A stretch of 64,000 bases of DNA, from NCBI RefSeq assembly GCF_000385135.1, contig NZ_ARQM01000010.1, positions 930,001 through 994,000 on the forward strand, in the 5' to 3' direction. Below, in pieces: positions 1 to 64,000 of this stretch. The position numbers and the translations under genes were made by a program. Position 1 is the first letter of the stretch. Every line of letters begins with the position of its first letter. The stretch comes from Promicromonospora sukumoe 327MFSha3.1. Lineage in GTDB: Bacteria > Actinomycetota > Actinomycetes > Actinomycetales > Cellulomonadaceae. Below the pieces are notes generated by a model. It worked only from the letters and a program-made list of their open reading frames with translations, searched no databases and was not told the origin of the DNA.

Positions 1-154
1 GGACGCGGAGCGCTATCTCGACGTCAAGAGGAGGGCGGCGCAGCTGGCATCCGACGGTCCGGACTACACCGCGCGCAAGGCGGCTGTCGTGCAGGAGATC
101 GTGGATCGGGCACGCGCGGCCCAGGGCCTCCCGCAGGCCGACATCGCGGAATAG
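1..154 (+). CDS. C-terminal end of a GrpB-like (UPF0157) protein, partial
   Basis: Only the last 50 codons lie in the window. The reading frame begins at base 2 and ends at the TAG at 152-154. The residues include YLDVKRRAA followed about ten residues later by YTARKAAVVQEI. That spacing of a Lys-rich helix and a Tyr-x-x-x-Lys motif resembles the C-terminus of GrpB/UPF0157 nucleotidyltransferase-fold proteins. The assignment rests on this short tail only, so another helical protein is possible. It is convergent with the acetyltransferase gene that follows. Confidence 0.4.
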   Translation, partial: DAERYLDVKRRAAQLASDGPDYTARKAAVVQEIVDRARAAQGLPQADIAE

Positions 155-175
155 CGCTGAGGTCGCGTCACTCCG

Positions 176-733
176 TCATCGGGGTGACCGGCCCGCGCCG
201 TCCGCCCCCGGCGCCCGCACGCCGAACCACTGCTCGGCGCCGTACGCCTCGAACCGCGCCGTCTCGACGAAGCCCAGCCGCGTCGCGAGGCGCACCGAGC
301 GCACGTTGGCGGTCTGCGTGGTCAGCACCACGGGCTCGCCCGGGAGTACGCCCGAGAGCCAGTCGAGCGCGGCCGCGCACGCCTCGGCGGCGTAGCCCCG
401 GCCCCACACCTGCGGCAGGAACAGGTAGCCCAGCTCGATCTTCCCGGCGGCTCGCAGCTTCTGGTGCTCGCCGTCGCGGCTCTCGAGCGTGATCACCCCG
501 ACCATCGCCCCGTCCAGGTCGACGACGAACTGGCCCGGCCGCCCCTTGGGCACGGCCGGGATCTCGGCCTCCAGCTCGTCGCGAGGGCGCGCGCCGCCGA
601 TGTACGCGCCCACCTCGGGGGACGCGTTCAGCTCGATGACGGCGGCGCGGTCGTGGGCCCCGGGCTCGCGCAGCACCAGCCGCTCGGTGCGGATCGGCTC
701 GGGCGGCCAGGTGACGCTTGCCAGGTCTGCCAT
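176..733 (-). CDS. GNAT family N-acetyltransferase (RimJ/RimL type)
   Basis: A 185-residue protein of normal length for a single GNAT domain. It opens with TERLVLRE near residue 16, the usual first strand of RimJ/RimL-type acetyltransferases. It carries the acetyl-CoA pyrophosphate loop as GRGYAAEA near residue 110, followed by NVRSVRLATRLGF, the typical C-terminal helix. It should transfer an acetyl group from acetyl-CoA to an amine in the cytoplasm. The acceptor cannot be read from the sequence. It is transcribed away from the serine hydrolase gene's 3' end with 22 bp between them. Confidence 0.85.
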   Translation of the reverse strand: MADLASVTWPPEPIRTERLVLREPGAHDRAAVIELNASPEVGAYIGGARPRDELEAEIPAVPKGRPGQFVVDLDGAMVGVITLESRDGEHQKLRAAGKIELGYLFLPQVWGRGYAAEACAAALDWLSGVLPGEPVVLTTQTANVRSVRLATRLGFVETARFEAYGAEQWFGVRAPGADGAGRSPR

Positions 734-755
734 GCGCGCACCCTACCGATGCCGG

Positions 756-2132
756 TCACGCGGCGATCCTCGGTGCGCACCGCATGCCGATGTAGCAGCA
801 GGCGTTCCCGTCGGGGAGGGTCGCGAACACGACGGGCATGTAGCCCTCGCTGAAGGACGGGCCTGCGCCGGTGGCGGCGAACACGGTGCCCGACAGCGGG
901 ATGAGCCGCCCCTCGATCGCAGGGGAGAGCCCGGCCATGTCGTCCACGAACTCGTAGCGGATCCGGCCCTCGCCGTCCTGCTCGGAGATGGTGATGCGGA
1001 CGCCCTCGCGGCGGTAGACGCCGGCGTGGGGCGCGAGGTCCACGGCGGGCGGCTCGGCTGCGGGCTCGAACGCTCCGGGCATGGTGACCCCGGCCAGCTC
1101 GGCGAGCAGCTCCGCGAGCAGGTCGCCGTAGAGCTGCCGGGCGCCTCCGCCGTTGGTCAGCAGCGAGACGGCGACGCCGGCGTGCGGCACCACCCGTAGG
1201 TAGGCGTACTGGCCGATGGCGGCGCCGTCGTGGCCGAACCCGGGGACGCCGTCCCAGTCGTAGAGCGTCCAGCCGAGCCCCCAGCCGTCGGCGCTCACGG
1301 TCCACTTGTCGGGGACGCCGGTGACCCGGCGCTGCATCTCCTCGACCGCTCGCGCCGACAGGACCCGGCCGCCGTCGGGCGCGGTACCGCCGTCGAGGTG
1401 CATCCGGGCGAGGCGGACCATGTCGGCGGCGCTGGTGATGACCCGCCCGTACGGTCCGGCGGCGCGCGGCATGAGGTCCCAGGCCGGCGCCGGCTCCGGG
1501 TAGGCGCCGGGCTCGCCGAGGTGGCTCATGGCGGTGCGGAAGGCGAGCGCCTCCTCGGGCAGGGTCATCGAGTGCGACATCCCGAGCGGTGCGAACAGCA
1601 GGTCCTTCAGGGCCTGGTCCCAGGTCGTGCCGGTGAGCACCTCGATGATGCGGCCGAGCACGACGTAGCCGACGCTCGAGTACGACACCATGCCGGGCGG
1701 GCAGTCGAGCGGGACCGTCGCGGCCGCCGCCACGAAGCGTTCGAGGCAGTCGTCGCCGCGTCCGCCGTCGTAGTTGAAGTCGCAGGTGAGGCCGCTGGTG
1801 TGGGAGAGGAGCTGGCGCGGCGTGACGGTCCGGGACGCCTCGGGGTCGGCGACGGTGAAGTCGGGCAGGACCGCGCGGACCGGGGCGTCCAGGTCGAGCA
1901 GCCCCTCGTCGGCGAGCCGGGCGATCGCCGTCGCCGTGTAGACCTTGGCGACCGAGCCGGTCAGGAACAGCGAGTCGGTGGTGGTCTCGACGCCGGTCCC
2001 GGTGTGGAGGCGGCCGGTGGCCAGCTCGTGGATCTCGCCCTCGGTGAGGACGGCGAGGGTGGCACCGGGGACGTGGTGGGTGGCCGCGAGCTGGTCGAGC
2101 CGGGTCTGCCAGTGGCTGAGGTCGAAGTTCAT
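756..2132 (-). CDS. Serine hydrolase, beta-lactamase (class C/PBP4*) family
   Basis: The 458-residue protein has the acylation motif SVAK (Ser60, Lys63), a YSS in place of the usual Tyr-x-Asn, and an HDG triad near residue 325 in place of the KTG box. This pattern is common in class C-like esterases and peptidases. No signal peptide follows the start MNFDLSHW, so it probably works in the cytoplasm, more likely on esters or small amides than on cell wall. The ATG at 2132 is preferred. It lies 7 nt after a TACGGT box with no ribosome site, which suggests a leaderless message. It is divergent from a TetR gene and its promoter contains that regulator's probable operators. Confidence 0.85.
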   Translation of the reverse strand: MNFDLSHWQTRLDQLAATHHVPGATLAVLTEGEIHELATGRLHTGTGVETTTDSLFLTGSVAKVYTATAIARLADEGLLDLDAPVRAVLPDFTVADPEASRTVTPRQLLSHTSGLTCDFNYDGGRGDDCLERFVAAAATVPLDCPPGMVSYSSVGYVVLGRIIEVLTGTTWDQALKDLLFAPLGMSHSMTLPEEALAFRTAMSHLGEPGAYPEPAPAWDLMPRAAGPYGRVITSAADMVRLARMHLDGGTAPDGGRVLSARAVEEMQRRVTGVPDKWTVSADGWGLGWTLYDWDGVPGFGHDGAAIGQYAYLRVVPHAGVAVSLLTNGGGARQLYGDLLAELLAELAGVTMPGAFEPAAEPPAVDLAPHAGVYRREGVRITISEQDGEGRIRYEFVDDMAGLSPAIEGRLIPLSGTVFAATGAGPSFSEGYMPVVFATLPDGNACCYIGMRCAPRIAA

Positions 2133-2170
2133 ATTGAACACCGTACAATTAAACTGAACGCTGTCCAATT
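2127..2170. promoter_or_regulatory. TetR-type operators over the divergent promoters
   Basis: Two related 16-mers, TGAACACCGTACAATT (2135-2150) and TGAACGCTGTCCAATT (2155-2170), match at 13 positions and are 20 bp apart, two helical turns. Each is an imperfect palindrome of the form TTGnAC-N3-GTnCAA. A further perfect inverted repeat GTTCA-TAT-TGAAC (2127-2139) covers the hydrolase start codon. On the minus strand TTGGAC (2168-2163), 17 nt, then TACGGT (2145-2140) forms a promoter whose start falls at the hydrolase ATG. The repeats therefore cover both promoter boxes, consistent with repression by the adjacent TetR protein. Confidence 0.7.
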
Positions 2171-2213
2171 GTCGTAGGGTGGGAACCTCACCGAGGATCG
2201 AGCAGGGGGACGT

Positions 2214-2921
2214 ATGCCGGACGAAGCAGCCGCACCGCCACGGTCGCGCGCGGGCCGACGCCGCAAGGGCGAGCCGGCGCTGAGCCTGGACCAGATCGTG
2301 TCGGAGGCCCTGGCCCTGCTCGACGAGGAGGGGCTCGACGCGCTGAGCATGCGCCGCCTGGGCACCCGCGTGGGCGCGGCGGCGACCGCCGTGTACTGGC
2401 ACGTCGCCACCAAGGACGAGCTGATGGAGCTGGTGGTCGACGAGGTCTACGGGGAGATCGTGGTGCCGGACGTCGAGGACCCGGTGGGCTGGCGGGCCGC
2501 GGTCACCACCTGCGCGTCGAACCTGCGGGCCGCGATCCTGCGCCACCCGTGGATCACCTCGGTCCTCGACGAGGTGGGCGTGACCTACCGCGGGCCCCAC
2601 CTGATGCGCGTGTCCGACCGGATGCTCGCGCTGTTCGAGGCGGCCGGGTTCGACCTGGTCCGGGCCGACCAGGCACTCGGCACGGTCCTGGCCTACGTCA
2701 CGGGCATGGCCGGCGCCGAGGCTGCCGCGTCCCGGCGGGTCGCCGGGGACGAGCGGTCCCGGACCGAGGCGCTCGAGGCGGCCGAGGCCGCGGCGGAGCA
2801 GTACCCGCGGCTCCAGGCGCTCTACCGGGCCTACCGGGAGCGCGGACCGGCCGACGACGACGACTTCGCCGACGGGCTCGACGTGGTGCTCGACGGGATC
2901 GAGGCGCGCCGGGGCCGGTGA
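2214..2921 (+). CDS. TetR/AcrR family regulator with TetR-type C-terminal domain
   Basis: The 235-residue product has a basic N-terminus, a helix-turn-helix over about residues 20-70 (LSMRRLGTRVGAAATAVYWH, then KDELMELV) and a long all-helical ligand domain of the TetR_C type. The start ATG has a GGGGG ribosome site. It is divergent from the serine hydrolase, and the operators in the shared region make that gene and itself the likely targets. The inducer is unknown. Family members usually release DNA on binding a hydrophobic small molecule, which could be a substrate of the neighbouring hydrolase. Confidence 0.9.
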   Translation: MPDEAAAPPRSRAGRRRKGEPALSLDQIVSEALALLDEEGLDALSMRRLGTRVGAAATAVYWHVATKDELMELVVDEVYGEIVVPDVEDPVGWRAAVTTCASNLRAAILRHPWITSVLDEVGVTYRGPHLMRVSDRMLALFEAAGFDLVRADQALGTVLAYVTGMAGAEAAASRRVAGDERSRTEALEAAEAAAEQYPRLQALYRAYRERGPADDDDFADGLDVVLDGIEARRGR

Positions 2922-2988
2922 CGCCCGGCAGCGGATGTCAGTGGCGGGAGGCAGTATCGGGGGTAGCGGACCCGACCTGGAGGACGTC

Positions 2989-3894
2989 ATGGCTGACACA
3001 CCCACCACCCCGCCCCGCACCTACCCCCACGGCGTGCCGAGCTGGATCGACCTGGAGGCGCACGACGTCGACGCGGCGCTCGCCTTCTACGCCGACCTCT
3101 TCGGCTGGTGGTACACCGAGATGCTGCCGCCTGGCGCCCCAGAGCGCTACGTCGTCGCGTCCCTCGACGGCACGGACGCCACCACGGTCGGCGCCATCGG
3201 GACGCCGTCGGCGGGCTTCGACGGCGAGGTCATGTGGCACACCTACATCGCGGTGGACGACGTCGACGCCGTCGTCGTCCGGGTCGTCGAGCTGGGCGGC
3301 ATCGTGAGCTCGGGGCCCGAGGACGTCGGGCCGCCGGGGGAGCCCGCCGGCCGGATGGCGCGGATCGTCGACCCGCAGGGCGCGACCTGCCGGCTGGTCC
3401 AGGCGGGCACGCGCCCCGGCGCGCAGTCCGTCAACGCCCCGGGCACGTGGAACTTCAGCAACCTGAACACGCCGGACATGGACGCCGCGCTGCGCTTCTA
3501 CGGCCCGCTGCTCGGTTGGGAGCACTACGCGGACCTCGGCGGCGGCATGCTGCGCGTGCCCGGGTACGGCGAGCACCTGGCCCGCACCTTCGACCCGGGC
3601 ATCTACGAGCGGCAGGAGGGCGCGCCGGACGGGTTCGCCGACGTCGCGGCCGGGATCCTGCGCGCCGACGGCCCCGCGCACTGGTCCGTGACCTTCTCGG
3701 TGGCCGACCGGGACGCGTCCGCCGCCGCCGCGGAGCGGGCGGGCGCCACCGTCCTGGCGCGGCAGGAGACCGAGTGGACCAAGGAGGCGGCGATCCGGGA
3801 CCCGTTCGGCGCCGAGCTCTCGCTGTCCCAGTTCTCCCCGCCGGAGTGGTTCGAGGAGGCAAGGGACAGCGAGGCCCGGGGCGGCAGCGACTAG
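2989..3894 (+). CDS. Two-domain VOC (glyoxalase/bleomycin-resistance fold) protein
   Basis: The 301-residue protein contains two copies of the VOC fold. The first starts at WIDLEAHDVDAALAFYADLFGW (about residues 15-140), given here only as a landmark from W to the YADLFGW end. The second starts at WNFSNLNTPDMDAALRFYGP (about 160-295). The start ATG at 2989 is chosen because GGAGGA lies 4 nt upstream. Upstream in-frame codons lack a ribosome site. Paired VOC proteins of this type are usually cytosolic metal-dependent enzymes or binding proteins of unknown substrate. Its TAG overlaps the stop codon of the convergent rhamnosidase gene. Confidence 0.85.
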   Translation: MADTPTTPPRTYPHGVPSWIDLEAHDVDAALAFYADLFGWWYTEMLPPGAPERYVVASLDGTDATTVGAIGTPSAGFDGEVMWHTYIAVDDVDAVVVRVVELGGIVSSGPEDVGPPGEPAGRMARIVDPQGATCRLVQAGTRPGAQSVNAPGTWNFSNLNTPDMDAALRFYGPLLGWEHYADLGGGMLRVPGYGEHLARTFDPGIYERQEGAPDGFADVAAGILRADGPAHWSVTFSVADRDASAAAAERAGATVLARQETEWTKEAAIRDPFGAELSLSQFSPPEWFEEARDSEARGGSD

Positions 3895-6800
3895 GCGACG
3901 AACTCGTACCGGCCGGACCCGACCCGCACCAGCACCACGCCGTCCTCGGCCGAGACGTCCGCGACGCCCTCGACGTGCGCCAGCGGGCGGCCCTGCTCGG
4001 TGACGGCGTCGGGCCCGGATGCGGGCAGCCGCACCGTCGCCGTCGACCCGACGGGGACGGTCACGTCCAGGCGGAGCCGGTCGCCCGTGCGCCGCCACTC
4101 GCTGGCCACCCTGCCGTAGGGCGTCCGAACCGACGCCGCCGCCCGGTCCAGGTGCCGGGTGACCGCGGGGGCGATCGTGATGTCCCGGAACCCCGTCTCG
4201 GGCGACGCCTGGATGCCGGCGACGTGCTGGTAGAACCAGTCGTCCACGGTGCCCAGGAAGTAGTGCCCGTACGAGCGTGCCTCCAGCGACCAGTGCTCCC
4301 ACATGGAGGTCGCGCCGTGCTCGATCATGTAGCCCCAGCTCGGGTACCGGGTCTGGGTGGCCAGCTCGTAGGCGACGTCGGCGTGCCCGTGGCGGGTCAG
4401 CACCGGCAGCAGCCACTTGGTGCCCAGCACGCCGGTGTTGAGGGTGGTCCCCTTGGCGCGCACGTCCGCCACGATGCCGTCGACCACCCGCCGGGTCGTG
4501 GCGGCGTCGGGCACCAGGCCGAACTCGACGGCGAGCACGTTGTGCGTCTGGCGGTACCCGCGGTCGCCGTCACCCCGGTAGTACCCGGCCCCGGCGTCCA
4601 GGAACTCGGCGTTGAACGCGGCCTTGACCGTGGCGGCGTTCCGGGCGAAGTGCTCGACGTCGGCGGACTTGCCGAGGAACCCGGCGCTGCGCCGCATGAA
4701 CAGGGTCATCGAGTACAGGAATGCCGTGGCGGAGACCCGCAGGTCCTCCGGCGCGTTGCCGCCCGCGGGGCTCGCCTCCGGGCTGACCCAGTCGCCGAGC
4801 CGCGCGTCGGGCACGATGCCGCCTTCGGACCGGTCGAACTCGAGGTCGACGTACCGCTTCATGCCGTCGTAGCACTCGGTGAGCACGCGCTTGTCGGCGC
4901 CGTACTGGTAGAGCCACCAGGGGATCATCACGTAGGCGGCGTGCCACGGCGGGCACACGCCCCACTCGCCCCAGTCGCCGGAGCTCGGCGCGATGACCAG
5001 CGGCCGGCCCTGTTCGTCCCGGGTCTCGTGCACGTCGCGCAGCCACTTGGCGAACAGCTCGTGCACGTCGAGGTTCAGCAGGAACATCTCCGCGCCGACG
5101 GCGGCGTCGCCGGTCCAGCCGTTCTTCTCGAACATCGGCGTGTCGGTCGGGATGCCGTGGATGTTGTTGGTCAGCGTGTCCACGACGGCCCGGTGGGTGC
5201 GGTTCATGACCTCGCTGGAGCTGTCGAACGTGCCGGTCTCCGCGGCGGCCGTGTGCACCACCTGCGCGGTGAACGCGTCCAGCGGCGGCGGGCCGTCCTG
5301 CGGCCACCCGGTGACCTCGACGTACTGGAAGCCCTTGTACGAGAACCGTGGCTCCCACGTCTCCGCCTGCCCGGTGCCGGCCAGGGTGAACCGGTCGGTC
5401 TGGAACCCGGCCTGGAACCCGCCGTTGTTGCTCAGGTTCACGCGGCCGGCGGCGGTCAGCTTCTCGCCGTGCGCGGCCCGGACCGTGGTCCCGGCCGGAC
5501 CCGTGACGGCGTACCGCACCCAGCCCGCGAGCACGCGCGGGAACCGCACCACGTAGACGCCCGGCTCGGGCTCGGTCACCTCGACGGCGGGCAGGGACTC
5601 GATGACCTTGACCGGCTGCTGCCTCTGGTTGACCAGCGTGCCGCGCGGGCCGGAGGCCACGGTGGCGGCGGCCCACGCGTCGTCGTCGAACCCGGCCGTG
5701 TCCCAGCCCGGCAGGGTGCGGCGCGCGTCGTAGGTCTCGCCGCCGTAGAGGTCGTCGAACACCGTGGGGCCTGCGTGCAGGTGCCAGGTCGCGTCCGTGA
5801 CCACCCGCTCGACGCCGTCGGCGTACTCCAGGTGCAGCACCGCCCGGACCACCGGCTCGTCGTGCCACGGCGGCGCCTCCCACCGCCACACGTTGCCGCC
5901 CGTCATGCCGTAGAAGCCGCGGCCGAGCTCGACGCCCAGCGCGTTGCGGCCCTGCTGCAGCCCGCGCGTCAGGTCCGTGGCCGTGTACTGCACGGTGTCG
6001 TCGTAGTCGGAGAAGCCCGGCGCGAGCACCTGGTCGTCGGCGGGCCGGCCGTTCAGCGACACGTGCGCGTACCCGCCCGCGGCCAGGTAGAGCGTGGCGC
6101 GCCGCAGGCCCGCCCGGACCTCGAGCTCCTTGCGCAGCAGCGGCGCCGGCAGCGGGTCCGGCGTCGGCAGGCGCACCCCGCTGCCCCAGGGTCCGGAGCC
6201 GTAGGCCGCGATCTGGGCGGCCTGCTCCCAGGCGGAGTCGTCGAGGTCCGGCCGGGCGAAGTCGGCGTCGAACGTGGTGGCGGCCTTCCAGCGGTTCCCG
6301 CTGGTCAGGGTCGCGGTGGTCCCGTCCGAATACGTGAGGCGGACGACGGCGAGCACGGCGCCGGCGCTCACGGCGTCGTTGGCGCCCCGCACCGCGAGCA
6401 CGGTGTCCCCGCCCGGGGCGCAGGACAGGTCGGTCGCGTAGAAGCAGGCCGACTGCCAGCCGTTCTCGGCGGGCTCGGTGCCGCCCACCTCGGCGCCGTC
6501 CACCCAGAGCGTGAACGCGTCGTCGGCGGTGATCAGCACCTCGGCCTTCGTGGCCGCCGCGCCCGCGGGCGCGGGGCGCGTGATCCGGAACGCCCGGTCC
6601 TGGCCGGGCAGCTCGCCCTCGGCGGCCCACATCCAGGCGGCGCCGTCGAACCGCAGGTCGGTCACCTGGTCCGGGCCGCGTTCGTTGCCGATCCACTCGG
6701 CCCCGGCCCAGTCGGCGTCGGCGTACAGCCCGGTGCGGAACGACGACGTCGTGGTGCTCCGGCCGCGGTTGGTCACGACGTCGACCCGCCAGGTGTGCTC

Positions 6801-7136
6801 CGTCGCGGGGGCCAGCGCGGGCCCGGCGTACTCGACGTTGGCGGACTCGCGGGACGGCACGACGCCGCTGTCCCACACCTGGCGCGGGCGCGGACCGCCG
6901 GTGCTGACCCGCAGCCGGTACGACTCCTGCTCGACGCCGCGCCGGCCGGACTCGATCGTCCACGAGAACCGGGGGCGATCGACGTCGATCCCGAGCGGGC
7001 CGGTCTTCTTCTCGACGAGCGGGTCGGCCAGCCGGACGTCGCCGGCGGCGTCGTGCGGCCGGGGGCCTGCTGGGAGCACCGCGGCCGTCGAGGCGACGCC
7101 GGCGGTCTTCAGGAACGTTCTGCGGTCCAGGGCCAT
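3891..7136 (-). CDS. Tat-exported alpha-L-rhamnosidase, GH78
   Basis: The 1081-residue protein begins with a twin-arginine signal (DRRTFLK, then an Ala-rich core), so it should be exported folded. The mature part has the GH78 N-terminal beta-sandwich (LGIDVDRPRFSW), then rhamnosidase jelly-roll modules, and an (alpha/alpha)6 barrel. The barrel holds EKNGWTGD near residue 670, the family's acid region, and MWEHWS near residue 945, which carries the base glutamate. It would release terminal alpha-L-rhamnose from pectic side chains or flavonoid glycosides. The ATG at 7136 follows a GGAGG site. It lies downstream of the oxidase gene on the same strand but has its own operator, so it is probably a separate transcription unit. 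Confidence 0.92.
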   Translation of the reverse strand: MALDRRTFLKTAGVASTAAVLPAGPRPHDAAGDVRLADPLVEKKTGPLGIDVDRPRFSWTIESGRRGVEQESYRLRVSTGGPRPRQVWDSGVVPSRESANVEYAGPALAPATEHTWRVDVVTNRGRSTTTSSFRTGLYADADWAGAEWIGNERGPDQVTDLRFDGAAWMWAAEGELPGQDRAFRITRPAPAGAAATKAEVLITADDAFTLWVDGAEVGGTEPAENGWQSACFYATDLSCAPGGDTVLAVRGANDAVSAGAVLAVVRLTYSDGTTATLTSGNRWKAATTFDADFARPDLDDSAWEQAAQIAAYGSGPWGSGVRLPTPDPLPAPLLRKELEVRAGLRRATLYLAAGGYAHVSLNGRPADDQVLAPGFSDYDDTVQYTATDLTRGLQQGRNALGVELGRGFYGMTGGNVWRWEAPPWHDEPVVRAVLHLEYADGVERVVTDATWHLHAGPTVFDDLYGGETYDARRTLPGWDTAGFDDDAWAAATVASGPRGTLVNQRQQPVKVIESLPAVEVTEPEPGVYVVRFPRVLAGWVRYAVTGPAGTTVRAAHGEKLTAAGRVNLSNNGGFQAGFQTDRFTLAGTGQAETWEPRFSYKGFQYVEVTGWPQDGPPPLDAFTAQVVHTAAAETGTFDSSSEVMNRTHRAVVDTLTNNIHGIPTDTPMFEKNGWTGDAAVGAEMFLLNLDVHELFAKWLRDVHETRDEQGRPLVIAPSSGDWGEWGVCPPWHAAYVMIPWWLYQYGADKRVLTECYDGMKRYVDLEFDRSEGGIVPDARLGDWVSPEASPAGGNAPEDLRVSATAFLYSMTLFMRRSAGFLGKSADVEHFARNAATVKAAFNAEFLDAGAGYYRGDGDRGYRQTHNVLAVEFGLVPDAATTRRVVDGIVADVRAKGTTLNTGVLGTKWLLPVLTRHGHADVAYELATQTRYPSWGYMIEHGATSMWEHWSLEARSYGHYFLGTVDDWFYQHVAGIQASPETGFRDITIAPAVTRHLDRAAASVRTPYGRVASEWRRTGDRLRLDVTVPVGSTATVRLPASGPDAVTEQGRPLAHVEGVADVSAEDGVVLVRVGSGRYEFVA

Positions 7137-7177
7137 GACGCCTCCAGGCGGCTGCGATCGGGTGAGAAGCGAGCTCC

Positions 7178-7193
7178 GTTGCAACGTTTCAAC
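7178..7193 (-). promoter_or_regulatory. LacI-type operator upstream of the rhamnosidase
   Basis: GTTGCAACGTTTCAAC is a 16-bp palindrome with one mismatch and a central CG. This is the classic shape of a LacI/GalR operator. It lies 42 bp upstream of the rhamnosidase start. A possible -10 box TAAACT (minus strand, 7211-7206) is just upstream, so the operator would sit near the transcript start and act by repression. No LacI gene is adjacent. The regulator at 39767-40807 recognises a different-looking site. Confidence 0.6.
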
Positions 7194-7245
7194 CACGCGG
7201 ACGTCAGTTTAGGGGTGATTTGTCGCCTTGGGCCAGGGGTGTTGG

Positions 7246-8646
7246 TCAGCCCGCCGCCGGGAACGCCTTGCCCGGGTTGAGCAGCCCCCGCGGGTCCAGC
7301 GCGTCCTTGACCGCCCGGTGCATCGCGAGCACCGCGGGGCTCAGCTCGGCCGCCGCGCCCGGGAGCTTGAGCAGACCGACACCGTGTTCGCCGGTCACCG
7401 TGCCGCCCAGCGCCCGGCACTCGTCGACGATCCGGTCGAAGGCCGCCTTGGCGCGGGCCTTGGCGGCGTCGTTGCCCTCGGGCGCGATGATCAGCGGGTG
7501 CAGGTTGCCGTCGCCGGCGTGCGCGATGTTCGCGATCACGACGTCGGCGTCGCGCGCGATGCGCTCGATGCGGCCCAGCATCTCCGGGACGGCGCCGCGC
7601 GGCACGCAGACGTCCTCGGTGAGCACGGGCCCGAGCCGCTCCAGCGCGGGGTAGGCCAGGCGGCGGGCGAGGAACAGCCGGTCCACCTCGTCGGGCGCGA
7701 AGGCGCGCTCCACCTGGGTGCCGCCCGCCTTCTCGAAGAGGCCGGCGACCCGCTCGGCGAGCGCCTCGCCCGCGGCTCCCGGCTCGTCGACCTTGGCCAG
7801 CAGCAGCGCGGCGGCGCCCTCGGGCAGCGTCCACTCCTGCCAGTCGGCGACGGCGCGCAGGCAGGTGCTGTCGATGAGCTCCAGCGCGGCGGGCACGATG
7901 CCGGCGGCGGAGACGGCGGCCACCGCGGTCCCGGCGTCGGCCAGGGAGGGGAACCAGCCGACGATCGCGCGGTCCTCGCGGCCGCCCAGCGGGCGCAGCT
8001 TGAGCGTCACCTCGACGATGATGCCGAGCGTGCCCTCGGAGCCGACCAGCAGCCCGGTCAGGTCGTAGCCGGTCACGCCCTTGGCGGTGGTGCGGCCGAG
8101 CCGGGCCACCGACCCGTCGGCGAGCACGACGGTCATGCCCAGCACGTAGTCGCGCGTGACGCCGTACTTGACGCAGCACAGGCCGCCCGCGTTGGTGGCG
8201 ACGTTGCCGCCGATCGTCGAGATGGCCTGGCTCGCCGGGTCCGGCGGGTACCAGAGGCCGTGCCCGGCGACGTGCCGGCGCAGGTCGTCGTTGAGCACGC
8301 CGGCCTCGACGACGGCGTAGCGCTCGGCCACGTTGACCTCGCGGATGCGCGTCATCCGCTCCAGCGACAGCACCACGGCACCGGCCATCGCGTTCGCCCC
8401 GCCCGACAGGCCCGTCCCGGCGCCGCGCGGCACCACGGGGGCGCCGTGCTCGCCGGCGATCCGGACGGTCGCGACGACGTCGTCCAGGCTCGTGGCCAGC
8501 ACCACCGCGGCCGGCGTCGCGAAGTCGGCCCACTCGGCGTCGTCGTGGGCGTAGCGCTCGACGTCGGCGCCGCCGGTGAGCACGGCGCCGTCGGGCAGGG
8601 CGGTCTGCAGGGCCGCGGCCAGCGCGGACGATTCGTCGCGGGTCAT
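7246..8646 (-). CDS. FAD-linked oxidase, glycolate/D-lactate dehydrogenase (GlcD) type
   Basis: The 466-residue protein has the FAD-binding PCMH fold with PRGAGTGLSGGANA near residue 75 and the GlcD-type C-terminal domain with TGEHGVGLLKL. These enzymes oxidise 2-hydroxy acids such as glycolate or D-lactate with electron-transfer partners. It is the fourth gene after amidohydrolase, DUF59 protein and alcohol dehydrogenase on the same strand, 50 bp after the dehydrogenase stop. It is therefore probably in that operon. A D-2-hydroxyacid step would fit a route from an oxidised alcohol through a ketone, but this is inference. Confidence 0.88.
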   Translation of the reverse strand: MTRDESSALAAALQTALPDGAVLTGGADVERYAHDDAEWADFATPAAVVLATSLDDVVATVRIAGEHGAPVVPRGAGTGLSGGANAMAGAVVLSLERMTRIREVNVAERYAVVEAGVLNDDLRRHVAGHGLWYPPDPASQAISTIGGNVATNAGGLCCVKYGVTRDYVLGMTVVLADGSVARLGRTTAKGVTGYDLTGLLVGSEGTLGIIVEVTLKLRPLGGREDRAIVGWFPSLADAGTAVAAVSAAGIVPAALELIDSTCLRAVADWQEWTLPEGAAALLLAKVDEPGAAGEALAERVAGLFEKAGGTQVERAFAPDEVDRLFLARRLAYPALERLGPVLTEDVCVPRGAVPEMLGRIERIARDADVVIANIAHAGDGNLHPLIIAPEGNDAAKARAKAAFDRIVDECRALGGTVTGEHGVGLLKLPGAAAELSPAVLAMHRAVKDALDPRGLLNPGKAFPAAG

Positions 8647-8696
8647 CGCTTCGGATCGTACGCGCGGCCGCGGCGACGGGTCTCACGCGACCAGGC

Positions 8697-9731
8697 TCAC
8701 GGGATCAGGATGGCCCGCCCGCGCACCCGGCCCGCGTCCAGGTCGTCGATGGCCGACTGGAAGTCGTCGAGCGCGTACTTCGCCGTGTGCAGCGTGACCG
8801 CGCCGCGGGCGGCGAGCACCATCAGCTCGCACAGGTCGTTGTACGAGCCGACGAGGTTGCCGACGATGTTGATCTCGCTGGAGATCACGTCGATCGTGGG
8901 CACGTCGATGTTCTCGCCGTATCCGACCACGTGGTAGTCGCCGGCCTCGCGCAGCATCCGCAGCCCCTCGGACGTCGCCCCGCCCTCGCCGACGAAGTCG
9001 ACCACCACCTCGGCGCCGTGCCCGCCGGTCAGCGCGAGCACCGCGTCCACGTGCCCGCCGTCGGCCACGATGCCGTGGTCCGCGCCGATCTCGAGCGCGA
9101 GCTTGATCGCGTCGGCGTTGCGGTCCACGACGATCAGCTCGGCCGGGGTGAGCGCCTTGAGCACCTGGATGCCGATGTGCCCCAGGCCGCCGGCCCCGAT
9201 CACCACGCACCGGTCGCGCGGGGTCAGACGCCGGGCCGCCTTCGCGGCGGCGTGGTACGCCGTCAGGCCCGCGTCGGCGAGCGCGGCGACGTCGGCGGGC
9301 TCCAGCGAGTCGTCGATCCGCACCACGCTGCGCGCCGAGGTGCGCAGGTACTCGGCGTACCCGCCGTTCGTGTCGATGCCGGGGAAGTCGCTGGTCTCGC
9401 AGTGCACGTCGTCGCCCGACCGGCACGCCCGGCACAGCCCGCAGGTGATCAGCGGGTGCACGATCACCTTGTCGCCCTCGGCGACGTTCGTCACCGCGCT
9501 GCCGACGGCGTGCACCCACCCCGCGTTCTCGTGCCCGATCGTGTACGGCAGCACCACCTGCGACTTCTCGGCCCACTGCCCCTCGAGGATGTGCAGGTCG
9601 GTGCGGCAGACCCCCGCCCCGCCGATCTTCACGACGACGTCGAACGGCCCGCGGGGCTCGGGGACCGCGACCTCGGTCAGCTCCAGGTCCTGGTGGTAGC
9701 CGACCACCTGGACGGCGCGCATCGTGCTCAT
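8697..9731 (-). CDS. Zinc-dependent alcohol dehydrogenase of the propane-cluster type
   Basis: The 344-residue medium-chain dehydrogenase has catalytic zinc ligands Cys42 and His67-Glu68. The four structural-zinc cysteines are at 97, 100, 103 and 111, and a GAGGLGHIG nucleotide-binding loop lies near residue 175. It should oxidise a primary or secondary alcohol with NAD. The start ATG overlaps the upstream DUF59 stop codon by four bases, showing translational coupling. This gene order (amidohydrolase, DUF59, alcohol dehydrogenase) is the one found behind propane monooxygenase genes in mycobacteria and relatives. Confidence 0.92.
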   Translation of the reverse strand: MSTMRAVQVVGYHQDLELTEVAVPEPRGPFDVVVKIGGAGVCRTDLHILEGQWAEKSQVVLPYTIGHENAGWVHAVGSAVTNVAEGDKVIVHPLITCGLCRACRSGDDVHCETSDFPGIDTNGGYAEYLRTSARSVVRIDDSLEPADVAALADAGLTAYHAAAKAARRLTPRDRCVVIGAGGLGHIGIQVLKALTPAELIVVDRNADAIKLALEIGADHGIVADGGHVDAVLALTGGHGAEVVVDFVGEGGATSEGLRMLREAGDYHVVGYGENIDVPTIDVISSEINIVGNLVGSYNDLCELMVLAARGAVTLHTAKYALDDFQSAIDDLDAGRVRGRAILIP

Positions 9732-10465
9732 GGGGTGTGCTCCTTCAGGGGGGACTGGTCCTTCTCGGACCCGGGGTAGCGGGTGCGCAGCAGCCCGCGG
9801 CAGAAGTGGGCGTTGCCGTCCACGGAGATACGCGTGGACCGGGCCCGGCGCAGCGCGAGGGGCACCTGCTCGGGCGCGTAGCCGACGCCGTCGTGGTCCA
9901 CCAGCACCAGCGCGTCGGCGGCGTTGGACAGCCCGACCGCCGCGCGCCGGCGCAGCAGCGCCGCCGTCGTGGCGTCGCCGGGGAGGTCCCAGAGGTGGAT
10001 CCCGGCCAGCTCGGCCTCCGGCAGGTCCGGGCGCTCGCGGAGCAGCGCGGTCAGCGCGCGCTCCATCGCCGCCGTGTGGGCCTTGCGGCGGAACGTCTCG
10101 CGCAGCTCGTCGAGGTCCTCCTCCGCCTCGTGCCGGAACGTGCCCCGGTACCCGGCGTCGGCGGCCAGGCCCGCGTTGATGATCGCCGAGTCGTGGTGGT
10201 CGTCGAGCTCGACGACCACGTGGGTCACGCCGGGCAGCGCGGCCAGGGCGTCCTTGCTGTCCGAGGCCATGAGGTAGGCGAAGTTCGGCGAGCAGAACGA
10301 CGTCGGCAGGCGCAGGTGCACCTCGACGCGGCCGCCGTCGAGCGCGACCGAGCGCACGAACCCGAGGTCCGTGACCGGCTGGTCGAGCTCGGGGTCCAGG
10401 ACGGCGTCCAGCGCACGGCGTACGTCGGCCTCGGTCGGGGCGGGGGCGTGGGTCAGCGTGCTCAT
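9728..10465 (-). CDS. DUF59/MIP18-type metal-sulfur assembly protein with long C-terminal extension
   Basis: The 245-residue protein starts with a MIP18/DUF59 domain over about residues 10-105 (LDPELDQPVTDLGFV, then LRLPTSFCSPNFAYLM). Stand-alone DUF59 proteins take part in iron-sulfur or diiron metal-centre assembly. The remaining 140 residues are helical and end in a region with one Cys (NAHFCRG). They have no fold I recognise, but a similar extended DUF59 protein is typical of propane monooxygenase clusters. Both ends overlap neighbours by ATGA junctions. Confidence 0.82.
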   Translation of the reverse strand: MSTLTHAPAPTEADVRRALDAVLDPELDQPVTDLGFVRSVALDGGRVEVHLRLPTSFCSPNFAYLMASDSKDALAALPGVTHVVVELDDHHDSAIINAGLAADAGYRGTFRHEAEEDLDELRETFRRKAHTAAMERALTALLRERPDLPEAELAGIHLWDLPGDATTAALLRRRAAVGLSNAADALVLVDHDGVGYAPEQVPLALRRARSTRISVDGNAHFCRGLLRTRYPGSEKDQSPLKEHTP

Positions 10466-11511
10466 CGCGCCGCCGCCAGGTCTGCGCGTCCGGGCTCCCG
10501 CGGGCCGACGGCGGGCTCGCCGGCGTCGGGCAGCCGCAGCTCCTCCGGCACCTCGATGCCGTACATCTTCGCGGCGTTCAGGCCCAGGATCTTCTTCTTC
10601 TGCGCCGTCGTGATCGGGCCGTACTCCGCCGACATGTCGTCCGGGATCTGGAAGTCCACGAATGCCTCGACCAGCCAGCGCGGCGTCCACAGCGCGTAGT
10701 CGGACGAGAACTGGATGCGGTCCTCGCCCACCCAGTACAGGAGCTCGCCCATGATCTGCGCGAAGTAGCGCGGCCGCGTGTGGATGAACGGCATCGCCAC
10801 GGCCAGGCCGCCGTGCACGTTCGGCTCCTGCGTGGCGATCCAGCAGAAGTCCTCCAGCCGCGGCAGGCCCACGTGCTCGACGACGAAGTTCAGGTCCGTG
10901 AAGTCGGAGGCCACGTGGTCGATGTCGGCCACGTCGAACGCGTCGCGGTCCAGCGGCCGGATGGTGGGGCCCTTGTGCACGTGGATGTTGGTGATGCCCA
11001 GCTCGCGGCACGCCTCGAAGTACCGGTACGCCCACGGGTCGCTGAGCTTGTAGCCGCGCGACTCGCCGTGCCACTCCGCCGTGTAGAGCTTCACGCCCTT
11101 CAGGTTCATCCGCTCGGCGTCGGCCCGCAGCCGGTCGAGGCCCGCCTCGCCGTTGCGCGGGTCGAAGTGGTGGTTGTACGTGAGCCGCTCCGGGTTCGCC
11201 CGGGCGAGCGCGAACGCCTCCTCGGTCTGCCCGAACCCGTTGACGTAGAACTCGCCCAGGTGCGCCGGCTGGAAGATCGCGTGGTCCACGTAGCCGTGCT
11301 CGAACACGTCCCGCATCAGGCGCTCGCCGCCCTGGTAGAGGTACTCCTCGTAGGGCCACTTCTCCGAGTCCGGCGACAGGTTCGAGTGGTAGTCGTAGAA
11401 GCAGTCGATGAACTGCTTGCCGTGGATGTTGCGCTGGTTCTCCGGCCGCGCGTCCCACAGGGCGATGTGCGCGTCGACGATGAAGTAGCGCTCGCCGTCC
11501 TTGGTGTACAT
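10462..11511 (-). CDS. Amidohydrolase (amidohydrolase_2 family), propane-cluster type
   Basis: The 349-residue protein belongs to the metal-dependent TIM-barrel amidohydrolase_2 family. It has HGKQFIDCFYDYHSNLSP near residue 30, GVKLYTAEWHGESRGY, HVHKGPT and the late FSSDYALW, which supplies the conserved Asp. The N-terminal metal motif reads VDAHIALWD, so the second His of the usual His-x-His is Ala. It is the first gene of the operon, and its stop overlaps the DUF59 start as ATGA. In propane monooxygenase clusters this gene follows the coupling protein. Its reaction there is not settled. Confidence 0.87.
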   Translation of the reverse strand: MYTKDGERYFIVDAHIALWDARPENQRNIHGKQFIDCFYDYHSNLSPDSEKWPYEEYLYQGGERLMRDVFEHGYVDHAIFQPAHLGEFYVNGFGQTEEAFALARANPERLTYNHHFDPRNGEAGLDRLRADAERMNLKGVKLYTAEWHGESRGYKLSDPWAYRYFEACRELGITNIHVHKGPTIRPLDRDAFDVADIDHVASDFTDLNFVVEHVGLPRLEDFCWIATQEPNVHGGLAVAMPFIHTRPRYFAQIMGELLYWVGEDRIQFSSDYALWTPRWLVEAFVDFQIPDDMSAEYGPITTAQKKKILGLNAAKMYGIEVPEELRLPDAGEPAVGPREPGRADLAAAR

Positions 11512-11595
11512 CTGGTCCTCCGTCCCTCGGTGTCGTCGTCGACACCGGCTCCGCCGAACGTACGTCCGGCCCGGACGGCCGGGCAGGGGTCCGGT

Positions 11596-11610
11596 GTCTC
11601 AATCTGAGAC
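11596..11610. promoter_or_regulatory. Inverted repeat between the operon and the Fis-type activator
   Basis: GTCTCA-ATC-TGAGAC is a perfect 6-3-6 inverted repeat 85 bp upstream of the amidohydrolase start and 75 bp upstream of the divergent activator start. AcoR-like Fis-family activators bind dyads of this size upstream of the promoters they activate. It is the only such dyad I see in the 173-bp shared region. The divergent regulator is the natural candidate to bind it. Confidence 0.6.
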
Positions 11611-11684
11611 GACGTCGCCAGGCGGGCCCGGCGGGCGCGGCTGTACCGTGGGCGGCACGCCAGAACGGACCGACGGAGGCTCGG

Positions 11685-13172
11685 ATGCGCGAGGGGCACC
11701 TGCCCGAGCGGGCACGCCTGCACGACGCACCCGTCGTGTCCGTGCCGCAGCGCCTGCTCGACTCCTGGCAGCGCAGCGAGGAGTACGGCGTCCCGCTGGA
11801 GGACGTCGAGCCCGTGTTCACCGGCACCTACGACGACGAGTCGCTGTTCTACCGGTGCGGCCAGGAGGTGCTGACCAACCTGCACCGCACCCTCGTCGAC
11901 GAGCCGGTCAGCCTGATGCTCACCGACGCCGACGGCCTGGTGCTCAACCGGCTCAGCGGCGACAGCTCCCTGCTGCGCGCCCTGGACGCCGTGCACCTGG
12001 CGCCCGGCTTCTCGTACGCGGAGCGCGAGGCCGGCACCAACGGGCTCGGGCTGGCGCTCGCCGACCGCGCGCCCACCGTGGTGCGCGCCGAGCAGCACTA
12101 CGCGCTGAGCCTGTGCACCTACACGTGCGCCGCCGCGCCCGTGCTCGACCCGCTCACCGGGCGGGTTGAGGGCGCCGTCAACCTCACCACCTGGTCGGAC
12201 ACGTCGAACGACCTGCTGCTGGCGCTCGCGCAGTCGGCGGCCGGGACGACGGCGGCCCTCATGCTCGCCCGGTCCCGCGGGCAGCACCCGCGGCCGCAGC
12301 CGCGCGGCGAGGTGTTCCGCATCGAGAAGCCCCGGCTGGAGCCGGGCGCCGGCACCCTGGACGGCCTGTCCGCGCCGTGGGCCGATGCGCTCGCGCGGCC
12401 GAGCTCGGGCGTGGCCGAGGGGCGGGTCGTCGCGGCGGTCGGCGAGCCCGGTTCGGGCCGGGCCACGCTGCTCGCCCAGGCCCAGCGGTCGGTCCGGCCG
12501 GGGGACCGGATCCTGGCGGCCCGGGCGCCCGCGCCGCAGGACATCGACGCCTGGCTCGACCTCTGGACCCCCGAGCTCGACAAGCCGTACACCGCCGTCA
12601 TCCTCCGCGGGGTCGAGTCCCTGCCCCTGTGGGCCGCCGAGCGGCTGCGCGACCTGGTGCTCGCCGCCCGCGCGCAGGGCGGCGACGACGCGGCCCGGCG
12701 CGTCGGGTTCGCGATCACCGCCGAGAGCTTCGAGGGCATCCCCGCGCCGCTGGCCTCCCTGGTCGGGTCCGTGGTCGAGGTGCCGCCGCTGCGCGACCGG
12801 CCCGACGACGTGCTCCCGCTGGCCCGCCAGGTCGCGCGCCGGCTGCGCGGCCACGAGATCACGTTCACCCGCGCCGCCGAGCGCGCGCTCGGCAACCACC
12901 CGTGGCCGGGCAACGTGCGCGGGCTGGCCGACGCCGTCCGCTTCGCGGCGGCCCGGTCCGACGTCGTCGACGTGGCGCACCTGCCGCCCGGCATCCTGTC
13001 CGGGACCTCGCGCCGGCTGTCACGGATCGAGGCGTTCGAGCGGGACGAGATCGTGCGCGTGCTCAGCCGGCACGGCACGTCGATGCAGGCTGCCGCGGAC
13101 GAGCTCGGCATGAGCCGGGCGACGGTGTACCGGAAGGTCGCGCAGTACGGGATCCAGGTGCCGCGGGGTTAG
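11685..13172 (+). CDS. GAF-domain, Fis-type HTH activator (AcoR/MimR-like)
   Basis: The 495-residue protein has a GAF-type sensor region (about 60-200, with EREAGTNGLGLAL). A degenerate AAA+ segment follows (about 240-400), keeping a Walker-A-like GEPGSGRAT but lacking the GAFTGA loop used to contact sigma-54. A Fis-type helix-turn-helix closes the protein (AADELGMSRATVYRKV near 470). Actinobacteria lack sigma-54, and such proteins act with ordinary sigma factors. Start ATG 11685 follows GGAGG. It is divergent from the alcohol-metabolism operon, the position and family of the MimR activator in propane clusters. Confidence 0.88.
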   Translation: MREGHLPERARLHDAPVVSVPQRLLDSWQRSEEYGVPLEDVEPVFTGTYDDESLFYRCGQEVLTNLHRTLVDEPVSLMLTDADGLVLNRLSGDSSLLRALDAVHLAPGFSYAEREAGTNGLGLALADRAPTVVRAEQHYALSLCTYTCAAAPVLDPLTGRVEGAVNLTTWSDTSNDLLLALAQSAAGTTAALMLARSRGQHPRPQPRGEVFRIEKPRLEPGAGTLDGLSAPWADALARPSSGVAEGRVVAAVGEPGSGRATLLAQAQRSVRPGDRILAARAPAPQDIDAWLDLWTPELDKPYTAVILRGVESLPLWAAERLRDLVLAARAQGGDDAARRVGFAITAESFEGIPAPLASLVGSVVEVPPLRDRPDDVLPLARQVARRLRGHEITFTRAAERALGNHPWPGNVRGLADAVRFAAARSDVVDVAHLPPGILSGTSRRLSRIEAFERDEIVRVLSRHGTSMQAAADELGMSRATVYRKVAQYGIQVPRG

Positions 13173-13248
13173 CCGGCACGCGTGTTGCCCCGAGCCCGCT
13201 ACTCTGTCCGCGGCCTGGTCAGGGCCCATTTTCAGACGGAGATCAACA

Positions 13249-14187
13249 ATGCAGAACGACCAGCTGGTCGCACCGGGCGCAGCCGACGTCATCTCGTCCT
13301 ATCTCACGTGCGAGGTGGCCACCGTCTCGCGGTCCGGCACCCCGGTCGCGTGGCCGGTCTCGGGCGTGTGGCGGCCCGACGCCGGGACGTTCGTGCTGTC
13401 GACGTCGATCGGGTTCGCGCAGAAGGCCCTCAACGTGCGGCGGGACCCGCGGGTCGCCGTGCTCTTCTCGGACCCCACGGGCAGCGGCCTCGACCAGGCG
13501 GGGCAGGTGCTGCTTCAGGGTGAGGCCGAGTGCCCGGACGAGGTCGTGACCTCGTTCGCGCGCAACGCCGACCTGTGGCGGCGGATCGCGGCGGCACAGC
13601 CGTCGTCGCGCACCCTGTCGACCGGCGGGCTCGCCCGCCGGCTGCTCGACGTCTACTACATGCGGCTCATCATCACGGTGACGCCCGCCGCCGTCACGAC
13701 GCGGGAGCCGCTGGCGGACGCCGTCCGGCCGCTCTCGGTCCCGGCGATGCCGGGCCTGCCCGCGCCGTTCGCCAAGGAGCTGGGCGACTTCACGAGCGGG
13801 GTCCTGGCCCGGCTGGACGACGCCGGTCTGCCGACCCTCGACCGGGTGGTCCCCGAGGCCGTCGACGGCGGCCTGCTGGTGCCCGGCACCGACGCACGAC
13901 CGGGTCCCGCGAGCCTGCTGTTCCACCGCCACGACGAGCTGCTGGCCGGGAACCGGAGCCTCGTCGTGCTGGGCGAGCTCGCCGAGAGCCCGCGGGGTCT
14001 GGTGTTCCGTCCGGAGCGGGTCGTGGACGGGGTGCGGACCGCGGGCCTGCTGACGCCGTTCCGGTTCGTGCGGGGCCTGCGCGCCCGGGCCGCGGCCTAC
14101 CTCGCGAAGCGGGGGCTGGAGCGTCCGCAGGTGGCCTGGGAGGAGCTCGACGCGATCCACGCGAGCCTGGACGCGGAGCGGAGCTGA
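13249..14187 (+). CDS. FMN-binding split-barrel (pyridoxamine-phosphate-oxidase-like) protein
   Basis: The first 150 residues of this 312-residue protein fit the split-barrel flavin-binding fold: TCEVATVSRSGTPVAWPVSG, then a strand-turn region FVLSTSIGFAQKALNVRR and RVAVLFSDP. The rest, including a C-terminal FVRGLRARAAAYLAKRG, is of unknown fold. Proteins of this kind bind FMN, F420 or haem and reduce small molecules, but no substrate can be named. A GGAG site precedes the ATG. It stands alone, with the regulator gene 76 bp upstream and a convergent arfB-type gene downstream. Confidence 0.65.
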   Translation: MQNDQLVAPGAADVISSYLTCEVATVSRSGTPVAWPVSGVWRPDAGTFVLSTSIGFAQKALNVRRDPRVAVLFSDPTGSGLDQAGQVLLQGEAECPDEVVTSFARNADLWRRIAAAQPSSRTLSTGGLARRLLDVYYMRLIITVTPAAVTTREPLADAVRPLSVPAMPGLPAPFAKELGDFTSGVLARLDDAGLPTLDRVVPEAVDGGLLVPGTDARPGPASLLFHRHDELLAGNRSLVVLGELAESPRGLVFRPERVVDGVRTAGLLTPFRFVRGLRARAAAYLAKRGLERPQVAWEELDAIHASLDAERS

Positions 14188-14207
14188 TCGTTGCCCCGGC
14201 GGGGGAG

Positions 14208-14654
14208 TCAGTCCTCGCGCCGGGGCTTGGAGGAGCGCAGCCGCTTGGTGTCCGACCGCTGCTTCTTGGCGGTCAGGCGCCGCTCCTGCGAGCCCCGGGT
14301 GGCCCGCGTGGCGCGGCGGGCCTTCGGGCCGGGCGCCAGCGCGTCGGCGACGAGCGCGGCCAGGCGCATGGCGGCGGCGTCGCGGTTGCGGCGCTGCTCC
14401 CGGTTCTCCGAGGCGACGACGGTCAGGACGCCGTCCACGAGCCTGCCCGCCAGCCGCTCGGTGAGCCGGGCGCGCTGGGTGTCGCTCAGGAGGGCGGACC
14501 GGCCGACGTCCCAGGACAGCTCCACGCGGGAGTCCGTCGTGTTGACGCCCTGGCCGCCCGGTCCGGAGGCGCGGGAGAACCGCTCGGTGAGCTCGGCCCG
14601 GGGGATCGTCAGGGCTGGGGTGACGGGCAGGCCGGGGCGGACGGGGGAGGGCAT
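14208..14654 (-). CDS. arfB: Peptidyl-tRNA hydrolase of the ArfB/YaeJ ribosome-rescue family
   Basis: The 148-residue protein has the release-factor GGQ motif at residues 33-35 (SGPGGQGVNT) and a basic C-terminal tail rich in Arg and Lys. That tail is the part of ArfB that enters the empty mRNA channel of a stalled ribosome. It lacks the codon-reading domains of full release factors. It should hydrolyse peptidyl-tRNA on ribosomes stuck at message ends. ATG 14654 gives the usual family length. A GTG at 14672, 8 bp after the upstream stop, is a possible alternative start. Confidence 0.9.
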   Translation of the reverse strand: MPSPVRPGLPVTPALTIPRAELTERFSRASGPGGQGVNTTDSRVELSWDVGRSALLSDTQRARLTERLAGRLVDGVLTVVASENREQRRNRDAAAMRLAALVADALAPGPKARRATRATRGSQERRLTAKKQRSDTKRLRSSKPRRED

Positions 14655-14679
14655 GGGGCTATGGTCCCGCACCGGCCCG

Positions 14680-15579
14680 TCACTCGTCGTCGGCCAGCCG
14701 CAGCGGTCCGACCGCGACCCGCGCCAGCTCGCCGATCGCGGCGTCGACCCGGGGCAGGTGCCGCTCCGGCCGGGCCGCGCGGGTCAGCACCACGACGCCG
14801 ACCGGGTGCTCGTGTGGGAAGCGGACCACCGCCGCCTCGTGCCGCAGACGGCCGAGGGTCCCGGTCTTGCCGAGCAGCAGGACGTCGTCGTGCGGGAACC
14901 CGCTGCCTATCCGGTGCCGCCACGCCTGGTGGGCCAGCGCGTCGCGCACGGTGTCGTGGGTCGGGCCCGGGCGCGACCACAGCAGGCGCAGCACCTGCCC
15001 GAGCTGCGCCGCCGTCGCCGCGCTCGCCAGGGCCGGGTCGTACTGGGAGGTCTCGGCGGCGCGGTCGGGGTCGGCGAGCACGCGCTGGGCGGCGGCCCAG
15101 CCGTCGGTCCCGGTGTCCCGCAGGACGGCGCGCGTCTCCTCGGCGGACCCCTGCCGGACCAGGGTCGCCGGGAGGCCGAGCCGGGTCAGGTGCGCGTGCG
15201 CCCGGTCGCGGCCCACCAGGTCCAGGACGGCGTCACCGCACGCGTTGTCGGACACGGCGAGCATCAGCCGGACGGCGTCGCGCGTGCTCAGGGTGACGTC
15301 GTCGAGCAGCATCGCCACGCCCGTGGGGCCGGGCATCCGGTTCGGTGCGGCGAGGCGGACCGGCTGGTCCGCCGCGAGCCGGCCCTCGGCGACGAGGTCC
15401 GCCCAGACCAGGGCGAGCGGCAGCTTGTAGAGGGAGGCGACCGCGACCGGCTCGGTGTCGGCCAGCGACGTCGTCCCGGCCGGGCCGGTCAGCCGGGTCG
15501 CGTGGACGTGGGCCGTGACGCCGGCGTCACGGGCGATGTCCCGGAGGGTCGCGACGGTGTCCGGGATGGTGGGTGTCAT
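14680..15579 (-). CDS. Class A beta-lactamase-like serine hydrolase, no signal peptide
   Basis: The 299-residue protein carries all three class A landmarks: SLYK (Ser49, Lys52), SDN (110-112) and KTG near residue 239. The Glu166-type omega-loop residue is not obvious, and there is no signal peptide. A role in resistance to external beta-lactams is therefore doubtful. Cytoplasmic proteins of this group are often esterases or D,D-peptidase relatives. Its ATG overlaps the stop of the LysR gene by ATGA, so the two are translated together. Confidence 0.82.
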   Translation of the reverse strand: MTPTIPDTVATLRDIARDAGVTAHVHATRLTGPAGTTSLADTEPVAVASLYKLPLALVWADLVAEGRLAADQPVRLAAPNRMPGPTGVAMLLDDVTLSTRDAVRLMLAVSDNACGDAVLDLVGRDRAHAHLTRLGLPATLVRQGSAEETRAVLRDTGTDGWAAAQRVLADPDRAAETSQYDPALASAATAAQLGQVLRLLWSRPGPTHDTVRDALAHQAWRHRIGSGFPHDDVLLLGKTGTLGRLRHEAAVVRFPHEHPVGVVVLTRAARPERHLPRVDAAIGELARVAVGPLRLADDE

Positions 15580-16418
15580 CCCAGGCCCGCTGCGATCGCC
15601 GCGGCCACCGCGTCATGGTCCACCTCGGGCCGACGCCGCGTGACGTGCGGCAGCACGACGCGCAGCCGGAGCGGCGGGCATCCTGGCTCGGCCGCGCCGT
15701 CCACCACGGGGACCAGCCCCACCGCCGTCCCCGCCGCGACCAGTGCTCGGCGCTGGGCGGCGTCCCGCGCCTCGACGACGGCGCCGCTGTGCCCGGCTCG
15801 CCGCAGCGCGTCCACGAGCTGGTCGTGCGCCGGAGGCTGGTGGTGCCGCGGCGGGACGGCGACGGGGAGGGTGATGTGCCCCAGAGAGGTGCTGTCTGCG
15901 CCGACCAGCCGCGTCGGCACCACCAGCACCTCGCCCGCCGTCAGGCCGTCGTGCACCCCAGGATGCCGCACCACACCGACGTCGAGCAGCCCGTCCCGCA
16001 GCAGGTCGACCAGCTCGACGCTGCCCGCGACGGTCGGCGCCACGGCCGTCCCACCGGCGGCGAGGTCGCGCAGGAGCCCTGGCACGGCGTCCTCCAGGTC
16101 GGCGGCGATGCCGAGGCGCACCTGCTCGGGGAGGGCGAGGTCGCGGGCGGCGGACACGAGGTCGTCGGCGGCGTCGAGCAGGTCGCGCGCGGCGGGCAGC
16201 AGCTGCTGCCCGGCGGCGGTGATGCGCACGCCGCGCGCGTCCCGGTCGAACAGGCGCACGCCGAGGTGCCGCTCCAGGCGGCGGATGCCCTGCGACAGGG
16301 GCGGCTGCGTCATGCCGAGGTCGGCGGCGGCGTCGCCGAAGTGGCGCACGTCGGCGACGGCGCGGAAGAAGCCCAGGTGCCGCAGCAGGTCCACCTCGGG
16401 AGGGTAACCGCCCGCCAT
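15576..16418 (-). CDS. LysR family transcriptional regulator
   Basis: The 280-residue protein has an N-terminal winged helix-turn-helix (LGFFRAVADVRHFGDAAADL, then MTQPPLSQGIRRLE) and a LysR substrate-binding core. It is slightly shorter than the usual 300 residues. It is coupled by an ATGA overlap to the class-A-like serine hydrolase and divergent from the Tat metallo-hydrolase, 72 bp away. One or both are likely targets. ATG 16418 is the first start that keeps the helix-turn-helix intact. No clear T-N11-A dyad stands out in the short shared region. Confidence 0.88.
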   Translation of the reverse strand: MAGGYPPEVDLLRHLGFFRAVADVRHFGDAAADLGMTQPPLSQGIRRLERHLGVRLFDRDARGVRITAAGQQLLPAARDLLDAADDLVSAARDLALPEQVRLGIAADLEDAVPGLLRDLAAGGTAVAPTVAGSVELVDLLRDGLLDVGVVRHPGVHDGLTAGEVLVVPTRLVGADSTSLGHITLPVAVPPRHHQPPAHDQLVDALRRAGHSGAVVEARDAAQRRALVAAGTAVGLVPVVDGAAEPGCPPLRLRVVLPHVTRRRPEVDHDAVAAAIAAGLG

Positions 16419-16490
16419 ATCGGGAACGACCCGGGCCGGGTCCTCATGACTCTTTGACCCTCCCGACGGCGTCCGTCCAGGGTGTGCGCC

Positions 16491-17507
16491 ATGACGACAC
16501 CCACCTCCCCGACGCGGGGCCTCAGCCGCCGTGCCCTCATGACCAGTGCCGGCACCGCAGCCCTCGGCGTGCTCGGCGGCGTCGCCGGAACCCACGCGCT
16601 GGCGGCGGACGCCGCCCCGGCGTCCGGGACCCGGCCGGCCGCCGCGCCGAGCGGCTTCGCCTCGTTCGCCTGGCTCGGCACCTCGGGCTGGAAGATCCGG
16701 ACGCCGGCCACGACCGTCCTGCTCGACCCGTACGTGACGCGGTTCGACACCGGGCTCGCCGCGGGCAAGTTCGCCGCGACCGCCAGGCTGCGGGTCGACG
16801 CCGCCGCCCTCGACCGCGCGCTGGGCAGGGCCGGCACGGCGGACGGCGCCGTCGACTCGATCCTGGTGACCCACACCCACTGGGACCACTTCGCCGACGT
16901 GCCGCACCTGGCCCGCACCCGCGACGCCATGGTGTTCACCACGCTGACCGGCTACCACCTGGCCCTGGCCATGGGGGTGCCGCAGGGGCAGCTCGCCGTG
17001 GTGCGCGGCGGCGAGGAGATGCACCTGGGCGACCTCGTGGTGCGGGTCGTGCCGTCGCTGCACAGCCGGACCGCGACCGGCGCGCTCCTGTTCCCCGGCA
17101 TCCGCACGCAGAAGCCGGCCCGGCCGCGGACGATCGCCGACCTGCCCGAGGGCGACACCCTGTCCTACCTGCTGCGGTCGCCGCAGGGGCGGTCCGTGCT
17201 GCTGCTCGGTGGCAGCGACTACGACGACCAGGCGCTGCGAGGCCTGCGCGTCGACACGGTGGCGCTGCCCGTGCCGAGCACCGACGTGACCGCCGGCTAC
17301 GCGGAACGGCTCCTGAGCGTGCTGGACCAGCCCGAGCAGGTGGTCCTGGTGCACTGGGACGACTTCGAGACGCCGCTGGCCGACCCGCCGCAGGCCAGCG
17401 ACGCCACTCGCACCCGGATGCGCGACCTCACCGAGGAGATCCGCCGGCTCTCGCCGCGCACGCGGGTCGTCGAGCCGGAGTACGGGACGTCGCTGGACCT
17501 CCTGTGA
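16491..17507 (+). CDS. Tat-exported metallo-beta-lactamase-fold hydrolase (UlaG-like)
   Basis: The 338-residue protein begins with a twin-arginine signal (LSRRALMTSAG) ending near AADAAPA. The mature part shows the metal motif HTHWDHF (His-x-His-x-Asp-His) near residue 125 and later HWDDFETPL. This resembles UlaG-type lactonases more than true beta-lactamases. It would act outside the membrane. ATG 16491 is favoured over the GTG at 16482. It is divergent from the LysR gene and convergent with the HNH gene. Confidence 0.83.
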   Translation: MTTPTSPTRGLSRRALMTSAGTAALGVLGGVAGTHALAADAAPASGTRPAAAPSGFASFAWLGTSGWKIRTPATTVLLDPYVTRFDTGLAAGKFAATARLRVDAAALDRALGRAGTADGAVDSILVTHTHWDHFADVPHLARTRDAMVFTTLTGYHLALAMGVPQGQLAVVRGGEEMHLGDLVVRVVPSLHSRTATGALLFPGIRTQKPARPRTIADLPEGDTLSYLLRSPQGRSVLLLGGSDYDDQALRGLRVDTVALPVPSTDVTAGYAERLLSVLDQPEQVVLVHWDDFETPLADPPQASDATRTRMRDLTEEIRRLSPRTRVVEPEYGTSLDLL

Positions 17508-17538
17508 CCGGGCAGCCGGAGTCTTGGTGCTGCGGCGG

Positions 17539-19401
17539 TCAGGTGGGGTGGGGCCAGGAGAGGTCGGGCCGGCTTGATCGGGCGCGGGCTCGGCCGGGCG
17601 TCCGGTTGGCTGGCCGGTTGAGCGGTTGATGGGCCAGATGCGATTGCTGCGTCGGGCGTGGTTGGCGAGGCGGCGGGCTCGGTCGGTAGGGGATCGCGCC
17701 GTGGGCCGGGGTGGTCCGGCAGCCGATCGAGTAGCGGCTGCGGGGGACGCGTCCGGGTGCGGGACCGGTCATGCCGACGGCCGGGGTCCAGGGTGGGGTC
17801 GCGGTCCGGTCGCGGGTTGGGGTCGCGTCCTGACCACGGTTGGCCTCGTTGGCCTCGTTGGCCGTCGAGGGGTCGCGGTCGGCGGGCGCACTGGTGCCGC
17901 GGACCACCTCGATGAAACGACCGGCGTCGCCACTCCTGGCGGGTGTCGGCGGCGTAGGCGCGACCGAGACGTAGGTGTGCCCCGTCGGGGTGACCGTCTC
18001 GACGGCATGGAGGCCGTTGAGGTGAGTGGCCTTCTGTGCCCAGCCCGGTGCCTGCTTCGCGTGATTGCACCGGGCACACAGGCCCTGACCGTTGTCGAGA
18101 CTGGTCGGGCCGCCCTCGGCGTGTGGCGTGACGTGGTCCGCGTGTCGGATCGGGGCGTCGCACCAGGTGGTGGCGCAGATGCCTTGCTCTCGGGCCCGCA
18201 GCAGGCTTGCCAGGCCCTGAGGGTGGAACCGCGACGTCGACGTCGTGGCCAGAAGGCGACCATGCGGGTTGACGTAGATCGAGCGCAGCCACGCCGTGTC
18301 CGTGTCGATCGCGTGCGCGGCAAGGTTCCGGGCGACCGGGGCCGGCACGACGCCCGCACCTACCGGTGCGCCCTCGACCACGACGGCGGGCTGGTTGCCG
18401 CCCGCGAGGAGAGTGTCGTCCGAGACCAGGAGGTTGATCGTGACCGGGACATCGTTCGCGTGGCCGGGTTCACGGGTGGTGACGCGTTCGATGAGGGTGT
18501 CGGCCATGATCTGACCCACCCCACGCTCGTCACCCGTGGCCTTCGTGGCGTCGGCGGTTGCCTTGAGCTGGGCGTAGGCCTGCACGCCCTGCGCCATCGG
18601 GACCAGGGCGGTCAGGTAGACCATCAGGTCGGGTGCTGGGCGGATCGAGACCCGCCGCTCCGTCACGGCCTTCGCGTTGCGCTTCACGCAGGCGTGCACG
18701 TCGAGCTGGGCGGCGAGTTCCTTGATCCGGGCGATCAGCCGCTTCGTGCTCATCCGGGTCAGTTCGGTCAGGTGTGCGGGTCCGCAGATCTCCTCGTCGA
18801 TGAGGGCGCGGTGTTCCAGTGACAGGTGGGAGGTCTCGCGGACCAGGAGGGTGGCACGCCACTGGGACAGCACTCCGGCCTGCAGTGCGGCGAAGGTGTG
18901 GGGCATCTGGGTGACCCAGACCCGGGAGGTGGATACGAACCCGGCACCCGCGTGCGGGCTCACTCGAAGGGCGGCACCGACCTGGTTGGGGACACCCCGC
19001 CCGCGCCGCTCGGCGCGGATGCTCTGCCGGGCCTCGTCCGCGCGGGTGGCCTCGTCCAGCGCCACCGTCAGCCGCGCCTGGGTAGCGGTGATCGCGTTCT
19101 TCACGGCCTCGAGTTCACCGAGCAGGTCCACCCACTCCGCCTGCACCACACGAGGCACACCGGCAGGAGTGTCAGTGGCTCCGGGCAAGATCATCTCTGC
19201 CAGGGCCAGCCGTACCGCCCGCACGCCCGCCACGTCGACGGCCCCGCCAGGCGCGGACGCACCGGCGACATCGGACGCACCCGACTGCTCGGCACCGCCA
19301 GTCAGCGCCGACCCGGCAGGCCGCCTCGCCCCGTTCCCGGGCAGCACCGATCGAGCAGGCTGCTCGCCTGCTCGTCCTGGCACTCCACCGGTTCGCGTCA
19401 T
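17539..19401 (-). CDS. DUF222 / HNH endonuclease-domain protein (13E12 type)
   Basis: The 620-residue protein has the helical DUF222 domain over about residues 60-330. A C-terminal HNH nuclease domain follows, with paired cysteines (CATTWCDAPIRHADHV, later LCARCNHAKQAPGW) and the HADH core. The last 110 residues are Pro-, Arg- and Thr-rich and probably disordered. Such genes are multicopy and variable in actinobacteria, and their role is unknown. ATG 19401 is used rather than an upstream GTG because the N-terminus from there is typical. Its base composition looks slightly less G+C-biased in wobble positions than its neighbours. Confidence 0.88.
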   Translation of the reverse strand: MTRTGGVPGRAGEQPARSVLPGNGARRPAGSALTGGAEQSGASDVAGASAPGGAVDVAGVRAVRLALAEMILPGATDTPAGVPRVVQAEWVDLLGELEAVKNAITATQARLTVALDEATRADEARQSIRAERRGRGVPNQVGAALRVSPHAGAGFVSTSRVWVTQMPHTFAALQAGVLSQWRATLLVRETSHLSLEHRALIDEEICGPAHLTELTRMSTKRLIARIKELAAQLDVHACVKRNAKAVTERRVSIRPAPDLMVYLTALVPMAQGVQAYAQLKATADATKATGDERGVGQIMADTLIERVTTREPGHANDVPVTINLLVSDDTLLAGGNQPAVVVEGAPVGAGVVPAPVARNLAAHAIDTDTAWLRSIYVNPHGRLLATTSTSRFHPQGLASLLRAREQGICATTWCDAPIRHADHVTPHAEGGPTSLDNGQGLCARCNHAKQAPGWAQKATHLNGLHAVETVTPTGHTYVSVAPTPPTPARSGDAGRFIEVVRGTSAPADRDPSTANEANEANRGQDATPTRDRTATPPWTPAVGMTGPAPGRVPRSRYSIGCRTTPAHGAIPYRPSPPPRQPRPTQQSHLAHQPLNRPANRTPGRARARSSRPDLSWPHPT

Positions 19402-19625
19402 GCCATCAACATATGGCACACACGTACGCACCGCTCGTTGAATCGGCCCGATCCGCCGATGGCAGAATCAGGCTGCTCGCCCTGTGGACAAGCCCTGAAG
19501 CGCGCCAATGCGAGGTAAGGGCGCACCAGCCCCAGCGACGGCACCGGGACAGCGCCAGCACCAGCGACCGCACCACCACCCCAACCGCCGCCGCCCCCTA
19601 CCACGACCCTCCCGAGCCCAACTCC

Positions 19626-20162
19626 CTAGATCCCCGCCGACCCGTCGATCGCCTCCCGGATCAGGTCCGCATGCCCCAGGTGCCGGGCGTACTCCTGCAC
19701 CAGATGCAGCAGGATCCACCGCAGCGTCGCCCGCTCGCCGTCCCAGAACGGCTCCTGGGCGATCGCGTCGAGCTCCGCCTCGGCGACGACCCGCTCCGTG
19801 ACCCGCTGCGCCTCGTCGAGCCAGGTCAGCAGCTGTTCGGCCGAGTCGTCCACGGCGGTGGCGAAGGTCCAGTCGGTGCGCTCCCGCTGCGCCTCGTACT
19901 GGACGTACCAGGACGGCGTCTCGACCGTCCCCGCGAACGTCACGTTGACCCAGGCCGCCTCGATCACCGCGAGGTGCTTGAGCAGACCGCCGAGCGAGAG
20001 CGTGCTCGGCGCGTGCCGGTAGGCGAGCAGCTCGCTGCTCAGCCCCGAGCACTTCCAGCGCAGGGTGTCGCGCTGGAACGCGAGGATCCCGAGCAGGGTC
20101 TGCTTCTCGTCGGCGGTGAACGGGATGTCGAAACGGTCCGCGGGGTCGGTGATCGTCCTCAT
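19626..20162 (-). CDS. DinB / DUF664 family protein
   Basis: The 178-residue four-helix-bundle protein has the DinB metal histidines in the expected places: LLKHLAVIEAAW in helix two and EYARHLGHADLIRE in helix four. Actinobacterial DUF664 members are thought to be mycothiol-dependent transferases or isomerases. Partner and substrate are not visible here. ATG 20162 is chosen because an upstream start would run into the divergent Nudix promoter. The 194 bp between this gene and the HNH gene hold no feature I recognise. Confidence 0.85.
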   Translation of the reverse strand: MRTITDPADRFDIPFTADEKQTLLGILAFQRDTLRWKCSGLSSELLAYRHAPSTLSLGGLLKHLAVIEAAWVNVTFAGTVETPSWYVQYEAQRERTDWTFATAVDDSAEQLLTWLDEAQRVTERVVAEAELDAIAQEPFWDGERATLRWILLHLVQEYARHLGHADLIREAIDGSAGI

Positions 20163-20221
20163 CCCGGAACCGTAGCCGCGCCGGGGTGGCGCCGACGCCG
20201 CGAGCACCCAGACTGGGACCC

Positions 20222-20704
20222 ATGGCGACGACGAGCGCGGGCCTCCTGCCCTTCCGGCGGCTGCCCGACGGCGGCCTCGAGGTGCTGCTCGGCCACATGG
20301 GCGGGCCGTTCTGGGCCCGCAAGGACGCCGGTGCGTGGACGGTCCTCAAGGGTGAGCTCGAACCCGGCGAGGAGCCCCACGCCGCAGCATTGCGCGAGGC
20401 GGCCGAGGAGCTCGGGCTGGACCTGCCGGCGCCGTCGGCCCCCGACGTCGACCTGGGCGAGGTGCGGCAGCGGTCCGGCAAGGTGGTGCTCGCGTGGGCG
20501 CGCGAGTGGCCGCGGCCTGGGCCCGACCTGGCCCGGATCAGCAGCAACACGGTCGAGATCGAGTGGCCGCCGCGTTCGGGCGAGCGGATCGAGGTTCCCG
20601 AGATCGACCGCGTCGCCTGGTTCGCACCCGACGACGCGCGGCGCGTCGTCGTCAGCGCCCAGGCCGCCTTCGTCGACCGGCTCGCGGAGCACCTCGCCGG
20701 CTGA
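20222..20704 (+). CDS. Nudix hydrolase
   Basis: The 160-residue protein contains a complete Nudix box: G-x5-E in GELEPGE, seven residues, then REAAEELGL near residue 55. The box binds the metal that cleaves a nucleoside diphosphate linked to another group X. The downstream sequence ends in EIDRVAWFAPDDARR, typical of Ap4A- or NTP-cleaning members. The specific substrate is unknown. It is divergent from the DinB gene with 59 bp between start codons and ends at a strong bidirectional terminator. Confidence 0.9.
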   Translation: MATTSAGLLPFRRLPDGGLEVLLGHMGGPFWARKDAGAWTVLKGELEPGEEPHAAALREAAEELGLDLPAPSAPDVDLGEVRQRSGKVVLAWAREWPRPGPDLARISSNTVEIEWPPRSGERIEVPEIDRVAWFAPDDARRVVVSAQAAFVDRLAEHLAG

Positions 20705-20722
20705 CGCACGGGCCGGGGAACG

Positions 20723-20757
20723 ACCGAGGCGGGCCCCGTTCCGGGACCCGCCTCGGT
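20723..20757. terminator. Bidirectional terminator between convergent genes
   Basis: ACCGAGGCGGG (20723-20733) pairs exactly with CCCGCCTCGGT (20747-20757), an 11-bp stem. It lies 19 bp after the Nudix stop and 17 bp before the stop of the convergent secreted-protein gene. There is no long T tract, as is normal in such G+C-rich DNA. Confidence 0.75.
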
Positions 20758-20773
20758 TCAGCTCACCCCAGGA

Positions 20774-21427
20774 TCAGGGCTCGATCGTCGGCACGAAGTT
20801 GTCCAGCAGGAACTGGCCCTCCTCGCCCGGGGGCAGCTCGCCCATGAACCGGCTGACCACGCCGGTCTCCTCGGACTGGACGAAGACCTGGAAGTCGATC
20901 GTCTCGACGCCCGGGGCACCCCAGTGGTCGGTCTGCGCGGCCGTGAGAACGGCCTCCGAGGCGCCGTCGATGTCGATGTACGAGGCGTACCACCCGAGCT
21001 CGTTCAGCTCCTCGGGGTCGGGCATCTCCTGGTCGATGAAGGGCGACTGCATCAGGACCCGCCAGTGCAGGTCGCCGAACTCGTCCGAGTAGATGGTCTC
21101 CGGCGACTCCCACTCGTGGCCGGCGCCGCCGTCGCCCACGATCGCGCGACCGGTCCAGTCGGCGGGGAGCTTGTAGCCGACGCCGTCCGTCTCGGTGGAC
21201 TGCCAGGTGTCGGTGGCGCCGTCGGTGGGCTCGCCCAGCTCGATCGGGATGCCGATCGGGTCGCAGCCGGGCGGGTCCGCCACGTGGCTCGGCGCGTGCT
21301 TGGCGACGGCGGAGCACGCCACCTGTGCGGGGGCGGCGACGGCGGCCGTCGTCGCCCCCGCCGTGAGGCCGACGACGAGGCCGGCCGTCAGGACGATGGA
21401 ACGTGCCTTCTCGTGTGTGTGTCTCAT
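20774..21427 (-). CDS. Secreted protein of unknown function
   Basis: The 217-residue product starts with a signal peptide (MRHTHEKAR, then a hydrophobic core ending AAVAAPAQV). The mature part is acidic, rich in Trp, Asp and Glu, with two Cys (near residues 35 and 52), and shows no domain I recognise. ATG 21427 is certain because a perfect AGGAGGT lies directly upstream. This is one of the strongest ribosome sites in the window and implies high expression. It is transcribed after the divergently regulated metallophosphoesterase gene but has its own 84-bp leader region. Confidence 0.75.
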   Translation of the reverse strand: MRHTHEKARSIVLTAGLVVGLTAGATTAAVAAPAQVACSAVAKHAPSHVADPPGCDPIGIPIELGEPTDGATDTWQSTETDGVGYKLPADWTGRAIVGDGGAGHEWESPETIYSDEFGDLHWRVLMQSPFIDQEMPDPEELNELGWYASYIDIDGASEAVLTAAQTDHWGAPGVETIDFQVFVQSEETGVVSRFMGELPPGEEGQFLLDNFVPTIEP

Positions 21428-21511
21428 ACCTCCTACGACGCAGCGGCCGGGTGAAAGGTTGTGCCTCCCGGAAAACAATCCGAGAGATGTTTACGCAGGT
21501 CGGACGGCGTT

Positions 21512-23368
21512 TCAGCGCTTCACGGCGGTGAGGAACTGGTCGGGCCGCAGGGCCCGGGAGACGATCCGGGTGTCGCCGATCGAGCCGTAGAAGCCCTGCC
21601 CGAACTTCCCGCCGCCCTGGGTGCCGCCGAGGGCGAACGGCTTGCCGACCGTGGAGATGCCGCGCGACTCCAGGGAGGCGTTGCGCGCGATCTTCGAGCC
21701 GTCCACGTACATCGTGGTGTGCCGGCCGTCGTTGACGATCGCGATGTGCGTCCAGCGGCCGACCGGGAGCGCGTGGCTCCAGGAGGTCGGGTCGTCGTCG
21801 ACCGGCACCGGGTAGACGACGAACTGCAGGAACCGCTCGCCCGTGACGTTCAGGCTGCACGGTGCGTCGTCCTCGGACCATCCACCCTGCTTGCCGGCGT
21901 CGCCCGCGCGGCCCTCCCAGCTCAGGACGCCCATCCAGGAGTGGTCGCCCTCGAAGGGCTCCGGGAGCTTGAGGAAGGTCTCGATCGTGTAGCCCGACTC
22001 GAACTTCATCGTGTTGACCGGAGCGTCCGGCCCGGTGTGCAGCACGGCGCCCCGGTCGGGCCCCTTGCCGCCGTCGAACCGCAGGCTCGCGTGGGCCGGC
22101 TGGTCGTCGTGGTGCTCGGCGGACCAGGTGAGGGCGGCCGGGGTGCTGGCGTGCAGGAGCGTCGAGGTGAGGTCGTTGCCGTTCCCGCTCAGGTCGCGGG
22201 CCACGGTGCCGGGCGCCACGGGGGCGCCGTCCGACCCCGCCGCGCCCAGGCCCGCCTCGTCGAACCGCCAGTACGCGACGGTCCCGCGCGGCATCACGGC
22301 CGACGGCGGACGCGGCGCCGGCAGGACCGGGGGCGCGAACGCGGCGAACCGCTCGTCGAAGTCGATCTCGACGGTGAACCGGTCCACGTCGCCGCTCAGC
22401 TCGACGTGCTCCGCCTCCAGCGGCGTCGGCTCGTCCTTGGCGAGCAGCCAGGGCGAGAAGGTCTCGACGTCGACCACGCCGCGCGCCAGGTCGAACGCGT
22501 AGTAGCGCACCATGCCGGCGCCGCCGTAGTAGCGGTCCTGGTAGTTGGTGATGTGCAGGTGCACCGGGTGGCCGGCGTCGTTGGTCAGGGTGGTGCGGCC
22601 GGACGGCCAGTAGTGCCCGCCGAGCGCGAGGAAGATCTGGTCGTTGCCCTTGATGAGGCGGTCCCAGAGGCGCTGCCCGTTGTCGGAGAGGTGGGCCGCG
22701 CCGTCGTCCTCGGCCCAGACCAGGTCGTGCGTGGTCAGGATCGCGGGCAGCTCGGCGTGGTCGTCCAGCACGCCCTGCGTCCAGGCCAGCCCGGCGTCGG
22801 ACAGGCGCCAGTCCAGGGCCAGGACCAGCCACTCCCGGCCGCCGCCGCGCACCACGTGGTAGCTGTTGTAGCCGTCGGGGGAGGCGCCGCCGTAGGTCTC
22901 CATCCGGGAGAAGCGCTGCGGCCCGAACGTGCGCAGGTACGGCGAGTCGCCGCGCTGGTCGTCGCCGCTGACGTCGTGGTTGCCGGCCAGCACGCTGTAC
23001 GGGAGGCGGCCGGCGGCCTCGAACGCGCGGCTCGCGGCGCGCATCTCGGTGGCCGTGCCGTGCTCGGTCACGTCGCCGAGCTGGGTCATGAACACGATGT
23101 TGTCCTGGGCCTGCTCGCGCACCAGGTGGCGCAGCGTAGCCCGCACCGGCTCGGCGTCGGAGCCGCCGTCGTCCAGCAGGTACTGCGTGTCGGGCAGGAC
23201 GGCGATGGTGAACCGCGCGGCGGCGGCGTCCGGCCGGCCGGCCTGGGGCGTGGCGGACAGCGGCGCGGCGGACGCCGACGTCGTGCCCGCCGCGGCGGAG
23301 GCCGCGGAGATGATCGGTACGGCCGCTGCCGCCTGGAGCAGGGAGCGGCGCGAGAGCTTGTTTTCCAC
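21512..23368 (-). CDS. Tat-exported metallophosphoesterase with LamG-type domain
   Basis: The 618-residue protein begins with a Tat signal (LSRRSLLQAAAA). A calcineurin-type phosphoesterase follows: VLPDTQYL, GDVTEHG, AGNHDVSG and GHYWPSG give the metal ligands (about residues 50-300). A concanavalin-A-like LamG domain closes the protein (about 380-618). Exported enzymes of this layout hydrolyse phosphoesters outside the cell, and the LamG part may hold them on glycans. The GTG at 23368 is the start, because the nearby ATG is out of frame. Confidence 0.87.
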   Translation of the reverse strand: MENKLSRRSLLQAAAAVPIISAASAAAGTTSASAAPLSATPQAGRPDAAAARFTIAVLPDTQYLLDDGGSDAEPVRATLRHLVREQAQDNIVFMTQLGDVTEHGTATEMRAASRAFEAAGRLPYSVLAGNHDVSGDDQRGDSPYLRTFGPQRFSRMETYGGASPDGYNSYHVVRGGGREWLVLALDWRLSDAGLAWTQGVLDDHAELPAILTTHDLVWAEDDGAAHLSDNGQRLWDRLIKGNDQIFLALGGHYWPSGRTTLTNDAGHPVHLHITNYQDRYYGGAGMVRYYAFDLARGVVDVETFSPWLLAKDEPTPLEAEHVELSGDVDRFTVEIDFDERFAAFAPPVLPAPRPPSAVMPRGTVAYWRFDEAGLGAAGSDGAPVAPGTVARDLSGNGNDLTSTLLHASTPAALTWSAEHHDDQPAHASLRFDGGKGPDRGAVLHTGPDAPVNTMKFESGYTIETFLKLPEPFEGDHSWMGVLSWEGRAGDAGKQGGWSEDDAPCSLNVTGERFLQFVVYPVPVDDDPTSWSHALPVGRWTHIAIVNDGRHTTMYVDGSKIARNASLESRGISTVGKPFALGGTQGGGKFGQGFYGSIGDTRIVSRALRPDQFLTAVKR

Positions 23369-23532
23369 GTCGGCATCGTGGCCGGGCAGGCTGGCGCAGG
23401 GGTGACGCGGGGCCGAACGGCGGCTGACGATTCGCCCCCGGGTGACCGGCGCGGTTCGGCAAGCGGGGCGTGCACCCCGGTGCGACGATCGGACGACGGG
23501 GGGCTCGTCCGTCCGGAAGGCTGAAGATCACC

Positions 23533-24018
23533 ATGACGACGTTCACTGTCTGGAAGTTCGACGATCCCGACGGCGCCCAGGCGGCGGCCGCCAACCTCAA
23601 GCAGGCGGCGTCGGAGGGCCTGATCACCGTGCTCGACCACGCCGTGGTGGCCTGGCCCGAGGGACAGGCGACCCCGACCACCAAGCAGGCGCACGAGAAC
23701 GAGTGGCGCGGCACCGGGTGGGGCGCGTTCTGGGGGCTGCTCCTCGGCACCCTGTTCTTCATGCCGGTCATCGGCGCCGCCGCCGGCGCGGCGATCGGCG
23801 CCCTGGCCAAGCACACCGAGGCCGTCGGCATCGACCGGAAACAGCTCGAGACCATCCGGGAACAGGTCACCGTCGGCACGTCCGCGCTGTTCGCGGTGAC
23901 CCAGGACGGCGACCTCGACCGGGTGGGCGAGCGGTTCCACGGCATGCGCGGCAAGCTCGTCGCGACCAACCTCACCGACGCGGAACGGTCGACGCTGCTG
24001 GAGACGTTCGGGACCTGA
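23533..24018 (+). CDS. DUF1269-type membrane protein
   Basis: The 161-residue protein has a soluble N-terminal half beginning TTFTVWKFDDPDGAQ and a glycine-rich hydrophobic hairpin WGAFWGLLLGTLFFMP, then IGAAAGAAIGAL (about residues 62-95). A soluble C-terminal part follows. This is the DUF1269 layout, related to general-stress glycine-zipper proteins. The function is unknown. ATG 23533 has GGAAGG upstream and is preferred to an upstream GTG. It ends before the A+T-richer region with the small peptide gene. Confidence 0.8.
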   Translation: MTTFTVWKFDDPDGAQAAAANLKQAASEGLITVLDHAVVAWPEGQATPTTKQAHENEWRGTGWGAFWGLLLGTLFFMPVIGAAAGAAIGALAKHTEAVGIDRKQLETIREQVTVGTSALFAVTQDGDLDRVGERFHGMRGKLVATNLTDAERSTLLETFGT

Positions 24019-24141
24019 TATCTGTCGCGCCGTTACCGTCGCTGAAATGGCTCGGCCTGCATTATCTTCGGCTCGCTGAATTGTCCAGCCGGAACGGCCA
24101 GGAATGCGTTGACGCAACCAATTGTGCGCAGCGCAGAAGAA

Positions 24142-24177
24142 CGAACGCCCCTCGCGGTGGTCCGCGAGGGGCGTTCG
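24142..24177. terminator. Strong bidirectional terminator, 16-bp perfect stem
   Basis: CGAACGCCCCTCGCGG (24142-24157) pairs perfectly with CCGCGAGGGGCGTTCG (24162-24177) around the loop TGGT. On the minus strand it lies 60 bp after the stop of the 27-residue peptide gene and is followed by TTCTTCT. On the plus strand it lies 120 bp after the DUF1269 stop. It probably ends both transcripts. Confidence 0.85.
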
Positions 24178-24237
24178 CCTGCTGGGGGAGGAGTACCAGC
24201 GACCGCTACCGGGTGACCCGGGCGGTGTTACGCCAGA

Positions 24238-24321
24238 TCAGAGGCCCAGCAGGCACAGGATCTGCTCGAGGGTCAGACCCAGGTTGTCGAGCAGGTTCGA
24301 GATGATGTCGACGAGGCTCAT
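24238..24321 (-). CDS. Small acidic amphipathic peptide, 27 residues, unknown
   Basis: An ATG-to-TGA frame of 28 codons encodes MSLVDIISNLLDN followed by LGLTLEQILCLLGL. It has no Lys or Arg, three acidic residues (Asp5, Asp12, Glu19), one Cys near the C-terminus and ten Leu. Helical drawing puts Leu and Ile on one face and acidic or polar residues on the other. An in-frame TGA lies 8 codons upstream, so this ATG is the first start. AAAGG lies 11 nt before it. A promoter, a leader hairpin and a 16-bp terminator flank it, which supports expression as its own unit. I know no family. It could be a signalling or membrane peptide, or a chance frame. Confidence 0.5.
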   Translation of the reverse strand: MSLVDIISNLLDNLGLTLEQILCLLGL

Positions 24322-24350
24322 GTGAGCGAATGCCTTTCATGAAATGGGGA

Positions 24351-24422
24351 TCACGGGACGATTCCCGTGAGTCGAACGGTGTTCGCGTTACATACGTTAA
24401 GTACACGACACGGACAGTGCAA
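24351..24422 (-). promoter_or_regulatory. Promoter and leader hairpin of the 27-residue peptide gene
   Basis: On the minus strand TTGCAC (24422-24417), 17 nt, then TAACGT (24399-24394) makes a good promoter in unusually A+T-rich DNA for this genome. It predicts a leader of about 65 nt. Inside that leader TCACGGGA-N4-TCCCGTGA (24351-24370) is a perfect 8-bp hairpin that ends 11 nt before the AAAGG ribosome site. It could be an operator or an RNA element controlling translation. Confidence 0.5.
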
Positions 24423-24519
24423 CGTGAATGGGGATATTAGTGTTTAAAGCGCGGGATCATTAGCGTTGTGCTAAAGGGTCTGTGCCGGAAGTGCCCGGTC
24501 TGGCCGTAGGCTGACCGCC

Positions 24520-25146
24520 GTGCCGCTCTCCCTCTGGCTCGCCCTGGTCGGTGCGGGCGTCCTGATCTCCCTCACGCCCGGCGCGGGCGCGATCAACACC
24601 ATGTCGAACGCCATGACGTCCGGCTGGGCGCGGTCGATCTGGGGGATCCTCGGGCAGCAGGCGGCGCTGCTCGTGCACCTCGTGATCGTCGCCGCGGGGG
24701 TCGGCGTGCTCGTCGCGGGCACGCCCTGGCTCTTCGACACCATCCGGTACGCCGGCGCCGCCTACCTGGTCTACCTCGGCGTGCGCCAGTTCCTGGCCAG
24801 GACCGGTCCGGGTGCGGACGCCGACGGCGGCGTGCGGCTGCCCGAGCCCGCCGGGTCGATGTTCCGGCGCGGGCTCCTGGTGAACCTCATGAACCCGAAG
24901 GCCGTCGTGTTCTTCCTCGCGTTCGTCCCGCAGTTCGTCCAGCCGGACCGCCCGCTGCTCGGCCAGTACGCGGTGCTCGCCGCGACCGTGGTGGTCATCG
25001 ACGTCGTCGTCATGTGGTTCTTCTTCGCGACGACGGCGCGCGGGCTCGGCCGCCTGACGTCGGGGGAGAAGGGGTCGCGGGTCGTCAACCGGGTGTTCGG
25101 CAGCCTGTTCGTGGGGGTCGGGGCGCTGCTCGCGGTCATGCACTGA
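24520..25146 (+). CDS. LysE/RhtB family amino-acid exporter
   Basis: The 208-residue membrane protein has the family's length, about six transmembrane segments and the N-terminal signature LTPGAGAINTMSNA. The mid-protein loop NLMNPKAVVFFLAFVPQF is also typical of LysE/RhtB transporters. It should export an amino acid or derivative using the proton gradient. GTG 24520 is the start. It lies 7 nt after TAGGCT with no ribosome site, suggesting a leaderless message. It is convergent with the RidA gene. Confidence 0.92.
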   Translation: MPLSLWLALVGAGVLISLTPGAGAINTMSNAMTSGWARSIWGILGQQAALLVHLVIVAAGVGVLVAGTPWLFDTIRYAGAAYLVYLGVRQFLARTGPGADADGGVRLPEPAGSMFRRGLLVNLMNPKAVVFFLAFVPQFVQPDRPLLGQYAVLAATVVVIDVVVMWFFFATTARGLGRLTSGEKGSRVVNRVFGSLFVGVGALLAVMH

Positions 25147-25164
25147 CCGGCGGGGAGCCCCGGT

Positions 25165-25566
25165 CTACCGCACCACCGCCGCCACCGCGCTGACCTCGAT
25201 CAGCGCGCCCGGCACCCCGAGCCCCGCGACTCGCGCACCGAGCACCAGCGGCGGCTCCTCCGACGCGAGCACCGGCGCGATCGCACCGTAGGCCGCGGCG
25301 AGGTCGACGCCGTCGACGAAGAGGACGGTCCACTGCACGACGTCGGCGAAGGTCGCGCCGGCGGCGGCGAGCGCGACGCCCGCGTTCTCCAGGGCGCGGG
25401 CGGCCTGGGCCGCCACGTCGTCGGCGCCGACGAGCGTGCCGTCGGCGTCGACGGAGTTCTGCCCGCCGACGTAGATGGTGGTGGCGCCGGGCGGGACCAC
25501 GGCGACGTGGCTGAAGGCGGGGCTGTGGACCAGCCCCTCGGGTCGAAGACGCTGTATCTGTTCCAT
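25165..25566 (-). CDS. RidA (YjgF/UK114) family enamine/imine deaminase-like protein
   Basis: The 133-residue protein has the RidA fold signatures: IYVGGQNSVDADGTLVG, then AAQAARALENAGVALAAAGA and a late VPGALIEVSAVAA. The Arg that contacts the imine carboxylate in canonical RidA lies in the C-terminal motif and is not clear here. It may therefore be a non-deaminating subgroup. It is divergent from the AraC-type gene, with 51 bp between the start codons, and may be its target. Confidence 0.87.
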   Translation of the reverse strand: MEQIQRLRPEGLVHSPAFSHVAVVPPGATTIYVGGQNSVDADGTLVGADDVAAQAARALENAGVALAAAGATFADVVQWTVLFVDGVDLAAAYGAIAPVLASEEPPLVLGARVAGLGVPGALIEVSAVAAVVR

Positions 25567-25617
25567 GTCCCGATGCTTCCACTGGACACTGACACTCGAC
25601 GTGGCAGGGTTCCAGGC

Positions 25618-26319
25618 ATGACCGCCGATGCCCACGACGCTCCGGGTACGGAGAGCGGCATGTACGAGGAACGGCATCCCGACTCCCCGGACGTCGAGTG
25701 TGTGTGGCAGGCCCGCGCCACCCGCGACGAGCGCTACCTCACGCCCGCGGTCGAGTACTGGGACCTGTGGTTCGCCCGGCAGCCGGACGGCGAGCAGGCC
25801 GCCGGCCTGGCCGGTCCGGCCCTGGGGCACCGCTGGATCAGCTCGACCGTCGGCGAGCACAGCTGGGGCGTGCAGCTCAAGGCGCACGTCGTGGTGCCCG
25901 GCGTGAGCAAGCGGCTGCTGCTGGGCGGGGAGCAGCGGCTGACCGTCGAGGACCGGCACGTCACGATCGGGCGGCACCGGGTCGCCTTCCCGGAGTACGA
26001 CGAGCTCGAGGCGTTCGTCGACCAGCTGCTCGAGCTCGGTCTCCTGCACTCGGACGACGTCGTGCGGCGGATGCTGTCCGGGGAGAACACCGGGTACTCG
26101 GAGCGGCACCGGCAGCGGCGGGTGCGGGCCGCCACCGGCCTGACGGGCAAGCAGATCGCACAGCTCGCCCGCGCCCGGGAGGCCTTCGAGCTGCTGCTGC
26201 GCGGCGTGCCTCCCGCCGAGTGCGCGGCGCGGTGCGGCTTCGCCGACCAGGCCCACCTGACCCGGTCGCTGAGCGCCTTCCACGGGCAGACGCCCGCCCG
26301 CGTCCTGGCCGGCCGATGA
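25618..26319 (+). CDS. AraC-type transcriptional regulator
   Basis: The 233-residue protein ends with an AraC double helix-turn-helix: LTGKQIAQLARAREAFELL, then AARCGFADQAHLTRS and LSAFHGQTPARV. The N-terminal 130 residues have no recognised sensor fold. ATG 25618 replaces an upstream GTG start that would overlap the RidA coding region. It is divergent from the RidA gene and 79 bp upstream of a VOC gene on the same strand. Either could be regulated by it. Confidence 0.85.
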   Translation: MTADAHDAPGTESGMYEERHPDSPDVECVWQARATRDERYLTPAVEYWDLWFARQPDGEQAAGLAGPALGHRWISSTVGEHSWGVQLKAHVVVPGVSKRLLLGGEQRLTVEDRHVTIGRHRVAFPEYDELEAFVDQLLELGLLHSDDVVRRMLSGENTGYSERHRQRRVRAATGLTGKQIAQLARAREAFELLLRGVPPAECAARCGFADQAHLTRSLSAFHGQTPARVLAGR

Positions 26320-26362
26320 CGGCGGAAATCTTCAAGCCCGGGACCCGCGGGCGCTGCTGGAC

Positions 26363-26380
26363 TGGGGTTTCGCAACCCCA
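26363..26380. promoter_or_regulatory. Hairpin between the AraC-type gene and the VOC gene
   Basis: TGGGGTT-TCGC-AACCCCA is a perfect 7-bp stem with a 4-nt loop. It lies 43 bp after the regulator stop and 18 bp before the VOC start, just ahead of the AAGGAG ribosome site. It could be a weak terminator, an operator or a translational element. The sequence alone does not separate these. Confidence 0.4.
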
Positions 26381-26398
26381 CCGGTCACAAGGAGCACG

Positions 26399-26932
26399 AT
26401 GCCCATCCCCGCGGCCCCCGAGGGCTACGCCACGGTCAACCCGTTCATCATCACGCGCGACGCCGAGGAGCTGATGCGGTTCGTCGTCGAGGTCTTCGGG
26501 GGCTCGGAGCGGCCCGAGGCCCGCACGGTCGACGACGACGGACTGCTGCTCCAGGGCGAGGTGGTCCTCGGCACGACGACCGTGATGCTGGCCGAGCGCA
26601 AGCCCGGCTGGCCGTTCACGCCGAGCCTGCTGCAGGTCTACGTGGACGACCTCGAGGCGACCCTCGAGCGCGCGCTCTCCCGTGGCGCCCGGCTCGTCAC
26701 GCGTCCCACGGACTTCTTCGGCACGACGTTCGCCCGCGTCCAGGACCCGAGCGCGAACCTCTGGTGGGTGTGGCAGCACGGCGAGGCGGTCTGGGACCGG
26801 CCGGCCGCGCCCGACGAGCAGGACCAGCAGGACCAGCCCGACGAGAGCTGGGACGTGGCCTCGCCCGAGCTCACCTACATCCACGACACCCTGCTGGAGG
26901 CGATGTCGACCCTGCGGGACCCGGCGAGCTGA
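26399..26932 (+). CDS. PhnB-like VOC family protein
   Basis: The 177-residue protein is a single VOC-fold domain of the PhnB/SRPBCC-neighbour type. It starts TVNPFIITRDAEELMRFV, continues LQVYVDDLEATLERALSRGA and ends with DPSANLWWVWQHGE. A 35-residue acidic and Gln-rich tail follows. Members bind small molecules or act as isomerases, and no ligand is predicted. AAGGAG precedes the ATG. It is convergent with the trpEG gene, with only 2 bp between stops. Confidence 0.82.
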   Translation: MPIPAAPEGYATVNPFIITRDAEELMRFVVEVFGGSERPEARTVDDDGLLLQGEVVLGTTTVMLAERKPGWPFTPSLLQVYVDDLEATLERALSRGARLVTRPTDFFGTTFARVQDPSANLWWVWQHGEAVWDRPAAPDEQDQQDQPDESWDVASPELTYIHDTLLEAMSTLRDPAS

Positions 26933-26934
26933 GG

Positions 26935-28881
26935 TCAGCGCACGATCACCCCCAGGGCGTGCCGGGCCTGCGCCTCGAGGACGCCGATGCCGTCGGACGA
27001 CAGCACCGACTCCAGGTGGCCCTGCACCGAGGCCACGCCCGGGCCGCGCAGCGCGGTGAGCACGCCGTCGTCGTCGGCCGACGGCTCCAGGGCGAGCCGG
27101 GCCACGGGGTTGTCGGCGTCGGCGGCGTCGACGGTGGTCAGCCGCGCGCCGAAGGTGTTGTAGTAGCCGACGGCGGCGGTGGTGCCGAACACGTCGGCGG
27201 CCAGCCGCACGCCCTGGCGCGGCGCGGCCAGCGGGCACAGCGGGAAGCCGGCCAGCCCCGCGAGCACCTGGTGGCTCAGGCAGACCGCGAGCAGCGGGCG
27301 GCCCGCGGTGACCCGTTCGTGGATCCGGCGCGTGATGGCGGCGATGCGCGGGTCGTCCTGGTCGCGGGGGTCGCCGGGTCCCGGGCCGAGGACGACGAGG
27401 TCGTCCGTGAGCACGTCGTCGACGGCGTCCCACCGCACCACGCGGGCGTTCATGCCGAGGTGGTTCAGCTGGTGGGCCAGCATGGTCGTGAACTGGTCCT
27501 CGTGGTCGATCACGAGCACGTCCTGCCCGGTCAGCGGCGAGGGCTCGGGGGCCGCGACGGGGGCGGCGTCCTGCGGCCGGACCCAGAACTCCGCGAGCTG
27601 GGCGTTGCGGACGGCCAGCGCCTCGGCGACGCCCTCCTGCGCGTTCAGGTCGACGACGGCGTCCGGCGCCGCGCCGCGCGGGACCAGCCCGAGCGAGGCG
27701 AGCACGCCCGCCGCCTTCGCCCGGGTCTCGGCGACCTCGTGCTCGGGGACGGAGTGCCGCACCAGGGTCGCGCCGGCGGGCACGGACACGCGGCCGCCGT
27801 CGTGCAGGTACGCGGTGCGGATGAGGATGGGGGCGTCGAGCGAGTAGCCGGCCGGGCCGGCCTCGCCGGCCACGCCGTCGGCAGGCTCGAAGAGCGCGAG
27901 GAACCCCGAGTAGTAGCCGCGCGGCCGCGTCTCGTGGCGGGCGATGACCGTGCAGGCGTTCTCCATGGGCGACCCGGTCACGGTGGGCGCGAACATCGTC
28001 AGGCGCAGCGCGTCGCGCGGGTCGACGGTGGTGCGGCCCTCCAGCAGGTACTCCGTGTGGCTGAGCCGGGCCATCTGCTTGAGGTACGGGCCCACGATGC
28101 GCCCGCCGTCCGGGCAGAGCGCGCTCATCATCTTCATCTCCTCGTCGACCACCATGAAGAGCTCCTCGTTCTCCTTGGTGTCGCGCAGGAAGTCCAGCAC
28201 CCCCTCGCGCGTGGGGCCCGACGCCGGGTGCCGGTAGGTGCCGCTGATCGGGTTCATCCGGGCGACGCCGTCGTGCAGGGTCAGGTGCCGCTCGGGCGTG
28301 GCGCCCGCCAGGGACACGGCGGAGCCGGGCCCCGGGACGTGCACCGCGAACGTCCAGTACGAGCCGACCTCGTGCGTGAGCAGCGCCCGGAACCACGAGG
28401 TCAGCGTGGGCACGGGCGCCGCGTCCGTGCGGGCCTCGAAGCTGCGCATCACCACGAAGTTGGCGCCGGCGCCCTGTCCGATCTCGTCGTCGATCACGCG
28501 GCGCACGATGCCCGCGTACTCGTCGTCGGGGGTGTCGAAGCCGAGGGGCTCGGCGGCCACCGGCTCGGGCGGCAGCACGGCGAGCGCGTCCGACAGCGGG
28601 ACCCGCTCCGTTTCGCGAACCACGAGGCAGCGCAGGGGAGCGCCGTCGTCGCGCACGGTGAAGCCGCGCTCGCGGGCCTGGCGGTAGGGGACGACGGCGA
28701 GCACCGGCGCGCCGTCGAGCGGGATGTCGCGCAGCAGGTCCGCGTCGACGACGTCGCCGGTCAGCACCTCGACCTCGGTGCCGCCGTGGCGGCGCAGGAG
28801 CGCGAAGGGGAGCGAGCCGTCGGAGGCCAGGACCCGGTCCAGGAGCGGGTGCCGGCCGGTCGAGCCAGGGTGGAAGGACAT
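26935..28881 (-). CDS. Fused anthranilate synthase (TrpE-TrpG type, PhzE-like)
   Basis: The 648-residue protein joins a chorismate-binding domain (about 1-430, with GATPERHL, MNPISGTYRHP, ENEELFMVVDEEMKM and TVTGSPMENAC) to a class I glutamine amidotransferase (about 452-648). The amidotransferase has nucleophile Cys in AVCLSHQVLAG and a late GVASVQGHLES. It converts chorismate and glutamine to anthranilate, or in PhzE relatives to 2-amino-2-deoxyisochorismate. The trp-type attenuator directly upstream argues for tryptophan supply. No other trp gene is in the window. ATG 28881 has GAGAGG upstream. Confidence 0.87.
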   Translation of the reverse strand: MSFHPGSTGRHPLLDRVLASDGSLPFALLRRHGGTEVEVLTGDVVDADLLRDIPLDGAPVLAVVPYRQARERGFTVRDDGAPLRCLVVRETERVPLSDALAVLPPEPVAAEPLGFDTPDDEYAGIVRRVIDDEIGQGAGANFVVMRSFEARTDAAPVPTLTSWFRALLTHEVGSYWTFAVHVPGPGSAVSLAGATPERHLTLHDGVARMNPISGTYRHPASGPTREGVLDFLRDTKENEELFMVVDEEMKMMSALCPDGGRIVGPYLKQMARLSHTEYLLEGRTTVDPRDALRLTMFAPTVTGSPMENACTVIARHETRPRGYYSGFLALFEPADGVAGEAGPAGYSLDAPILIRTAYLHDGGRVSVPAGATLVRHSVPEHEVAETRAKAAGVLASLGLVPRGAAPDAVVDLNAQEGVAEALAVRNAQLAEFWVRPQDAAPVAAPEPSPLTGQDVLVIDHEDQFTTMLAHQLNHLGMNARVVRWDAVDDVLTDDLVVLGPGPGDPRDQDDPRIAAITRRIHERVTAGRPLLAVCLSHQVLAGLAGFPLCPLAAPRQGVRLAADVFGTTAAVGYYNTFGARLTTVDAADADNPVARLALEPSADDDGVLTALRGPGVASVQGHLESVLSSDGIGVLEAQARHALGVIVR

Positions 28882-28929
28882 GTGGAGCCTCTCGGTTCGG
28901 GGTGCTCGCCCTCGACCGGGAGTCTCGTG

Positions 28930-28967
28930 GAAAAACACGAAACGACCGCCTCGGGCGAGGCGGTCGT
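28930..28967 (-). terminator. Attenuator terminator of the trp leader
   Basis: On the minus strand ACGACCGCCTCG and CGAGGCGGTCGT (arms 28956-28967 and 28942-28953) form a stem of 10 to 12 bp. TTTCGTGTTTTT follows directly (28941-28930), a rare T-rich tail for this genome. It lies 32 nt after the leader peptide stop and 48 nt before the trpEG start, so it can end transcription before the gene. Confidence 0.8.
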
Positions 28968-28992
28968 GGACGTGTGAGTGGATGCGTCGCGA

Positions 28993-29011
28993 GCCCGCCT
29001 AGTCGGCGGGC
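28993..29011 (-). promoter_or_regulatory. Pause/antiterminator hairpin of the trp leader
   Basis: GCCCGCC-TAGTC-GGCGGGC is a perfect 7-bp hairpin that begins at the second Trp codon of the leader peptide and spans its stop. A ribosome stalled on the Trp codons would cover the first arm. The freed GGCGG of the second arm can pair with CCGCC in the terminator's first arm. This is the standard geometry of ribosome-mediated attenuation. Confidence 0.7.
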
Positions 29012-29043
29012 CACCAGTCCAGGCAGATGCGGGGCGACGTCAT
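28999..29043 (-). CDS. trpL: trp leader peptide, 14 residues
   Basis: The short frame reads MTSPRICLDWWPAD and stops at TAG. Two adjacent Trp codons (29011-29016) abut the pause hairpin, so a shortage of charged tRNA-Trp would stall a ribosome there. There is no ribosome site. The promoter at 29051-29079 places the transcript start at or next to the ATG, so it is probably translated from a leaderless message. The Trp-Trp pair, hairpin, terminator and downstream trpEG gene support each other. Confidence 0.8.
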   Translation of the reverse strand: MTSPRICLDWWPAD

Positions 29044-29050
29044 GGCGGGA

Positions 29051-29079
29051 ACGTTAGCCGGGTACGGGCGGGGTGTCCA
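29051..29079 (-). promoter_or_regulatory. Promoter of the trp leader
   Basis: On the minus strand TGGACA (29079-29074), a 17-nt spacer, then TAACGT (29056-29051) gives a near-consensus promoter. The leader ATG is 7 nt after the -10 box, where transcription should begin. The divergent ABC-F gene starts 77 bp away, so its own promoter must share this stretch. Confidence 0.65.
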
Positions 29080-29119
29080 CAGGGACGTGCGGCCACGTCA
29101 CGGCCAGTAGGGTCCGTTC

Positions 29120-30811
29120 GTGAACGATCACCTGCTGATGGACGCGGTCACCTACCTCGCCGGCGGGCGGCGCATCCTCGACGGGGTCTCCCTGCGGGTC
29201 GGCCCCGGCCAGCGCACGGGGATCATCGGGGAGAACGGGACCGGCAAGTCCACCGCGCTGAAGCTGCTGGCGGGGGTGATCGACCCGCACTCCGGGCGGG
29301 TCGAGCGGCCGGCCGACGTCGGGTACCTGGCGCAGGAGCTGCCCTTCGAACCGGACGCGACCCTCGGTGAGGTGGTCGCGGACGCGCTGCGCACGGTGCG
29401 CGAGACGCTCGAACGTCTCGACGCCGCCGCCGAGCACCTGGCCGGCGTCCCGGCCGACGACCCCGGCCACGCGGCCGCGTCCGAGGCCTACGCCGAGCGG
29501 CTCGCCGAGGCGCAGCGGGTCGACGCGTGGGCGGCGGACCGCCGCGCGGCGCGGGTGCTGCGCTCGCTCACGCTCGACACGGTCCCCGCCGACCGGCCCC
29601 TGCGCACGCTCTCCGGCGGCCAGCGCGGCCGGCTGGCGCTCGCCGCGCTGCTCCTGCGGCAGCCCGCCGCGCTCGTGCTCGACGAGCCGACCAACCACCT
29701 CGACGAGGCCGCCGTCGCGTTCCTCGAGGAGCAGCTGCGCGTGTTCCCGGGCGTCCTCGTGCTCGCCAGCCACGACCGCGCCCTCCTCGACGCCGTCTGC
29801 ACGGGCCTGGTCGATCTCGACCCCGCCGCAGCCGGTCCGGTCGCGTTCGGCGGCGGGTACTCGGCGTACATCGGGCACAAGCGAGCGGCCCGGCAGCGCT
29901 GGGAGCAGCGCCATCGCGAGGAGCAGGAGGAGATCTACCGCCTGGCCCGCATCGTCGTCGACACCGACCCCGCCCTCGCGCCGGCCCGGGACCGCCGCGA
30001 CTCGGAGAAGATGGGCTACGGCCACCGGGCCGGCCGGGTGCAGAACCAGGTCGCGCGGCGGGTGCGGGACGCGCGGCGGCGGCTCGAGGACGCCGTGCTC
30101 CGGCAGGTCGCGGCACCACCACCGCCCCTGCGCCTGACCGCGCCGGACGTCGCCCTGCCGGCGTCCGACGGGCCGCTCGTCGAGCTGTCCGACATCGAGG
30201 TTCCCGGCCGGCTCCGCGTCCCGCGGCTCACTGTGGAAGCGGGGGAGAAGCTGCTGATCACCGGCCCCAACGGTGCCGGGAAGTCCACCCTGCTCGGCGT
30301 CATCGCCGGTGAGGTGGAGTTCGCCGGGCACCTCCGCCGGGACCCGGACGCAGCGGTGTCGTACCTCGCCCAGGACACCGTGTTCGAGCGCCCCGACCGG
30401 TCGGCCGAGCAGATCTATCTCGACACGGTCGGGGAGCACGCCGCCGAGCGGGTGCCGCTGACGGCGCTCGGGCTGCTGACGCCCCGCGAGGCCGGCGTGC
30501 CCGTCGGCGAGCTTTCCGTCGGCCAGCGCCGCCGCCTGGCGCTCGCGCTCCTCTTCGCCCGCCCGCCGCACCTGCTGCTCCTGGACGAGCCGACCAACCA
30601 CCTGTCCCCGACGCTCGTCGACGAGCTGGAGGACGCCTTCGCGCGGGCGCCCGGTGCGATCGTCGTCGCGGGTCACGACCGGCTGATGCGCTCGAGGTGG
30701 CAGGGGCGCGTCTTCGCGCTGGACGGCCCTGGCGGACCTGCTGAAGCTGCCGGCCCGCGACCGTCGGATCGTCCAGGCGGCTCCGCCGAACTCCCCATTC
30801 CGGCGGGGTGA
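29120..30811 (+). CDS. ABC-F family ATPase (ribosome-associated)
   Basis: The 563-residue protein has two ABC domains and no transmembrane segment. The first has GENGTGKST, LSGGQRGRL and VLDEPTNHLD. The second has GPNGAGKST, LSVGQRRRL and LLDEPTNHLS. The linker between them is about 90 residues, charged and helical. ABC-F proteins bind the ribosomal E site and either protect it from antibiotics or modulate translation. The sequence does not decide which. GTG 29120 lies 6 nt after TAGGGT and has no clear ribosome site. ATG 29138 is an alternative. Confidence 0.88.
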   Translation: MNDHLLMDAVTYLAGGRRILDGVSLRVGPGQRTGIIGENGTGKSTALKLLAGVIDPHSGRVERPADVGYLAQELPFEPDATLGEVVADALRTVRETLERLDAAAEHLAGVPADDPGHAAASEAYAERLAEAQRVDAWAADRRAARVLRSLTLDTVPADRPLRTLSGGQRGRLALAALLLRQPAALVLDEPTNHLDEAAVAFLEEQLRVFPGVLVLASHDRALLDAVCTGLVDLDPAAAGPVAFGGGYSAYIGHKRAARQRWEQRHREEQEEIYRLARIVVDTDPALAPARDRRDSEKMGYGHRAGRVQNQVARRVRDARRRLEDAVLRQVAAPPPPLRLTAPDVALPASDGPLVELSDIEVPGRLRVPRLTVEAGEKLLITGPNGAGKSTLLGVIAGEVEFAGHLRRDPDAAVSYLAQDTVFERPDRSAEQIYLDTVGEHAAERVPLTALGLLTPREAGVPVGELSVGQRRRLALALLFARPPHLLLLDEPTNHLSPTLVDELEDAFARAPGAIVVAGHDRLMRSRWQGRVFALDGPGGPAEAAGPRPSDRPGGSAELPIPAG

Positions 30812-30835
30812 CGGCCGACCCTACGGTCATGGACC

Positions 30836-32239
30836 ATGATCACCGTCGATCGGCACCGGACCCGCGCCACCCGCGCGTCGCGGTCGTCCCGCAGCAGCAC
30901 ACCGGCACGCACCCTGCTCGCACTCGGGGGCGCGGCGACGCTGCTCGCCCTCTCGGCGTGCGGCGCCGGAGGATCCGGGGACGGCGACGCCGCCACCGGC
31001 ACCATCCAGTGGTGGACCTGGGACGACAAGCAGGCGGTGTCGTGGGGCAAGTGCGTCGAGCCGTTCGAGCAGGCCAACCCCGGTATCGAGGTCAAGGTGC
31101 AGCAGTACGCCTGGGACGACTACTGGACCAAGCTCACCGCGGGCTTCGTGGCCGGCAACGCCCCGGACACGTTCATGAACCACACGTCCAACTACCCCGA
31201 GTACGTGGACCAGGGCCAGCTCCTGCCGCTGGACGACCTGATCGAGGAGTCGGGCTACGACACGGGTCAGCTCGGGGTCGGCGTCGACACCTGGACGTAC
31301 AGCGACGGCGCCACCTACGGCCTGCCGAAGGACTGGGCGACCGTCGGCTTCTTCTACGACAAGGACAAGATCGCCGACGCCGGCCTCACCGAGGACGACG
31401 TGCAGAACATGACCTGGAACCCCGACGACGGCGGCACGTTCGAGAAGGTGGTCGCGCGCCTGACCGTCGACGCGAACGGGGTGCGCGGCGACGAGCCGGG
31501 CTTCGACAAGGACGACGTGGCGACCTACGGCATCAACAGCCTCGGGTCCAACGGCATCAACGGGCAGGACACCTGGGCCAACTTCGCCTCGACCACCGGC
31601 TGGACGCTGGGCGACAAGGACAGCTTCCCCACCACGTTCCGGTACGAGGACGAGCGCTTCGTGAGGACGGCGAAGTACCTGCGCGGCCTCGGGGAGCGCG
31701 GCCTGTCACCGGTCGAGGGGCAGTCCACGCTCGGCCCGGCCGAGCAGCTCGGCACGGGCAGCGTCGCCATGGTCTCGGGCGGGTCCTGGTACGCGACGAC
31801 GTTCTTCGCGCTCGACGGGGTCGACGTCGGGATCGCGCCCTCGGTGCTGAGCGAGGACGGCGAGCGCGCCGGGATGTCCAACTCGAACGCGGACTCGGTC
31901 TGGGCGGGCAGCAAGCACCCGGAGGCGGCGTTCAAGTGGATCGCCTACATGAACTCGCCCGAGTGCCAGGACGTCGCGGGCGCCGACGGCACCTTCTTCC
32001 CGTCGATCGACTCGTCCATGGAGAAGACCCAGGCCGCCCTGCTCGACCGGGGGATCGACATCGCCCCCTACACCCAGCAGTTCGTCGACGGGACGCTCTT
32101 CGAGACGCCGGTGTTCGCGGGCGGCCAGAAGATGGGCTCCGCGATCAGCCCGCTGATGGAGGGGTACTTCACCGGGCAGCGCGAGGACGACGTCTTCGCC
32201 GAGATGGATGCGCTCAGCCAGGAGATCCTCGCGGAGTAG
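30836..32239 (+). CDS. Sugar-binding lipoprotein of an ABC importer (orphan)
   Basis: The 467-residue protein has a lipoprotein signal with lipobox LSAC (Cys42). The mature part is a family 1 solute-binding protein typical of oligosaccharide importers (TIQWWTWDDK, EQANPGIEVKVQQY, AGNAPDTF). No permease or ATPase gene is next to it, so it must work with a transporter encoded elsewhere. A TACGGT box lies 8 nt before the ATG, suggesting a leaderless start. It is convergent with the secreted dehydrogenase operon across a long terminator. Confidence 0.9.
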   Translation: MITVDRHRTRATRASRSSRSSTPARTLLALGGAATLLALSACGAGGSGDGDAATGTIQWWTWDDKQAVSWGKCVEPFEQANPGIEVKVQQYAWDDYWTKLTAGFVAGNAPDTFMNHTSNYPEYVDQGQLLPLDDLIEESGYDTGQLGVGVDTWTYSDGATYGLPKDWATVGFFYDKDKIADAGLTEDDVQNMTWNPDDGGTFEKVVARLTVDANGVRGDEPGFDKDDVATYGINSLGSNGINGQDTWANFASTTGWTLGDKDSFPTTFRYEDERFVRTAKYLRGLGERGLSPVEGQSTLGPAEQLGTGSVAMVSGGSWYATTFFALDGVDVGIAPSVLSEDGERAGMSNSNADSVWAGSKHPEAAFKWIAYMNSPECQDVAGADGTFFPSIDSSMEKTQAALLDRGIDIAPYTQQFVDGTLFETPVFAGGQKMGSAISPLMEGYFTGQREDDVFAEMDALSQEILAE

Positions 32240-32247
32240 TGCGGGGA

Positions 32248-32289
32248 CAGGCCGGCCCGGACCACCGCGCGGTGGTCCGGGCCGGCCTG
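32248..32289. terminator. Bidirectional terminator, 42-nt perfect palindrome
   Basis: The two 21-nt arms (32248-32268 and 32269-32289) are exactly complementary with no spacer. The palindrome fills the gap between the stop of the sugar-binding protein (32239) and the stop of the convergent operon (32301). The innermost bases must open to form a loop in RNA. It should stop transcripts from both sides. Confidence 0.85.
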
Positions 32290-32300
32290 CCTCCGGGCGG

Positions 32301-35039
32301 CTAGCCCCGGACCGTCAGCCGCACGGTCGTCCAGTCGCGGGTGCCCTCGCCGTCCGTCGCGATCAGCCGGGCGGTGTAGCGCCCCGGCTCCTCGTAGACG
32401 TGACTGACGCTCGCGCCGTCCGCGGTGGTGCCGTCACCGAGGTCCCACTCGTAGGAGACGATCTCCCGCCCCTCGGGCGCCACGGCGGACCCGGACAGGT
32501 CGACCGAGCCGCCCGCCCGGACGCCCCCGCGCCCGGCCTCGGCCGTCACGACCGGGGCCGTGGCGTCGGCGACGCCGCGCCCGTGGAAGACGAGCCAGTC
32601 GAGACCGAGGTTCGCGCCGTCGGCCGGCTCCCGCTTGCTCTTGACCACGAGGTACAGCGTGGTCTCGCCCTGCTGGTCCGGCAGGTCGATCGTCGGCGAG
32701 ACGACCTGCCCGGCGGCCGTGGCGGCGTCGACCTTGACCTGGCCGAGCTTGCGCCCGGTCGGGCTGCCGGTCCGCACCTCGACGGTCGCGCCGGCCGCGC
32801 CGCGGACGGCGCCGACCGTCAGGGCGTCGATGCCGCGCAGGTCGACCGGCCCGAACGCGATCCAGTCGCCGTGGTCGGCGTCGGTCACGAGCCGCCCGCC
32901 CCGGGCGTCGGCGCCGTCCGCCACGGTGACGCCGGAGCTGTCGGCGTAGAACTCGGCCTCCTTGTCGCGTACCTGTAGGTGGATGACGTCCTGGCCGGCC
33001 AGCGCGGGCACGCCGCCGGATCCGAGGTCCTCGTAGCCGGCACCGAGCACGGGGTAGACGTTCTGCCCGACGCCGTGGTCCGCCGGGTCGAGGAACACCG
33101 ACCCGGAGCAGCCGGTGTAGTTGTCCAGCGGGTGCGCGTGGGTGTCGTGGCCCAGCTGGGTGTTCACCGTGACCAGCTCGCAGTCGATCGTGCCGGCCTC
33201 GGTGGAGCCGTCCTCGGGGTCGTCGACGTCGACGGCGTAGTCGACCGTGTCGCCCAGCTCGGCGAAGCCGCCGTGGAACGGAGCCCCGAAGGAGACGTCC
33301 GGCCGGGTGTTGCCGGCCGTGATCTTCTGCACGGAGACGCCGGTGAACCCCTCGCTGTCCGTGACCGTCAGGCGGGCGCTGAACTGCCCTCGCTCGGTGT
33401 AGGTGTGGGTGGGGTTCGGCTCGGTCGAGTCGACGGTGCCGTCGTTCTCGAAGTCCCACTCGTAGGTGATGTCGAGCCCGTCAGGGCTCTCGCTGGTGCC
33501 GCCGTCGAAGGCGACGGTCAGCGGCTCCGGCCCGGAGTCGACGTCGGCGGTGAACCGCGAGATCGGCCGGCGGCCGTCGGCCGCGTAGTCGATGCGGTAG
33601 ATGCCCGCGTCGGTGTTGGTGCTCCCGCGGCCGGCGCCCCGGCCGAGGCCGAAGTCGATGATGTAGAGCGAGCCGTCGGGGCCGAACTCGGCCTCGAACG
33701 GGGCGACGAACGTCTCCCCCTCCAGGAACGGGTCGATCGAGGCGAGCTCACCCGTGGTCTCGTCGAGCGAGAGCACCTTGTAGAAGTTGCGGGCGTACTC
33801 GGACACGAACCAGTGCCCGTCAAAGCTCTCCGGGAACTTGGTCTTGACGTCCAGCTCCGGGTCGAACCGGTAGACCGGGCCGCCCATCGGGGCCGCGCCG
33901 CCGGAGCCCAGCTCCGGGAACTCCTCGGAGACCCCGTAGCCGTACCAGACGAGCGGCTCCTGCGACGGCGGGAGCTCGCGCAGGCCCGTGTTGTTGGGGG
34001 ACTCGTTGACCGGGTTGGCGCAGTCGAACGGCTCGCCCGAGGCGCCCGTGGCGAAGTCGTAGTCGATGTACGGCTGGTTGTCGGCGTGGCAGTACGGCCA
34101 GCCGTGGTTGCCCGGCTCCGTCATCCGGATGAACTCGACCTGGCCCTCGGGGCCGCGCAGCGGGTCGGCCACGCGGGCGTCGGGCCCGTAGTCCCCGATC
34201 AGCACCGCCCCGGTGCCGGGGTCGACGGTGATCCGGAACGGGTTGCGGAAGCCCATGCCGTAGATCTCCGGGCGGGTGCCCTCGGTGCCCGGCGCGAACA
34301 GGTTGCCGTCCGGGACCGTGTACGTGCCGTCGTCCTGCGGGGTGATGCGCAGCACCTTGCCGCGCAGGTCGTTCGTGTTCGCGGACGTGCCCTGCGCGTC
34401 CCAGGCCCGGCGGCCCTCCCGCTCGTCGATCGGGGTGTAGCCCGCCTGGTCGAACGGGTCGGAGTTGTCGCCGGTCGCGACGTAGAGGTCGCCGTCGGGA
34501 CCCATCGCGAGCGAGCCCGCCATGTGCGAGTTGGCGCGGCCCTCGCCCCGCCAGATGGTGAAGTCCAGCAGCCGCTTCTCGGAGGCCGGGTCGATGGTGT
34601 CGTCCGGTCCCATCGTGAACCGCGAGAGGTTCATCTTCGCGACGTCGGGGTCGCTCCAGAGCAGGTACAGCCACCCGTTCTCGGCGAAGTCGGGGTCCAG
34701 GGTCAGACCCAGCAGGCCGTCGGACTGCTGCAGCAGGTCCAGGGAGTAGTCGAGGTCCAGGGCCGTGGTCTGGCGCAGCGTCTCCTGGTCCAGCACCACC
34801 ACCTGGCCGGTGCGCTGGATGTAGACGACGCGGCCGTCGTCGGCCACGTCGAGCTCGAACGGGTCGGCGAGACCCTCCGTGACCAGCGGGACCTTGTCGA
34901 ACGTGGCGGCCTCGCCGTGGTCGGAGCCCGGATGGGCGGTGGCGGCTGTGGTGGCGGGGACCAGGGCCCCGAGCGCGACGACCAGACCGGTCGTCGCACC
35001 CAGGAACCGACGGCGTGCCCGGCGGTGCGGTGCGGACAT
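32301..35039 (-). CDS. Secreted PQQ-type sugar dehydrogenase-like protein with PKD and CBM domains
   Basis: The 912-residue protein has an N-terminal signal (RRRFLGATTG, ending TAATAHPG). A glucose/sorbosone-dehydrogenase beta-propeller follows (about 48-490; LLGLTLDPDF, MGFRNPFRI, GNHGWPYC). Then come a PKD domain (about 491-575), a Cys-containing linker domain (575-690), a carbohydrate-binding CBM6-like domain (about 700-815) and a second PKD (about 826-912). It would oxidise a sugar outside the cell, with the CBM holding it on polysaccharide. It is the third gene of the secreted operon, 40 bp after the isomerase. GAGGGAG lies before ATG 35039. Confidence 0.85.
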   Translation of the reverse strand: MSAPHRRARRRFLGATTGLVVALGALVPATTAATAHPGSDHGEAATFDKVPLVTEGLADPFELDVADDGRVVYIQRTGQVVVLDQETLRQTTALDLDYSLDLLQQSDGLLGLTLDPDFAENGWLYLLWSDPDVAKMNLSRFTMGPDDTIDPASEKRLLDFTIWRGEGRANSHMAGSLAMGPDGDLYVATGDNSDPFDQAGYTPIDEREGRRAWDAQGTSANTNDLRGKVLRITPQDDGTYTVPDGNLFAPGTEGTRPEIYGMGFRNPFRITVDPGTGAVLIGDYGPDARVADPLRGPEGQVEFIRMTEPGNHGWPYCHADNQPYIDYDFATGASGEPFDCANPVNESPNNTGLRELPPSQEPLVWYGYGVSEEFPELGSGGAAPMGGPVYRFDPELDVKTKFPESFDGHWFVSEYARNFYKVLSLDETTGELASIDPFLEGETFVAPFEAEFGPDGSLYIIDFGLGRGAGRGSTNTDAGIYRIDYAADGRRPISRFTADVDSGPEPLTVAFDGGTSESPDGLDITYEWDFENDGTVDSTEPNPTHTYTERGQFSARLTVTDSEGFTGVSVQKITAGNTRPDVSFGAPFHGGFAELGDTVDYAVDVDDPEDGSTEAGTIDCELVTVNTQLGHDTHAHPLDNYTGCSGSVFLDPADHGVGQNVYPVLGAGYEDLGSGGVPALAGQDVIHLQVRDKEAEFYADSSGVTVADGADARGGRLVTDADHGDWIAFGPVDLRGIDALTVGAVRGAAGATVEVRTGSPTGRKLGQVKVDAATAAGQVVSPTIDLPDQQGETTLYLVVKSKREPADGANLGLDWLVFHGRGVADATAPVVTAEAGRGGVRAGGSVDLSGSAVAPEGREIVSYEWDLGDGTTADGASVSHVYEEPGRYTARLIATDGEGTRDWTTVRLTVRG

Positions 35040-35079
35040 CAACACTCCCTCGTGCTGGGTCGGATGGTGCGGGCAGGGC

Positions 35080-36276
35080 TCAGTAGCGCAGCTCGGCGAG
35101 GTAGCCGAGGCTGGTGCACGCGGACGTCACGCCGTCGGGCGACGGCTGGTCGTTCTCCGTGAAGCCGTAGCGGACGCCGGCGAGCGGCGCGGTGGCGAAG
35201 ATCTCGGCGAAGTCGATGGTGCCCGCGCCGACGTCGGCGAACGAGCCGTCCTCGGCGATGTCCTTGAGGTGCAGCAGCTCGAACCGGCCCGGGTAGCGCG
35301 CGAACAGGTCCGTGGCGGCGGTCTCCGTGCTGGCCGCCCAGTACACGTCGAGCTCCATGGTGACGAACGCGGGGTTCGTCTCCCGGACCAGCACGTCGTA
35401 GCCCGTGACGCCGTCCTCCTCGGTCTCGAACTCGTACCCGTGGTTGTGGTACGCGACCCGGATGCCCTCCGCGCTCAGCGCCTCGCCCGCCTCGTTGAGG
35501 ATCGCCGCCGTGCGGGAGTAGTCCGCGAGCGTCCACGAGCCGGAGCCCGAGATACGCACGTACTTCGCGCCGATCGCGTGCGCCTCGGCGGCGACCAGGT
35601 CGACGTCGTTCTGCAGGTTCGACAGGCTCACGCCGAGCGACGGCACCTCCAGCCCCGCCTCGTCCGTGAGCGGCGCCAGCTCCGCGGCCGTGTAGCCGTA
35701 GAAGTTGCCGGCGGCGCCCGACGGCTCGATGTTCTGGAAGCCGCACTCCGCGAGCGCGCCCAGGGTCCCCTCGGCGTCCGTGGGCATGGTCGCGCGGACC
35801 GTGTAGCCCACCAGGCCGATCCTGGACAGGTCGACCGACCGCTCGCCCGTCACCGGGTGCGGCCTGCCCACCTCCGAGGCGGCCGCGGCGCGCAGGATGT
35901 CCCGGCGCTCGCGGGCGGTGAGGACCCGCTCGCGCACGAGGTCCTTGGTCACCGAGGTGACCGTCCGGACGAACCTGCCGTGCGTCGCGAACGGCGCGTC
36001 GGCCATGATCTCGTCCATCACGGTGCAGCCGGCCCGGGTCTCGTGGTTGGTCACGCCGGAGTCGGCGCCGGCGCCGAACCAGACCGTGGCGTCGCTGGTG
36101 TAGCCGTACGCGCACGCGGTGGTTCCGGCGCCCCCGCCGGGCCCGCCCGCCGGCCCCGCCGCCGCCGCGCACGGCGCCAGGACCGGCAGGGTCAGCGTGG
36201 CGGCCACGGCGGCGGCGAGCCACGGCTTGGCGGTGCGCCGCAGGGCGCGGGTGGTGGTGCTGGCAGTTCGTCGCAT
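35080..36276 (-). CDS. Secreted xylose-isomerase-like TIM-barrel sugar isomerase/epimerase or lyase
   Basis: The 398-residue protein has a signal peptide (TAKPWLAAAVAATLTLPVLA, ending CAAAAGPA). About 100 residues of unfamiliar sequence with two Cys follow, then an AP_endonuc_2 TIM barrel (about 150-398). The barrel metal residues are recognisable in NIEPSG, VAYHNHGYEFE, MELDVYW and LLHLKDIAEDG. Most proteins of this family are cytoplasmic, so export is unusual. Relatives next to 3-keto-hydrolase genes act on 3-ketoglycosides. It is the middle gene of the operon, 18 bp after the upstream stop, with a GGAGGGG ribosome site. Confidence 0.82.
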   Translation of the reverse strand: MRRTASTTTRALRRTAKPWLAAAVAATLTLPVLAPCAAAAGPAGGPGGGAGTTACAYGYTSDATVWFGAGADSGVTNHETRAGCTVMDEIMADAPFATHGRFVRTVTSVTKDLVRERVLTARERRDILRAAAASEVGRPHPVTGERSVDLSRIGLVGYTVRATMPTDAEGTLGALAECGFQNIEPSGAAGNFYGYTAAELAPLTDEAGLEVPSLGVSLSNLQNDVDLVAAEAHAIGAKYVRISGSGSWTLADYSRTAAILNEAGEALSAEGIRVAYHNHGYEFETEEDGVTGYDVLVRETNPAFVTMELDVYWAASTETAATDLFARYPGRFELLHLKDIAEDGSFADVGAGTIDFAEIFATAPLAGVRYGFTENDQPSPDGVTSACTSLGYLAELRY

Positions 36277-36294
36277 CAGATGAACCCCTCCTGG

Positions 36295-39200
36295 TCAGCG
36301 GACGGTCAGGTCGACCGTCGTCGTGCTCCGTCCGTACACCAGGTCGCCGAGGTACTGCACGGTGACCGGGTGCTTTCCCTTCCCCAGGCCGGACGTCGGG
36401 ACGACGAGCCGGGCCGGGCCGCGGCCCAGCGTGGCCTTGACCGACGTGTCGCCGACCGTCACCCGGACGGTCCCCGTCGGGGCCGGCTTACCCTTGGCGC
36501 CGGGCACGCGGACCTCGGCTCGCACCTCCTGGCCCGCCTTCACCCTCGGCGGGGCGAGCCGCGCCGAGACCTTGGACGCGAGTGCCTGCGAGGTCTCCTC
36601 CCCGGTCAGACGTTCGATCCAGACGTTGCGGAACCGCGGGTTCAGGCCTGCGTCGCCGTGGTCCTGCAGCTTGATGTGGCCCGGCGTCGGCCCCTCGGCC
36701 TTCCCGTTGCCCGTCTTGCCGTCGATCGGAACGTCGTCGTGCACGAGCTGCCCGTTCCACCACAGGGACAGGCGCGCGTCCTCGGTCTTGGTCCCGTCCG
36801 GGGCGAACCGGGCGGCACGGAACTGGATGTCGTACGTCTGCCACGTGCCCATCTCGGTCGCGGCGTTCACGTCCGGGGCCTTCTTCAGGTAGATCGAGCC
36901 GGCGTCGTTGTTCTTCGGCGGGTCGATGCCGAAGGACTCCAGCACCTGCACCTCGTAGCGCTCCTGGATGTAGACGCCGCTGTTGCCGCGGGCCTGGCCG
37001 GTGACGTCGTCGGCGTGCTGGGGCTGGTACCACTCGGCGTGCATCCGGAAGTCGCCGAACTTCTCCTTGGTGCGGATGTCGCCGCCGAACGACTCCATCG
37101 AGCCGTCCGCGACCGGCCACGTCGCGGGCCCGCCGCTCGCCTTCTCGAACGCGTCGAGGTCGCCGCCGTCGAACAGGGTGATGCGCTCGCTGGGCGTGAC
37201 GGTGAGGCTGTCGAGGTTCACGTGCCCCAGGTCGTCGTCGTCATGGACGTACGCGATCGTGTTGGCGCCCTCGCGCAGCTCGACCGTCTCGGTCTGCGTC
37301 TGCCAGTTGGACCAGCTCACGGTGCTGTCGAGCCAGACCTGCTTCTGCTTGACACCGTTGACGTACAGGCTCATCGACCGCGGCGTCGGGCTGGGGTCGG
37401 AGTTCTGGCCGTTCGCGTAGCGCAGCGCCAGGTCGTGCGGGCCCGCCTCGCCGGCCTCGACGGCGAACGTGGTGCGCGCGCCCGGCTCCCAGTTGCGGTC
37501 CACGAACCCGGCGCCCGAGTACCCGGCGTGGTTGGTGTTCCAGCCCGCGCCGCCGGCGATGTCGGCGGCCTCGGCCTCGTAGACGGGCGGCGGCGTCGAA
37601 CCGTCGGGCAGGCGGTTCATCGTGTACCAGGCCTCGGTGCTCCACAGCTCCGCGCCGCCCTCGGCCGCGAACGGCCGCGGGGAGTGCACGTTGACGACCC
37701 GGCCGGGCTTCAGCCCGTCGATCATCAGGGTCACCGTCTTGCGGTCGTCCGACAGCGTGGCCGAGGTGACCTCCAGGTCCTCCTCGTCGACCTTGGGGCC
37801 GCCGTACTGCGGCGTCGAGACGTAGCGCCACTGCGCCGCCTCGTACTTCCCGGCCAGGTCCTCGGCGGTCTCGGCCGACAGCGGCAGCGTGTACTCGATC
37901 TCGAAGCCGCCCTCGATCGCGCGCATCTCGAGCATGTCGAACGCCCGGTTCTCGTCGAAGGTGAGCTTCTGCAGGCCGTAGCCGAGCTTGCCGGCCTGGC
38001 CCCAGTTGCCCGACCAGCCGATGCCGCCCACGTAGATCGACCCGTCCGGGCCGACGCTCGTCCGGCTCACGCCCGACTCCAGGCCCTGCGTCATGCGGAA
38101 GACGGCGCCTTGCTCCTGGCCTGCGACGTCCTCCAGGTAGACGCGCTGCAGGCCGCCGTAGGTCACGTCCCCGATCGCCATCTGGCCCTCGAACACACCC
38201 TCGGTGAGGATCACGGGGTTGCTCGGGGAGTTGGAGATCTCACCGTGCGGCATCCACACCACGGGCTCGGTCACCGGCTGGTCGTCGTACGGGCCGTCCG
38301 GGTTCGTGTAGTGGTTGTAGAACGCGCCCTCCTGCACGCGCACCAGCTTCGACGTCGGCACGTGCATGCCCTGGTTGTCGGTGACGTACATGCCGCCGTC
38401 GGTCCCGAAGCCGAGGCCGTTCGGGGTGCGCAGGCCGCCCGCGAGGTACTCGACCTCGCCGGTGTCCTCGTCGATCTTCAGCACCGAGCCGCGGTTCTCG
38501 ACGAGCTGCGGGTCGCGCGTCGCGCCGCCGGGCACCATCGCGATGCCGGTGGAGACGTAGAAGTAGCCGTCCTCGTACAGCAGGCCGAACGCGAACTCGT
38601 GGTAGTTGCCGCCGAACGGCCAGGTCGCGACCTCGCGGTACTCGTCGGTGACCTCGTCGCCGTCGGTGTCCACGAGCTCCGTCAGGCCGTGCTTCTCGGA
38701 GACGTAGATGCGGCCGTCGACCACCTTGAGGCCCATCGGCTCCTCGAGCTCCTCGGCGATCTTGGTGTACGTGACGTCGTCGGCGCCGCCGTCGCCCGTC
38801 ACGTTCTCGACCAGGTACACCTCGCCGAGCACCGTCTCGCGGTCGCCGCCCCACGTGGCGATGGCCATGCGCCCGTCCGGCAGCCAGTCCATGCCCGTGA
38901 CCTGCGGCTCGAAGCCGTCCGGGCGCAGGTTCGTCAGCGTGTAGTCGGGGTGCACCTCGGTCAGCGGCAGGCCGTCGCCCGGCGCCTCGTCGACGCCCTC
39001 GCAGACCTTGCGCCCCGGGGAGGTGACGCGGGTGACCTCGGCGTCGGTGCTCAGCACCGAGTTCGGCACCAGCGCGAAGCCGGACGCGCCCGGCGGGCGC
39101 CACTCCAGCGTGAGCTGCTGGCCGAAGTCGCCGTCGAAGTGGTCCATGCGCAGCGCGTGGTACCCGGCCTCCAGCTCGACCGACCCGTCCTTCGGCGTCG

Positions 39201-39606
39201 CCCCGTGCTTGCCCGGGTGGTCGACGACGAGGGTCTCGTCGAGCAGCAGGCGCGCTCCGTCGTCGCTGGTGACCCGGAAGTCGTAGCTGCCGGCGTCCGG
39301 CACGTTCAGGAAGCCGGTCACCTCGGTGACGAACCGGTCGGTGAGGCCGAAGTCGTCCGCCGTGCGCCAGTCGATCGTCGGCTTCAGCTCGTCGATGTTC
39401 GGCGTCTGGCCCGGCTTCAGCGTGCAGTAGTCCTCCAGCGGGACCTGGACGTCGAAGACGCGCATCGTGACGCCGGGCTCCTGGGGCCGGGTCGGGTCGG
39501 TGGCCGCCTGGGCCGAGGCTTGCGCCGCGGCCGGGAGCACCGTGAACGGCAGCACGAGCACGCCGAGCATCGCGGCGAGGGTGCGGTGGGTCGATCTACG
39601 TTCCAT
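36295..39606 (-). CDS. Secreted multidomain 3-keto-disaccharide hydrolase (PA14, propeller, CBM, DUF1080)
   Basis: The 1103-residue protein has a signal peptide (1-34), a PA14 domain (about 45-175; FRVTSDDGARLLLDE), a beta-propeller of the membrane-bound-dehydrogenase type (about 220-550), a CBM6/35-like domain (about 672-804), a DUF1080 3-keto-disaccharide hydrolase domain (about 804-1002) and a C-terminal Ig-like domain. The DUF1080 domain shows TLFDGGDLDAFE, GDFRMHAEW, GNSGVYIQERYEVQVLE and GTWQTYDIQF. It would cleave oxidised (3-keto) glycosides outside the cell. It is the first gene of the operon, led by the exact 29-bp operator copy at 39719-39747. Confidence 0.87.
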   Translation of the reverse strand: MERRSTHRTLAAMLGVLVLPFTVLPAAAQASAQAATDPTRPQEPGVTMRVFDVQVPLEDYCTLKPGQTPNIDELKPTIDWRTADDFGLTDRFVTEVTGFLNVPDAGSYDFRVTSDDGARLLLDETLVVDHPGKHGATPKDGSVELEAGYHALRMDHFDGDFGQQLTLEWRPPGASGFALVPNSVLSTDAEVTRVTSPGRKVCEGVDEAPGDGLPLTEVHPDYTLTNLRPDGFEPQVTGMDWLPDGRMAIATWGGDRETVLGEVYLVENVTGDGGADDVTYTKIAEELEEPMGLKVVDGRIYVSEKHGLTELVDTDGDEVTDEYREVATWPFGGNYHEFAFGLLYEDGYFYVSTGIAMVPGGATRDPQLVENRGSVLKIDEDTGEVEYLAGGLRTPNGLGFGTDGGMYVTDNQGMHVPTSKLVRVQEGAFYNHYTNPDGPYDDQPVTEPVVWMPHGEISNSPSNPVILTEGVFEGQMAIGDVTYGGLQRVYLEDVAGQEQGAVFRMTQGLESGVSRTSVGPDGSIYVGGIGWSGNWGQAGKLGYGLQKLTFDENRAFDMLEMRAIEGGFEIEYTLPLSAETAEDLAGKYEAAQWRYVSTPQYGGPKVDEEDLEVTSATLSDDRKTVTLMIDGLKPGRVVNVHSPRPFAAEGGAELWSTEAWYTMNRLPDGSTPPPVYEAEAADIAGGAGWNTNHAGYSGAGFVDRNWEPGARTTFAVEAGEAGPHDLALRYANGQNSDPSPTPRSMSLYVNGVKQKQVWLDSTVSWSNWQTQTETVELREGANTIAYVHDDDDLGHVNLDSLTVTPSERITLFDGGDLDAFEKASGGPATWPVADGSMESFGGDIRTKEKFGDFRMHAEWYQPQHADDVTGQARGNSGVYIQERYEVQVLESFGIDPPKNNDAGSIYLKKAPDVNAATEMGTWQTYDIQFRAARFAPDGTKTEDARLSLWWNGQLVHDDVPIDGKTGNGKAEGPTPGHIKLQDHGDAGLNPRFRNVWIERLTGEETSQALASKVSARLAPPRVKAGQEVRAEVRVPGAKGKPAPTGTVRVTVGDTSVKATLGRGPARLVVPTSGLGKGKHPVTVQYLGDLVYGRSTTTVDLTVR

Positions 39607-39718
39607 GGGCCTTGCCTCTCCATCGAGGACCTTGCCTGCCGGGGACCGTGCCCGCCGAGGGCGGCGTCGTTGCGCCGACGGCTGGGTACGCCACGTCACT
39701 ATGCGGTCAGGGGTGACC

Positions 39719-39747
39719 CCGGACAACGAGTTGCCACTTGTTGCCCC
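39719..39747 (-). promoter_or_regulatory. LacI-regulon operator copy A with promoter of the secreted operon
   Basis: This 29-bp segment, read on the minus strand, is identical to 41309-41337. Its core GGCAACAAGTGGCAACTCG leads into the -35 hexamer TTGTCC (39726-39721), and CATAGT follows 17 nt later as a -10 box. The core is an imperfect 20-bp palindrome (CAAC...GTTG, 16 of 20 positions). It lies 113 bp upstream of the first secreted-operon start. The operator covers the -35 box, so binding should block transcription. Confidence 0.78.
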
Positions 39748-39766
39748 TGGGGCAGTACCCGACGGG

Positions 39767-40807
39767 TCAGGGGCGGCGGGACGTGGAACCGCGCTCGACG
39801 AGCTTGGCGGGCAGCAGCGCCGGTGCCGACAGGCCGGAGGACGTCGCGACCGACGGCCCCGCCGACGGGGAGCGGAGCTGGTTCAGCAGGCGCTGGACGG
39901 CGAACGTGCCGAAGTGGCGCAGGGGAGAGGCGACCGTCGTCAGCGGCGGGGTGCAGAAGTCGGAGCCGAAGATGTTGTCGAACCCGACCACGCTCAGGTC
40001 GCGGGGCACCTCGATCCCCAGCCGCGTCAGCCCGCGCATCGTGCCGATCGCGACGAGGTCGTTGTAGGCGACGGTCGCGGTTGCGGAGTGCGTGGTCAGC
40101 GCCTGGGCGGCCGAGAGCCCGCCCGCGAGCGTGGGCGCGAACGGGCCGAGCCGGCGCGCTCGCAGCCCCAGCTCCTGGGTCGCCTCACGGAAGGCGCGCC
40201 AGCGCATGCCGTCCGCCCACGACGCCTCGGGCCCGGCCAGGTACGTCAGCCGGGAGTGCCCCAGGCCCGCCAGGTGCTCGACGGCGCGCCGCATCCCCTG
40301 GGCGTTGTCGGTCACGACGCTCGGGACGTCCGCCACCACGCGGTTCATCACGACGGTCGGCCGCTGCTTGGCGACCGCGCGGATCGCCGCGTCCGAGAGC
40401 CGCGAGGTGGCCAGCACGACGCCCTCCACCAGGGGCAGGGTGCGCTCCAGCGCCCGGCGCTCGGCCCCGCTGGACTCGTGCGCGTCCACCACCAGCAGCG
40501 TGTAGCCCGCGTCGATGGCGGTCTTCTCGGCGCTGCGGATGATCTCGAAGAAGAACGGGTTGGTCAGGTCGGCCACGACGATCGCGAGCAGCGCCGTCCG
40601 GCCGTCGGGCATCGCGCGCCCGATCGGGCTCGTCCGGTAGCCGAGCTCGTGGGCGACGCGACGGATCCGGTCCGCCGTGTCAGCGTTGACACGACCCGGC
40701 CGGGAGAACGCCCGTGAGACTGTCGAGGGCGCGACGCCGGCGGCCTTGGCGACGTCGTAGATGGTCGGTCTGGTCCGAGAGCTCCCTGTTTCGGCAGTTT
40801 CGCCCAT
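39767..40807 (-). CDS. LacI family transcriptional regulator
   Basis: The 346-residue protein has the LacI helix-turn-helix at its N-terminus (TIYDVAKAAGVAPSTVSRAF), the hinge helix (ADRIRRVAHELGY) and a periplasmic-binding-like sugar domain (DLTNPFFFEIIRSAEK, VVMNRVV, VVGFDNIFGSDF). It should bind a sugar-type effector. It sits between the secreted operon and the LarE-like and importer genes. The shared operator in their promoters makes it their probable repressor. ATG 40807 lies 8 nt after a TACGCT -10 box, suggesting a leaderless message. Confidence 0.93.
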   Translation of the reverse strand: MGETAETGSSRTRPTIYDVAKAAGVAPSTVSRAFSRPGRVNADTADRIRRVAHELGYRTSPIGRAMPDGRTALLAIVVADLTNPFFFEIIRSAEKTAIDAGYTLLVVDAHESSGAERRALERTLPLVEGVVLATSRLSDAAIRAVAKQRPTVVMNRVVADVPSVVTDNAQGMRRAVEHLAGLGHSRLTYLAGPEASWADGMRWRAFREATQELGLRARRLGPFAPTLAGGLSAAQALTTHSATATVAYNDLVAIGTMRGLTRLGIEVPRDLSVVGFDNIFGSDFCTPPLTTVASPLRHFGTFAVQRLLNQLRSPSAGPSVATSSGLSAPALLPAKLVERGSTSRRP

Positions 40808-40815
40808 GCGCGGGG

Positions 40816-40939
40816 AGCGTACGGCGCGCGGCCCGCCGACGGCAACCAATTGCCGCAGACCCGCGCGGGCGTGGCAGGTCCTTGCCTGCCCGGCAAGAGG
40901 TGGCAACACCTTGACTGCCCTGGTGCCGCACCCTCGAAT
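40816..40939. promoter_or_regulatory. Divergent promoters and operators between LacI and the LarE-like gene
   Basis: On the minus strand TTGCCG (40845-40840), 18 nt, then TACGCT (40821-40816) is the LacI promoter. Its -35 box lies inside the inverted repeat CGGCAA-CCAA-TTGCCG (40840-40855). On the plus strand TTGACT (40911-40916), 17 nt, then TCGAAT (40934-40939) drives the LarE-like gene. The diverged operator copy C (40892-40916) matches copies A and B at 19 of 25 positions and starts the same 19 bp before the -35 box. A further repeat CTTGCC-N5-GGCAAG lies at 40881-40897. The layout predicts autoregulation. Confidence 0.68.
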
Positions 40940-40945
40940 GACCGC

Positions 40946-41263
40946 ATGACCATGCGCGCCGCATCAGGGACGAGCCCGCCACCCGGGGACGACGACGAGC
41001 CCGGCGACCAGCCGGCGGACGAGGCCGTCCAGGTCGAGGCCGCCGAGAGCGAGCTGCGCCGCCTCGGCCTCGAGGAGATCCGCGTGCGCCACCACGGCGA
41101 CCTCGCCCGGCTCGAGGCCCCGCACCGCGACCTCGCGACCATGACGTCGGAGCCCCTGCGCGGCGAGGTCCTGCGGGCCGTGCGGTCCGCGGGCTTCCGC
41201 TCCGTCGCCGTCGACCTGGAGGCCGTCGCGGACGACGCCGGAACCGACCCGCACGACGGCTGA
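40946..41263 (+). CDS. Free-standing LarE C-terminal-like domain protein
   Basis: The 105-residue protein has an acidic, Pro-rich start. A segment then follows the C-terminus of LarE sulfur transferases closely: LRRLGLEEIRVRHHGDLARLE, quoted only to its RVRHHGDLARLE core, then VLRAVRSAGFRSVAVDLE. The whole PP-loop ATP-binding domain and the catalytic Cys region of LarE are absent. It cannot make the nickel-pincer precursor by itself. The RVRHHGD motif may have been reused for binding. The ATG lies 6 nt after TCGAAT, so the message is probably leaderless. A 9-bp hairpin follows the stop. Confidence 0.72.
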   Translation: MTMRAASGTSPPPGDDDEPGDQPADEAVQVEAAESELRRLGLEEIRVRHHGDLARLEAPHRDLATMTSEPLRGEVLRAVRSAGFRSVAVDLEAVADDAGTDPHDG

Positions 41264-41270
41264 CCCGGTC

Positions 41271-41294
41271 CCGGTGGCAACCGCGTGCCACCGG
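41271..41294 (+). terminator. Terminator after the LarE-like gene
   Basis: CCGGTGGCA-ACCGCG-TGCCACCGG is a perfect 9-bp stem with a 6-nt loop, 8 bp after the stop codon. It separates the LarE-like gene from the importer promoter 15 bp further on. Its GTGGCA half also resembles the operator core, so a regulator may touch it too. Confidence 0.6.
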
Positions 41295-41308
41295 GGGCTC
41301 GCGGTGGC

Positions 41309-41358
41309 GGGGCAACAAGTGGCAACTCGTTGTCCGGCCCTGGTGGGGCTCATAGTGT
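41309..41358 (+). promoter_or_regulatory. LacI-regulon operator copy B with promoter of the importer operon
   Basis: Bases 41309-41337 repeat copy A exactly over 29 bp. The -35 hexamer TTGTCC (41330-41335), a 17-nt spacer and TAGTGT (41353-41358) form the promoter, with the operator overlapping the -35 box. The transcript would start near 41364 and carry a leader of about 155 nt before the permease start. Confidence 0.78.
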
Positions 41359-41369
41359 CCCCCGTGAAA

Positions 41370-41394
41370 AGCGGCTCCACAGGCCGGAGCCGCT
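41370..41394 (+). promoter_or_regulatory. Leader hairpin of the importer operon
   Basis: AGCGGCTCC-N7-GGAGCCGCT forms a perfect 9-bp stem just after the predicted transcript start. A 10-codon frame beginning at GTG 41364 and ending with TGA at 41394-41396 runs through it. The GTG lies 5 nt after the -10 box. It may be an RNA-stabilising 5' hairpin or part of a small leader control. No known riboswitch is recognisable. Confidence 0.4.
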
Positions 41395-41519
41395 GACCTG
41401 CTCTACCGACCGGCACCTCCGGGACGACGACGTCCGGTGTGCCCTGACCCGCTGCCCCACGGTGTCGACGTCGACCCCGTGCGACGAAACGGAATGAGCG
41501 AACTATGGAGGATCACGCC

Positions 41520-42398
41520 ATGGTGACCACCCAGGAGGCCCGTCCCACGACGCCGTCCTCGCCCCGGTCCCGGCCGCCGGCCCAGCCCTCCGGCGGGCCG
41601 ACGGCGGGGAGCCGGGCGCTCGCGCTGCTCGCGGACTCGTGGCGGCCGGCGGCCGTGCTGCTCGCGCTGTTCGCCCTCTGGTGGTTCGTGGCCTGGCGCG
41701 AGCTGGTCCCCGCCTACCTCGTGCCCTCCCCGGGCGCGGTCGCGGAGACCATGGCGGCCGAGTGGCCGATGCTCCTGGAGCACACGTGGGTCACCACGCT
41801 GGAGACGATCGTCGGGTTCGTGCTCGCGGCCGTGATCGGCGTGGCGGCCGCCGTGCTGCTGGTCTACTCCAGGACCGCCGAGAAGTCCCTCTACCCGCTC
41901 ATCCTCTTCGCGCAGGTCATCCCCAAGATCGCGATCGCCCCGATCCTGGTCGTCTGGTTCGGGTTCGGCATGACGCCGAAGATCGTCCTGGCCGTGCTCA
42001 TCGCCTTCTTCCCGGTCGTCGTCTCGGCCGTCGCGGGGCTGCGCTCGGTCGACCCCGAGCTGCTGGAGATGTCCGCGACGATGGGCGCCTCCCGGTGGAA
42101 GACCTTCCGCAAGATCCGGTTCCCCGGGGCCCTGCCGCAGCTCATGTCCGGCCTCAAGGTCGCGGTCACGCTGGCGGTCGTGGGCGCCGTCGTCGGCGAG
42201 TTCGTGGGCGCCGACCGCGGCCTCGGGTACGTGCTGCTGCTCGCCAGCGGCAACCTCGACGCACCGCTGCTGTTCGCCGACCTGATCCTCATGTCGCTCA
42301 TCGGCGTGGTCCTGTTCGTGCTGGTCGAGGTGCTCGAACGGCTCCTCATCCCGTGGCACGCCTCGCGGCGCGGCAACCTCGCGCTCGCGACCGTCTGA
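41520..42398 (+). CDS. ABC importer permease, SsuC/TauC type
   Basis: The 292-residue permease has about six transmembrane segments and the cytoplasmic EAA loop (EMSATMGASRWKTFRKIRFPGALPQ, given here only as its core GASRWKTFRKIRFPGA). It is typical of nitrate, sulfonate, taurine or thiamin-precursor importers. ATG 41520 is the start, because GGAGG at 41507-41511 lies 8 nt before it. The ATG at 41505 would leave that site inside the gene. It is the first gene of the four-gene importer operon under operator copy B. Confidence 0.9.
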   Translation: MVTTQEARPTTPSSPRSRPPAQPSGGPTAGSRALALLADSWRPAAVLLALFALWWFVAWRELVPAYLVPSPGAVAETMAAEWPMLLEHTWVTTLETIVGFVLAAVIGVAAAVLLVYSRTAEKSLYPLILFAQVIPKIAIAPILVVWFGFGMTPKIVLAVLIAFFPVVVSAVAGLRSVDPELLEMSATMGASRWKTFRKIRFPGALPQLMSGLKVAVTLAVVGAVVGEFVGADRGLGYVLLLASGNLDAPLLFADLILMSLIGVVLFVLVEVLERLLIPWHASRRGNLALATV

Positions 42399-42461
42399 CC
42401 GGACCGGCTCTCTTCCGCGTTCCCGCCGTCACCGTGGCGGCACGACCAGAAAGGCTCTCCC

Positions 42462-43505
42462 ATGCGTGGTGCAACGAAGCAGAGGCGTGGCGGCAGGATC
42501 ACGATGTCGCTGGGCGTGGCGGGCGTCGCGCTCGCGACGGTCGCGGCCTGCGGGCAGACCGCCGGTGGCGGGTTCGGCGAGCAGAACGCCGAGGGCCTGA
42601 GCGAGGTCACCGTGACCCTCAACTGGGTGCCGTACGGCGAGCACGCGCCGTTCTACTACGGCGTGGCGGAGGGCATCTTCGAGGACGAGGGGATCGACCT
42701 CACGATCCAGCCGGGCAACGGGTCCGGCAACACCGTGCAGCAGGTCGCGCAGCGCAACACCGACTTCGGGTGGGCGGACACCCCGCCGCTGGCGAACGGC
42801 ATCAGCTCCGGCATGCCCGTGCGCAGCGTCGGCGTCTTCCTGCAGACCGGCCCCAGCTCCGTCGAGTTCTTCGACGACCAGGGCATCACCGAGCCCGCCG
42901 ACCTCGTGGGCAAGACCGTCGGCGGCACGCCCGGCGACGCCATGTACGGCACGTTCCCAGCGTGGCTGGAGATCAACGGCGTGAACCCGGACGACGTGAC
43001 CGTGGTCAACGTGGACGCCGCCGGCAAGATCGCCGCGCTGATCGAGGGCAAGGTCGACGCCATCCAGGGCTTCTACCACGACCAGGCGGCGACCATCGAG
43101 AACCAGACCGGCAAGGAGGTCTCGGCCCTGCCGTTCTCGGACTTCGGCATGAACATGCTGGGCACCGGCCTGCTGGCGCACGAGGCGACGATCGACGGCG
43201 ACCCCGAGCTGGTCCAGGCGATGGTGCGGGCGACGTCGAAGTCGTTCCTCGCGGCGTCCGAGGACCCGGACGCCGCCGTCGCCGCGATGGCCGCCGACGC
43301 CGAGCAGGCGCCCGACGAGGAGGTGCTCGCGGCGCAGCTCGAGGCGACGATCGGCCTGCTCAACCTCGAGGAGGCCCCCGCGCCAGGCGTGAACACCGAG
43401 CAGCAGTGGACCGACACGCTCACGTTCCTCACCGAGAACACGGAGTTCGAGGGCGAGCCGACGCCGGACGCGTACTGGGACGCGTCCTTCGGGGAGGGCA
43501 TGTGA
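42462..43505 (+). CDS. NMT1/THI5-like substrate-binding lipoprotein
   Basis: The 347-residue protein has lipobox VAAC (Cys30) and an NMT1/THI5-type binding domain. It starts TLNWVPYGEHAPFYYGVAEG and continues GIDLTIQPGNGSGNT and DFGWADTPPL. Relatives bind pyrimidine thiamin precursors, sulfonates, riboflavin-like compounds or aromatic acids. No thiamin riboswitch is present upstream, so the ligand need not be a thiamin precursor. Its stop overlaps the ATPase GTG start by four bases. Confidence 0.9.
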   Translation: MRGATKQRRGGRITMSLGVAGVALATVAACGQTAGGGFGEQNAEGLSEVTVTLNWVPYGEHAPFYYGVAEGIFEDEGIDLTIQPGNGSGNTVQQVAQRNTDFGWADTPPLANGISSGMPVRSVGVFLQTGPSSVEFFDDQGITEPADLVGKTVGGTPGDAMYGTFPAWLEINGVNPDDVTVVNVDAAGKIAALIEGKVDAIQGFYHDQAATIENQTGKEVSALPFSDFGMNMLGTGLLAHEATIDGDPELVQAMVRATSKSFLAASEDPDAAVAAMAADAEQAPDEEVLAAQLEATIGLLNLEEAPAPGVNTEQQWTDTLTFLTENTEFEGEPTPDAYWDASFGEGM

Positions 43506-44332
43506 CCGCCACGACCGGGCCCGCGACCGAGCACAGCGCGTCAGCGCGGGCCGCCGACGTCGAACCGATCATCGAGGTCTCGCACCTCACCCGGCGCTTC
43601 ACCTCCAAGCGCTCGGAGACCGTGGCGCTCGACGACGTCTCGCTGGCCGTGCTGCCGGGGGAGTTCGTCACGATCGCGGGGCCGTCGGGCTGCGGCAAGT
43701 CGACGCTGCTCAAGATCATCGCCGGGCTGACCCTCGCCACCGAGGGCGACGTGCGCCTGTACGGGCGGGCGGTCACCGGGCCGCAGCGCGAGATCGGGTT
43801 CGCCTTCCAGCGCTCGGCCCTGCTCGAGTGGCGGGGCGTGCGCAAGAACATCCTGCTCCAGGCCGAGATGCGCGGCATGGACCGGCGCCGCGCCGAGGAG
43901 CGCGCCGACCACCTGATCGAGCTCACCGGCCTGACCGGGTTCGAGAAGGCCCTGCCGCACGAGCTCTCCGGCGGCATGCAGCAGCGCGTCGCGCTGTGCC
44001 GCGCGCTGCTGCACGAGCCCCGCGTGCTGCTGATGGACGAGCCGTTCGGCGCGCTCGACGCCCTGACCCGCGAGCAGATGAACATCGAGATGAACCGCAT
44101 CTGGCGCGAGACCGGCACCACCGTGGTGCTGGTGACCCACTCCGTGCCGGAGGCGGTGTACCTGGGCAGCCGGATCGTCGTCATGAGCCCGCGGCCCGGG
44201 CGCATCGTGGAGACCCTCGAACCGGGGCTGCCGGAGCGCCGCGAGTACGGGCCGACGCTGACCGACCCCCGGTTCACGGCGGCGGCCGAGCGGCTACGCG
44301 ACCTGCTCGGCGCCAGCCATGCGCCCGAGTGA
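43502..44332 (+). CDS. ABC importer ATPase, SsuB/TauB type
   Basis: The 276-residue ATPase has Walker A GPSGCGKST, Q-loop FQRSALLEW, signature LSGGMQQRV, Walker B LLMDEPFGALD and the switch His in VTHSVPEAVY. This matches SsuB/TauB/NrtD proteins. It powers the permease encoded two genes upstream. The GTG start at 43502 overlaps the binding-protein stop (GTGA). The 3' end overlaps the oxidoreductase gene by 14 bp, so the four genes form one tightly coupled operon. Confidence 0.92.
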   Translation: MTATTGPATEHSASARAADVEPIIEVSHLTRRFTSKRSETVALDDVSLAVLPGEFVTIAGPSGCGKSTLLKIIAGLTLATEGDVRLYGRAVTGPQREIGFAFQRSALLEWRGVRKNILLQAEMRGMDRRRAEERADHLIELTGLTGFEKALPHELSGGMQQRVALCRALLHEPRVLLMDEPFGALDALTREQMNIEMNRIWRETGTTVVLVTHSVPEAVYLGSRIVVMSPRPGRIVETLEPGLPERREYGPTLTDPRFTAAAERLRDLLGASHAPE

Positions 44333-45353
44333 GGAGGCTCCGCTCGGGGTGGGGATCATCGGGATGGGCGGCATCGGCGCGATGCACGCCCGTGCCCTCG
44401 CTGAGCTCGGGGGGCGGGCGCGGCTCGTCGCGTACAGCGGGCGGGCGCGCCCGCCGGCCGGTCCGGGCAAGCCGGACCTGCCGGCGGTACGCCTCGCACC
44501 CGGCGAGGTGATCGCCCACCCCGACGTCGACGTCGTGGCGATCTGCACCCCGAGCGGCACCCACGCGGCGCTCGCGCTGGCGGCGCTGGAGGCCGGCCGG
44601 CACGTCGTCGTCGAGAAGCCGCTCGCGCTCGACGTCGACGACGCGCTGCGGGTCGCGCGCGCCGCGCACGAGCGCGGGCGATCCGTCTCGATGATCGCCC
44701 AGCGCCGCCTGGAGGCCGAGCACGTCGCGCTCAAGCGGGCCCTCGACGACGGCGCGCTGGGGGAGCTGCGCCTCGCGATGACGCACGTGCACTGGCACCG
44801 GGACGACGACTACTACCGCGCGGCGGGCTGGCGCACCGCGGCCGACCAGGGCGGCGGGTCCCTGATGAACCAGGGGGTGCACAACGTGGACCTGCTGCGC
44901 TGGCTGTGCGGCCCGGTCGAGTCGGTGACGGCGCAGTCCGGCACCCTCGCGCACGCGATCGAGGCCGAGGACACGACCGTGGCGACCCTCCGGTTCGCCT
45001 CGGGTGCGCTCGGCGTGGTGACCACGACGACGGCGACGCCGCCCGGGTTCCCCGCGACGATCTCGCTGTTCGGTTCCCGGGGCTCGGTCGAGCTCGGGCA
45101 GGGGGAGGTGCTGCGCTGGGACGTCCCGGGGGTGCCTGCACCGGCGGCGGGCGGGCCGGCGAGCGGCGCGGCCGAGCCGCTCGCGATCGGGCACGCGGGG
45201 CACCTGGCGCAGTGGGCGGGCATCGTCGAGGCGCTGGAGACGTCGACGCCGGTGCCCGTCGGCATCGACGACGCCGTCGAGACCGTGCGGCTGCTGTGCG
45301 CGATCGAGAAGGCGGCGGCGTCGGGGGCGGTGGTGCGGCCGACAGCCCTCTGA
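44319..45353 (+). CDS. Gfo/Idh/MocA family oxidoreductase
   Basis: The 344-residue protein has an N-terminal Rossmann fold (GVGIIGMGGIGAMHARAL), the family's EKPLALD motif near residue 100 and a C-terminal sheet domain with GGSLMNQGVHNVDLLRWL. That region supplies the catalytic Lys-Asp-His set. These NAD(P) enzymes oxidise or reduce sugar hydroxyls, often at C3. No signal peptide is present, so it acts in the cytoplasm. It ends the importer operon, which suggests the imported compound is a sugar or sugar derivative. Confidence 0.9.
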   Translation: MRPSEEAPLGVGIIGMGGIGAMHARALAELGGRARLVAYSGRARPPAGPGKPDLPAVRLAPGEVIAHPDVDVVAICTPSGTHAALALAALEAGRHVVVEKPLALDVDDALRVARAAHERGRSVSMIAQRRLEAEHVALKRALDDGALGELRLAMTHVHWHRDDDYYRAAGWRTAADQGGGSLMNQGVHNVDLLRWLCGPVESVTAQSGTLAHAIEAEDTTVATLRFASGALGVVTTTTATPPGFPATISLFGSRGSVELGQGEVLRWDVPGVPAPAAGGPASGAAEPLAIGHAGHLAQWAGIVEALETSTPVPVGIDDAVETVRLLCAIEKAAASGAVVRPTAL

Positions 45354-45434
45354 TCAGGGATTATGCTGTCCCTGCCGATTCTGAGCCCTGCTCACGAACC
45401 TACGGTCCACCAGGTCTCGACGAGGGGGAGCCCG

Positions 45435-46292
45435 ATGCCTGTTGCGCACGAAGAGGACACGGCGCGCCCGGAGCCCGCCACCGCGGACGAGGTCGCGTTG
45501 CCCGGGGGCGATCCCCAGGTGCGGCGCGACCGGCGCCTGGGGAACCGGATCATCGGCGGGCTGGTCGGGGCCGTGCTGATCGCCGCGGTCGTGGGCGTGC
45601 TGGGCCTCCGCGGAGGGGACGAGCTCGACCCGGTGTTCGAACCGACCGACGTCCCGACGGCCCTGCCCGTGGGCGAGGCCGCGGAGGGTGCCGGTGCGAC
45701 CGAGGACGTCGCCGGTGTCCCCGTCGGCTTCCCGCAGAGCGTCGACGGCGCGGTCTCGGCCATGATGACCTACGGCAACGCGGCCGACGCGGCGCTGTTC
45801 CGGACGCCGCAGGAGCGGGCGCAGATCGCCGAGCGGATCTTCACCGACGAGGGGCACGCCGCGAGCGGCCTGACCGACCAGGCGGCCGCGGAGGCGCAGG
45901 ACCGGCTGGGGGCGGACGCGCTCACCGGGTGCGCCTACGAGTTCGGTGCCTACAAGGTCGTCTCGGTGGGGAGCTACGGCGCGGAGCGGGTGCCCACCGA
46001 GGTGGTCGTCTCCACCTGGGCGCCGTGCCTGAGCGGCGACGGCGAGGCGCAGGACGCCTCCGACGTCGACATCCGCTGGACGCACCAGGCCGGCACCCTG
46101 CGCTGGGACGGCAGGGACTGGCGGGTCGAGTCGATCGTCACCCCCGACGGCCGGGCTCCGGAACCCGCCGACCCGGACGACGTCGCGATCACGTTCGAGG
46201 AGCGGGCCCGGCTCCTCGGGGCGGGCTGGACGCTGCCGGCCGACGCCACCGAGGAGATCCCGCCGGGCTTCTGGGCGAGCCGCATGCACTGA
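45435..46292 (+). CDS. Single-pass membrane protein, unknown function
   Basis: The 285-residue protein has a cytoplasmic, charged N-terminus of about 40 residues and one transmembrane helix (IIGGLVGAVLIAAVVGVLGL). The outer domain of about 220 residues has two Cys near its middle (TGCAYEF, WAPCLSG) and ends EEIPPGFWASRMH. The layout resembles anchored proteins found in many actinobacteria, but I do not recognise a family. ATG 45435 follows GGGGGAG. It is separated from the oxidoreductase by 81 bp and ends at a terminator hairpin. Confidence 0.68.
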   Translation: MPVAHEEDTARPEPATADEVALPGGDPQVRRDRRLGNRIIGGLVGAVLIAAVVGVLGLRGGDELDPVFEPTDVPTALPVGEAAEGAGATEDVAGVPVGFPQSVDGAVSAMMTYGNAADAALFRTPQERAQIAERIFTDEGHAASGLTDQAAAEAQDRLGADALTGCAYEFGAYKVVSVGSYGAERVPTEVVVSTWAPCLSGDGEAQDASDVDIRWTHQAGTLRWDGRDWRVESIVTPDGRAPEPADPDDVAITFEERARLLGAGWTLPADATEEIPPGFWASRMH

Positions 46293-46299
46293 CCGGTGC

Positions 46300-46321
46300 G
46301 GCCCGGGCCGGAGCCCGGGCC
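46300..46321. terminator. Terminator between convergent genes
   Basis: GGCCCGGGC-CGGA-GCCCGGGCC is a perfect 9-bp stem with a 4-nt loop. It starts 7 bp after the membrane protein stop and ends 7 bp before the convergent small gene. Confidence 0.72.
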
Positions 46322-46328
46322 AGGCTGC

Positions 46329-46574
46329 TCAGCGCACAGTCGGCCCCTCGACGGACACCGGTCCGTGGCCGCCCGCGTGCTTGATCTCCAGGTTGAGGGT
46401 GCTGCGCGACGTCGGGATCACGACGACCTGGGCCTCGTCACCGCTGGTGTCGATGGCGCGCACGTGCAGGTGCCCGTCCTTGAGCTTGAGCGCGAACTGG
46501 TCGGCCCCGGCGACGAAGCGCACCTCGCTGTCGTCGGTGATCACGGTGGGGCCAGTGGGCAGGGTCTTCGGCAT
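46329..46574 (-). CDS. Small conserved-looking hypothetical protein, 81 residues
   Basis: The frame encodes a beta-rich protein (EVRFVAGADQFALKLKDG, HLHVRAIDTSGDEAQVVV, TLNLEIKH) with strand-like alternation and no signal peptide. The ATG has no strong ribosome site. The regular codon usage and its fit between two terminator-like regions favour a real gene. I recognise no family. Confidence 0.55.
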   Translation of the reverse strand: MPKTLPTGPTVITDDSEVRFVAGADQFALKLKDGHLHVRAIDTSGDEAQVVVIPTSRSTLNLEIKHAGGHGPVSVEGPTVR

Positions 46575-46632
46575 GGGTACAGCATGCCCTGGCGCGGCCG
46601 CCCGGCACGACCATCCACCGTCTGATCAAACG

Positions 46633-46663
46633 CTTACCGCCCTGTAAGTTTTGTGTGTACGCT
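46633..46663 (+). promoter_or_regulatory. Promoter with internal dyad upstream of the acetyltransferase-GH3 operon
   Basis: TTACCG (46634-46639), an 18-nt spacer and TACGCT (46658-46663) form a plausible promoter. The inverted repeat CTTAC-CGCCCT-GTAAG (46633-46648) covers the -35 box and part of the spacer, an operator position. It predicts a leader of about 75 nt before the GTG at 46745. Confidence 0.45.
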
Positions 46664-46744
46664 CGCACGCGGGGCGCCGGCCGTGAGCACGGCGCCAGAG
46701 AATCGCGGGCCCCGGACGAGGGCCTGCCGACGCGAGAGTGAGCT

Positions 46745-47395
46745 GTGGTGGACGAGCGCGAGCAGGAAGTCCGGCGACGGATCGACGCCCAAGAGCTGTA
46801 CACGGACTTCGGTCCGGGCCTGGAGGCGCTGGAGGAGTCCCGGGTGCGCGGCAAGGAGCTCGCCCGGGAGTTCAACGGCCTCGAGCCGCGGGACGTGGCC
46901 GGCCGGCGCCGGGTGCTGGAGGAGCTCTTCGGCTCGCTCGGCGACCAGGCGTGGTTCGAGCCGCCGCTGTTCGTGGCCTACGGCGTGCACACCACGGTCG
47001 GCAACGGGGTCTACGCGAACACGGGCCTGACGCTGGTGGACGACGGGCCGGTCACCATCGGTAACGGCGTCATGTTCGCCCCGCACGTCACGATCACCGC
47101 CACCGGGCACCCGGTGCACCCGGACGTCCGCCCCCACGGCGAGCAGTTCTCCGCCCCGGTCGTCATCGAGGACGACGTGTGGATCGGCAGCAACGTCTCG
47201 ATCATGCCGGGTGTCACGATCGGCCGCGGCTCAGTTGTCGCTGCCGGTGCCGTCGTCACCGCGAACGTGCCGCCGATGGTCGTCGTCGGCGGGGTGCCGG
47301 CCCGCATCCTGCGCGAGATCACCGACGCCGACCGCGAGTGGACGTACAAGGCCCCGCGGACCCTCACCGTCGACGCACGGGAGGCGGTCCGATGA
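46745..47395 (+). CDS. Maltose/galactoside O-acetyltransferase-like protein (LacA type)
   Basis: The 216-residue protein has the N-terminal helical region of sugar acetyltransferases (about 1-70) and a left-handed beta-helix of hexapeptide repeats (VGNGVYANTGLT, VTIGNGVMFAPHVTI, VIEDDVWIGSNVSIMPGVTIGR, given only as VWIGSNVSIMPG). The catalytic His lies in ATGHPVHP. It would acetylate a sugar with acetyl-CoA. GTG 46745 or 46748 is the start. Its stop overlaps the GH3 start as ATGA, tying it to beta-glucoside use. Confidence 0.9.
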   Translation: MVDEREQEVRRRIDAQELYTDFGPGLEALEESRVRGKELAREFNGLEPRDVAGRRRVLEELFGSLGDQAWFEPPLFVAYGVHTTVGNGVYANTGLTLVDDGPVTIGNGVMFAPHVTITATGHPVHPDVRPHGEQFSAPVVIEDDVWIGSNVSIMPGVTIGRGSVVAAGAVVTANVPPMVVVGGVPARILREITDADREWTYKAPRTLTVDAREAVR

Positions 47396-49662
47396 GCGAG
47401 CGCACCGCGACGGCCGTCGCCGCCTACCTCGACCCGAGCCTGCCCGTCCCGGAGCGGGTCGCGGACCTGCTGTCCCGGATGACGGTGCCCGAGAAGGTCG
47501 GGCAGATGCTCCAGCTCGACGCCCGCGGCGACTACGAGGGCGACATCCTGCGCAAGCACGTGGGGTCGATCCTGCACACCTCGCCGAGCCGGCTGAAGCT
47601 GGCCCACGACCTGGTCGAGCAGACGCGCCTGCGCATCCCGCTGCTGGTGGGCGAGGACTGCATCCACGGGCACTCGTTCTTCGAGGGCGCGACGATCTTC
47701 CCGACCCAGCTCGGCATGGCGTCGTCCTGGGACCCGGAGCTGATCGAGCAGGCCGCCCGCGTCACCGCCGTCGAGGCGGCCGCGACCGGCGTCCACTGGA
47801 CATTCAGCCCGGTGCTCTGCATCGCGCGCGACCTGCGCTGGGGCCGGGTGGACGAGACGTTCGGCGAGGACCCGTACCTGATCGGCGAGCTCGCCTCCGC
47901 CATGGTGCGCGGCTACCAGGGCTCTGGGCTCTCCGACCCGACGGCGATCCTGGCGACCGCGAAGCACTTCGCGGGGTACTCCGAGACGCAGGGCGGGCGG
48001 GACGCGTCAGAGGCGGACATCTCCCGGCGCAAGCTGCGCTCCTGGTTCCTGCCGCCGTTCGAGCGGGTCGCCAAGGAGGGCTGCGCCACCTTCATGCTGG
48101 GCTACCAGTCCATGGACGGCGTGCCGATCACCATCAACGACTGGCTCCTGAACGACGTGCTGCGCGGCGAGTGGGGCTACACCGGCACGCTGATCACCGA
48201 CTGGGACAACGTGGGCCGGATGGTCTGGGAGCAGAAGATCCAGCCCGACCACGCCCACGCCGCGGCCGCGGCCGTGCGGGCCGGCAACGACATGGTGATG
48301 ACCACGCCGCAGTTCTTCGAGGGCGCCCAGGAGGCCATCGCGGCCGGCCTGATGGAGGAGGCCGACCTGGACCGGGCCGTGGCCCGCATCCTGACGCTGA
48401 AGTTCGAGCTCGGCCTCTTCGAGGACCCGCGCCGGCCCGACGCCGAGCGCGCGACGAACCTGATCGGGTCCGCGGCGCACGCGGCCGTGAACCTGGACCT
48501 CGCGCGGCGGTCCCTGGTGCTGCTCCGCAACGTCGGCGGCACGCTGCCGATGGCGGGCGCCGACCGGCCCCGCCGCATCGCCGTCGTCGGGCCGCTGGCG
48601 GATGCCGCCCAGGCACAGCTCGGCGACTGGGCCGGCAGCTCGGGCCAGGCCGACTGGCTGCCCGACGGCCACCCGCGCGACATGATCACGACTGTGCTGG
48701 ACGGGCTGCGCGAGCTGACCCCGCAGGACTGGACGGTGACCAGCGCGCTCGGCGCCGAGATCCTCTCCCTGGTGACGCCCCCGGAGGGCGAGACCTTCCC
48801 GGACGGGCAGCCCCGGCCCAAGGTGGTCGTCCCGCGCGACCCCGACGAGGCCCTGATCGCGCAGGCCGTCGAGCAGGCGCGGGACGCCGACTACGTCGTG
48901 GCCGTCGTCGGCGACCAGGTCGAGCTGGTGGGCGAGGGCCGGTCCACCGCGACGCTGGAGCTCGTGGGCGGGCAGGTCGCGCTGCTGGACGCGCTGGCCG
49001 AGACCGGGACGCCGCTGGTCGTCGTCGTCATGGCGTCCAAGCCGCTCGTGCTGCCGCAGTCCGCGCTGGACGCCGCGGCCGTGGTCTGGACGGCGAACCC
49101 GGGCATGGAGGGCGGCCGGGCGGTCGCCGAGCTGCTGCTCGGGCAGATCGAGCCGTCCGGGCGCCTGCCGATCTCGTTCGCCCGGCACGTGGGCCAGCAG
49201 CCCATCTACTACAACCAGCTCCGCGGCCAGCACGGGGACCGGTACGCCGACCTGACGCAGGAGCCCGCGTTCGTGTTCGGCGAGGGGATGTCGTACACCA
49301 CGGTCGAGTACACCGGCCTCGAGCTGCGGTCCGCCGAGCTGGGCCCGGACGACACGATCCATGCCCGCGTGACCCTGACCAACACGGGCGCCCGTCCGGC
49401 GCGCGAGACGGTGCAGGTCTACGTCAGTGACACGGTGACGTCCGTGAGCTGGACCGACAAGGAGCTCAAGGCCTACCGGCAGGTGGACGTCGCCCCCGGG
49501 GAGAGCGTCGTGGTGGACCTCGACCTGCCGGTCGCGGACTGCACGATCGTGGACCAGGCGGGCGACCGCGTCGTCGAGCCGGGTGGGTTCGAGCTGCTGG
49601 TCGGGTGGTCGTCGCGGGACGCGGACCTGCTGCGGGTGCCGTTCTCTGTGACTGGGCGCTGA
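47392..49662 (+). CDS. GH3 beta-glucosidase/beta-xylosidase
   Basis: The 756-residue protein has the GH3 N-terminal TIM barrel (KVGQMLQLD, LLVGEDCIHGHSF, ARDLRWGRVDETFGEDP, KHFAGYSE) with nucleophile Asp in LITDWDNVG near residue 268. The alpha/beta sandwich with VVGDQVELVGEG and the fibronectin-III-like C-terminal domain (EVTLTN-type region, DTVTSVSW) follow. It lacks a signal peptide, so it hydrolyses imported oligosaccharides. It is translationally coupled to the acetyltransferase and ends at a 15-bp terminator. Confidence 0.93.
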   Translation: MSERTATAVAAYLDPSLPVPERVADLLSRMTVPEKVGQMLQLDARGDYEGDILRKHVGSILHTSPSRLKLAHDLVEQTRLRIPLLVGEDCIHGHSFFEGATIFPTQLGMASSWDPELIEQAARVTAVEAAATGVHWTFSPVLCIARDLRWGRVDETFGEDPYLIGELASAMVRGYQGSGLSDPTAILATAKHFAGYSETQGGRDASEADISRRKLRSWFLPPFERVAKEGCATFMLGYQSMDGVPITINDWLLNDVLRGEWGYTGTLITDWDNVGRMVWEQKIQPDHAHAAAAAVRAGNDMVMTTPQFFEGAQEAIAAGLMEEADLDRAVARILTLKFELGLFEDPRRPDAERATNLIGSAAHAAVNLDLARRSLVLLRNVGGTLPMAGADRPRRIAVVGPLADAAQAQLGDWAGSSGQADWLPDGHPRDMITTVLDGLRELTPQDWTVTSALGAEILSLVTPPEGETFPDGQPRPKVVVPRDPDEALIAQAVEQARDADYVVAVVGDQVELVGEGRSTATLELVGGQVALLDALAETGTPLVVVVMASKPLVLPQSALDAAAVVWTANPGMEGGRAVAELLLGQIEPSGRLPISFARHVGQQPIYYNQLRGQHGDRYADLTQEPAFVFGEGMSYTTVEYTGLELRSAELGPDDTIHARVTLTNTGARPARETVQVYVSDTVTSVSWTDKELKAYRQVDVAPGESVVVDLDLPVADCTIVDQAGDRVVEPGGFELLVGWSSRDADLLRVPFSVTGR

Positions 49663-49667
49663 TCGCG

Positions 49668-49702
49668 GGCCGTGCGGACGGGGCTCGCCCGTCCGCACGG
49701 CC
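49668..49702. terminator. Bidirectional terminator after GH3
   Basis: GGCCGTGCGGACGGG and CCCGTCCGCACGGCC (49668-49682 and 49688-49702) form a perfect 15-bp stem with loop GCTCG. It starts 5 bp after the GH3 stop and ends 4 bp before the stop of the convergent epoxide hydrolase. Confidence 0.85.
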
Positions 49703-49706
49703 GCCG

Positions 49707-50873
49707 TCATCCCCGCTGCACCGCCGCGAGGCCTTCGCGCAGGTCCTGGACGAAGTACTCCGGAACCTCCAGGGACGGGAAGTGCCCGCCCGCCTCCGGC
49801 GTCCGCCACCGCACGATCCGGCGGAACCGCTCCTGGGCCCAGGGCCGGGGCCACCGCTCGATGTCGTGGGGGTAGGTGGTGACCGCCGTCGGGACGTCGA
49901 CCCGGAGGTCGGGGTCGAGGGAGGCGTGGCTCTCGGCGTAGATGCGGGCCGACGACGCGCCGGTGCGCGTGAGCCAGTACAGGGTGACGTTGTCCAGGAC
50001 GCTGTCCCGGGACATCGTCTCGAACGGGCTGTCGGTCGTGTCCGACCACTCGGCGAACTTGTCGAGGATCCAGGCGAGCAGCCCGACCGGTGAGTCGACG
50101 AGCGAGTAGCCGATGGTCTGCGGCCGGGCCGCCTGCTGCTTCGCGTACGCCGCGCGGCGGCCCCAGAAGTCGCGGGACTCCTCGACCCAGGTGCGCTCGG
50201 CCGCCGTCAGCCCGTCCGTCGTCAGACCGGGCGGCGGCTGCGCGACGGTCGTGTGGATGCCGATGACGTGGTCCGGGAACCGGCCGCCGAGGATGGTGGT
50301 GACGACGCCGCCCCAGTCGCCGCCGTGGGCCAGGAACCGGTCGTAGCCGAGCCGTCCCATCAGCTCGACCCAGGCGGCCGCGATCCTCTCGATGCCCCAC
50401 CCGGTGGTGGCCGGCCGCTCGCTGTGGCCGAACCCGGGCAGTGACGGGACGACGACGTGGAACGCGGGCGCGTCCGGGTTGGCCGGCTCGGCCAGCTCGT
50501 CGACCACGTGCGTGAACTCGGCGACGCTGCCCGGCCAGCCGTGCGTCAGGACCAGCGGCGTGGCGTCGGCCCGCGGGGAACGCCGGTGCAGGAAGTGGAT
50601 GCCCAGGCCGTCGATCGTCGTCCGGAACTGGCCGATCCGGTCGAGGCGTGCCTCGAAGCGTCGCCAGTCGTACCCGGTGCGCCAGTAGTCCGCGACGTCG
50701 ACGAGGTCGGTGAGGGGGACGCCCTGGTCCCACCGGCTCGGGCCGGGTGCGGAGCCGCGGACCGTCTCGGCCTCCGGCAGCCGAGCCGCGGCCAGCCGGG
50801 CGCGCAGGTCGTCGAGGTCGGCGTCGGTCGCACGGGTTTCGAACGGCTGCACGTCGCCTGGCTGGCTGGTCAT
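49707..50873 (-). CDS. Epoxide hydrolase of the EHN/alpha-beta hydrolase family
   Basis: The 388-residue protein has the N-terminal EHN cap region (about 1-110) and an alpha/beta-hydrolase core. The core has the oxyanion motif HGWPGS, nucleophile Asp in AHGGDWGG near residue 183, a ring-opening Tyr in RIYAES and the His in GGHFPSLEVP. It opens epoxides with water and is cytoplasmic. It is divergent from a CGNR regulator across paired repeats, the likely control. A promoter TTGCGG, 18 nt, TAGAAC lies on the minus strand (50956-50928). Confidence 0.92.
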   Translation of the reverse strand: MTSQPGDVQPFETRATDADLDDLRARLAAARLPEAETVRGSAPGPSRWDQGVPLTDLVDVADYWRTGYDWRRFEARLDRIGQFRTTIDGLGIHFLHRRSPRADATPLVLTHGWPGSVAEFTHVVDELAEPANPDAPAFHVVVPSLPGFGHSERPATTGWGIERIAAAWVELMGRLGYDRFLAHGGDWGGVVTTILGGRFPDHVIGIHTTVAQPPPGLTTDGLTAAERTWVEESRDFWGRRAAYAKQQAARPQTIGYSLVDSPVGLLAWILDKFAEWSDTTDSPFETMSRDSVLDNVTLYWLTRTGASSARIYAESHASLDPDLRVDVPTAVTTYPHDIERWPRPWAQERFRRIVRWRTPEAGGHFPSLEVPEYFVQDLREGLAAVQRG

Positions 50874-50911
50874 GGGACCTCCTCGTCGGTGGTGCCGGCT
50901 CGGGCTCGCGG

Positions 50912-50973
50912 GAACCGGCTAAGACGGTTCTAGCAGCCGTTCACGACCAGCCGCAACCGGCTAAGGTGGTTCC
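50912..50973. promoter_or_regulatory. Paired operators between epoxide hydrolase and CGNR regulator
   Basis: GAACCG-GCTAAGA-CGGTTC (50912-50930) is a perfect 6-7-6 dyad. AACCGGCTAAGGTGGTTC (50955-50972) repeats it with two changes 42 bp away, ending one base before the CGNR start. The first copy overlaps the epoxide hydrolase -10 and transcript start. The second supplies the TAAGGT -10 box of the regulator gene. Binding would repress both genes. Confidence 0.65.
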
Positions 50974-51540
50974 ATGACCGCTCGGTTCCCGGACTTCCGC
51001 CTCGGCAAGGTGCTCGCGACGAGTTTCACGGGCACGCTGTCGGAACGGCACGGTGACCCCGTGGAGCGCATCCCGACGCCGGGCCGGCTCGCCGACTGGC
51101 TGGCGGTGAGCGGCCTCGCCGTCCGGTCCTGTACCGCCGCGCAGCTCGAACGCGCGCGGGAGCTGCGGGAGGCGATCCACGAGGCGGCGACGGCGGGGGC
51201 GCGGCAGGAGGTGCTTCCCGCTGCGGCCGTTCGGGTCATCAACGACTTCAGTGTCCGGGGCCGTGCTTCCGCTGTCCTCGGCCCTGAGGGCGATCGGGAA
51301 TGGCGGCTCTCGGCGACGTCGGCCGTCGACGACGCGCTGGGCGTCATCGCCGCCGATGCGATCGGGATCCTCGCGGGGGAGCGGGACGGCAAGCTGGCCC
51401 TGTGCGCCTCGCCGACCTGTCAGGCGGCGTTCTTCGACACCAGCCAGAGCCGGTCGCGCCGGTGGTGCGACATGGGCACGTGCGGGAACAAGGAGAAGAA
51501 GGCGCGGTTCCTCGCGAACCAGCGCCTTACGGCGTCGTAA
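50974..51540 (+). CDS. CGNR zinc-finger/ABATE-domain regulator
   Basis: The 188-residue protein has an N-terminal ABATE-type helical domain (about 20-130) and a C-terminal CGNR zinc finger with four Cys: CASPTCQAAFFD, then RRWCDMGTCGNKEKK. Such proteins are thought to be stress-linked DNA-binding regulators. ATG 50974 lies 6 nt after TAAGGT. It is divergent from the epoxide hydrolase and overlaps the convergent exonuclease gene by 14 bp. Confidence 0.88.
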   Translation: MTARFPDFRLGKVLATSFTGTLSERHGDPVERIPTPGRLADWLAVSGLAVRSCTAAQLERARELREAIHEAATAGARQEVLPAAAVRVINDFSVRGRASAVLGPEGDREWRLSATSAVDDALGVIAADAIGILAGERDGKLALCASPTCQAAFFDTSQSRSRRWCDMGTCGNKEKKARFLANQRLTAS

Positions 51541-52810
51541 TTCCCGCGGCCGGGCGCGCGGAACGCGCAAGCTTGTCGAGGATGCGTACGAACCCGGTCT
51601 CGCCGACCACGGTGATGCCGTAGGACTCGGCCTTGCGGGCCTTGCCGGACATCGAGTCCGGGTCCGCCGCGACGACCAGTCGGACCTTCTTGGTGACGGC
51701 CGGATGCGGGACGAGTCCGGCCGCCCTGGCTCGGCGCTCCCATACGTCCCGCGGCTCGTCCATCGCCCCGGTGAAGACGACCAGGTCGCCGGGGGCGAGC
51801 GTGAAGCGGCTCGATCCCTGGTCGGTGGCGGAGGCGCTGCCAGCGTTCGGGTCTGCGCCCTGCGGGGACTCGAGGATGTCCTGTGCGTCGGCCTCGGAAA
51901 CGTCGAGCATGCCGGCCACGGCCAGGAAGTCGGCCGCCTCGGTCGGGTCGAGCGTGCCATCGGTCCAGGCCACCGCGGCGAGCCCGGTGAGGTACTCGCG
52001 GTGCAGGGCCTCGGCGTCCGCCCGCCCGATCCCGACCTGGGCGCAGAACTCGGCGAGCTGGTCGTGCTCGCGGGCCGAGATGTGCCGGTCCAGCAGGGCG
52101 CGGTCGACCAGCTGGAGGTACTTCTCCTTCTCCCACGTGGTGACGGGTGAGGTGCAAGCCGTGGCGAGCCGGGCGAGGAAGTGGGCGTCGCGCTCGGTCG
52201 CGACGCCCCGCCGGACGGGCGCGGCCCCGGTGACGGGGATCATCGGCCAGGGAGTGGTCGCGGCGAGCTCGACGACATCGTCCCAGTCCGGGACGACGTT
52301 GCGGGCACCGTGGGCCAGGTAGATGCCCAGGAGCTCCGCCGCGGCGCGGGCGTCGGAGAGGGCCTCGTGCGCGGAGTCGAGGGTGACGCCGTGGTGGAAG
52401 CACGCACCGGCCAGGGAACGCGGGGCGGTCGGGAAGAGCTGGGCGCCGGTGCGCATCGTGCACAGGGTGGTGGGCGCGATGAGCGGGACGTCGTACCCGA
52501 CCTCGGCGAACGCGTGCCAGACGAACCGGCGGTCGAACTGGGCGTTGTGCGCCACGAACGTGCGTCCGCGCAGCAGCTCGGCGACGATGCCTGCGACGTC
52601 GCCGAACGCCGGTGCGTAGCGGGCGTCGGAGGCGCTGATCCCGTGGATCTGCTGCGGCCCGAGGTCTCGCCCGGGATTGACGAGCGTGGTCCAGGTGCCC
52701 TCGATCTGGCCGTCGGAGTCGACCTGGACGATCGCGATCTCCGCGATCCGGTCGCTCCCGCCCGGGAACAACCCGGTCGTCTCCACGTCCACGACGGCGT
52801 ACCCGGTCAA
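51527..52810 (-). CDS. DnaQ-like 3'-5' exonuclease with TerB-like and BRCT domains, TTG start
   Basis: The 427-residue protein has a DEDDh exonuclease domain at its N-terminus (VDVETTG with Asp8 and Glu10, HNAQFDRRF, HEALSDARA), a helical TerB-like middle (about 240-320) and a C-terminal BRCT domain (about 335-420; LVVFTGAMDEPR, LVVAADPDSMSGKA). It trims DNA ends, and the BRCT part may bring it to repair or replication complexes. The start is TTG 52810, because AGAGGAGA lies 5 to 12 nt upstream and no ATG or GTG fits. Confidence 0.88.
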   Translation of the reverse strand: MTGYAVVDVETTGLFPGGSDRIAEIAIVQVDSDGQIEGTWTTLVNPGRDLGPQQIHGISASDARYAPAFGDVAGIVAELLRGRTFVAHNAQFDRRFVWHAFAEVGYDVPLIAPTTLCTMRTGAQLFPTAPRSLAGACFHHGVTLDSAHEALSDARAAAELLGIYLAHGARNVVPDWDDVVELAATTPWPMIPVTGAAPVRRGVATERDAHFLARLATACTSPVTTWEKEKYLQLVDRALLDRHISAREHDQLAEFCAQVGIGRADAEALHREYLTGLAAVAWTDGTLDPTEAADFLAVAGMLDVSEADAQDILESPQGADPNAGSASATDQGSSRFTLAPGDLVVFTGAMDEPRDVWERRARAAGLVPHPAVTKKVRLVVAADPDSMSGKARKAESYGITVVGETGFVRILDKLARSARPAAGITTP

Positions 52811-52938
52811 TGCGTCTCCTCTCGCGGCGGCGTGCAGAACCGGGCAATCGTTCCAGGTGGCGTGAGGTCTTGCCGGGCGGCCCGCCGTGAACCGATGCCG
52901 GGCGAAATCTCCTTGCCCGCCCGTGCCACGATGCGACC

Positions 52939-53805
52939 GTGGAGATCACCGACGTCACGCGCGCCATCGCTGCTGCGACCTCGATCGCGACATCCCTCGA
53001 CCTGCCGGCCGACGACGCCGTCGTCCTGCACGACTCCAACAAGCTGGCGCTGCGGCTGACGCCGTGCGACGTCTTCGCCCGCGTCGCCCCGCTGGGCCAG
53101 GAGGTGGCGCAGTTCGAGGTCGACCTCGCCCAGCGGCTCGTCGCGGCGGGAGCCCCGCTGGCGGCGCTGGAACCTCGGGTGGACCCGCGCGTGTACGTGC
53201 GCGACGGCTTCGCCGTGACGCTGTGGACCTACTACGCGCCCGTGTCGCCCGAGCCGTCACCGGCCGACGTCGCCAAGGCGCTGAAGCTGCTGCACGACGG
53301 CATGCGCACCGTCGACCTGCCGAGCCCGCGCTTCACGGACCGGATCACGGAGGCGCAGGAGATCGTCGCCGACCCGGACCGCTCGCCCGAGCTGGCCGAC
53401 GCCGACCGCGCGCTCCTCGGCGGCAGGCTCGCCGGCCTGCGCCGGGCGATCGACGACCGCGGCGCCGTCGAGCAGCTGCTGCACGGCGAGCCGCACCCGG
53501 GCAACGTGCTCGTCACGGAGCACGGCCCGCTGTTCATCGACCTCGAGACCTGCTGCCGCGGGCCCGTCGAGTTCGACCTCGCCCACATGGCCGAAGCGGT
53601 CGCCGAGCACTACCCGGGGGTCGATCAAGAGCTGCTCGACGACTGCCGGCAGCTCGTCCTCGCGATGGTCGCCGCCTGGCGGTGGGACGTCGACGACCAG
53701 TTCCCGCGGGGGAGGCAGTTCGGCGAGGAGCTCCTGCGCGTGCTGCGCGCGGGCGCCCCGTGGCCGACGCTCGACGCCGTGGTCAGGCGAGTGGACGGGC
53801 TGTAG
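52939..53805 (+). CDS. Aminoglycoside-phosphotransferase-fold (APH) protein
   Basis: The 288-residue protein has a small kinase fold: catalytic loop LLHGEPHPGNVLV and metal motif FIDLETCCRGP. The usual HGD is HGE here and the second motif keeps the Asp. APH-fold proteins phosphorylate aminoglycosides, choline, fructosamines or other small molecules. The substrate cannot be told, and HGE could lower activity. GTG 52939 lies 6 nt after CACGAT with no ribosome site. It is divergent from the exonuclease. Confidence 0.8.
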   Translation: MEITDVTRAIAAATSIATSLDLPADDAVVLHDSNKLALRLTPCDVFARVAPLGQEVAQFEVDLAQRLVAAGAPLAALEPRVDPRVYVRDGFAVTLWTYYAPVSPEPSPADVAKALKLLHDGMRTVDLPSPRFTDRITEAQEIVADPDRSPELADADRALLGGRLAGLRRAIDDRGAVEQLLHGEPHPGNVLVTEHGPLFIDLETCCRGPVEFDLAHMAEAVAEHYPGVDQELLDDCRQLVLAMVAAWRWDVDDQFPRGRQFGEELLRVLRAGAPWPTLDAVVRRVDGL

Positions 53806-53884
53806 GCCTCCAGGGGGACGGGCCGGCGCAAGATCAGACCTCGGGGGGAGGACTCGGGCGCACCTGTCTGCCTACGTTGGGCAC

Positions 53885-54118
53885 ATGGCACCCACCGGAC
53901 CGGACGACCAGGACGGCGACGACGCCGGAACGACCACCGGCTGGAGCTGGGGCGCCGGTGTCGCCGTCGGCCTGTGCATCGGGGTGGCGCTCGGCATCAC
54001 GCTGGACAACCTCGCGATCGGCATCGCGCTCGGTGTGGCGTTCTTCCCGGTGTTCGCGATGGTGCGGGGCACCGCCCCGGCCGAGGACGAGACTCTCGGC
54101 GAGAACGAGAAGCCGTAG
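53885..54118 (+). CDS. Small membrane protein, 77 residues
   Basis: The protein has an acidic N-terminal tail, two glycine-rich transmembrane helices (WGAGVAVGLCIGVALGI, then AIGIALGVAFFPVFAMV) and an acidic C-terminus. It fits the group of small actinobacterial two-helix proteins of unknown role. The ATG lies 6 nt after TACGTT, suggesting a leaderless message. It is convergent with the LCP gene, 10 bp apart. Confidence 0.7.
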   Translation: MAPTGPDDQDGDDAGTTTGWSWGAGVAVGLCIGVALGITLDNLAIGIALGVAFFPVFAMVRGTAPAEDETLGENEKP

Positions 54119-54128
54119 ACCAGGGTCG

Positions 54129-55469
54129 TCAGGCGCAGATGCCCTCGGGCAGCTCCTCGGGGGTCGGGCTGGTCCGCGGCTCGGCGGGCTGGTCGTCGGT
54201 CGTCCCGTCGCTCGGCGGGCCGGCGTCGCCGTCGGCCGCCGCTTCCTCGCCGCCCGCACCGCCGCCCGCGCCCTCGCTCACACCGACGCTCGCACTCGGC
54301 GAGCCCGACGGCTCCGGGGTCTCCAGCGTGACGTCCTCCGGCGGCTGGTCGGCCGCGAGCCGGTCGAAGATCTCGGAGGTCTCCGGCGACCAGGACACGG
54401 TCGCGCCGTCGGCGTTGTCGTAGACCGGGACCGACGTCATGACGATGTTGCGCTTCTCGATCTGCCGCAACGACCACGCCAGCCCCGCCACGTTCCCCGG
54501 GTCCGCGATCGCCGGGTCCGCGCTGAGCGAGCCCAGCGCCGCGTTGATCAGCCGGTACGTCCTGGTGGGGTCGGCCAGCGTCTCCGCGGAGAGCATCTGC
54601 CGCATCGTCGCGTTGATGAACATCTGCTGCCGCTCGATCCGCGCCAGGTCGCTGCCCATCTCCAGTCCCAGGCCCGTGCCCTTGCGCACCCGCAGGAACT
54701 GGATCGCCGTCTTCCCGTCCAGCCGGTTCTCCCCGGCCTCCAGGTCGATCCGCGCGGAGCGGGGGTCGCCGTGCAGCGCCTCCGGCAGGCACATCCGGAC
54801 GCCGCCGAGCGCGTCGACGACGTCGATCACGCCGTTCATCTTCACCACGGCGTGGTTGGACACCGTGACGCCCGTCAGCGAGTTGACCGTGTTGATGGTG
54901 CAGGCCGCCGCGTACCGCATGTCAGCGGCAGCGCCGCCGCTGCCCGTCGAGAACGCCGAGTTGAACCGGCCCGTGTACGGCGCGCTCCGCGACCCGTCCG
55001 GGAGCTCGCACGCCGGGATGGCCAGCATGGAGTCGCGGGGGATGGACACGACCTCGATCCACTGCCGGTCGGCCGCGATGTGCACCAGCATCGTGGTGTC
55101 GGACCGCATGCCGTCGACCACGCCCCCGATGTCGGCGTTCGACCCGTCCCGGATGTCCGTGCCCATCAGCAGCAGGTTGACGGGCTCGTCCTTGAACGGG
55201 TCGGACGGGTCCTTCGGCTTGACCTGCTCGGCCACCAGGCCGTCGAGGTCCTGCACGTCGATCTGCGAGACGGCGTTGTGGTACGCCGTCGCCCCGGCCG
55301 CGGTGCCGAAGGCCAGCGTGCCGACGACGCTCATCGTGACGGTGCGGACCACGAACGCCCTGCGCCAGCTGCGCACGTGGCGCGGCTGCCGCTCACCGGA
55401 CCGCGCGTGCCGGGGGACCCCGGGAACTGTCTCGCCGACCGGCCGGACCGCCGTCCAGAAGTCGCTCAT
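54129..55469 (-). CDS. LytR-CpsA-Psr (LCP) family cell-wall polymer ligase
   Basis: The 446-residue protein has a short cytoplasmic start, one transmembrane helix (about 30-55; VRTVTMSVVGTLAFGTA) and an outer LCP domain. Its ligand-binding residues are visible as MRSDTTMLV, SIPRDSM, GVIDVVDALGGV and FLRVRKG. It should join a phosphate-linked polymer to peptidoglycan or another wall component. A Pro-, Ser- and Glu-rich tail ends in a Cys (EGICA). It lies 68 bp after the histidine kinase on the same strand, with a repeat shared with the DedA promoter in between. Confidence 0.9.
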   Translation of the reverse strand: MSDFWTAVRPVGETVPGVPRHARSGERQPRHVRSWRRAFVVRTVTMSVVGTLAFGTAAGATAYHNAVSQIDVQDLDGLVAEQVKPKDPSDPFKDEPVNLLLMGTDIRDGSNADIGGVVDGMRSDTTMLVHIAADRQWIEVVSIPRDSMLAIPACELPDGSRSAPYTGRFNSAFSTGSGGAAADMRYAAACTINTVNSLTGVTVSNHAVVKMNGVIDVVDALGGVRMCLPEALHGDPRSARIDLEAGENRLDGKTAIQFLRVRKGTGLGLEMGSDLARIERQQMFINATMRQMLSAETLADPTRTYRLINAALGSLSADPAIADPGNVAGLAWSLRQIEKRNIVMTSVPVYDNADGATVSWSPETSEIFDRLAADQPPEDVTLETPEPSGSPSASVGVSEGAGGGAGGEEAAADGDAGPPSDGTTDDQPAEPRTSPTPEELPEGICA

Positions 55470-55502
55470 GCGGACATCCTGGGCACCGGCCCATGAACCG
55501 GG

Positions 55503-55530
55503 GCTGAACGAACCTGAAGAGACGTTCAGC
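55503..55530. promoter_or_regulatory. Dyad and shared 12-mer between histidine kinase and LCP genes
   Basis: GCTGAACG (55503-55510) and CGTTCAGC (55523-55530) are perfect inverted arms around 12 nt. ACGAACCTGAAG (55508-55519) occurs again, inverted, at 57647-57658 before the DedA gene. CTGAACG also repeats there. The element may be a response-regulator site for the LCP gene, a terminator of the kinase transcript, or both. Confidence 0.5.
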
Positions 55531-55537
55531 AAGAATC

Positions 55538-56887
55538 TCAGCGGTCCTGGTGCTCGGGGAGCCGGAGCGCGAGCCGGGCCCCGCCCGTGGGCGCGTCCGA
55601 CAGCTCCGCGGTCCCGCCGGTGTGCTGTGCCGCCTCGGCCACGATCGCGAGCCCGAGCCCGGAGCCGCCGCTGACCCGGCTGCGGGCGTCGTCGCGGCGC
55701 TCGAACCGGTGGAAGATCCGCTCCCGGTCCTGCTCCGGGACGCCGTCGCCGTCGTCGTCGACGTACAGCACGACCTGGCTCGCCGCCGTGGTGAGCGTGA
55801 GGTCGATGCGGGTGCGGGCGTGCCGCCGCGCGTTCTCCGCGGCGTTGCGGACGGCGCGCACGAGGAGCACCTCGTCCCCGAGCACGCGGGCCGGGCCGAC
55901 CCGGGTCGTGTCGACCACGATCCCCAGCGTGCGCAGCCGCGCGGCCTCGGCCAGGACGACGTCGTCCAGGTCGATCTCGCGCCGGTTCCGCGTCATCCCC
56001 TCGTCGAGCCTGGCCAGGAGCAGCAGGTCGTCGATCAGCTCGTGCAGGCGCGCCGCCTCGACGTCGACGGTGCCCGCCAGGGTGCCCAGGTCGGTCGTGT
56101 CGGGGTGCCGGAGCGCGACCTGGGTGTGCTGGCGGATCGCGGCCACCGGCGACCGCAGCTCGTGCGAGGCGTCGGAGACGAACCGCCGCTGGGCGCGCTG
56201 CGCGGCCTCGAGCTTGTCGAGCATCTTGTTCATCGTGGAGGTCAGGAGCGACACCTCGTCGGTGCCGCCCGGCGGTGCGATGCGGCGGGTCAGGTCGTCG
56301 CCCGCGGACTCCACGTCCCGCCGGATCCGCTCGACGGGCTGCAGCGAGCGTCCGACGACGATCCAGATCATCAGCGCGACGAAGGCGCTGACCGCGGGCA
56401 CCGCCACGGCCATCAGCGTGGTCGCCGCGCGCACCGCCTCGTCGGCGGTGTCCAGGGAGCGGCCGACGACGACGTGGTGCACGCGGCCGTCCAGGGTGAC
56501 GGGGGCGGACTGGACCAGGTACCGCTCGTCGAGCACGCTCACGATCCGCTCGCTGTCGGAGACGGGCAGCGGGAGGGTGTCCTTGAGGTCCTCGTCGGCG
56601 ACGCCGACCACCTCGCCGTCGAGCTGGAGCTGGATGATCACCTCGTCGGCGTCGAACTTGGCCAGCTCCCCGGCCGTCGCGCTGTCCAGCGCGAACTGCT
56701 GGGCCTGGTCCTCGGCCGTCTGCGCCTCCGACCCGACCAGCGAGCGCTCCAGCAGCGTGACGACGGCGAACCCGCCGACGGCGAGCACCGCCAGCACGAT
56801 CCCGACGGTCGAGGCGGTGATCCGGACGCGGAGCGAGAACCGGCGGCCGCCGGGTAGCGGGTCCCGCCCCACCGGCTCACGCCGCAT
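55538..56887 (-). CDS. Two-component sensor histidine kinase
   Basis: The 449-residue protein has two transmembrane helices flanking an outer sensor of about 120 residues, a HAMP domain (after WIVVGRSL), a HisKA helix with the phosphorylated His in SDASHELRSP, and a HATPase domain (RNAAENARRHA, DDDGDGVPEQDRERIF, GGSGLGLAI). It should phosphorylate the response regulator encoded just upstream, whose stop overlaps its start by 11 bp. The signal is unknown. The genomic partners (LCP, DedA) suggest an envelope cue. Confidence 0.93.
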   Translation of the reverse strand: MRREPVGRDPLPGGRRFSLRVRITASTVGIVLAVLAVGGFAVVTLLERSLVGSEAQTAEDQAQQFALDSATAGELAKFDADEVIIQLQLDGEVVGVADEDLKDTLPLPVSDSERIVSVLDERYLVQSAPVTLDGRVHHVVVGRSLDTADEAVRAATTLMAVAVPAVSAFVALMIWIVVGRSLQPVERIRRDVESAGDDLTRRIAPPGGTDEVSLLTSTMNKMLDKLEAAQRAQRRFVSDASHELRSPVAAIRQHTQVALRHPDTTDLGTLAGTVDVEAARLHELIDDLLLLARLDEGMTRNRREIDLDDVVLAEAARLRTLGIVVDTTRVGPARVLGDEVLLVRAVRNAAENARRHARTRIDLTLTTAASQVVLYVDDDGDGVPEQDRERIFHRFERRDDARSRVSGGSGLGLAIVAEAAQHTGGTAELSDAPTGGARLALRLPEHQDR

Positions 56888-57554
56888 GGGGCATCAGCCG
56901 GTAGCCGGCTCCGCGCACGGTCTGGATCGTGTCGAGCGCGAACGGCTTGTCCAGCTTGGCGCGCAGGTGCCCGATGTAGACCTCGACGATGTTCGAGTCG
57001 CCCTCGAACTGGTCCTCCCAGACCGCGGCGAGGATCTCGCTCTTGCTCCGTACGGTGCCGGCCTCCCGCGCCAGGAAGACCAGGACGGCGAACTCCCGGG
57101 CGGTCAGCTTCACCGGCGCCGCGCCGCGGTGCACCTCGCGGGTGGCGAGGTCGACGCGCAGGTCGCCGACGACGAGGGTGGTGGGGCGCTCCGGCCGGCC
57201 CCGGCGGATCAGCGCGCGCAGCCGGGCGAGCAGCACCACGTGCTCCGTGGGCTTGACGACGTAGTCGTCGGCGCCGAGGTCCAGGCCCTCGACCTGGTCC
57301 CAGGCGCCGTCCTTGGCCGTGAGCATGAGGATCGGGGTCCAGTTGCCCTCGTCGCGCAGCGTCTGGCAGACGGCGTAGCCGTTCATGCCCGGCATCATCA
57401 GGTCCAGGACGATCGCGTCGTAGCTCACCTCGCGTGCGCGCCAGAGGCCGTCCGTGCCGTTGTGGGCGAGGTCCACGGAGAAACCCTCCGCCTCCAGGCC
57501 GCGGCGCAGGCCGTCGGCGAACCGCACCTCGTCGTCGACCACGAGCACACGCAT
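56877..57554 (-). CDS. OmpR-family response regulator
   Basis: The 225-residue protein has a receiver domain (VLVVDDEVRF with the acidic pair, phospho-Asp in IVLDLMMPGMNG, TAKDGAWD, Lys in YVVKPTEHV) and an OmpR-type winged helix (LTAREFAVLVFLAREAG, SNIVEVYIGHLRAKLD, IQTVRGAGYRL). It probably controls its own operon and the neighbouring LCP and DedA genes, where CTGAACG repeats occur. ATG 57554 follows GGAGG and AAGGTGG. It is divergent from the DedA gene. Confidence 0.94.
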   Translation of the reverse strand: MRVLVVDDEVRFADGLRRGLEAEGFSVDLAHNGTDGLWRAREVSYDAIVLDLMMPGMNGYAVCQTLRDEGNWTPILMLTAKDGAWDQVEGLDLGADDYVVKPTEHVVLLARLRALIRRGRPERPTTLVVGDLRVDLATREVHRGAAPVKLTAREFAVLVFLAREAGTVRSKSEILAAVWEDQFEGDSNIVEVYIGHLRAKLDKPFALDTIQTVRGAGYRLMPHAA

Positions 57555-57601
57555 GGGACCACCTTTCCTCCGGCCGGACGCCCCATCGTCTCCGATGTTC
57601 C

Positions 57602-57658
57602 CTGAACGAGTGCTGAACGCGCCTGAGGCCGGCGTCTTCATCTCCCCTTCAGGTTCGT
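57602..57658. promoter_or_regulatory. OmpR-type direct repeats between response regulator and DedA
   Basis: CTGAACG occurs at 57602-57608 and 57613-57619, 11 bp apart, the usual spacing of OmpR/PhoP-type tandem sites. A weaker CCTGAGG follows 10 bp later. The inverse of the 12-mer ACGAACCTGAAG lies at 57647-57658, 18 bp before the DedA start. The same words occur upstream of the LCP gene. Confidence 0.55.
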
Positions 57659-57675
57659 GGACCTACGGTCGGCAC

Positions 57676-58350
57676 GTGAGCGCAGCTGACCCCACCCCTG
57701 AACTCGACGGCATCGCCCTGTGGACCGTGGAACTCATGGAGACGCTCGGCGCCCCTGGTGCCGGCCTGGCGATCTTCGTCGAGAACCTGTTCCCGCCGAT
57801 CCCCAGCGAGGTCGTCCTCCCGATGGCCGGTTTCGCCGCGCGGCTCGGGGACCTGTCCCTCGCCGGCGCGATCATCTGGACCACCATCGGCTCCGTCGCC
57901 GGCGCCTGGGTGCTCTACGGCCTCGGAGCGTGGCTGGGCCACGACCGCATGCGCGCCATCGGCGCCCGGATCCCCCTCGTCGACGTCGAGGACATCGACC
58001 GGACGACCGCCTGGTTCGCGCGGCACGGCACCAAGGCGGTCTTCTTCGGGCGGATGGTCCCGCTGTTCCGCAGCTTCATCTCGATCCCCGCGGGCACCGA
58101 GCGCATGAGCCTGCCGGTCTTCACCGTGCTCACGGCCGCGGGGAGCCTGATCTGGAACAGCATCTTCGTCGTCGCCGGCTACCTGCTCGGGGCCAACTGG
58201 CACGCCGTCGACCCGTACGCCTCGGTGCTGCAGTACATCGTGGTCGCGGCCGTCGCCGCCGGCCTCGTCTGGTTCGTGGTGGGTCGCGTCCGACGACGCC
58301 GCACGCGGCGGCCGGCCGAGCAGCAGGCCACGGCGACCCGGGGCGATTGA
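57676..58350 (+). CDS. DedA family membrane protein
   Basis: The 224-residue protein has the DedA/VTT layout: ENLFPPIPSEVVLPMAG, a glycine-rich re-entrant region, the signature FFGRMVPLFRSFISIPAG and further transmembrane segments. DedA proteins handle lipid-carrier or phospholipid movement and affect envelope homeostasis. GTG 57676 lies 6 nt after TACGGT and has no ribosome site. It is divergent from the response-regulator gene and shares its control region. Confidence 0.92.
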   Translation: MSAADPTPELDGIALWTVELMETLGAPGAGLAIFVENLFPPIPSEVVLPMAGFAARLGDLSLAGAIIWTTIGSVAGAWVLYGLGAWLGHDRMRAIGARIPLVDVEDIDRTTAWFARHGTKAVFFGRMVPLFRSFISIPAGTERMSLPVFTVLTAAGSLIWNSIFVVAGYLLGANWHAVDPYASVLQYIVVAAVAAGLVWFVVGRVRRRRTRRPAEQQATATRGD

Positions 58351-58404
58351 CTCTGCCCCAGGGGCACGGTCTCTCATGGGTGCGTGACTAACGAGGAGAG
58401 ACCG

Positions 58405-59097
58405 ATGCGCCGACCGAGGCACCAGGAGATCCGCCCCGAGCTGCTGATCGTCGAGGACCTCATGCTGCTCCTGCTCGACGACGAGTCGGGTGTGGTGAAG
58501 GGTGAGGCCAACCTGCACTACACGCTCGGCGGGGCAGTGCTCATGGAGCTCGCGCTGCTGGGCCGGGTCGACCTCGACCACAGGAAGCGGGTGCACGCCG
58601 TCGCGGGTGAGGCGCTCGGCGACACGATCCTGGACGAGGCGATGCGGCAGGTGGCCAAGCGGCCCCGGCACGTGCACACGGTCCTCGTCGACATCGGGCT
58701 GGAGCTGGACGGGCAGCTGCGCCACCGGCTGGTGGAGCGGGGCATGCTGGCCAGGGAACGGTCCAAGATGCTGGGCATCATCCCGGTGACCAGGATGCCC
58801 GCGCAGGACCTCCCGTACGAGGCGGCGCTGCTGGAACGGGTCCGCGCCGTGCTCGAGGACGGCGCGGCACCCGACTCGCGCACCGCCGCCCTGACGGCCG
58901 TGCTCTCCGCCGGCGGGACGCTCGCGGAGCTCCACCCGGCGATCCGCAGGTCGCGCGCGGTGACCGAGCGCGCCCGTGAGCTGCGGGAGGGCACCTGGGG
59001 CGCGGCGGCGGTCAACCAGGCCATCCTGGTGGCGGCCGTCGCGTCGATCGGCGGCGCGGTCGCGGAGGCCGCGGTGGGCGGCGACGCGTCGCAGTGA
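58405..59097 (+). CDS. GOLPH3/VPS74-like (GPP34) protein
   Basis: The 230-residue protein fits the all-helical GPP34 domain (LLIVEDLMLLLLDDESG, LGGAVLMELALLGRV, then LARERSKMLGIIPVTRMP). In eukaryotes this fold binds phosphoinositide and helps retain Golgi enzymes. The bacterial role is unknown. It has no signal or transmembrane helix apart from a mildly hydrophobic C-terminus (AILVAAVASIGGAVA). ATG 58405 follows GAGGAGAG and is preferred to a GTG at 58384. Confidence 0.88.
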   Translation: MRRPRHQEIRPELLIVEDLMLLLLDDESGVVKGEANLHYTLGGAVLMELALLGRVDLDHRKRVHAVAGEALGDTILDEAMRQVAKRPRHVHTVLVDIGLELDGQLRHRLVERGMLARERSKMLGIIPVTRMPAQDLPYEAALLERVRAVLEDGAAPDSRTAALTAVLSAGGTLAELHPAIRRSRAVTERARELREGTWGAAAVNQAILVAAVASIGGAVAEAAVGGDASQ

Positions 59098-59124
59098 GGT
59101 GCGAACGGTCGCCCGACGGCGCGC

Positions 59125-60474
59125 TCACGGGCCGGAGACGGTGAAGCCCTGCTCGTTGCCGTACCTCACGATCGAGTCCTGCCAGTCGGTGAGGCTGTCC
59201 GCGAGCGTCGTCGAGCCCGTGTAGGCCTGGCCGACCGTGTCGGGGAACACGCTGTTCGCGTAGACCTGGTACGGCAGGTACTGCCAGCCGGGAACGACGC
59301 CGGTCGCGGACGCGGAGAGCACCTCGTTGATCCGCTGTCCGCCGAAGTACTTCGGCTCCATGGCCAGGAACTCGGGGCTCGTGAGGTCCGCCGTCGTCGC
59401 CGGGAAGTTCCCGTGGTCGAGCCGGACCTGCACCCCGTCGCCGGCGTTCGCGTACTGGAGGAACCCGTAGGCCAGCGCCTTCTGGGTGCTGGCCTCGGTC
59501 ACCGACAGCGCGGAGCCGCCGTTCTCCGCGGTCGCGGTCGCGCCCTTCGTCCACTGCGGCATGGGCGCCACCCGCCAGTCGCCGGCCGCCCCCGGTGCGC
59601 CCGACGCGAGGTTCGCGGGCATCCACGCCCCCGTCACCAGCGCGGCGATCGTCCCGTCGCCGAGCCGCTGGAACCACTCGTCCGACCACTCCGGCACCTT
59701 CGCCACCAGGTCGTCGTCCAGGAGCTGCTGCCACATGCCGGCGAACCTGGCGGAGCCCTCGTCGGTCAGGTCGACGCGCACCGTGGTCCCGTCGACGGTG
59801 TAGGGCGACCCACCCGCCTGCCAGATCATCGAGGTCGCGAACCCGGCGTTGCCGTCGTCCGCGACGAGGTAGGTATCACTGTCGTACGCGTGGATCTTCC
59901 GTGCGGTCTCGACGAACTCGTCCCACGTCGCCGGTACCTTGGCGCCGGCCGCCTCGAAGGTCCGCGCGTTGTAGAACAGCGCCATCGGGCCGGAGTCGAT
60001 CGGCAGGCCGTACACGGCGCCGTCGTCGGTCACGGCCTCCCAGGTGCCGGGGGAGTAGGTGCCGTCCAGGTCTCGCGCGCCGAGCGGCGCGAGGTCCGCG
60101 AGCGACCCCGCGATGGAGAACTGTGGCAGGGCGTAGTACTCGACCTGCGCGACGTCGGGTACGCCCGAGCCCGCGCGGATCGCGTTCTGCAGCACCACGT
60201 AGTGGTCGTTGCCCGTGCCGACGTTCGCCAGCTCGACGTCCACGTTCGGGTACTCGGCCTCGAAGTCCTCCACGACATGCTCCAGCGTGGGCTCCCAGGC
60301 CCAGACCAGCAGGTCGCCGCCCTCCTGGAGCGCCGCGGAGACGGCGTCGGGGGACAGGTCGGCCGCCGCGCCGGTGGTGGGCGAGGTGCCGCACCCGGCC
60401 AGGACCGCCGCTGCGACCCCCGTCACGGCGAGCAGTGCGCCGGTACGGCGGGGGAAGCCGGTGTCTCGTGCCAC
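59125..60474 (-). CDS. Extracellular sugar-binding lipoprotein (orphan)
   Basis: The 449-residue protein has lipobox LAGC (Cys28) and a family 1 solute-binding domain (LLVWAWEPTLEHVVEDFEAE, GSGVPDVAQVEYY, PATWDEFVETARKI). It would deliver an oligosaccharide to a permease, yet no transporter genes adjoin it. GTG 60474 is the start, with GGAG 6 nt upstream. It is separated from metH by 149 bp. It is the second orphan sugar-binding protein in this window. Confidence 0.9.
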   Translation of the reverse strand: MARDTGFPRRTGALLAVTGVAAAVLAGCGTSPTTGAAADLSPDAVSAALQEGGDLLVWAWEPTLEHVVEDFEAEYPNVDVELANVGTGNDHYVVLQNAIRAGSGVPDVAQVEYYALPQFSIAGSLADLAPLGARDLDGTYSPGTWEAVTDDGAVYGLPIDSGPMALFYNARTFEAAGAKVPATWDEFVETARKIHAYDSDTYLVADDGNAGFATSMIWQAGGSPYTVDGTTVRVDLTDEGSARFAGMWQQLLDDDLVAKVPEWSDEWFQRLGDGTIAALVTGAWMPANLASGAPGAAGDWRVAPMPQWTKGATATAENGGSALSVTEASTQKALAYGFLQYANAGDGVQVRLDHGNFPATTADLTSPEFLAMEPKYFGGQRINEVLSASATGVVPGWQYLPYQVYANSVFPDTVGQAYTGSTTLADSLTDWQDSIVRYGNEQGFTVSGP

Positions 60475-60591
60475 AGGAACTCCGTTTCGGGTCGGCGTCT
60501 GCGTCGACGTCTGCCAGGCAGGCATTCGTACCGTAGCGCCACCTGGCCGGATACCGGGGGCGGCACGTCCTACGGTCTCCACCGGCCTCTA

Positions 60592-60607
60592 CCGGCTCCG
60601 GAGCCGG
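60592..60607. terminator. Possible terminator after metH
   Basis: CCGGCTCCGGAGCCGG is a perfect 16-bp palindrome 17 bp after the metH stop. It is short and has no separate loop, so in RNA the two central pairs would open. It may end the metH transcript or be an operator for the sugar-binding gene downstream. Confidence 0.4.
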
Positions 60608-60623
60608 ACCGCCGCCCCGGGAC

Positions 60624-63600
60624 TCACACCGAGAAGTACTTCGCCTCCGGGTGGTGGAACACGAACGCGTCCGTCGACTGCTCGGGATGCAGCTGCAGCT
60701 CGTCCGACAGCGTGACGCCCACCCGCTCGGGCCGCAGCAGCTCGACGACCTTGTGCCGGTCCTCCATGTCGGGGCAGGCGGGGTAGCCGAGCGACATCCG
60801 CGCCCCGCGGTACTCCAGCTTGAACATGCCCTCCACGGTGCTGGGCTCCTCGGACGCGAACCCGAGCTCGGAGCGCACCCGCGCGTGCCAGAACTCCGCC
60901 AGCGCCTCCGTGAGCTGCACCGAGAGGCCGTGCAGCTCCATGTACTCGCGGTACCTGTTCGCCTCGAACAGCTTCGCGGTGTGCGCCGAGACCGTGTCAC
61001 CGACCGTCACGAGCTGCACCGGCAGCACGTCGAACTGCCCCGTCTCCTCGACCCACGAGCGCGGCCGCACGAAGTCGGCCAGGCACAGGTGCCGGTCGCG
61101 GCGCTGCCGCGGGAAGTGGAACCGCAGCCGCTCGGTGCCGGGCTCGCCGCCGGACCCGCCGTCGGGCGCCCCGATCCCGGCGAGGTCGCCGTGGTGCGCG
61201 ACGACGACGTCGTCGCCCTCCGACCAGACCGGGAAGTACCCGTAGACCACCGTGGGGTCCATGATCTGGTCCGTGCGGATGCGGTCCAGCCACTCCGCCA
61301 GCCGCGGGCGGCCCTCGGTCTCCACCAGCTCCTCGTACGAGGCGCCGTCCGCCGAGCGGCCCGGCTTGAGGCCCCACTGGCCCATGAACGTGGCCCGCTC
61401 GTCCAGGAACGCCGCGTACTCCGCAAGCTGGACGCCCTTGACGATGCGCGTGCCCCAGAACGGCGGGGCCGGCACGGGGTTGTCGGTCGCGACGTCTGAC
61501 CGGGCGGGCAGGTCCTCCTGGGCCGTCTGCGTCACCGTGACCACGTTGTGCCGCCGCTTGCGCAGGGCCGGCAGGCCAACGTCGTCCGGCGATGCCCCGC
61601 GCGCGACCCGCACCAGCGGCTCCATGAGCCGCAGCCCCTCGAACGCGTCCTTCGCGTACCGCACCGTTCCGGGGAAGGCGCCGGCGAGGTCGTCCTCGAC
61701 GTAGGTCCGCGTCAGCGCGGCGCCGCCCAGCAGCACCGGCCAGCGCTTCTCGTACCCGCGCGAGGCCAGCTCCTCCAGGTTCTCCTTCATGACCACCGTC
61801 GACTTCACGAGCAGCCCCGACATGCCGATGACGTCGGCGTCGTGCTCGATCGCGGCGTCGATCATGGCGCTCACCGGCTGCTTGATGCCGATGTTCACCA
61901 CCGTGTAGCCGTTGTTCGTCAGGATGATGTCCACGAGGTTCTTGCCGATGTCGTGCACGTCGCCGCGCACCGTCGCCAGCACGATCGTGCCCTTGGAGCC
62001 GGAGCCCTCGATCTTCTCCATGTGCGGTTCCAGCAGCGCGACGGCGGCCTTCATCACCTCGGCCGACTGGAGCACGAACGGGAGCTGCATCTCGCCCTTG
62101 CCGAACAGCTCGCCCACCACCTTCATACCCTCCAGCAGGTGGTCGTTGACGATGTCCAGCGCCTTCATCCCGGAGCCCAGGGCCTCCTCGATGTCGGGCT
62201 CCAGGCCCTTGCGGGCGCCGTCGATGATGCGCCGCGCGAGCCGCTCGCCCACGGGCAGCGCCAGCAGCTCCGCGGCGCGGGCGTCCCGGATCGCCCCGGC
62301 GTCCACGCCCTCGAACAGGTCCAGCAGCTTGGACAGCGGGTCGTAGGTCAGGTTGCCGTCGGCGTCCCACTCGCGCTTGTCCCACACCAGGTCGAGCGCC
62401 GTCTGCCGCTGCTCGTCGGGGATGGAGGACAGCGGCAGGATCTTCGCCGCGTGCACGATCGCCGAGTCCAGCCCGGCCTCGACCGCCTCGTGCAGGAACA
62501 CCGAGTTCAGCACCGCGCGCGCCGCCGGGTTGAGGCCGAACGACACGTTGGAGACGCCGAGCGTGGTGTGCACGCCGGGGTACTTCTGGTTGATGCGCCG
62601 GATCGCCTCGATCGTCTCGATGGCGTCGCGCCGCGTCTCCTCCTGGCCGGTCGCGATGGGGAACGTCAGGGCGTCGACGATGATGTCGTCCACCCGCATG
62701 CCCCAGTCGCCCACCAGCGTGTCGATGAGCCGGGACGCGATGGCGACCTTGCCGTCGGCCGTGCGCGCCTGCCCCTCCTCGTCGATCGTCAGGGCGACGA
62801 CGGCGGCGCCGTGCTCCACGACCGCCGGCATGATGCGGCCGAACCGCGACGCCGGCCCGTCGCCGTCCTCGAAGTTGACCGAGTTGACGACGCCGCGGCC
62901 GCCCAGCAGCTCCAGGCCCGCGCGGATCACGGCGGGCTCCGTGGAGTCGATCACCAGCGGCAGCGTGCTCGCGGAGGCGAGGCGGGAGACGACGTCCCGC
63001 ACGTCCGCGACGCCGTCGCGCCCCACGTAGTCCACGCACACGTCCAGCAGGTGCGCGCCGTCGCGGGTCTGGGCGCGGGCGATGTCGACGACGTCGTCCC
63101 AACGGCTCTCCAGCATCGCCTCGCGGAACGCCTTGGAGCCGTTCGCGTTGGTGCGCTCGCCGATCGCGAGGAAGCTCGTCTCCTGGCGGAGGTCCGTCGC
63201 GGAGTACAGCGAGGCGACGGCGTTCTCCCGCGCCGGCTCGCGCGGGGCCACGGGCTGCCCGCCCACGGCCTCGACCACGAGCCGCATGTGCTCCGGCGTG
63301 GTGCCGCAGCAGCCGCCCACCAGGCCCAGGCCGAACTCGCGCGCGAACTGCGTGTGCGCCGCCGCGAGCTCCTGCGGCGTCAGCGGGTAGGACGCGCCGT
63401 GCGGACCCAGCACCGGCAGGCCCGCGTTCGGCATGCACGCCACCGGCATCTGCGCGTGCTGCGACAGGTGCCGCAGGTGCTCGCTCATCTGCTCCGGGCC
63501 GGTCGCGCAGTTCATGCCGATCGCGTCGATGTCCAGGGCCTGCAGCGCCACCAGCGCCGCGCCGATCTCCGAGCCCATCAGCATGGTCCCGGTGGTCTCG

Positions 63601-64000
63601 ACCGTCACCGACACGATGATCGCCACCCGCCGCCCGACGCCGCCCTCCGACGCCGCGGCCATCGCCTGCCGGCAGCCCGTGACCGCAGCCTTGGCCTGCA
63701 GCAGGTCCTGGCTCGTCTCGATCAGCAGCGCGTCCGCGCCACCCTCGATCAGCCCGGCGGCCTGCTCCGCGAACGTGTCGCGCAGGTGTGCGTACGTGGT
63801 GTGACCCAGCGACGGCAGCTTGGTGCCCGGCCCCATCGAGCCCAGCACCCAGCGCGGCTTGTCCGGCGTCGAGAACGCGTCGGCGCGCTCCCGCGCGATC
63901 CGGGCGCCCTCGCGGGCCAGCTCGCGGATGCGGTCGTCGATGCCGTAGTCCGACAGGTTCGACCAGTTGGCTCCGAAGGTGTTCGACTCGATCGCGTCGA
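60624..64000 (-). CDS. metH: Cobalamin-dependent methionine synthase, partial at 5' end
   Basis: About 1125 codons are present and the N-terminus lies beyond the window. In order from the edge: the homocysteine-binding barrel (zinc ligands in GMNCATGP and GGCCGTTPEHM), the pterin-binding barrel (LAIGERTNANGSKAF, DICARAQT-like region), the cap and B12-binding domain (GDVHDIGKNLVD with the cobalt-ligand His, GMSGLLVKST, LLGGAALT) and the S-adenosylmethionine activation domain (GYPACPDMEDRHKV, LSDELQLHPEQST). It transfers a methyl group from methyltetrahydrofolate to homocysteine. It reaches the usual C-terminus with no break. Confidence 0.96.
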   Translation of the reverse strand, partial: DAIESNTFGANWSNLSDYGIDDRIRELAREGARIARERADAFSTPDKPRWVLGSMGPGTKLPSLGHTTYAHLRDTFAEQAAGLIEGGADALLIETSQDLLQAKAAVTGCRQAMAAASEGGVGRRVAIIVSVTVETTGTMLMGSEIGAALVALQALDIDAIGMNCATGPEQMSEHLRHLSQHAQMPVACMPNAGLPVLGPHGASYPLTPQELAAAHTQFAREFGLGLVGGCCGTTPEHMRLVVEAVGGQPVAPREPARENAVASLYSATDLRQETSFLAIGERTNANGSKAFREAMLESRWDDVVDIARAQTRDGAHLLDVCVDYVGRDGVADVRDVVSRLASASTLPLVIDSTEPAVIRAGLELLGGRGVVNSVNFEDGDGPASRFGRIMPAVVEHGAAVVALTIDEEGQARTADGKVAIASRLIDTLVGDWGMRVDDIIVDALTFPIATGQEETRRDAIETIEAIRRINQKYPGVHTTLGVSNVSFGLNPAARAVLNSVFLHEAVEAGLDSAIVHAAKILPLSSIPDEQRQTALDLVWDKREWDADGNLTYDPLSKLLDLFEGVDAGAIRDARAAELLALPVGERLARRIIDGARKGLEPDIEEALGSGMKALDIVNDHLLEGMKVVGELFGKGEMQLPFVLQSAEVMKAAVALLEPHMEKIEGSGSKGTIVLATVRGDVHDIGKNLVDIILTNNGYTVVNIGIKQPVSAMIDAAIEHDADVIGMSGLLVKSTVVMKENLEELASRGYEKRWPVLLGGAALTRTYVEDDLAGAFPGTVRYAKDAFEGLRLMEPLVRVARGASPDDVGLPALRKRRHNVVTVTQTAQEDLPARSDVATDNPVPAPPFWGTRIVKGVQLAEYAAFLDERATFMGQWGLKPGRSADGASYEELVETEGRPRLAEWLDRIRTDQIMDPTVVYGYFPVWSEGDDVVVAHHGDLAGIGAPDGGSGGEPGTERLRFHFPRQRRDRHLCLADFVRPRSWVEETGQFDVLPVQLVTVGDTVSAHTAKLFEANRYREYMELHGLSVQLTEALAEFWHARVRSELGFASEEPSTVEGMFKLEYRGARMSLGYPACPDMEDRHKVVELLRPERVGVTLSDELQLHPEQSTDAFVFHHPEAKYFSV

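What the first reader, a model, noticed from the sequence alone, without database searches (positions are those of the whole stretch)
39719..41358. One operator word in three promoters defines an unreported-looking LacI regulon
An exact 29-bp repeat lies in the promoter of the secreted operon (39719-39747, minus strand) and of the importer operon (41309-41337). A third copy with 19 of 25 matches lies before the LarE-like gene (40892-40916). In all three the GGCAA word starts exactly 19 bp upstream of the -35 hexamer (TTGTCC, TTGTCC, TTGACT). The LacI gene between them has its own -35 box inside a GGCAA/TTGCC dyad. Identical spacing at three promoters is hard to explain by chance and ties four transcription units to one regulator.
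Basis: partly seen in the sequence, partly recalled or inferred. Interest (0 to 1): 0.85.

Follow-up and report, generated by a model that had tools for sequence, protein, structure and literature searches.

The report
Uronate-utilisation LacI regulon, rewired
Three promoters in a soil actinobacterium share a switch sequence that very probably belongs to the neighbouring LacI-type repressor; in related bacteria the same switch sits among sugar-acid (glucuronate) genes, and here it controls an altered gene set that includes a left-over piece of a nickel-cofactor enzyme.

Summary
Observation confirmed. GGCAANNRGTGGCAAC occurs three times in the 6.25-Mb genome, only at these promoters, and three times at the same locus in 9 of 13 Promicromonospora genomes. 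The operator is a palindrome (GGCAACNNNTTGNC) whose right arm is also the -35 box, plus a conserved third half-site 10 bp upstream; the "identical spacing" is therefore partly the same fact counted twice. Missed was the function: orthologous loci are hexuronate loci (UxaC in 54 of 80), with either nickel-pincer Lar genes (32) or mannonate dehydratase (25), never both. Promicromonospora has a secreted 3-keto-hydrolase operon, an NMT1-type importer and a solo LarE C-terminal domain under purifying selection (dN/dS 0.10), in a genome where LarA, LarC and intact LarE were not found. Binding, inducer and substrate are untested. New member of a known kind, with unusual details.

The parts
39719..39747 (-). 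29-bp operator word, promoter of the secreted-enzyme operon (24-bp motif 39722-39745)
   Evidence: same site in 9 of 13 genus genomes
39698..39726 (-). predicted core promoter: -35 TTGTCC (39726-39721), 17 bp, -10 CATAGT (39703-39698); the -35 is the right arm of the operator
   Evidence: read from the sequence; ATAGTG block kept in aligned orthologues
40892..40915 (+). operator copy before the solo LarE C-terminal-domain gene
40911..40939 (+). predicted core promoter: -35 TTGACT (40911-40916), 17 bp, -10 TCGAAT (40934-40939)
   Evidence: read from the sequence; kept in orthologues
41309..41337 (+). 29-bp operator word, promoter of the importer operon (24-bp motif 41311-41334)
   Evidence: same site in 9 of 13 genus genomes
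41330..41358 (+). predicted core promoter: -35 TTGTCC (41330-41335), 17 bp, -10 TAGTGT (41353-41358)
   Evidence: read from the sequence; kept in orthologues
40841..40854 (-). dyad GGCAATTGGTTGCC in the lacI promoter, probable autoregulatory operator (core palindrome without the third half-site)
39767..40807 (-). LacI-family regulator, 346 aa (HTH + periplasmic-binding-like domain), proposed binder of the word
   Evidence: Pfam LacI, Peripla_BP_3, Peripla_BP_1 over cut-off; orthologues at the word
36295..39606 (-). first gene of the secreted operon: PA14, DUF7133, CBM35, 3-keto-disaccharide hydrolase and Ig-like domains
   Evidence: Pfam; absent from the operon in 1 of the 9 genomes, G009
35080..36276 (-). 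xylose-isomerase-like TIM barrel with signal-like N-terminus
   Evidence: Pfam AP_endonuc_2; export judged by eye
32301..35045 (-). glucose/sorbosone-dehydrogenase-like protein with PKD and CBM6 domains
   Evidence: Pfam
40946..41263 (+). solo LarE C-terminal domain, 105 aa
41505..42398 (+). ABC importer permease
   Evidence: Pfam BPD_transp_1
42462..43505 (+). substrate-binding protein, NMT1/THI5-like
   Evidence: Pfam NMT1
43502..44332 (+). ABC importer ATPase
   Evidence: Pfam ABC_tran
44319..45353 (+). Gfo/Idh/MocA oxidoreductase
   Evidence: Pfam

Best explanation
The word is the operator of the adjacent LacI-family protein, which works as a repressor. A dimer binds the palindrome GGCAAC-NNN-TTGNC, whose right arm doubles as the -35 box, so bound repressor blocks RNA polymerase; the third half-site GGCAA, one helical turn upstream and in the same orientation as the left arm, probably strengthens binding (second dimer or extended contact). 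Binding of a uronate-derived inducer releases it. The protein is the Promicromonospora orthologue of a regulator of hexuronate (glucuronate) utilisation that is widespread in Actinomycetota. In most lineages sampled its loci hold uxaC-uxuB, GH2 glycosidase and a mannonate-disposal module: either mannonate dehydratase, or a nickel-pincer LarA-type epimerase with LarB/C/E, gluconokinase and 6-phosphogluconate dehydrogenase (D-mannonate to D-gluconate to pentose phosphates). In Promicromonospora the same regulator now controls a secreted 3-keto-hydrolase/oxidoreductase operon, an NMT1-type importer with a Gfo/Idh enzyme, itself, and a small protein that is all that remains of LarE. Shown by sequence: motif, conservation, linkage to the orthologous regulator, gene content, loss of Lar genes. 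Inferred: binding, repression, inducer, and that the Promicromonospora operons serve an oxidative (3-keto) route to glucuronosides.
For: Three words in the whole genome, all here; 3 in each of 9 of 13 genus genomes at the same locus. 30 of 30 best family-level LacI loci have the motif at <=4 mismatches. Of 80 named LacI-orthologue loci (the best 80 of 151 found) 37, 69, 75 and 79 have a site at <=0, 1, 2, 3 mismatches; reversed motif 0, 0, 0, 8; mean of 10 dinucleotide shuffles 0, 0, 0.1, 1.9. 131 collapsed sites at <=1 mismatch: 0 inside ORFs of the tested families, 113 within 350 bp of the extrapolated start of a tested gene. The half-site pattern emerges when only the core is fixed (125 unique core sites). 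Hexuronate content within 8 kb: UxaC 54, UxuB-like 53, GH2 32, LarE 24, LarB 23, ManD 22, LarA 20, LarC 13 of 80. Lar type 32, dehydratase type 25, both 0; gluconokinase 11 of 11 and Gnd 6 of 6 in Lar loci. Cellulosimicrobium and Oerskovia loci hold both the Promicromonospora operons and uxaC/uxuB, which joins the two regulon types. The mannonate to gluconate reaction is known for two LarA homologues (PMC7583248, passages).
Against: No binding or expression data. In the order-wide scan the bare word is hardly above chance by genome count: 30 of 396 genomes against 21 of 396 for the reversed pattern (my count of rows); only 12 of the 30 (own genome included) have a LacI of >=46% identity in the region held. 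The motif was shaped on some of the same lineages it was tested on. Promicromonospora has its uxaC on another contig without a word, so in the window's genus the link to uronates rests on orthology alone. Several name-giving matches are below NCBIfam cut-offs: UxuB-like 247 of 603, gluconokinase 344 of 648, LarA-like 152 of 500 bits. Mutual exclusion is not phylogenetically independent: 4 changes on the LacI tree. Only 2 of 131 sites were assigned to a LarE start and none to LarA or LarC.
Confidence: 0.72

Rival explanations
1. The LacI protein binds the word, but in Promicromonospora its inducer is no longer a uronate: the regulon has been re-purposed for neutral 3-keto-glycosides or another substrate of the NMT1-type importer.
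For: In Promicromonospora uxaC lies elsewhere without a word; the enzymes at the locus are 3-keto-disaccharide hydrolase, GSDH, TIM-barrel isomerase and Gfo/Idh, which are not uronate-specific.
Against: LacI is 79-80% identical to the best Cellulosimicrobium orthologues, whose loci keep uxaC, uxuB and in some cases uxuA beside the same operons; a CBM35 domain, a family with uronic-acid-binding members (recalled), is in the secreted hydrolase (28.8 bits, cut-off 28).
Confidence: 0.2
2. Another DNA-binding protein (for instance an activator that likes 10-bp direct repeats next to -35) binds the word, and LacI is only a neighbour.
For: Direct repeats with a one-turn period just upstream of -35 are typical of activators (recalled); the first two half-sites are tandem.
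Against: The conserved core is a palindrome with the half-site spacing of PurR-type operators (recalled) and reappears without the tandem half-site before lacI itself; the word follows orthologues of this LacI across families. LacI-family CytR is known to bind direct as well as inverted repeats (PMC3454398, passages).
Confidence: 0.06
3. The word is a promoter element read by an alternative sigma factor and not an operator.
For: It overlaps the -35 region in all three promoters.
Against: A housekeeping-type -10 lies 17 bp after TTGNCN; a genome-wide sigma regulon should not be confined to one locus.
Confidence: 0.02

Closest known systems
LacI-family regulators of glucuronate/galacturonate use (ExuR, KdgR, UxaR, UxuR as listed by Ravcheev et al. 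2014, PMC4052901; passages seen)
   Same: LacI family, hexuronate catabolic genes as targets, palindromic operator, autoregulation likely
   Different: Actinobacterial group (only 7% of the regulons in that study were from Actinobacteria); composite operator with a third half-site; nickel-pincer genes among the linked genes; in Promicromonospora a secreted 3-keto-type operon instead of uxaC-uxuB. Sequence relationship to those regulators was not tested.
CytR (LacI family; PMC3454398, passages seen)
   Same: LacI-family protein whose operators include direct repeats of a CAAC-type half-site
   Different: CytR sites act between CRP sites and vary in spacing; here a fixed palindrome with one fixed extra half-site overlaps the -35
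D-gluconate 2-epimerase GntE (LarA homologues; PMC7583248 and PMC11770544, passages seen)
   Same: LarA-family protein linked to mannonate, with gluconate as the likely product
   Different: The actinobacterial protein scores 152 bits against a cut-off of 500 for NCBIfam NF052594 (putative hexonate epimerase), so it is at most a divergent relative
LarE (PDB 5udq and others)
   Same: The 105-aa window protein matches the LarE C-terminal domain in sequence profile and predicted fold
   Different: No PP-loop ATPase domain and no sulfur-donor cysteine region; genomes tested lack LarA and LarC

Membership tests
LacI-family repressor | LacI-type HTH plus periplasmic-binding-like domain | tested here: met
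   PF00356, PF13377, PF00532 all over cut-off; solved homologues across residues 15-315
LacI-family repressor | palindromic operator linked to the regulator gene and shared with orthologues | tested here: met
LacI-family repressor | binds the operator and is released by a ligand | not testable with these tools
   needs protein
hexuronate regulon | hexuronate catabolic genes at the orthologous loci | tested here: met
   UxaC 54 of 80, UxuB-like 53 of 80 within 8 kb; UxaC representative over NCBIfam cut-off
hexuronate regulon | hexuronate genes under the word in the window's own genome | tested here: not met
   own UxaC at G000:C11:345865-347211 has no word; only three words in the genome
LarE (sacrificial sulfur transferase) | PP-loop ATPase domain | tested here: not met
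   window gene covers TIGR00268 189-253 only, below cut-off; no PP-loop in its open frame
LarE (sacrificial sulfur transferase) | partners LarA, LarB, LarC in the genome | tested here: not met
   no LarA or LarC found in G000; LarB not searched in the whole genome
NPN-dependent hexonate epimerase (in relatives) | NCBIfam NF052594 over cut-off | tested here: not met
   152 bits against 500 for the one representative scanned; Pfam Lar_N over cut-off

The most novel reading that the evidence does not exclude
A LacI regulator of uronate use with a three-half-site operator has kept hold, in Promicromonospora, Cellulosimicrobium, Oerskovia and some others, of a gene whose product lost its enzymatic (PP-loop) half step by step while its C-terminal domain stayed under strong purifying selection: an enzyme domain turned into a small stand-alone protein with a new job, possibly sensing or handling a uronate metabolite, in cells without the nickel-pincer cofactor; the same regulon has gained an extracellular 3-keto route for glucuronosides.
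Probability: 0.3. Interest if true: 0.78.

Novelty: new member of a known kind. Interest (0 to 1): 0.6.

Why it matters
It gives a testable operator and function for a LacI group found in many actinobacterial families, and ties nickel-pincer enzymes to glucuronate use as an alternative to mannonate dehydratase. The solo LarE domain, with decaying intermediates still visible in sister genera, is a clear case in which one domain of a cofactor enzyme outlives the pathway. The composite operator asks a simple biochemical question about LacI-family binding. My searches found no paper describing this regulon, but the library lacks most subscription journals and the regulon database RegPrecise was not available.

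Tried and rejected
Riboswitch or other known RNA at 39000-47000: no Rfam match at E <= 1. Order-wide use of the bare 16-bp word as a marker: rejected as too close to chance (30 against 21 of 396 genomes); the extended motif near LacI orthologues was used instead. A LacI group labelled by me as paralogues (L140-L146) did not form one clade (4 changes): L140 is identical to L236 and L142-L143 fall among the orthologues; only L144-L146, with the own genome's second LacI (48% identity), stand apart. Sigma-factor or activator readings: see rivals. Literature on three-half-site LacI operators gave only CytR and CcpA as leads, on 3-keto glucuronides nothing relevant. Rows dropped: two of the 21 named loci flagged as lacking a PP-loop (L207 broken frame or fragment; L209 a full LarE with SGGID, missed by my text test) were left out of the solo-domain count; L166 was left out of the leader alignment because its leader is shortened. 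My printed label 'of 15' is wrong: the motif has 17 fixed positions, one of them R. No random-position control was run for the gene-start association.

Full report
The sequence feature. The 29-bp word is exact and inverted at 39719-39747 and 41309-41337; the third copy at 40892-40916 has 19 of 25 matches. The pattern GGCAANNRGTGGCAAC has three hits in the whole genome, all at this locus, with none for the reversed control. The host genus is Promicromonospora. Nine of 13 genomes of the genus have exactly three hits, in the same arrangement (in one of them, G004, spread over two contigs). Spacers between word and -10 vary while the word, the -35 and the -10 are kept. In one of the nine, G009, the 3-keto-hydrolase gene itself is missing and the word stands before the TIM-barrel gene.

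The four genus genomes without the exact word do not contradict this. G005 and G006 have at best LacI proteins of 48% and 44% identity and G007 none at the threshold used. G012 is apparently P. umidemergens (its UxaC coordinates, agree with locus L180), which has a LacI of 66% identity with looser sites (1-2 mismatches) around TRAP, ManD, UxuB-like and UxaC genes: another version of the same regulon within the genus.

Test by orthologues. I searched 121 genomes of the family with the LacI protein (67 with a match at E <= 1e-60) and scanned the 30 best loci: all 30 hold the motif GGCAANNNGTGGCAACNNNTTGNC at <= 4 mismatches, against 0.07 per 4 kb in mononucleotide shuffles. I then took the 80 best of 151 named relatives from one genome per species. 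Sites at <= 0, 1, 2, 3 mismatches to GGCAANNNRTGGCAACNNNTTGNC occur in 37, 69, 75 and 79 of 80 loci; the reversed motif gives 0, 0, 0 and 8; ten dinucleotide shuffles average 0, 0, 0.1 and 1.9. Of 131 sites at <= 1 mismatch none lies inside ORFs of the tested families, and 113 lie within 350 bp of the extrapolated start of a tested gene: GH2 23, UxaC 19, LacI 16, the 3-keto-hydrolase gene 13, LarE-like 11, TIM barrel 11, UxuB-like 7, permease 6, ManD 4, LarE 2, Gnd 1. The motif was partly learned on the same lineages, so this is a strong but not fully independent test.

In the reverse direction, an order-wide scan for the bare word is weak evidence: 30 of 396 genomes against 21 of 396 for the reversed pattern (rows counted by me). 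Twelve of the 30 have a LacI of at least 46% identity in the region held (for two genomes only 1.8-3 kb were held). If the third half-site is required, 8 genomes other than the window's remain; 7 have the LacI in the region, and the eighth (G156) has its LacI on another contig with the word there before a predicted Abhydrolase_10 protein, a possible distant target.

Operator anatomy. Fixing only the core GGCAACNNNTTGNC and looking at 125 unique sites, a further GGCAA emerges at -10 to -6 (frequencies 0.61 to 0.82) and an AAT-like -10 signal at +36 to +38. So the operator is a palindrome whose right arm TTGNC is the -35 box, plus one extra half-site one turn upstream. The lacI promoter has the palindrome alone. 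This suggests repression by blocking RNA polymerase; the role of the extra half-site is open.

Function. Within 8 kb of the 80 LacI genes tblastn finds UxaC in 54, UxuB-like in 53, GH2 in 32, LarE in 24, LarB in 23, ManD in 22, LarA in 20 and LarC in 13. Representatives of UxaC, UxuA, ManD, LarC, LarE and Gnd pass NCBIfam cut-offs; UxuB-like, gluconokinase and LarA-like representatives do not. GH2 was identified by Pfam only; calling it beta-glucuronidase is inference. Thirty-two loci have LarA or full LarE, 25 have ManD or UxuA, none has both, 23 have neither; gluconokinase (11 loci) and Gnd (6) occur only with Lar genes. Fisher's p is 8.5e-8 but the loci are related: the label needs 4 changes on a quick LacI tree, at least 3 forced. 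LarA homologues that turn D-mannonate into D-gluconate are known (PMC7583248 and PMC11770544, passages). The simplest reading is that Lar loci send mannonate through gluconate to the pentose phosphate pathway, and the others through mannonate dehydratase.

The window's branch. Cellulosimicrobium and Oerskovia share the 3-keto-hydrolase gene, importer and Gfo/Idh gene with Promicromonospora and also keep uxaC, uxuB-like and in some loci uxuA at the edges. Promicromonospora has its UxaC elsewhere, without a word. What the secreted PA14/DUF7133/CBM35/3-keto-hydrolase protein, the GSDH-like protein and the NMT1-type importer act on is not known; an oxidative, 3-keto route to glucuronosides is my inference from these domains and from the regulator's relatives.

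The LarE remnant. The window gene 40946-41263 encodes only the C-terminal domain. Among the named loci I count 19 genuine cases without a working-looking PP-loop (21 flagged, L207 and L209 set aside): 15 short proteins (Promicromonospora, C. cellulans group, Actinotalea sp. K2, Cryobacterium, Rathayibacter) and 4 longer ones (C. arenosum, C. terreum, Cellulosimicrobium sp. Marseille-Q4280, Oerskovia flava) whose N-terminal half still resembles LarE but with altered PP-loop letters. In 15 of the 19 a site at <= 1 mismatch lies upstream of the gene; in the Actinotalea, Cryobacterium and Rathayibacter cases it does not (3 to 5 mismatches). Across 8 Promicromonospora genomes the domain has a median dN/dS of 0.10 over 28 pairs and about 64 codons, against 0.13 for LacI and 0.25 for the binding protein and the 3-keto-hydrolase gene. 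LarA was not found in 7 of 7 Promicromonospora and 2 of 2 Cellulosimicrobium genomes tested, LarC in 11 of 11 genomes of these and allied groups, with 4 of 4 Lar-bearing comparison genomes positive; full LarE was searched in the own genome only, LarB in none as a whole. The model of the solo domain is confident in its core (50 of 105 residues at pLDDT >= 90, mean 77.5) and matches the LarE C-terminal domain; the alignment used contained full LarE rows, so this match is partly built in.

Judgement. The regulator belongs to a known kind, LacI-family control of uronate use, in a group that I did not find described. What is unusual is the composite operator, the two alternative mannonate modules, and a cofactor-enzyme domain that survives alone under uronate control.

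Noticed in passing
41359-41504: Leader of the importer operon: two conserved hairpins in 6 Promicromonospora sequences, 3 of 52 predicted pairs with compensatory changes; no Rfam match. In P. citrea (L166) the leader is cut short after the first hairpin.
   Followed up: partly
41273-41292: Inverted repeat GGTGGCA-accgcg-TGCCACC just after the solo LarE-domain gene, terminator-like and also resembling a weak operator.
   Followed up: no
40873-40889: Outward-facing TTGCC/GGCAA repeat directly upstream of the middle operator (CTTGCCTGCCCGGCAAG), partly kept in relatives.
   Followed up: no
L117:9759-9850: In G156 a complete three-half-site word stands before a predicted Abhydrolase_10 protein, far from the LacI gene, so the regulon may reach distant genes.
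   Followed up: partly
L130:5439-8045: In Actinotalea sp. K2 a GH3-family gene carries a site at 1 mismatch near its start.
   Followed up: no
L145 (G000:C1:69000-88900): The own genome has a second LacI of 48% identity next to a TRAP transporter gene, with no site at <=2 mismatches.
   Followed up: partly
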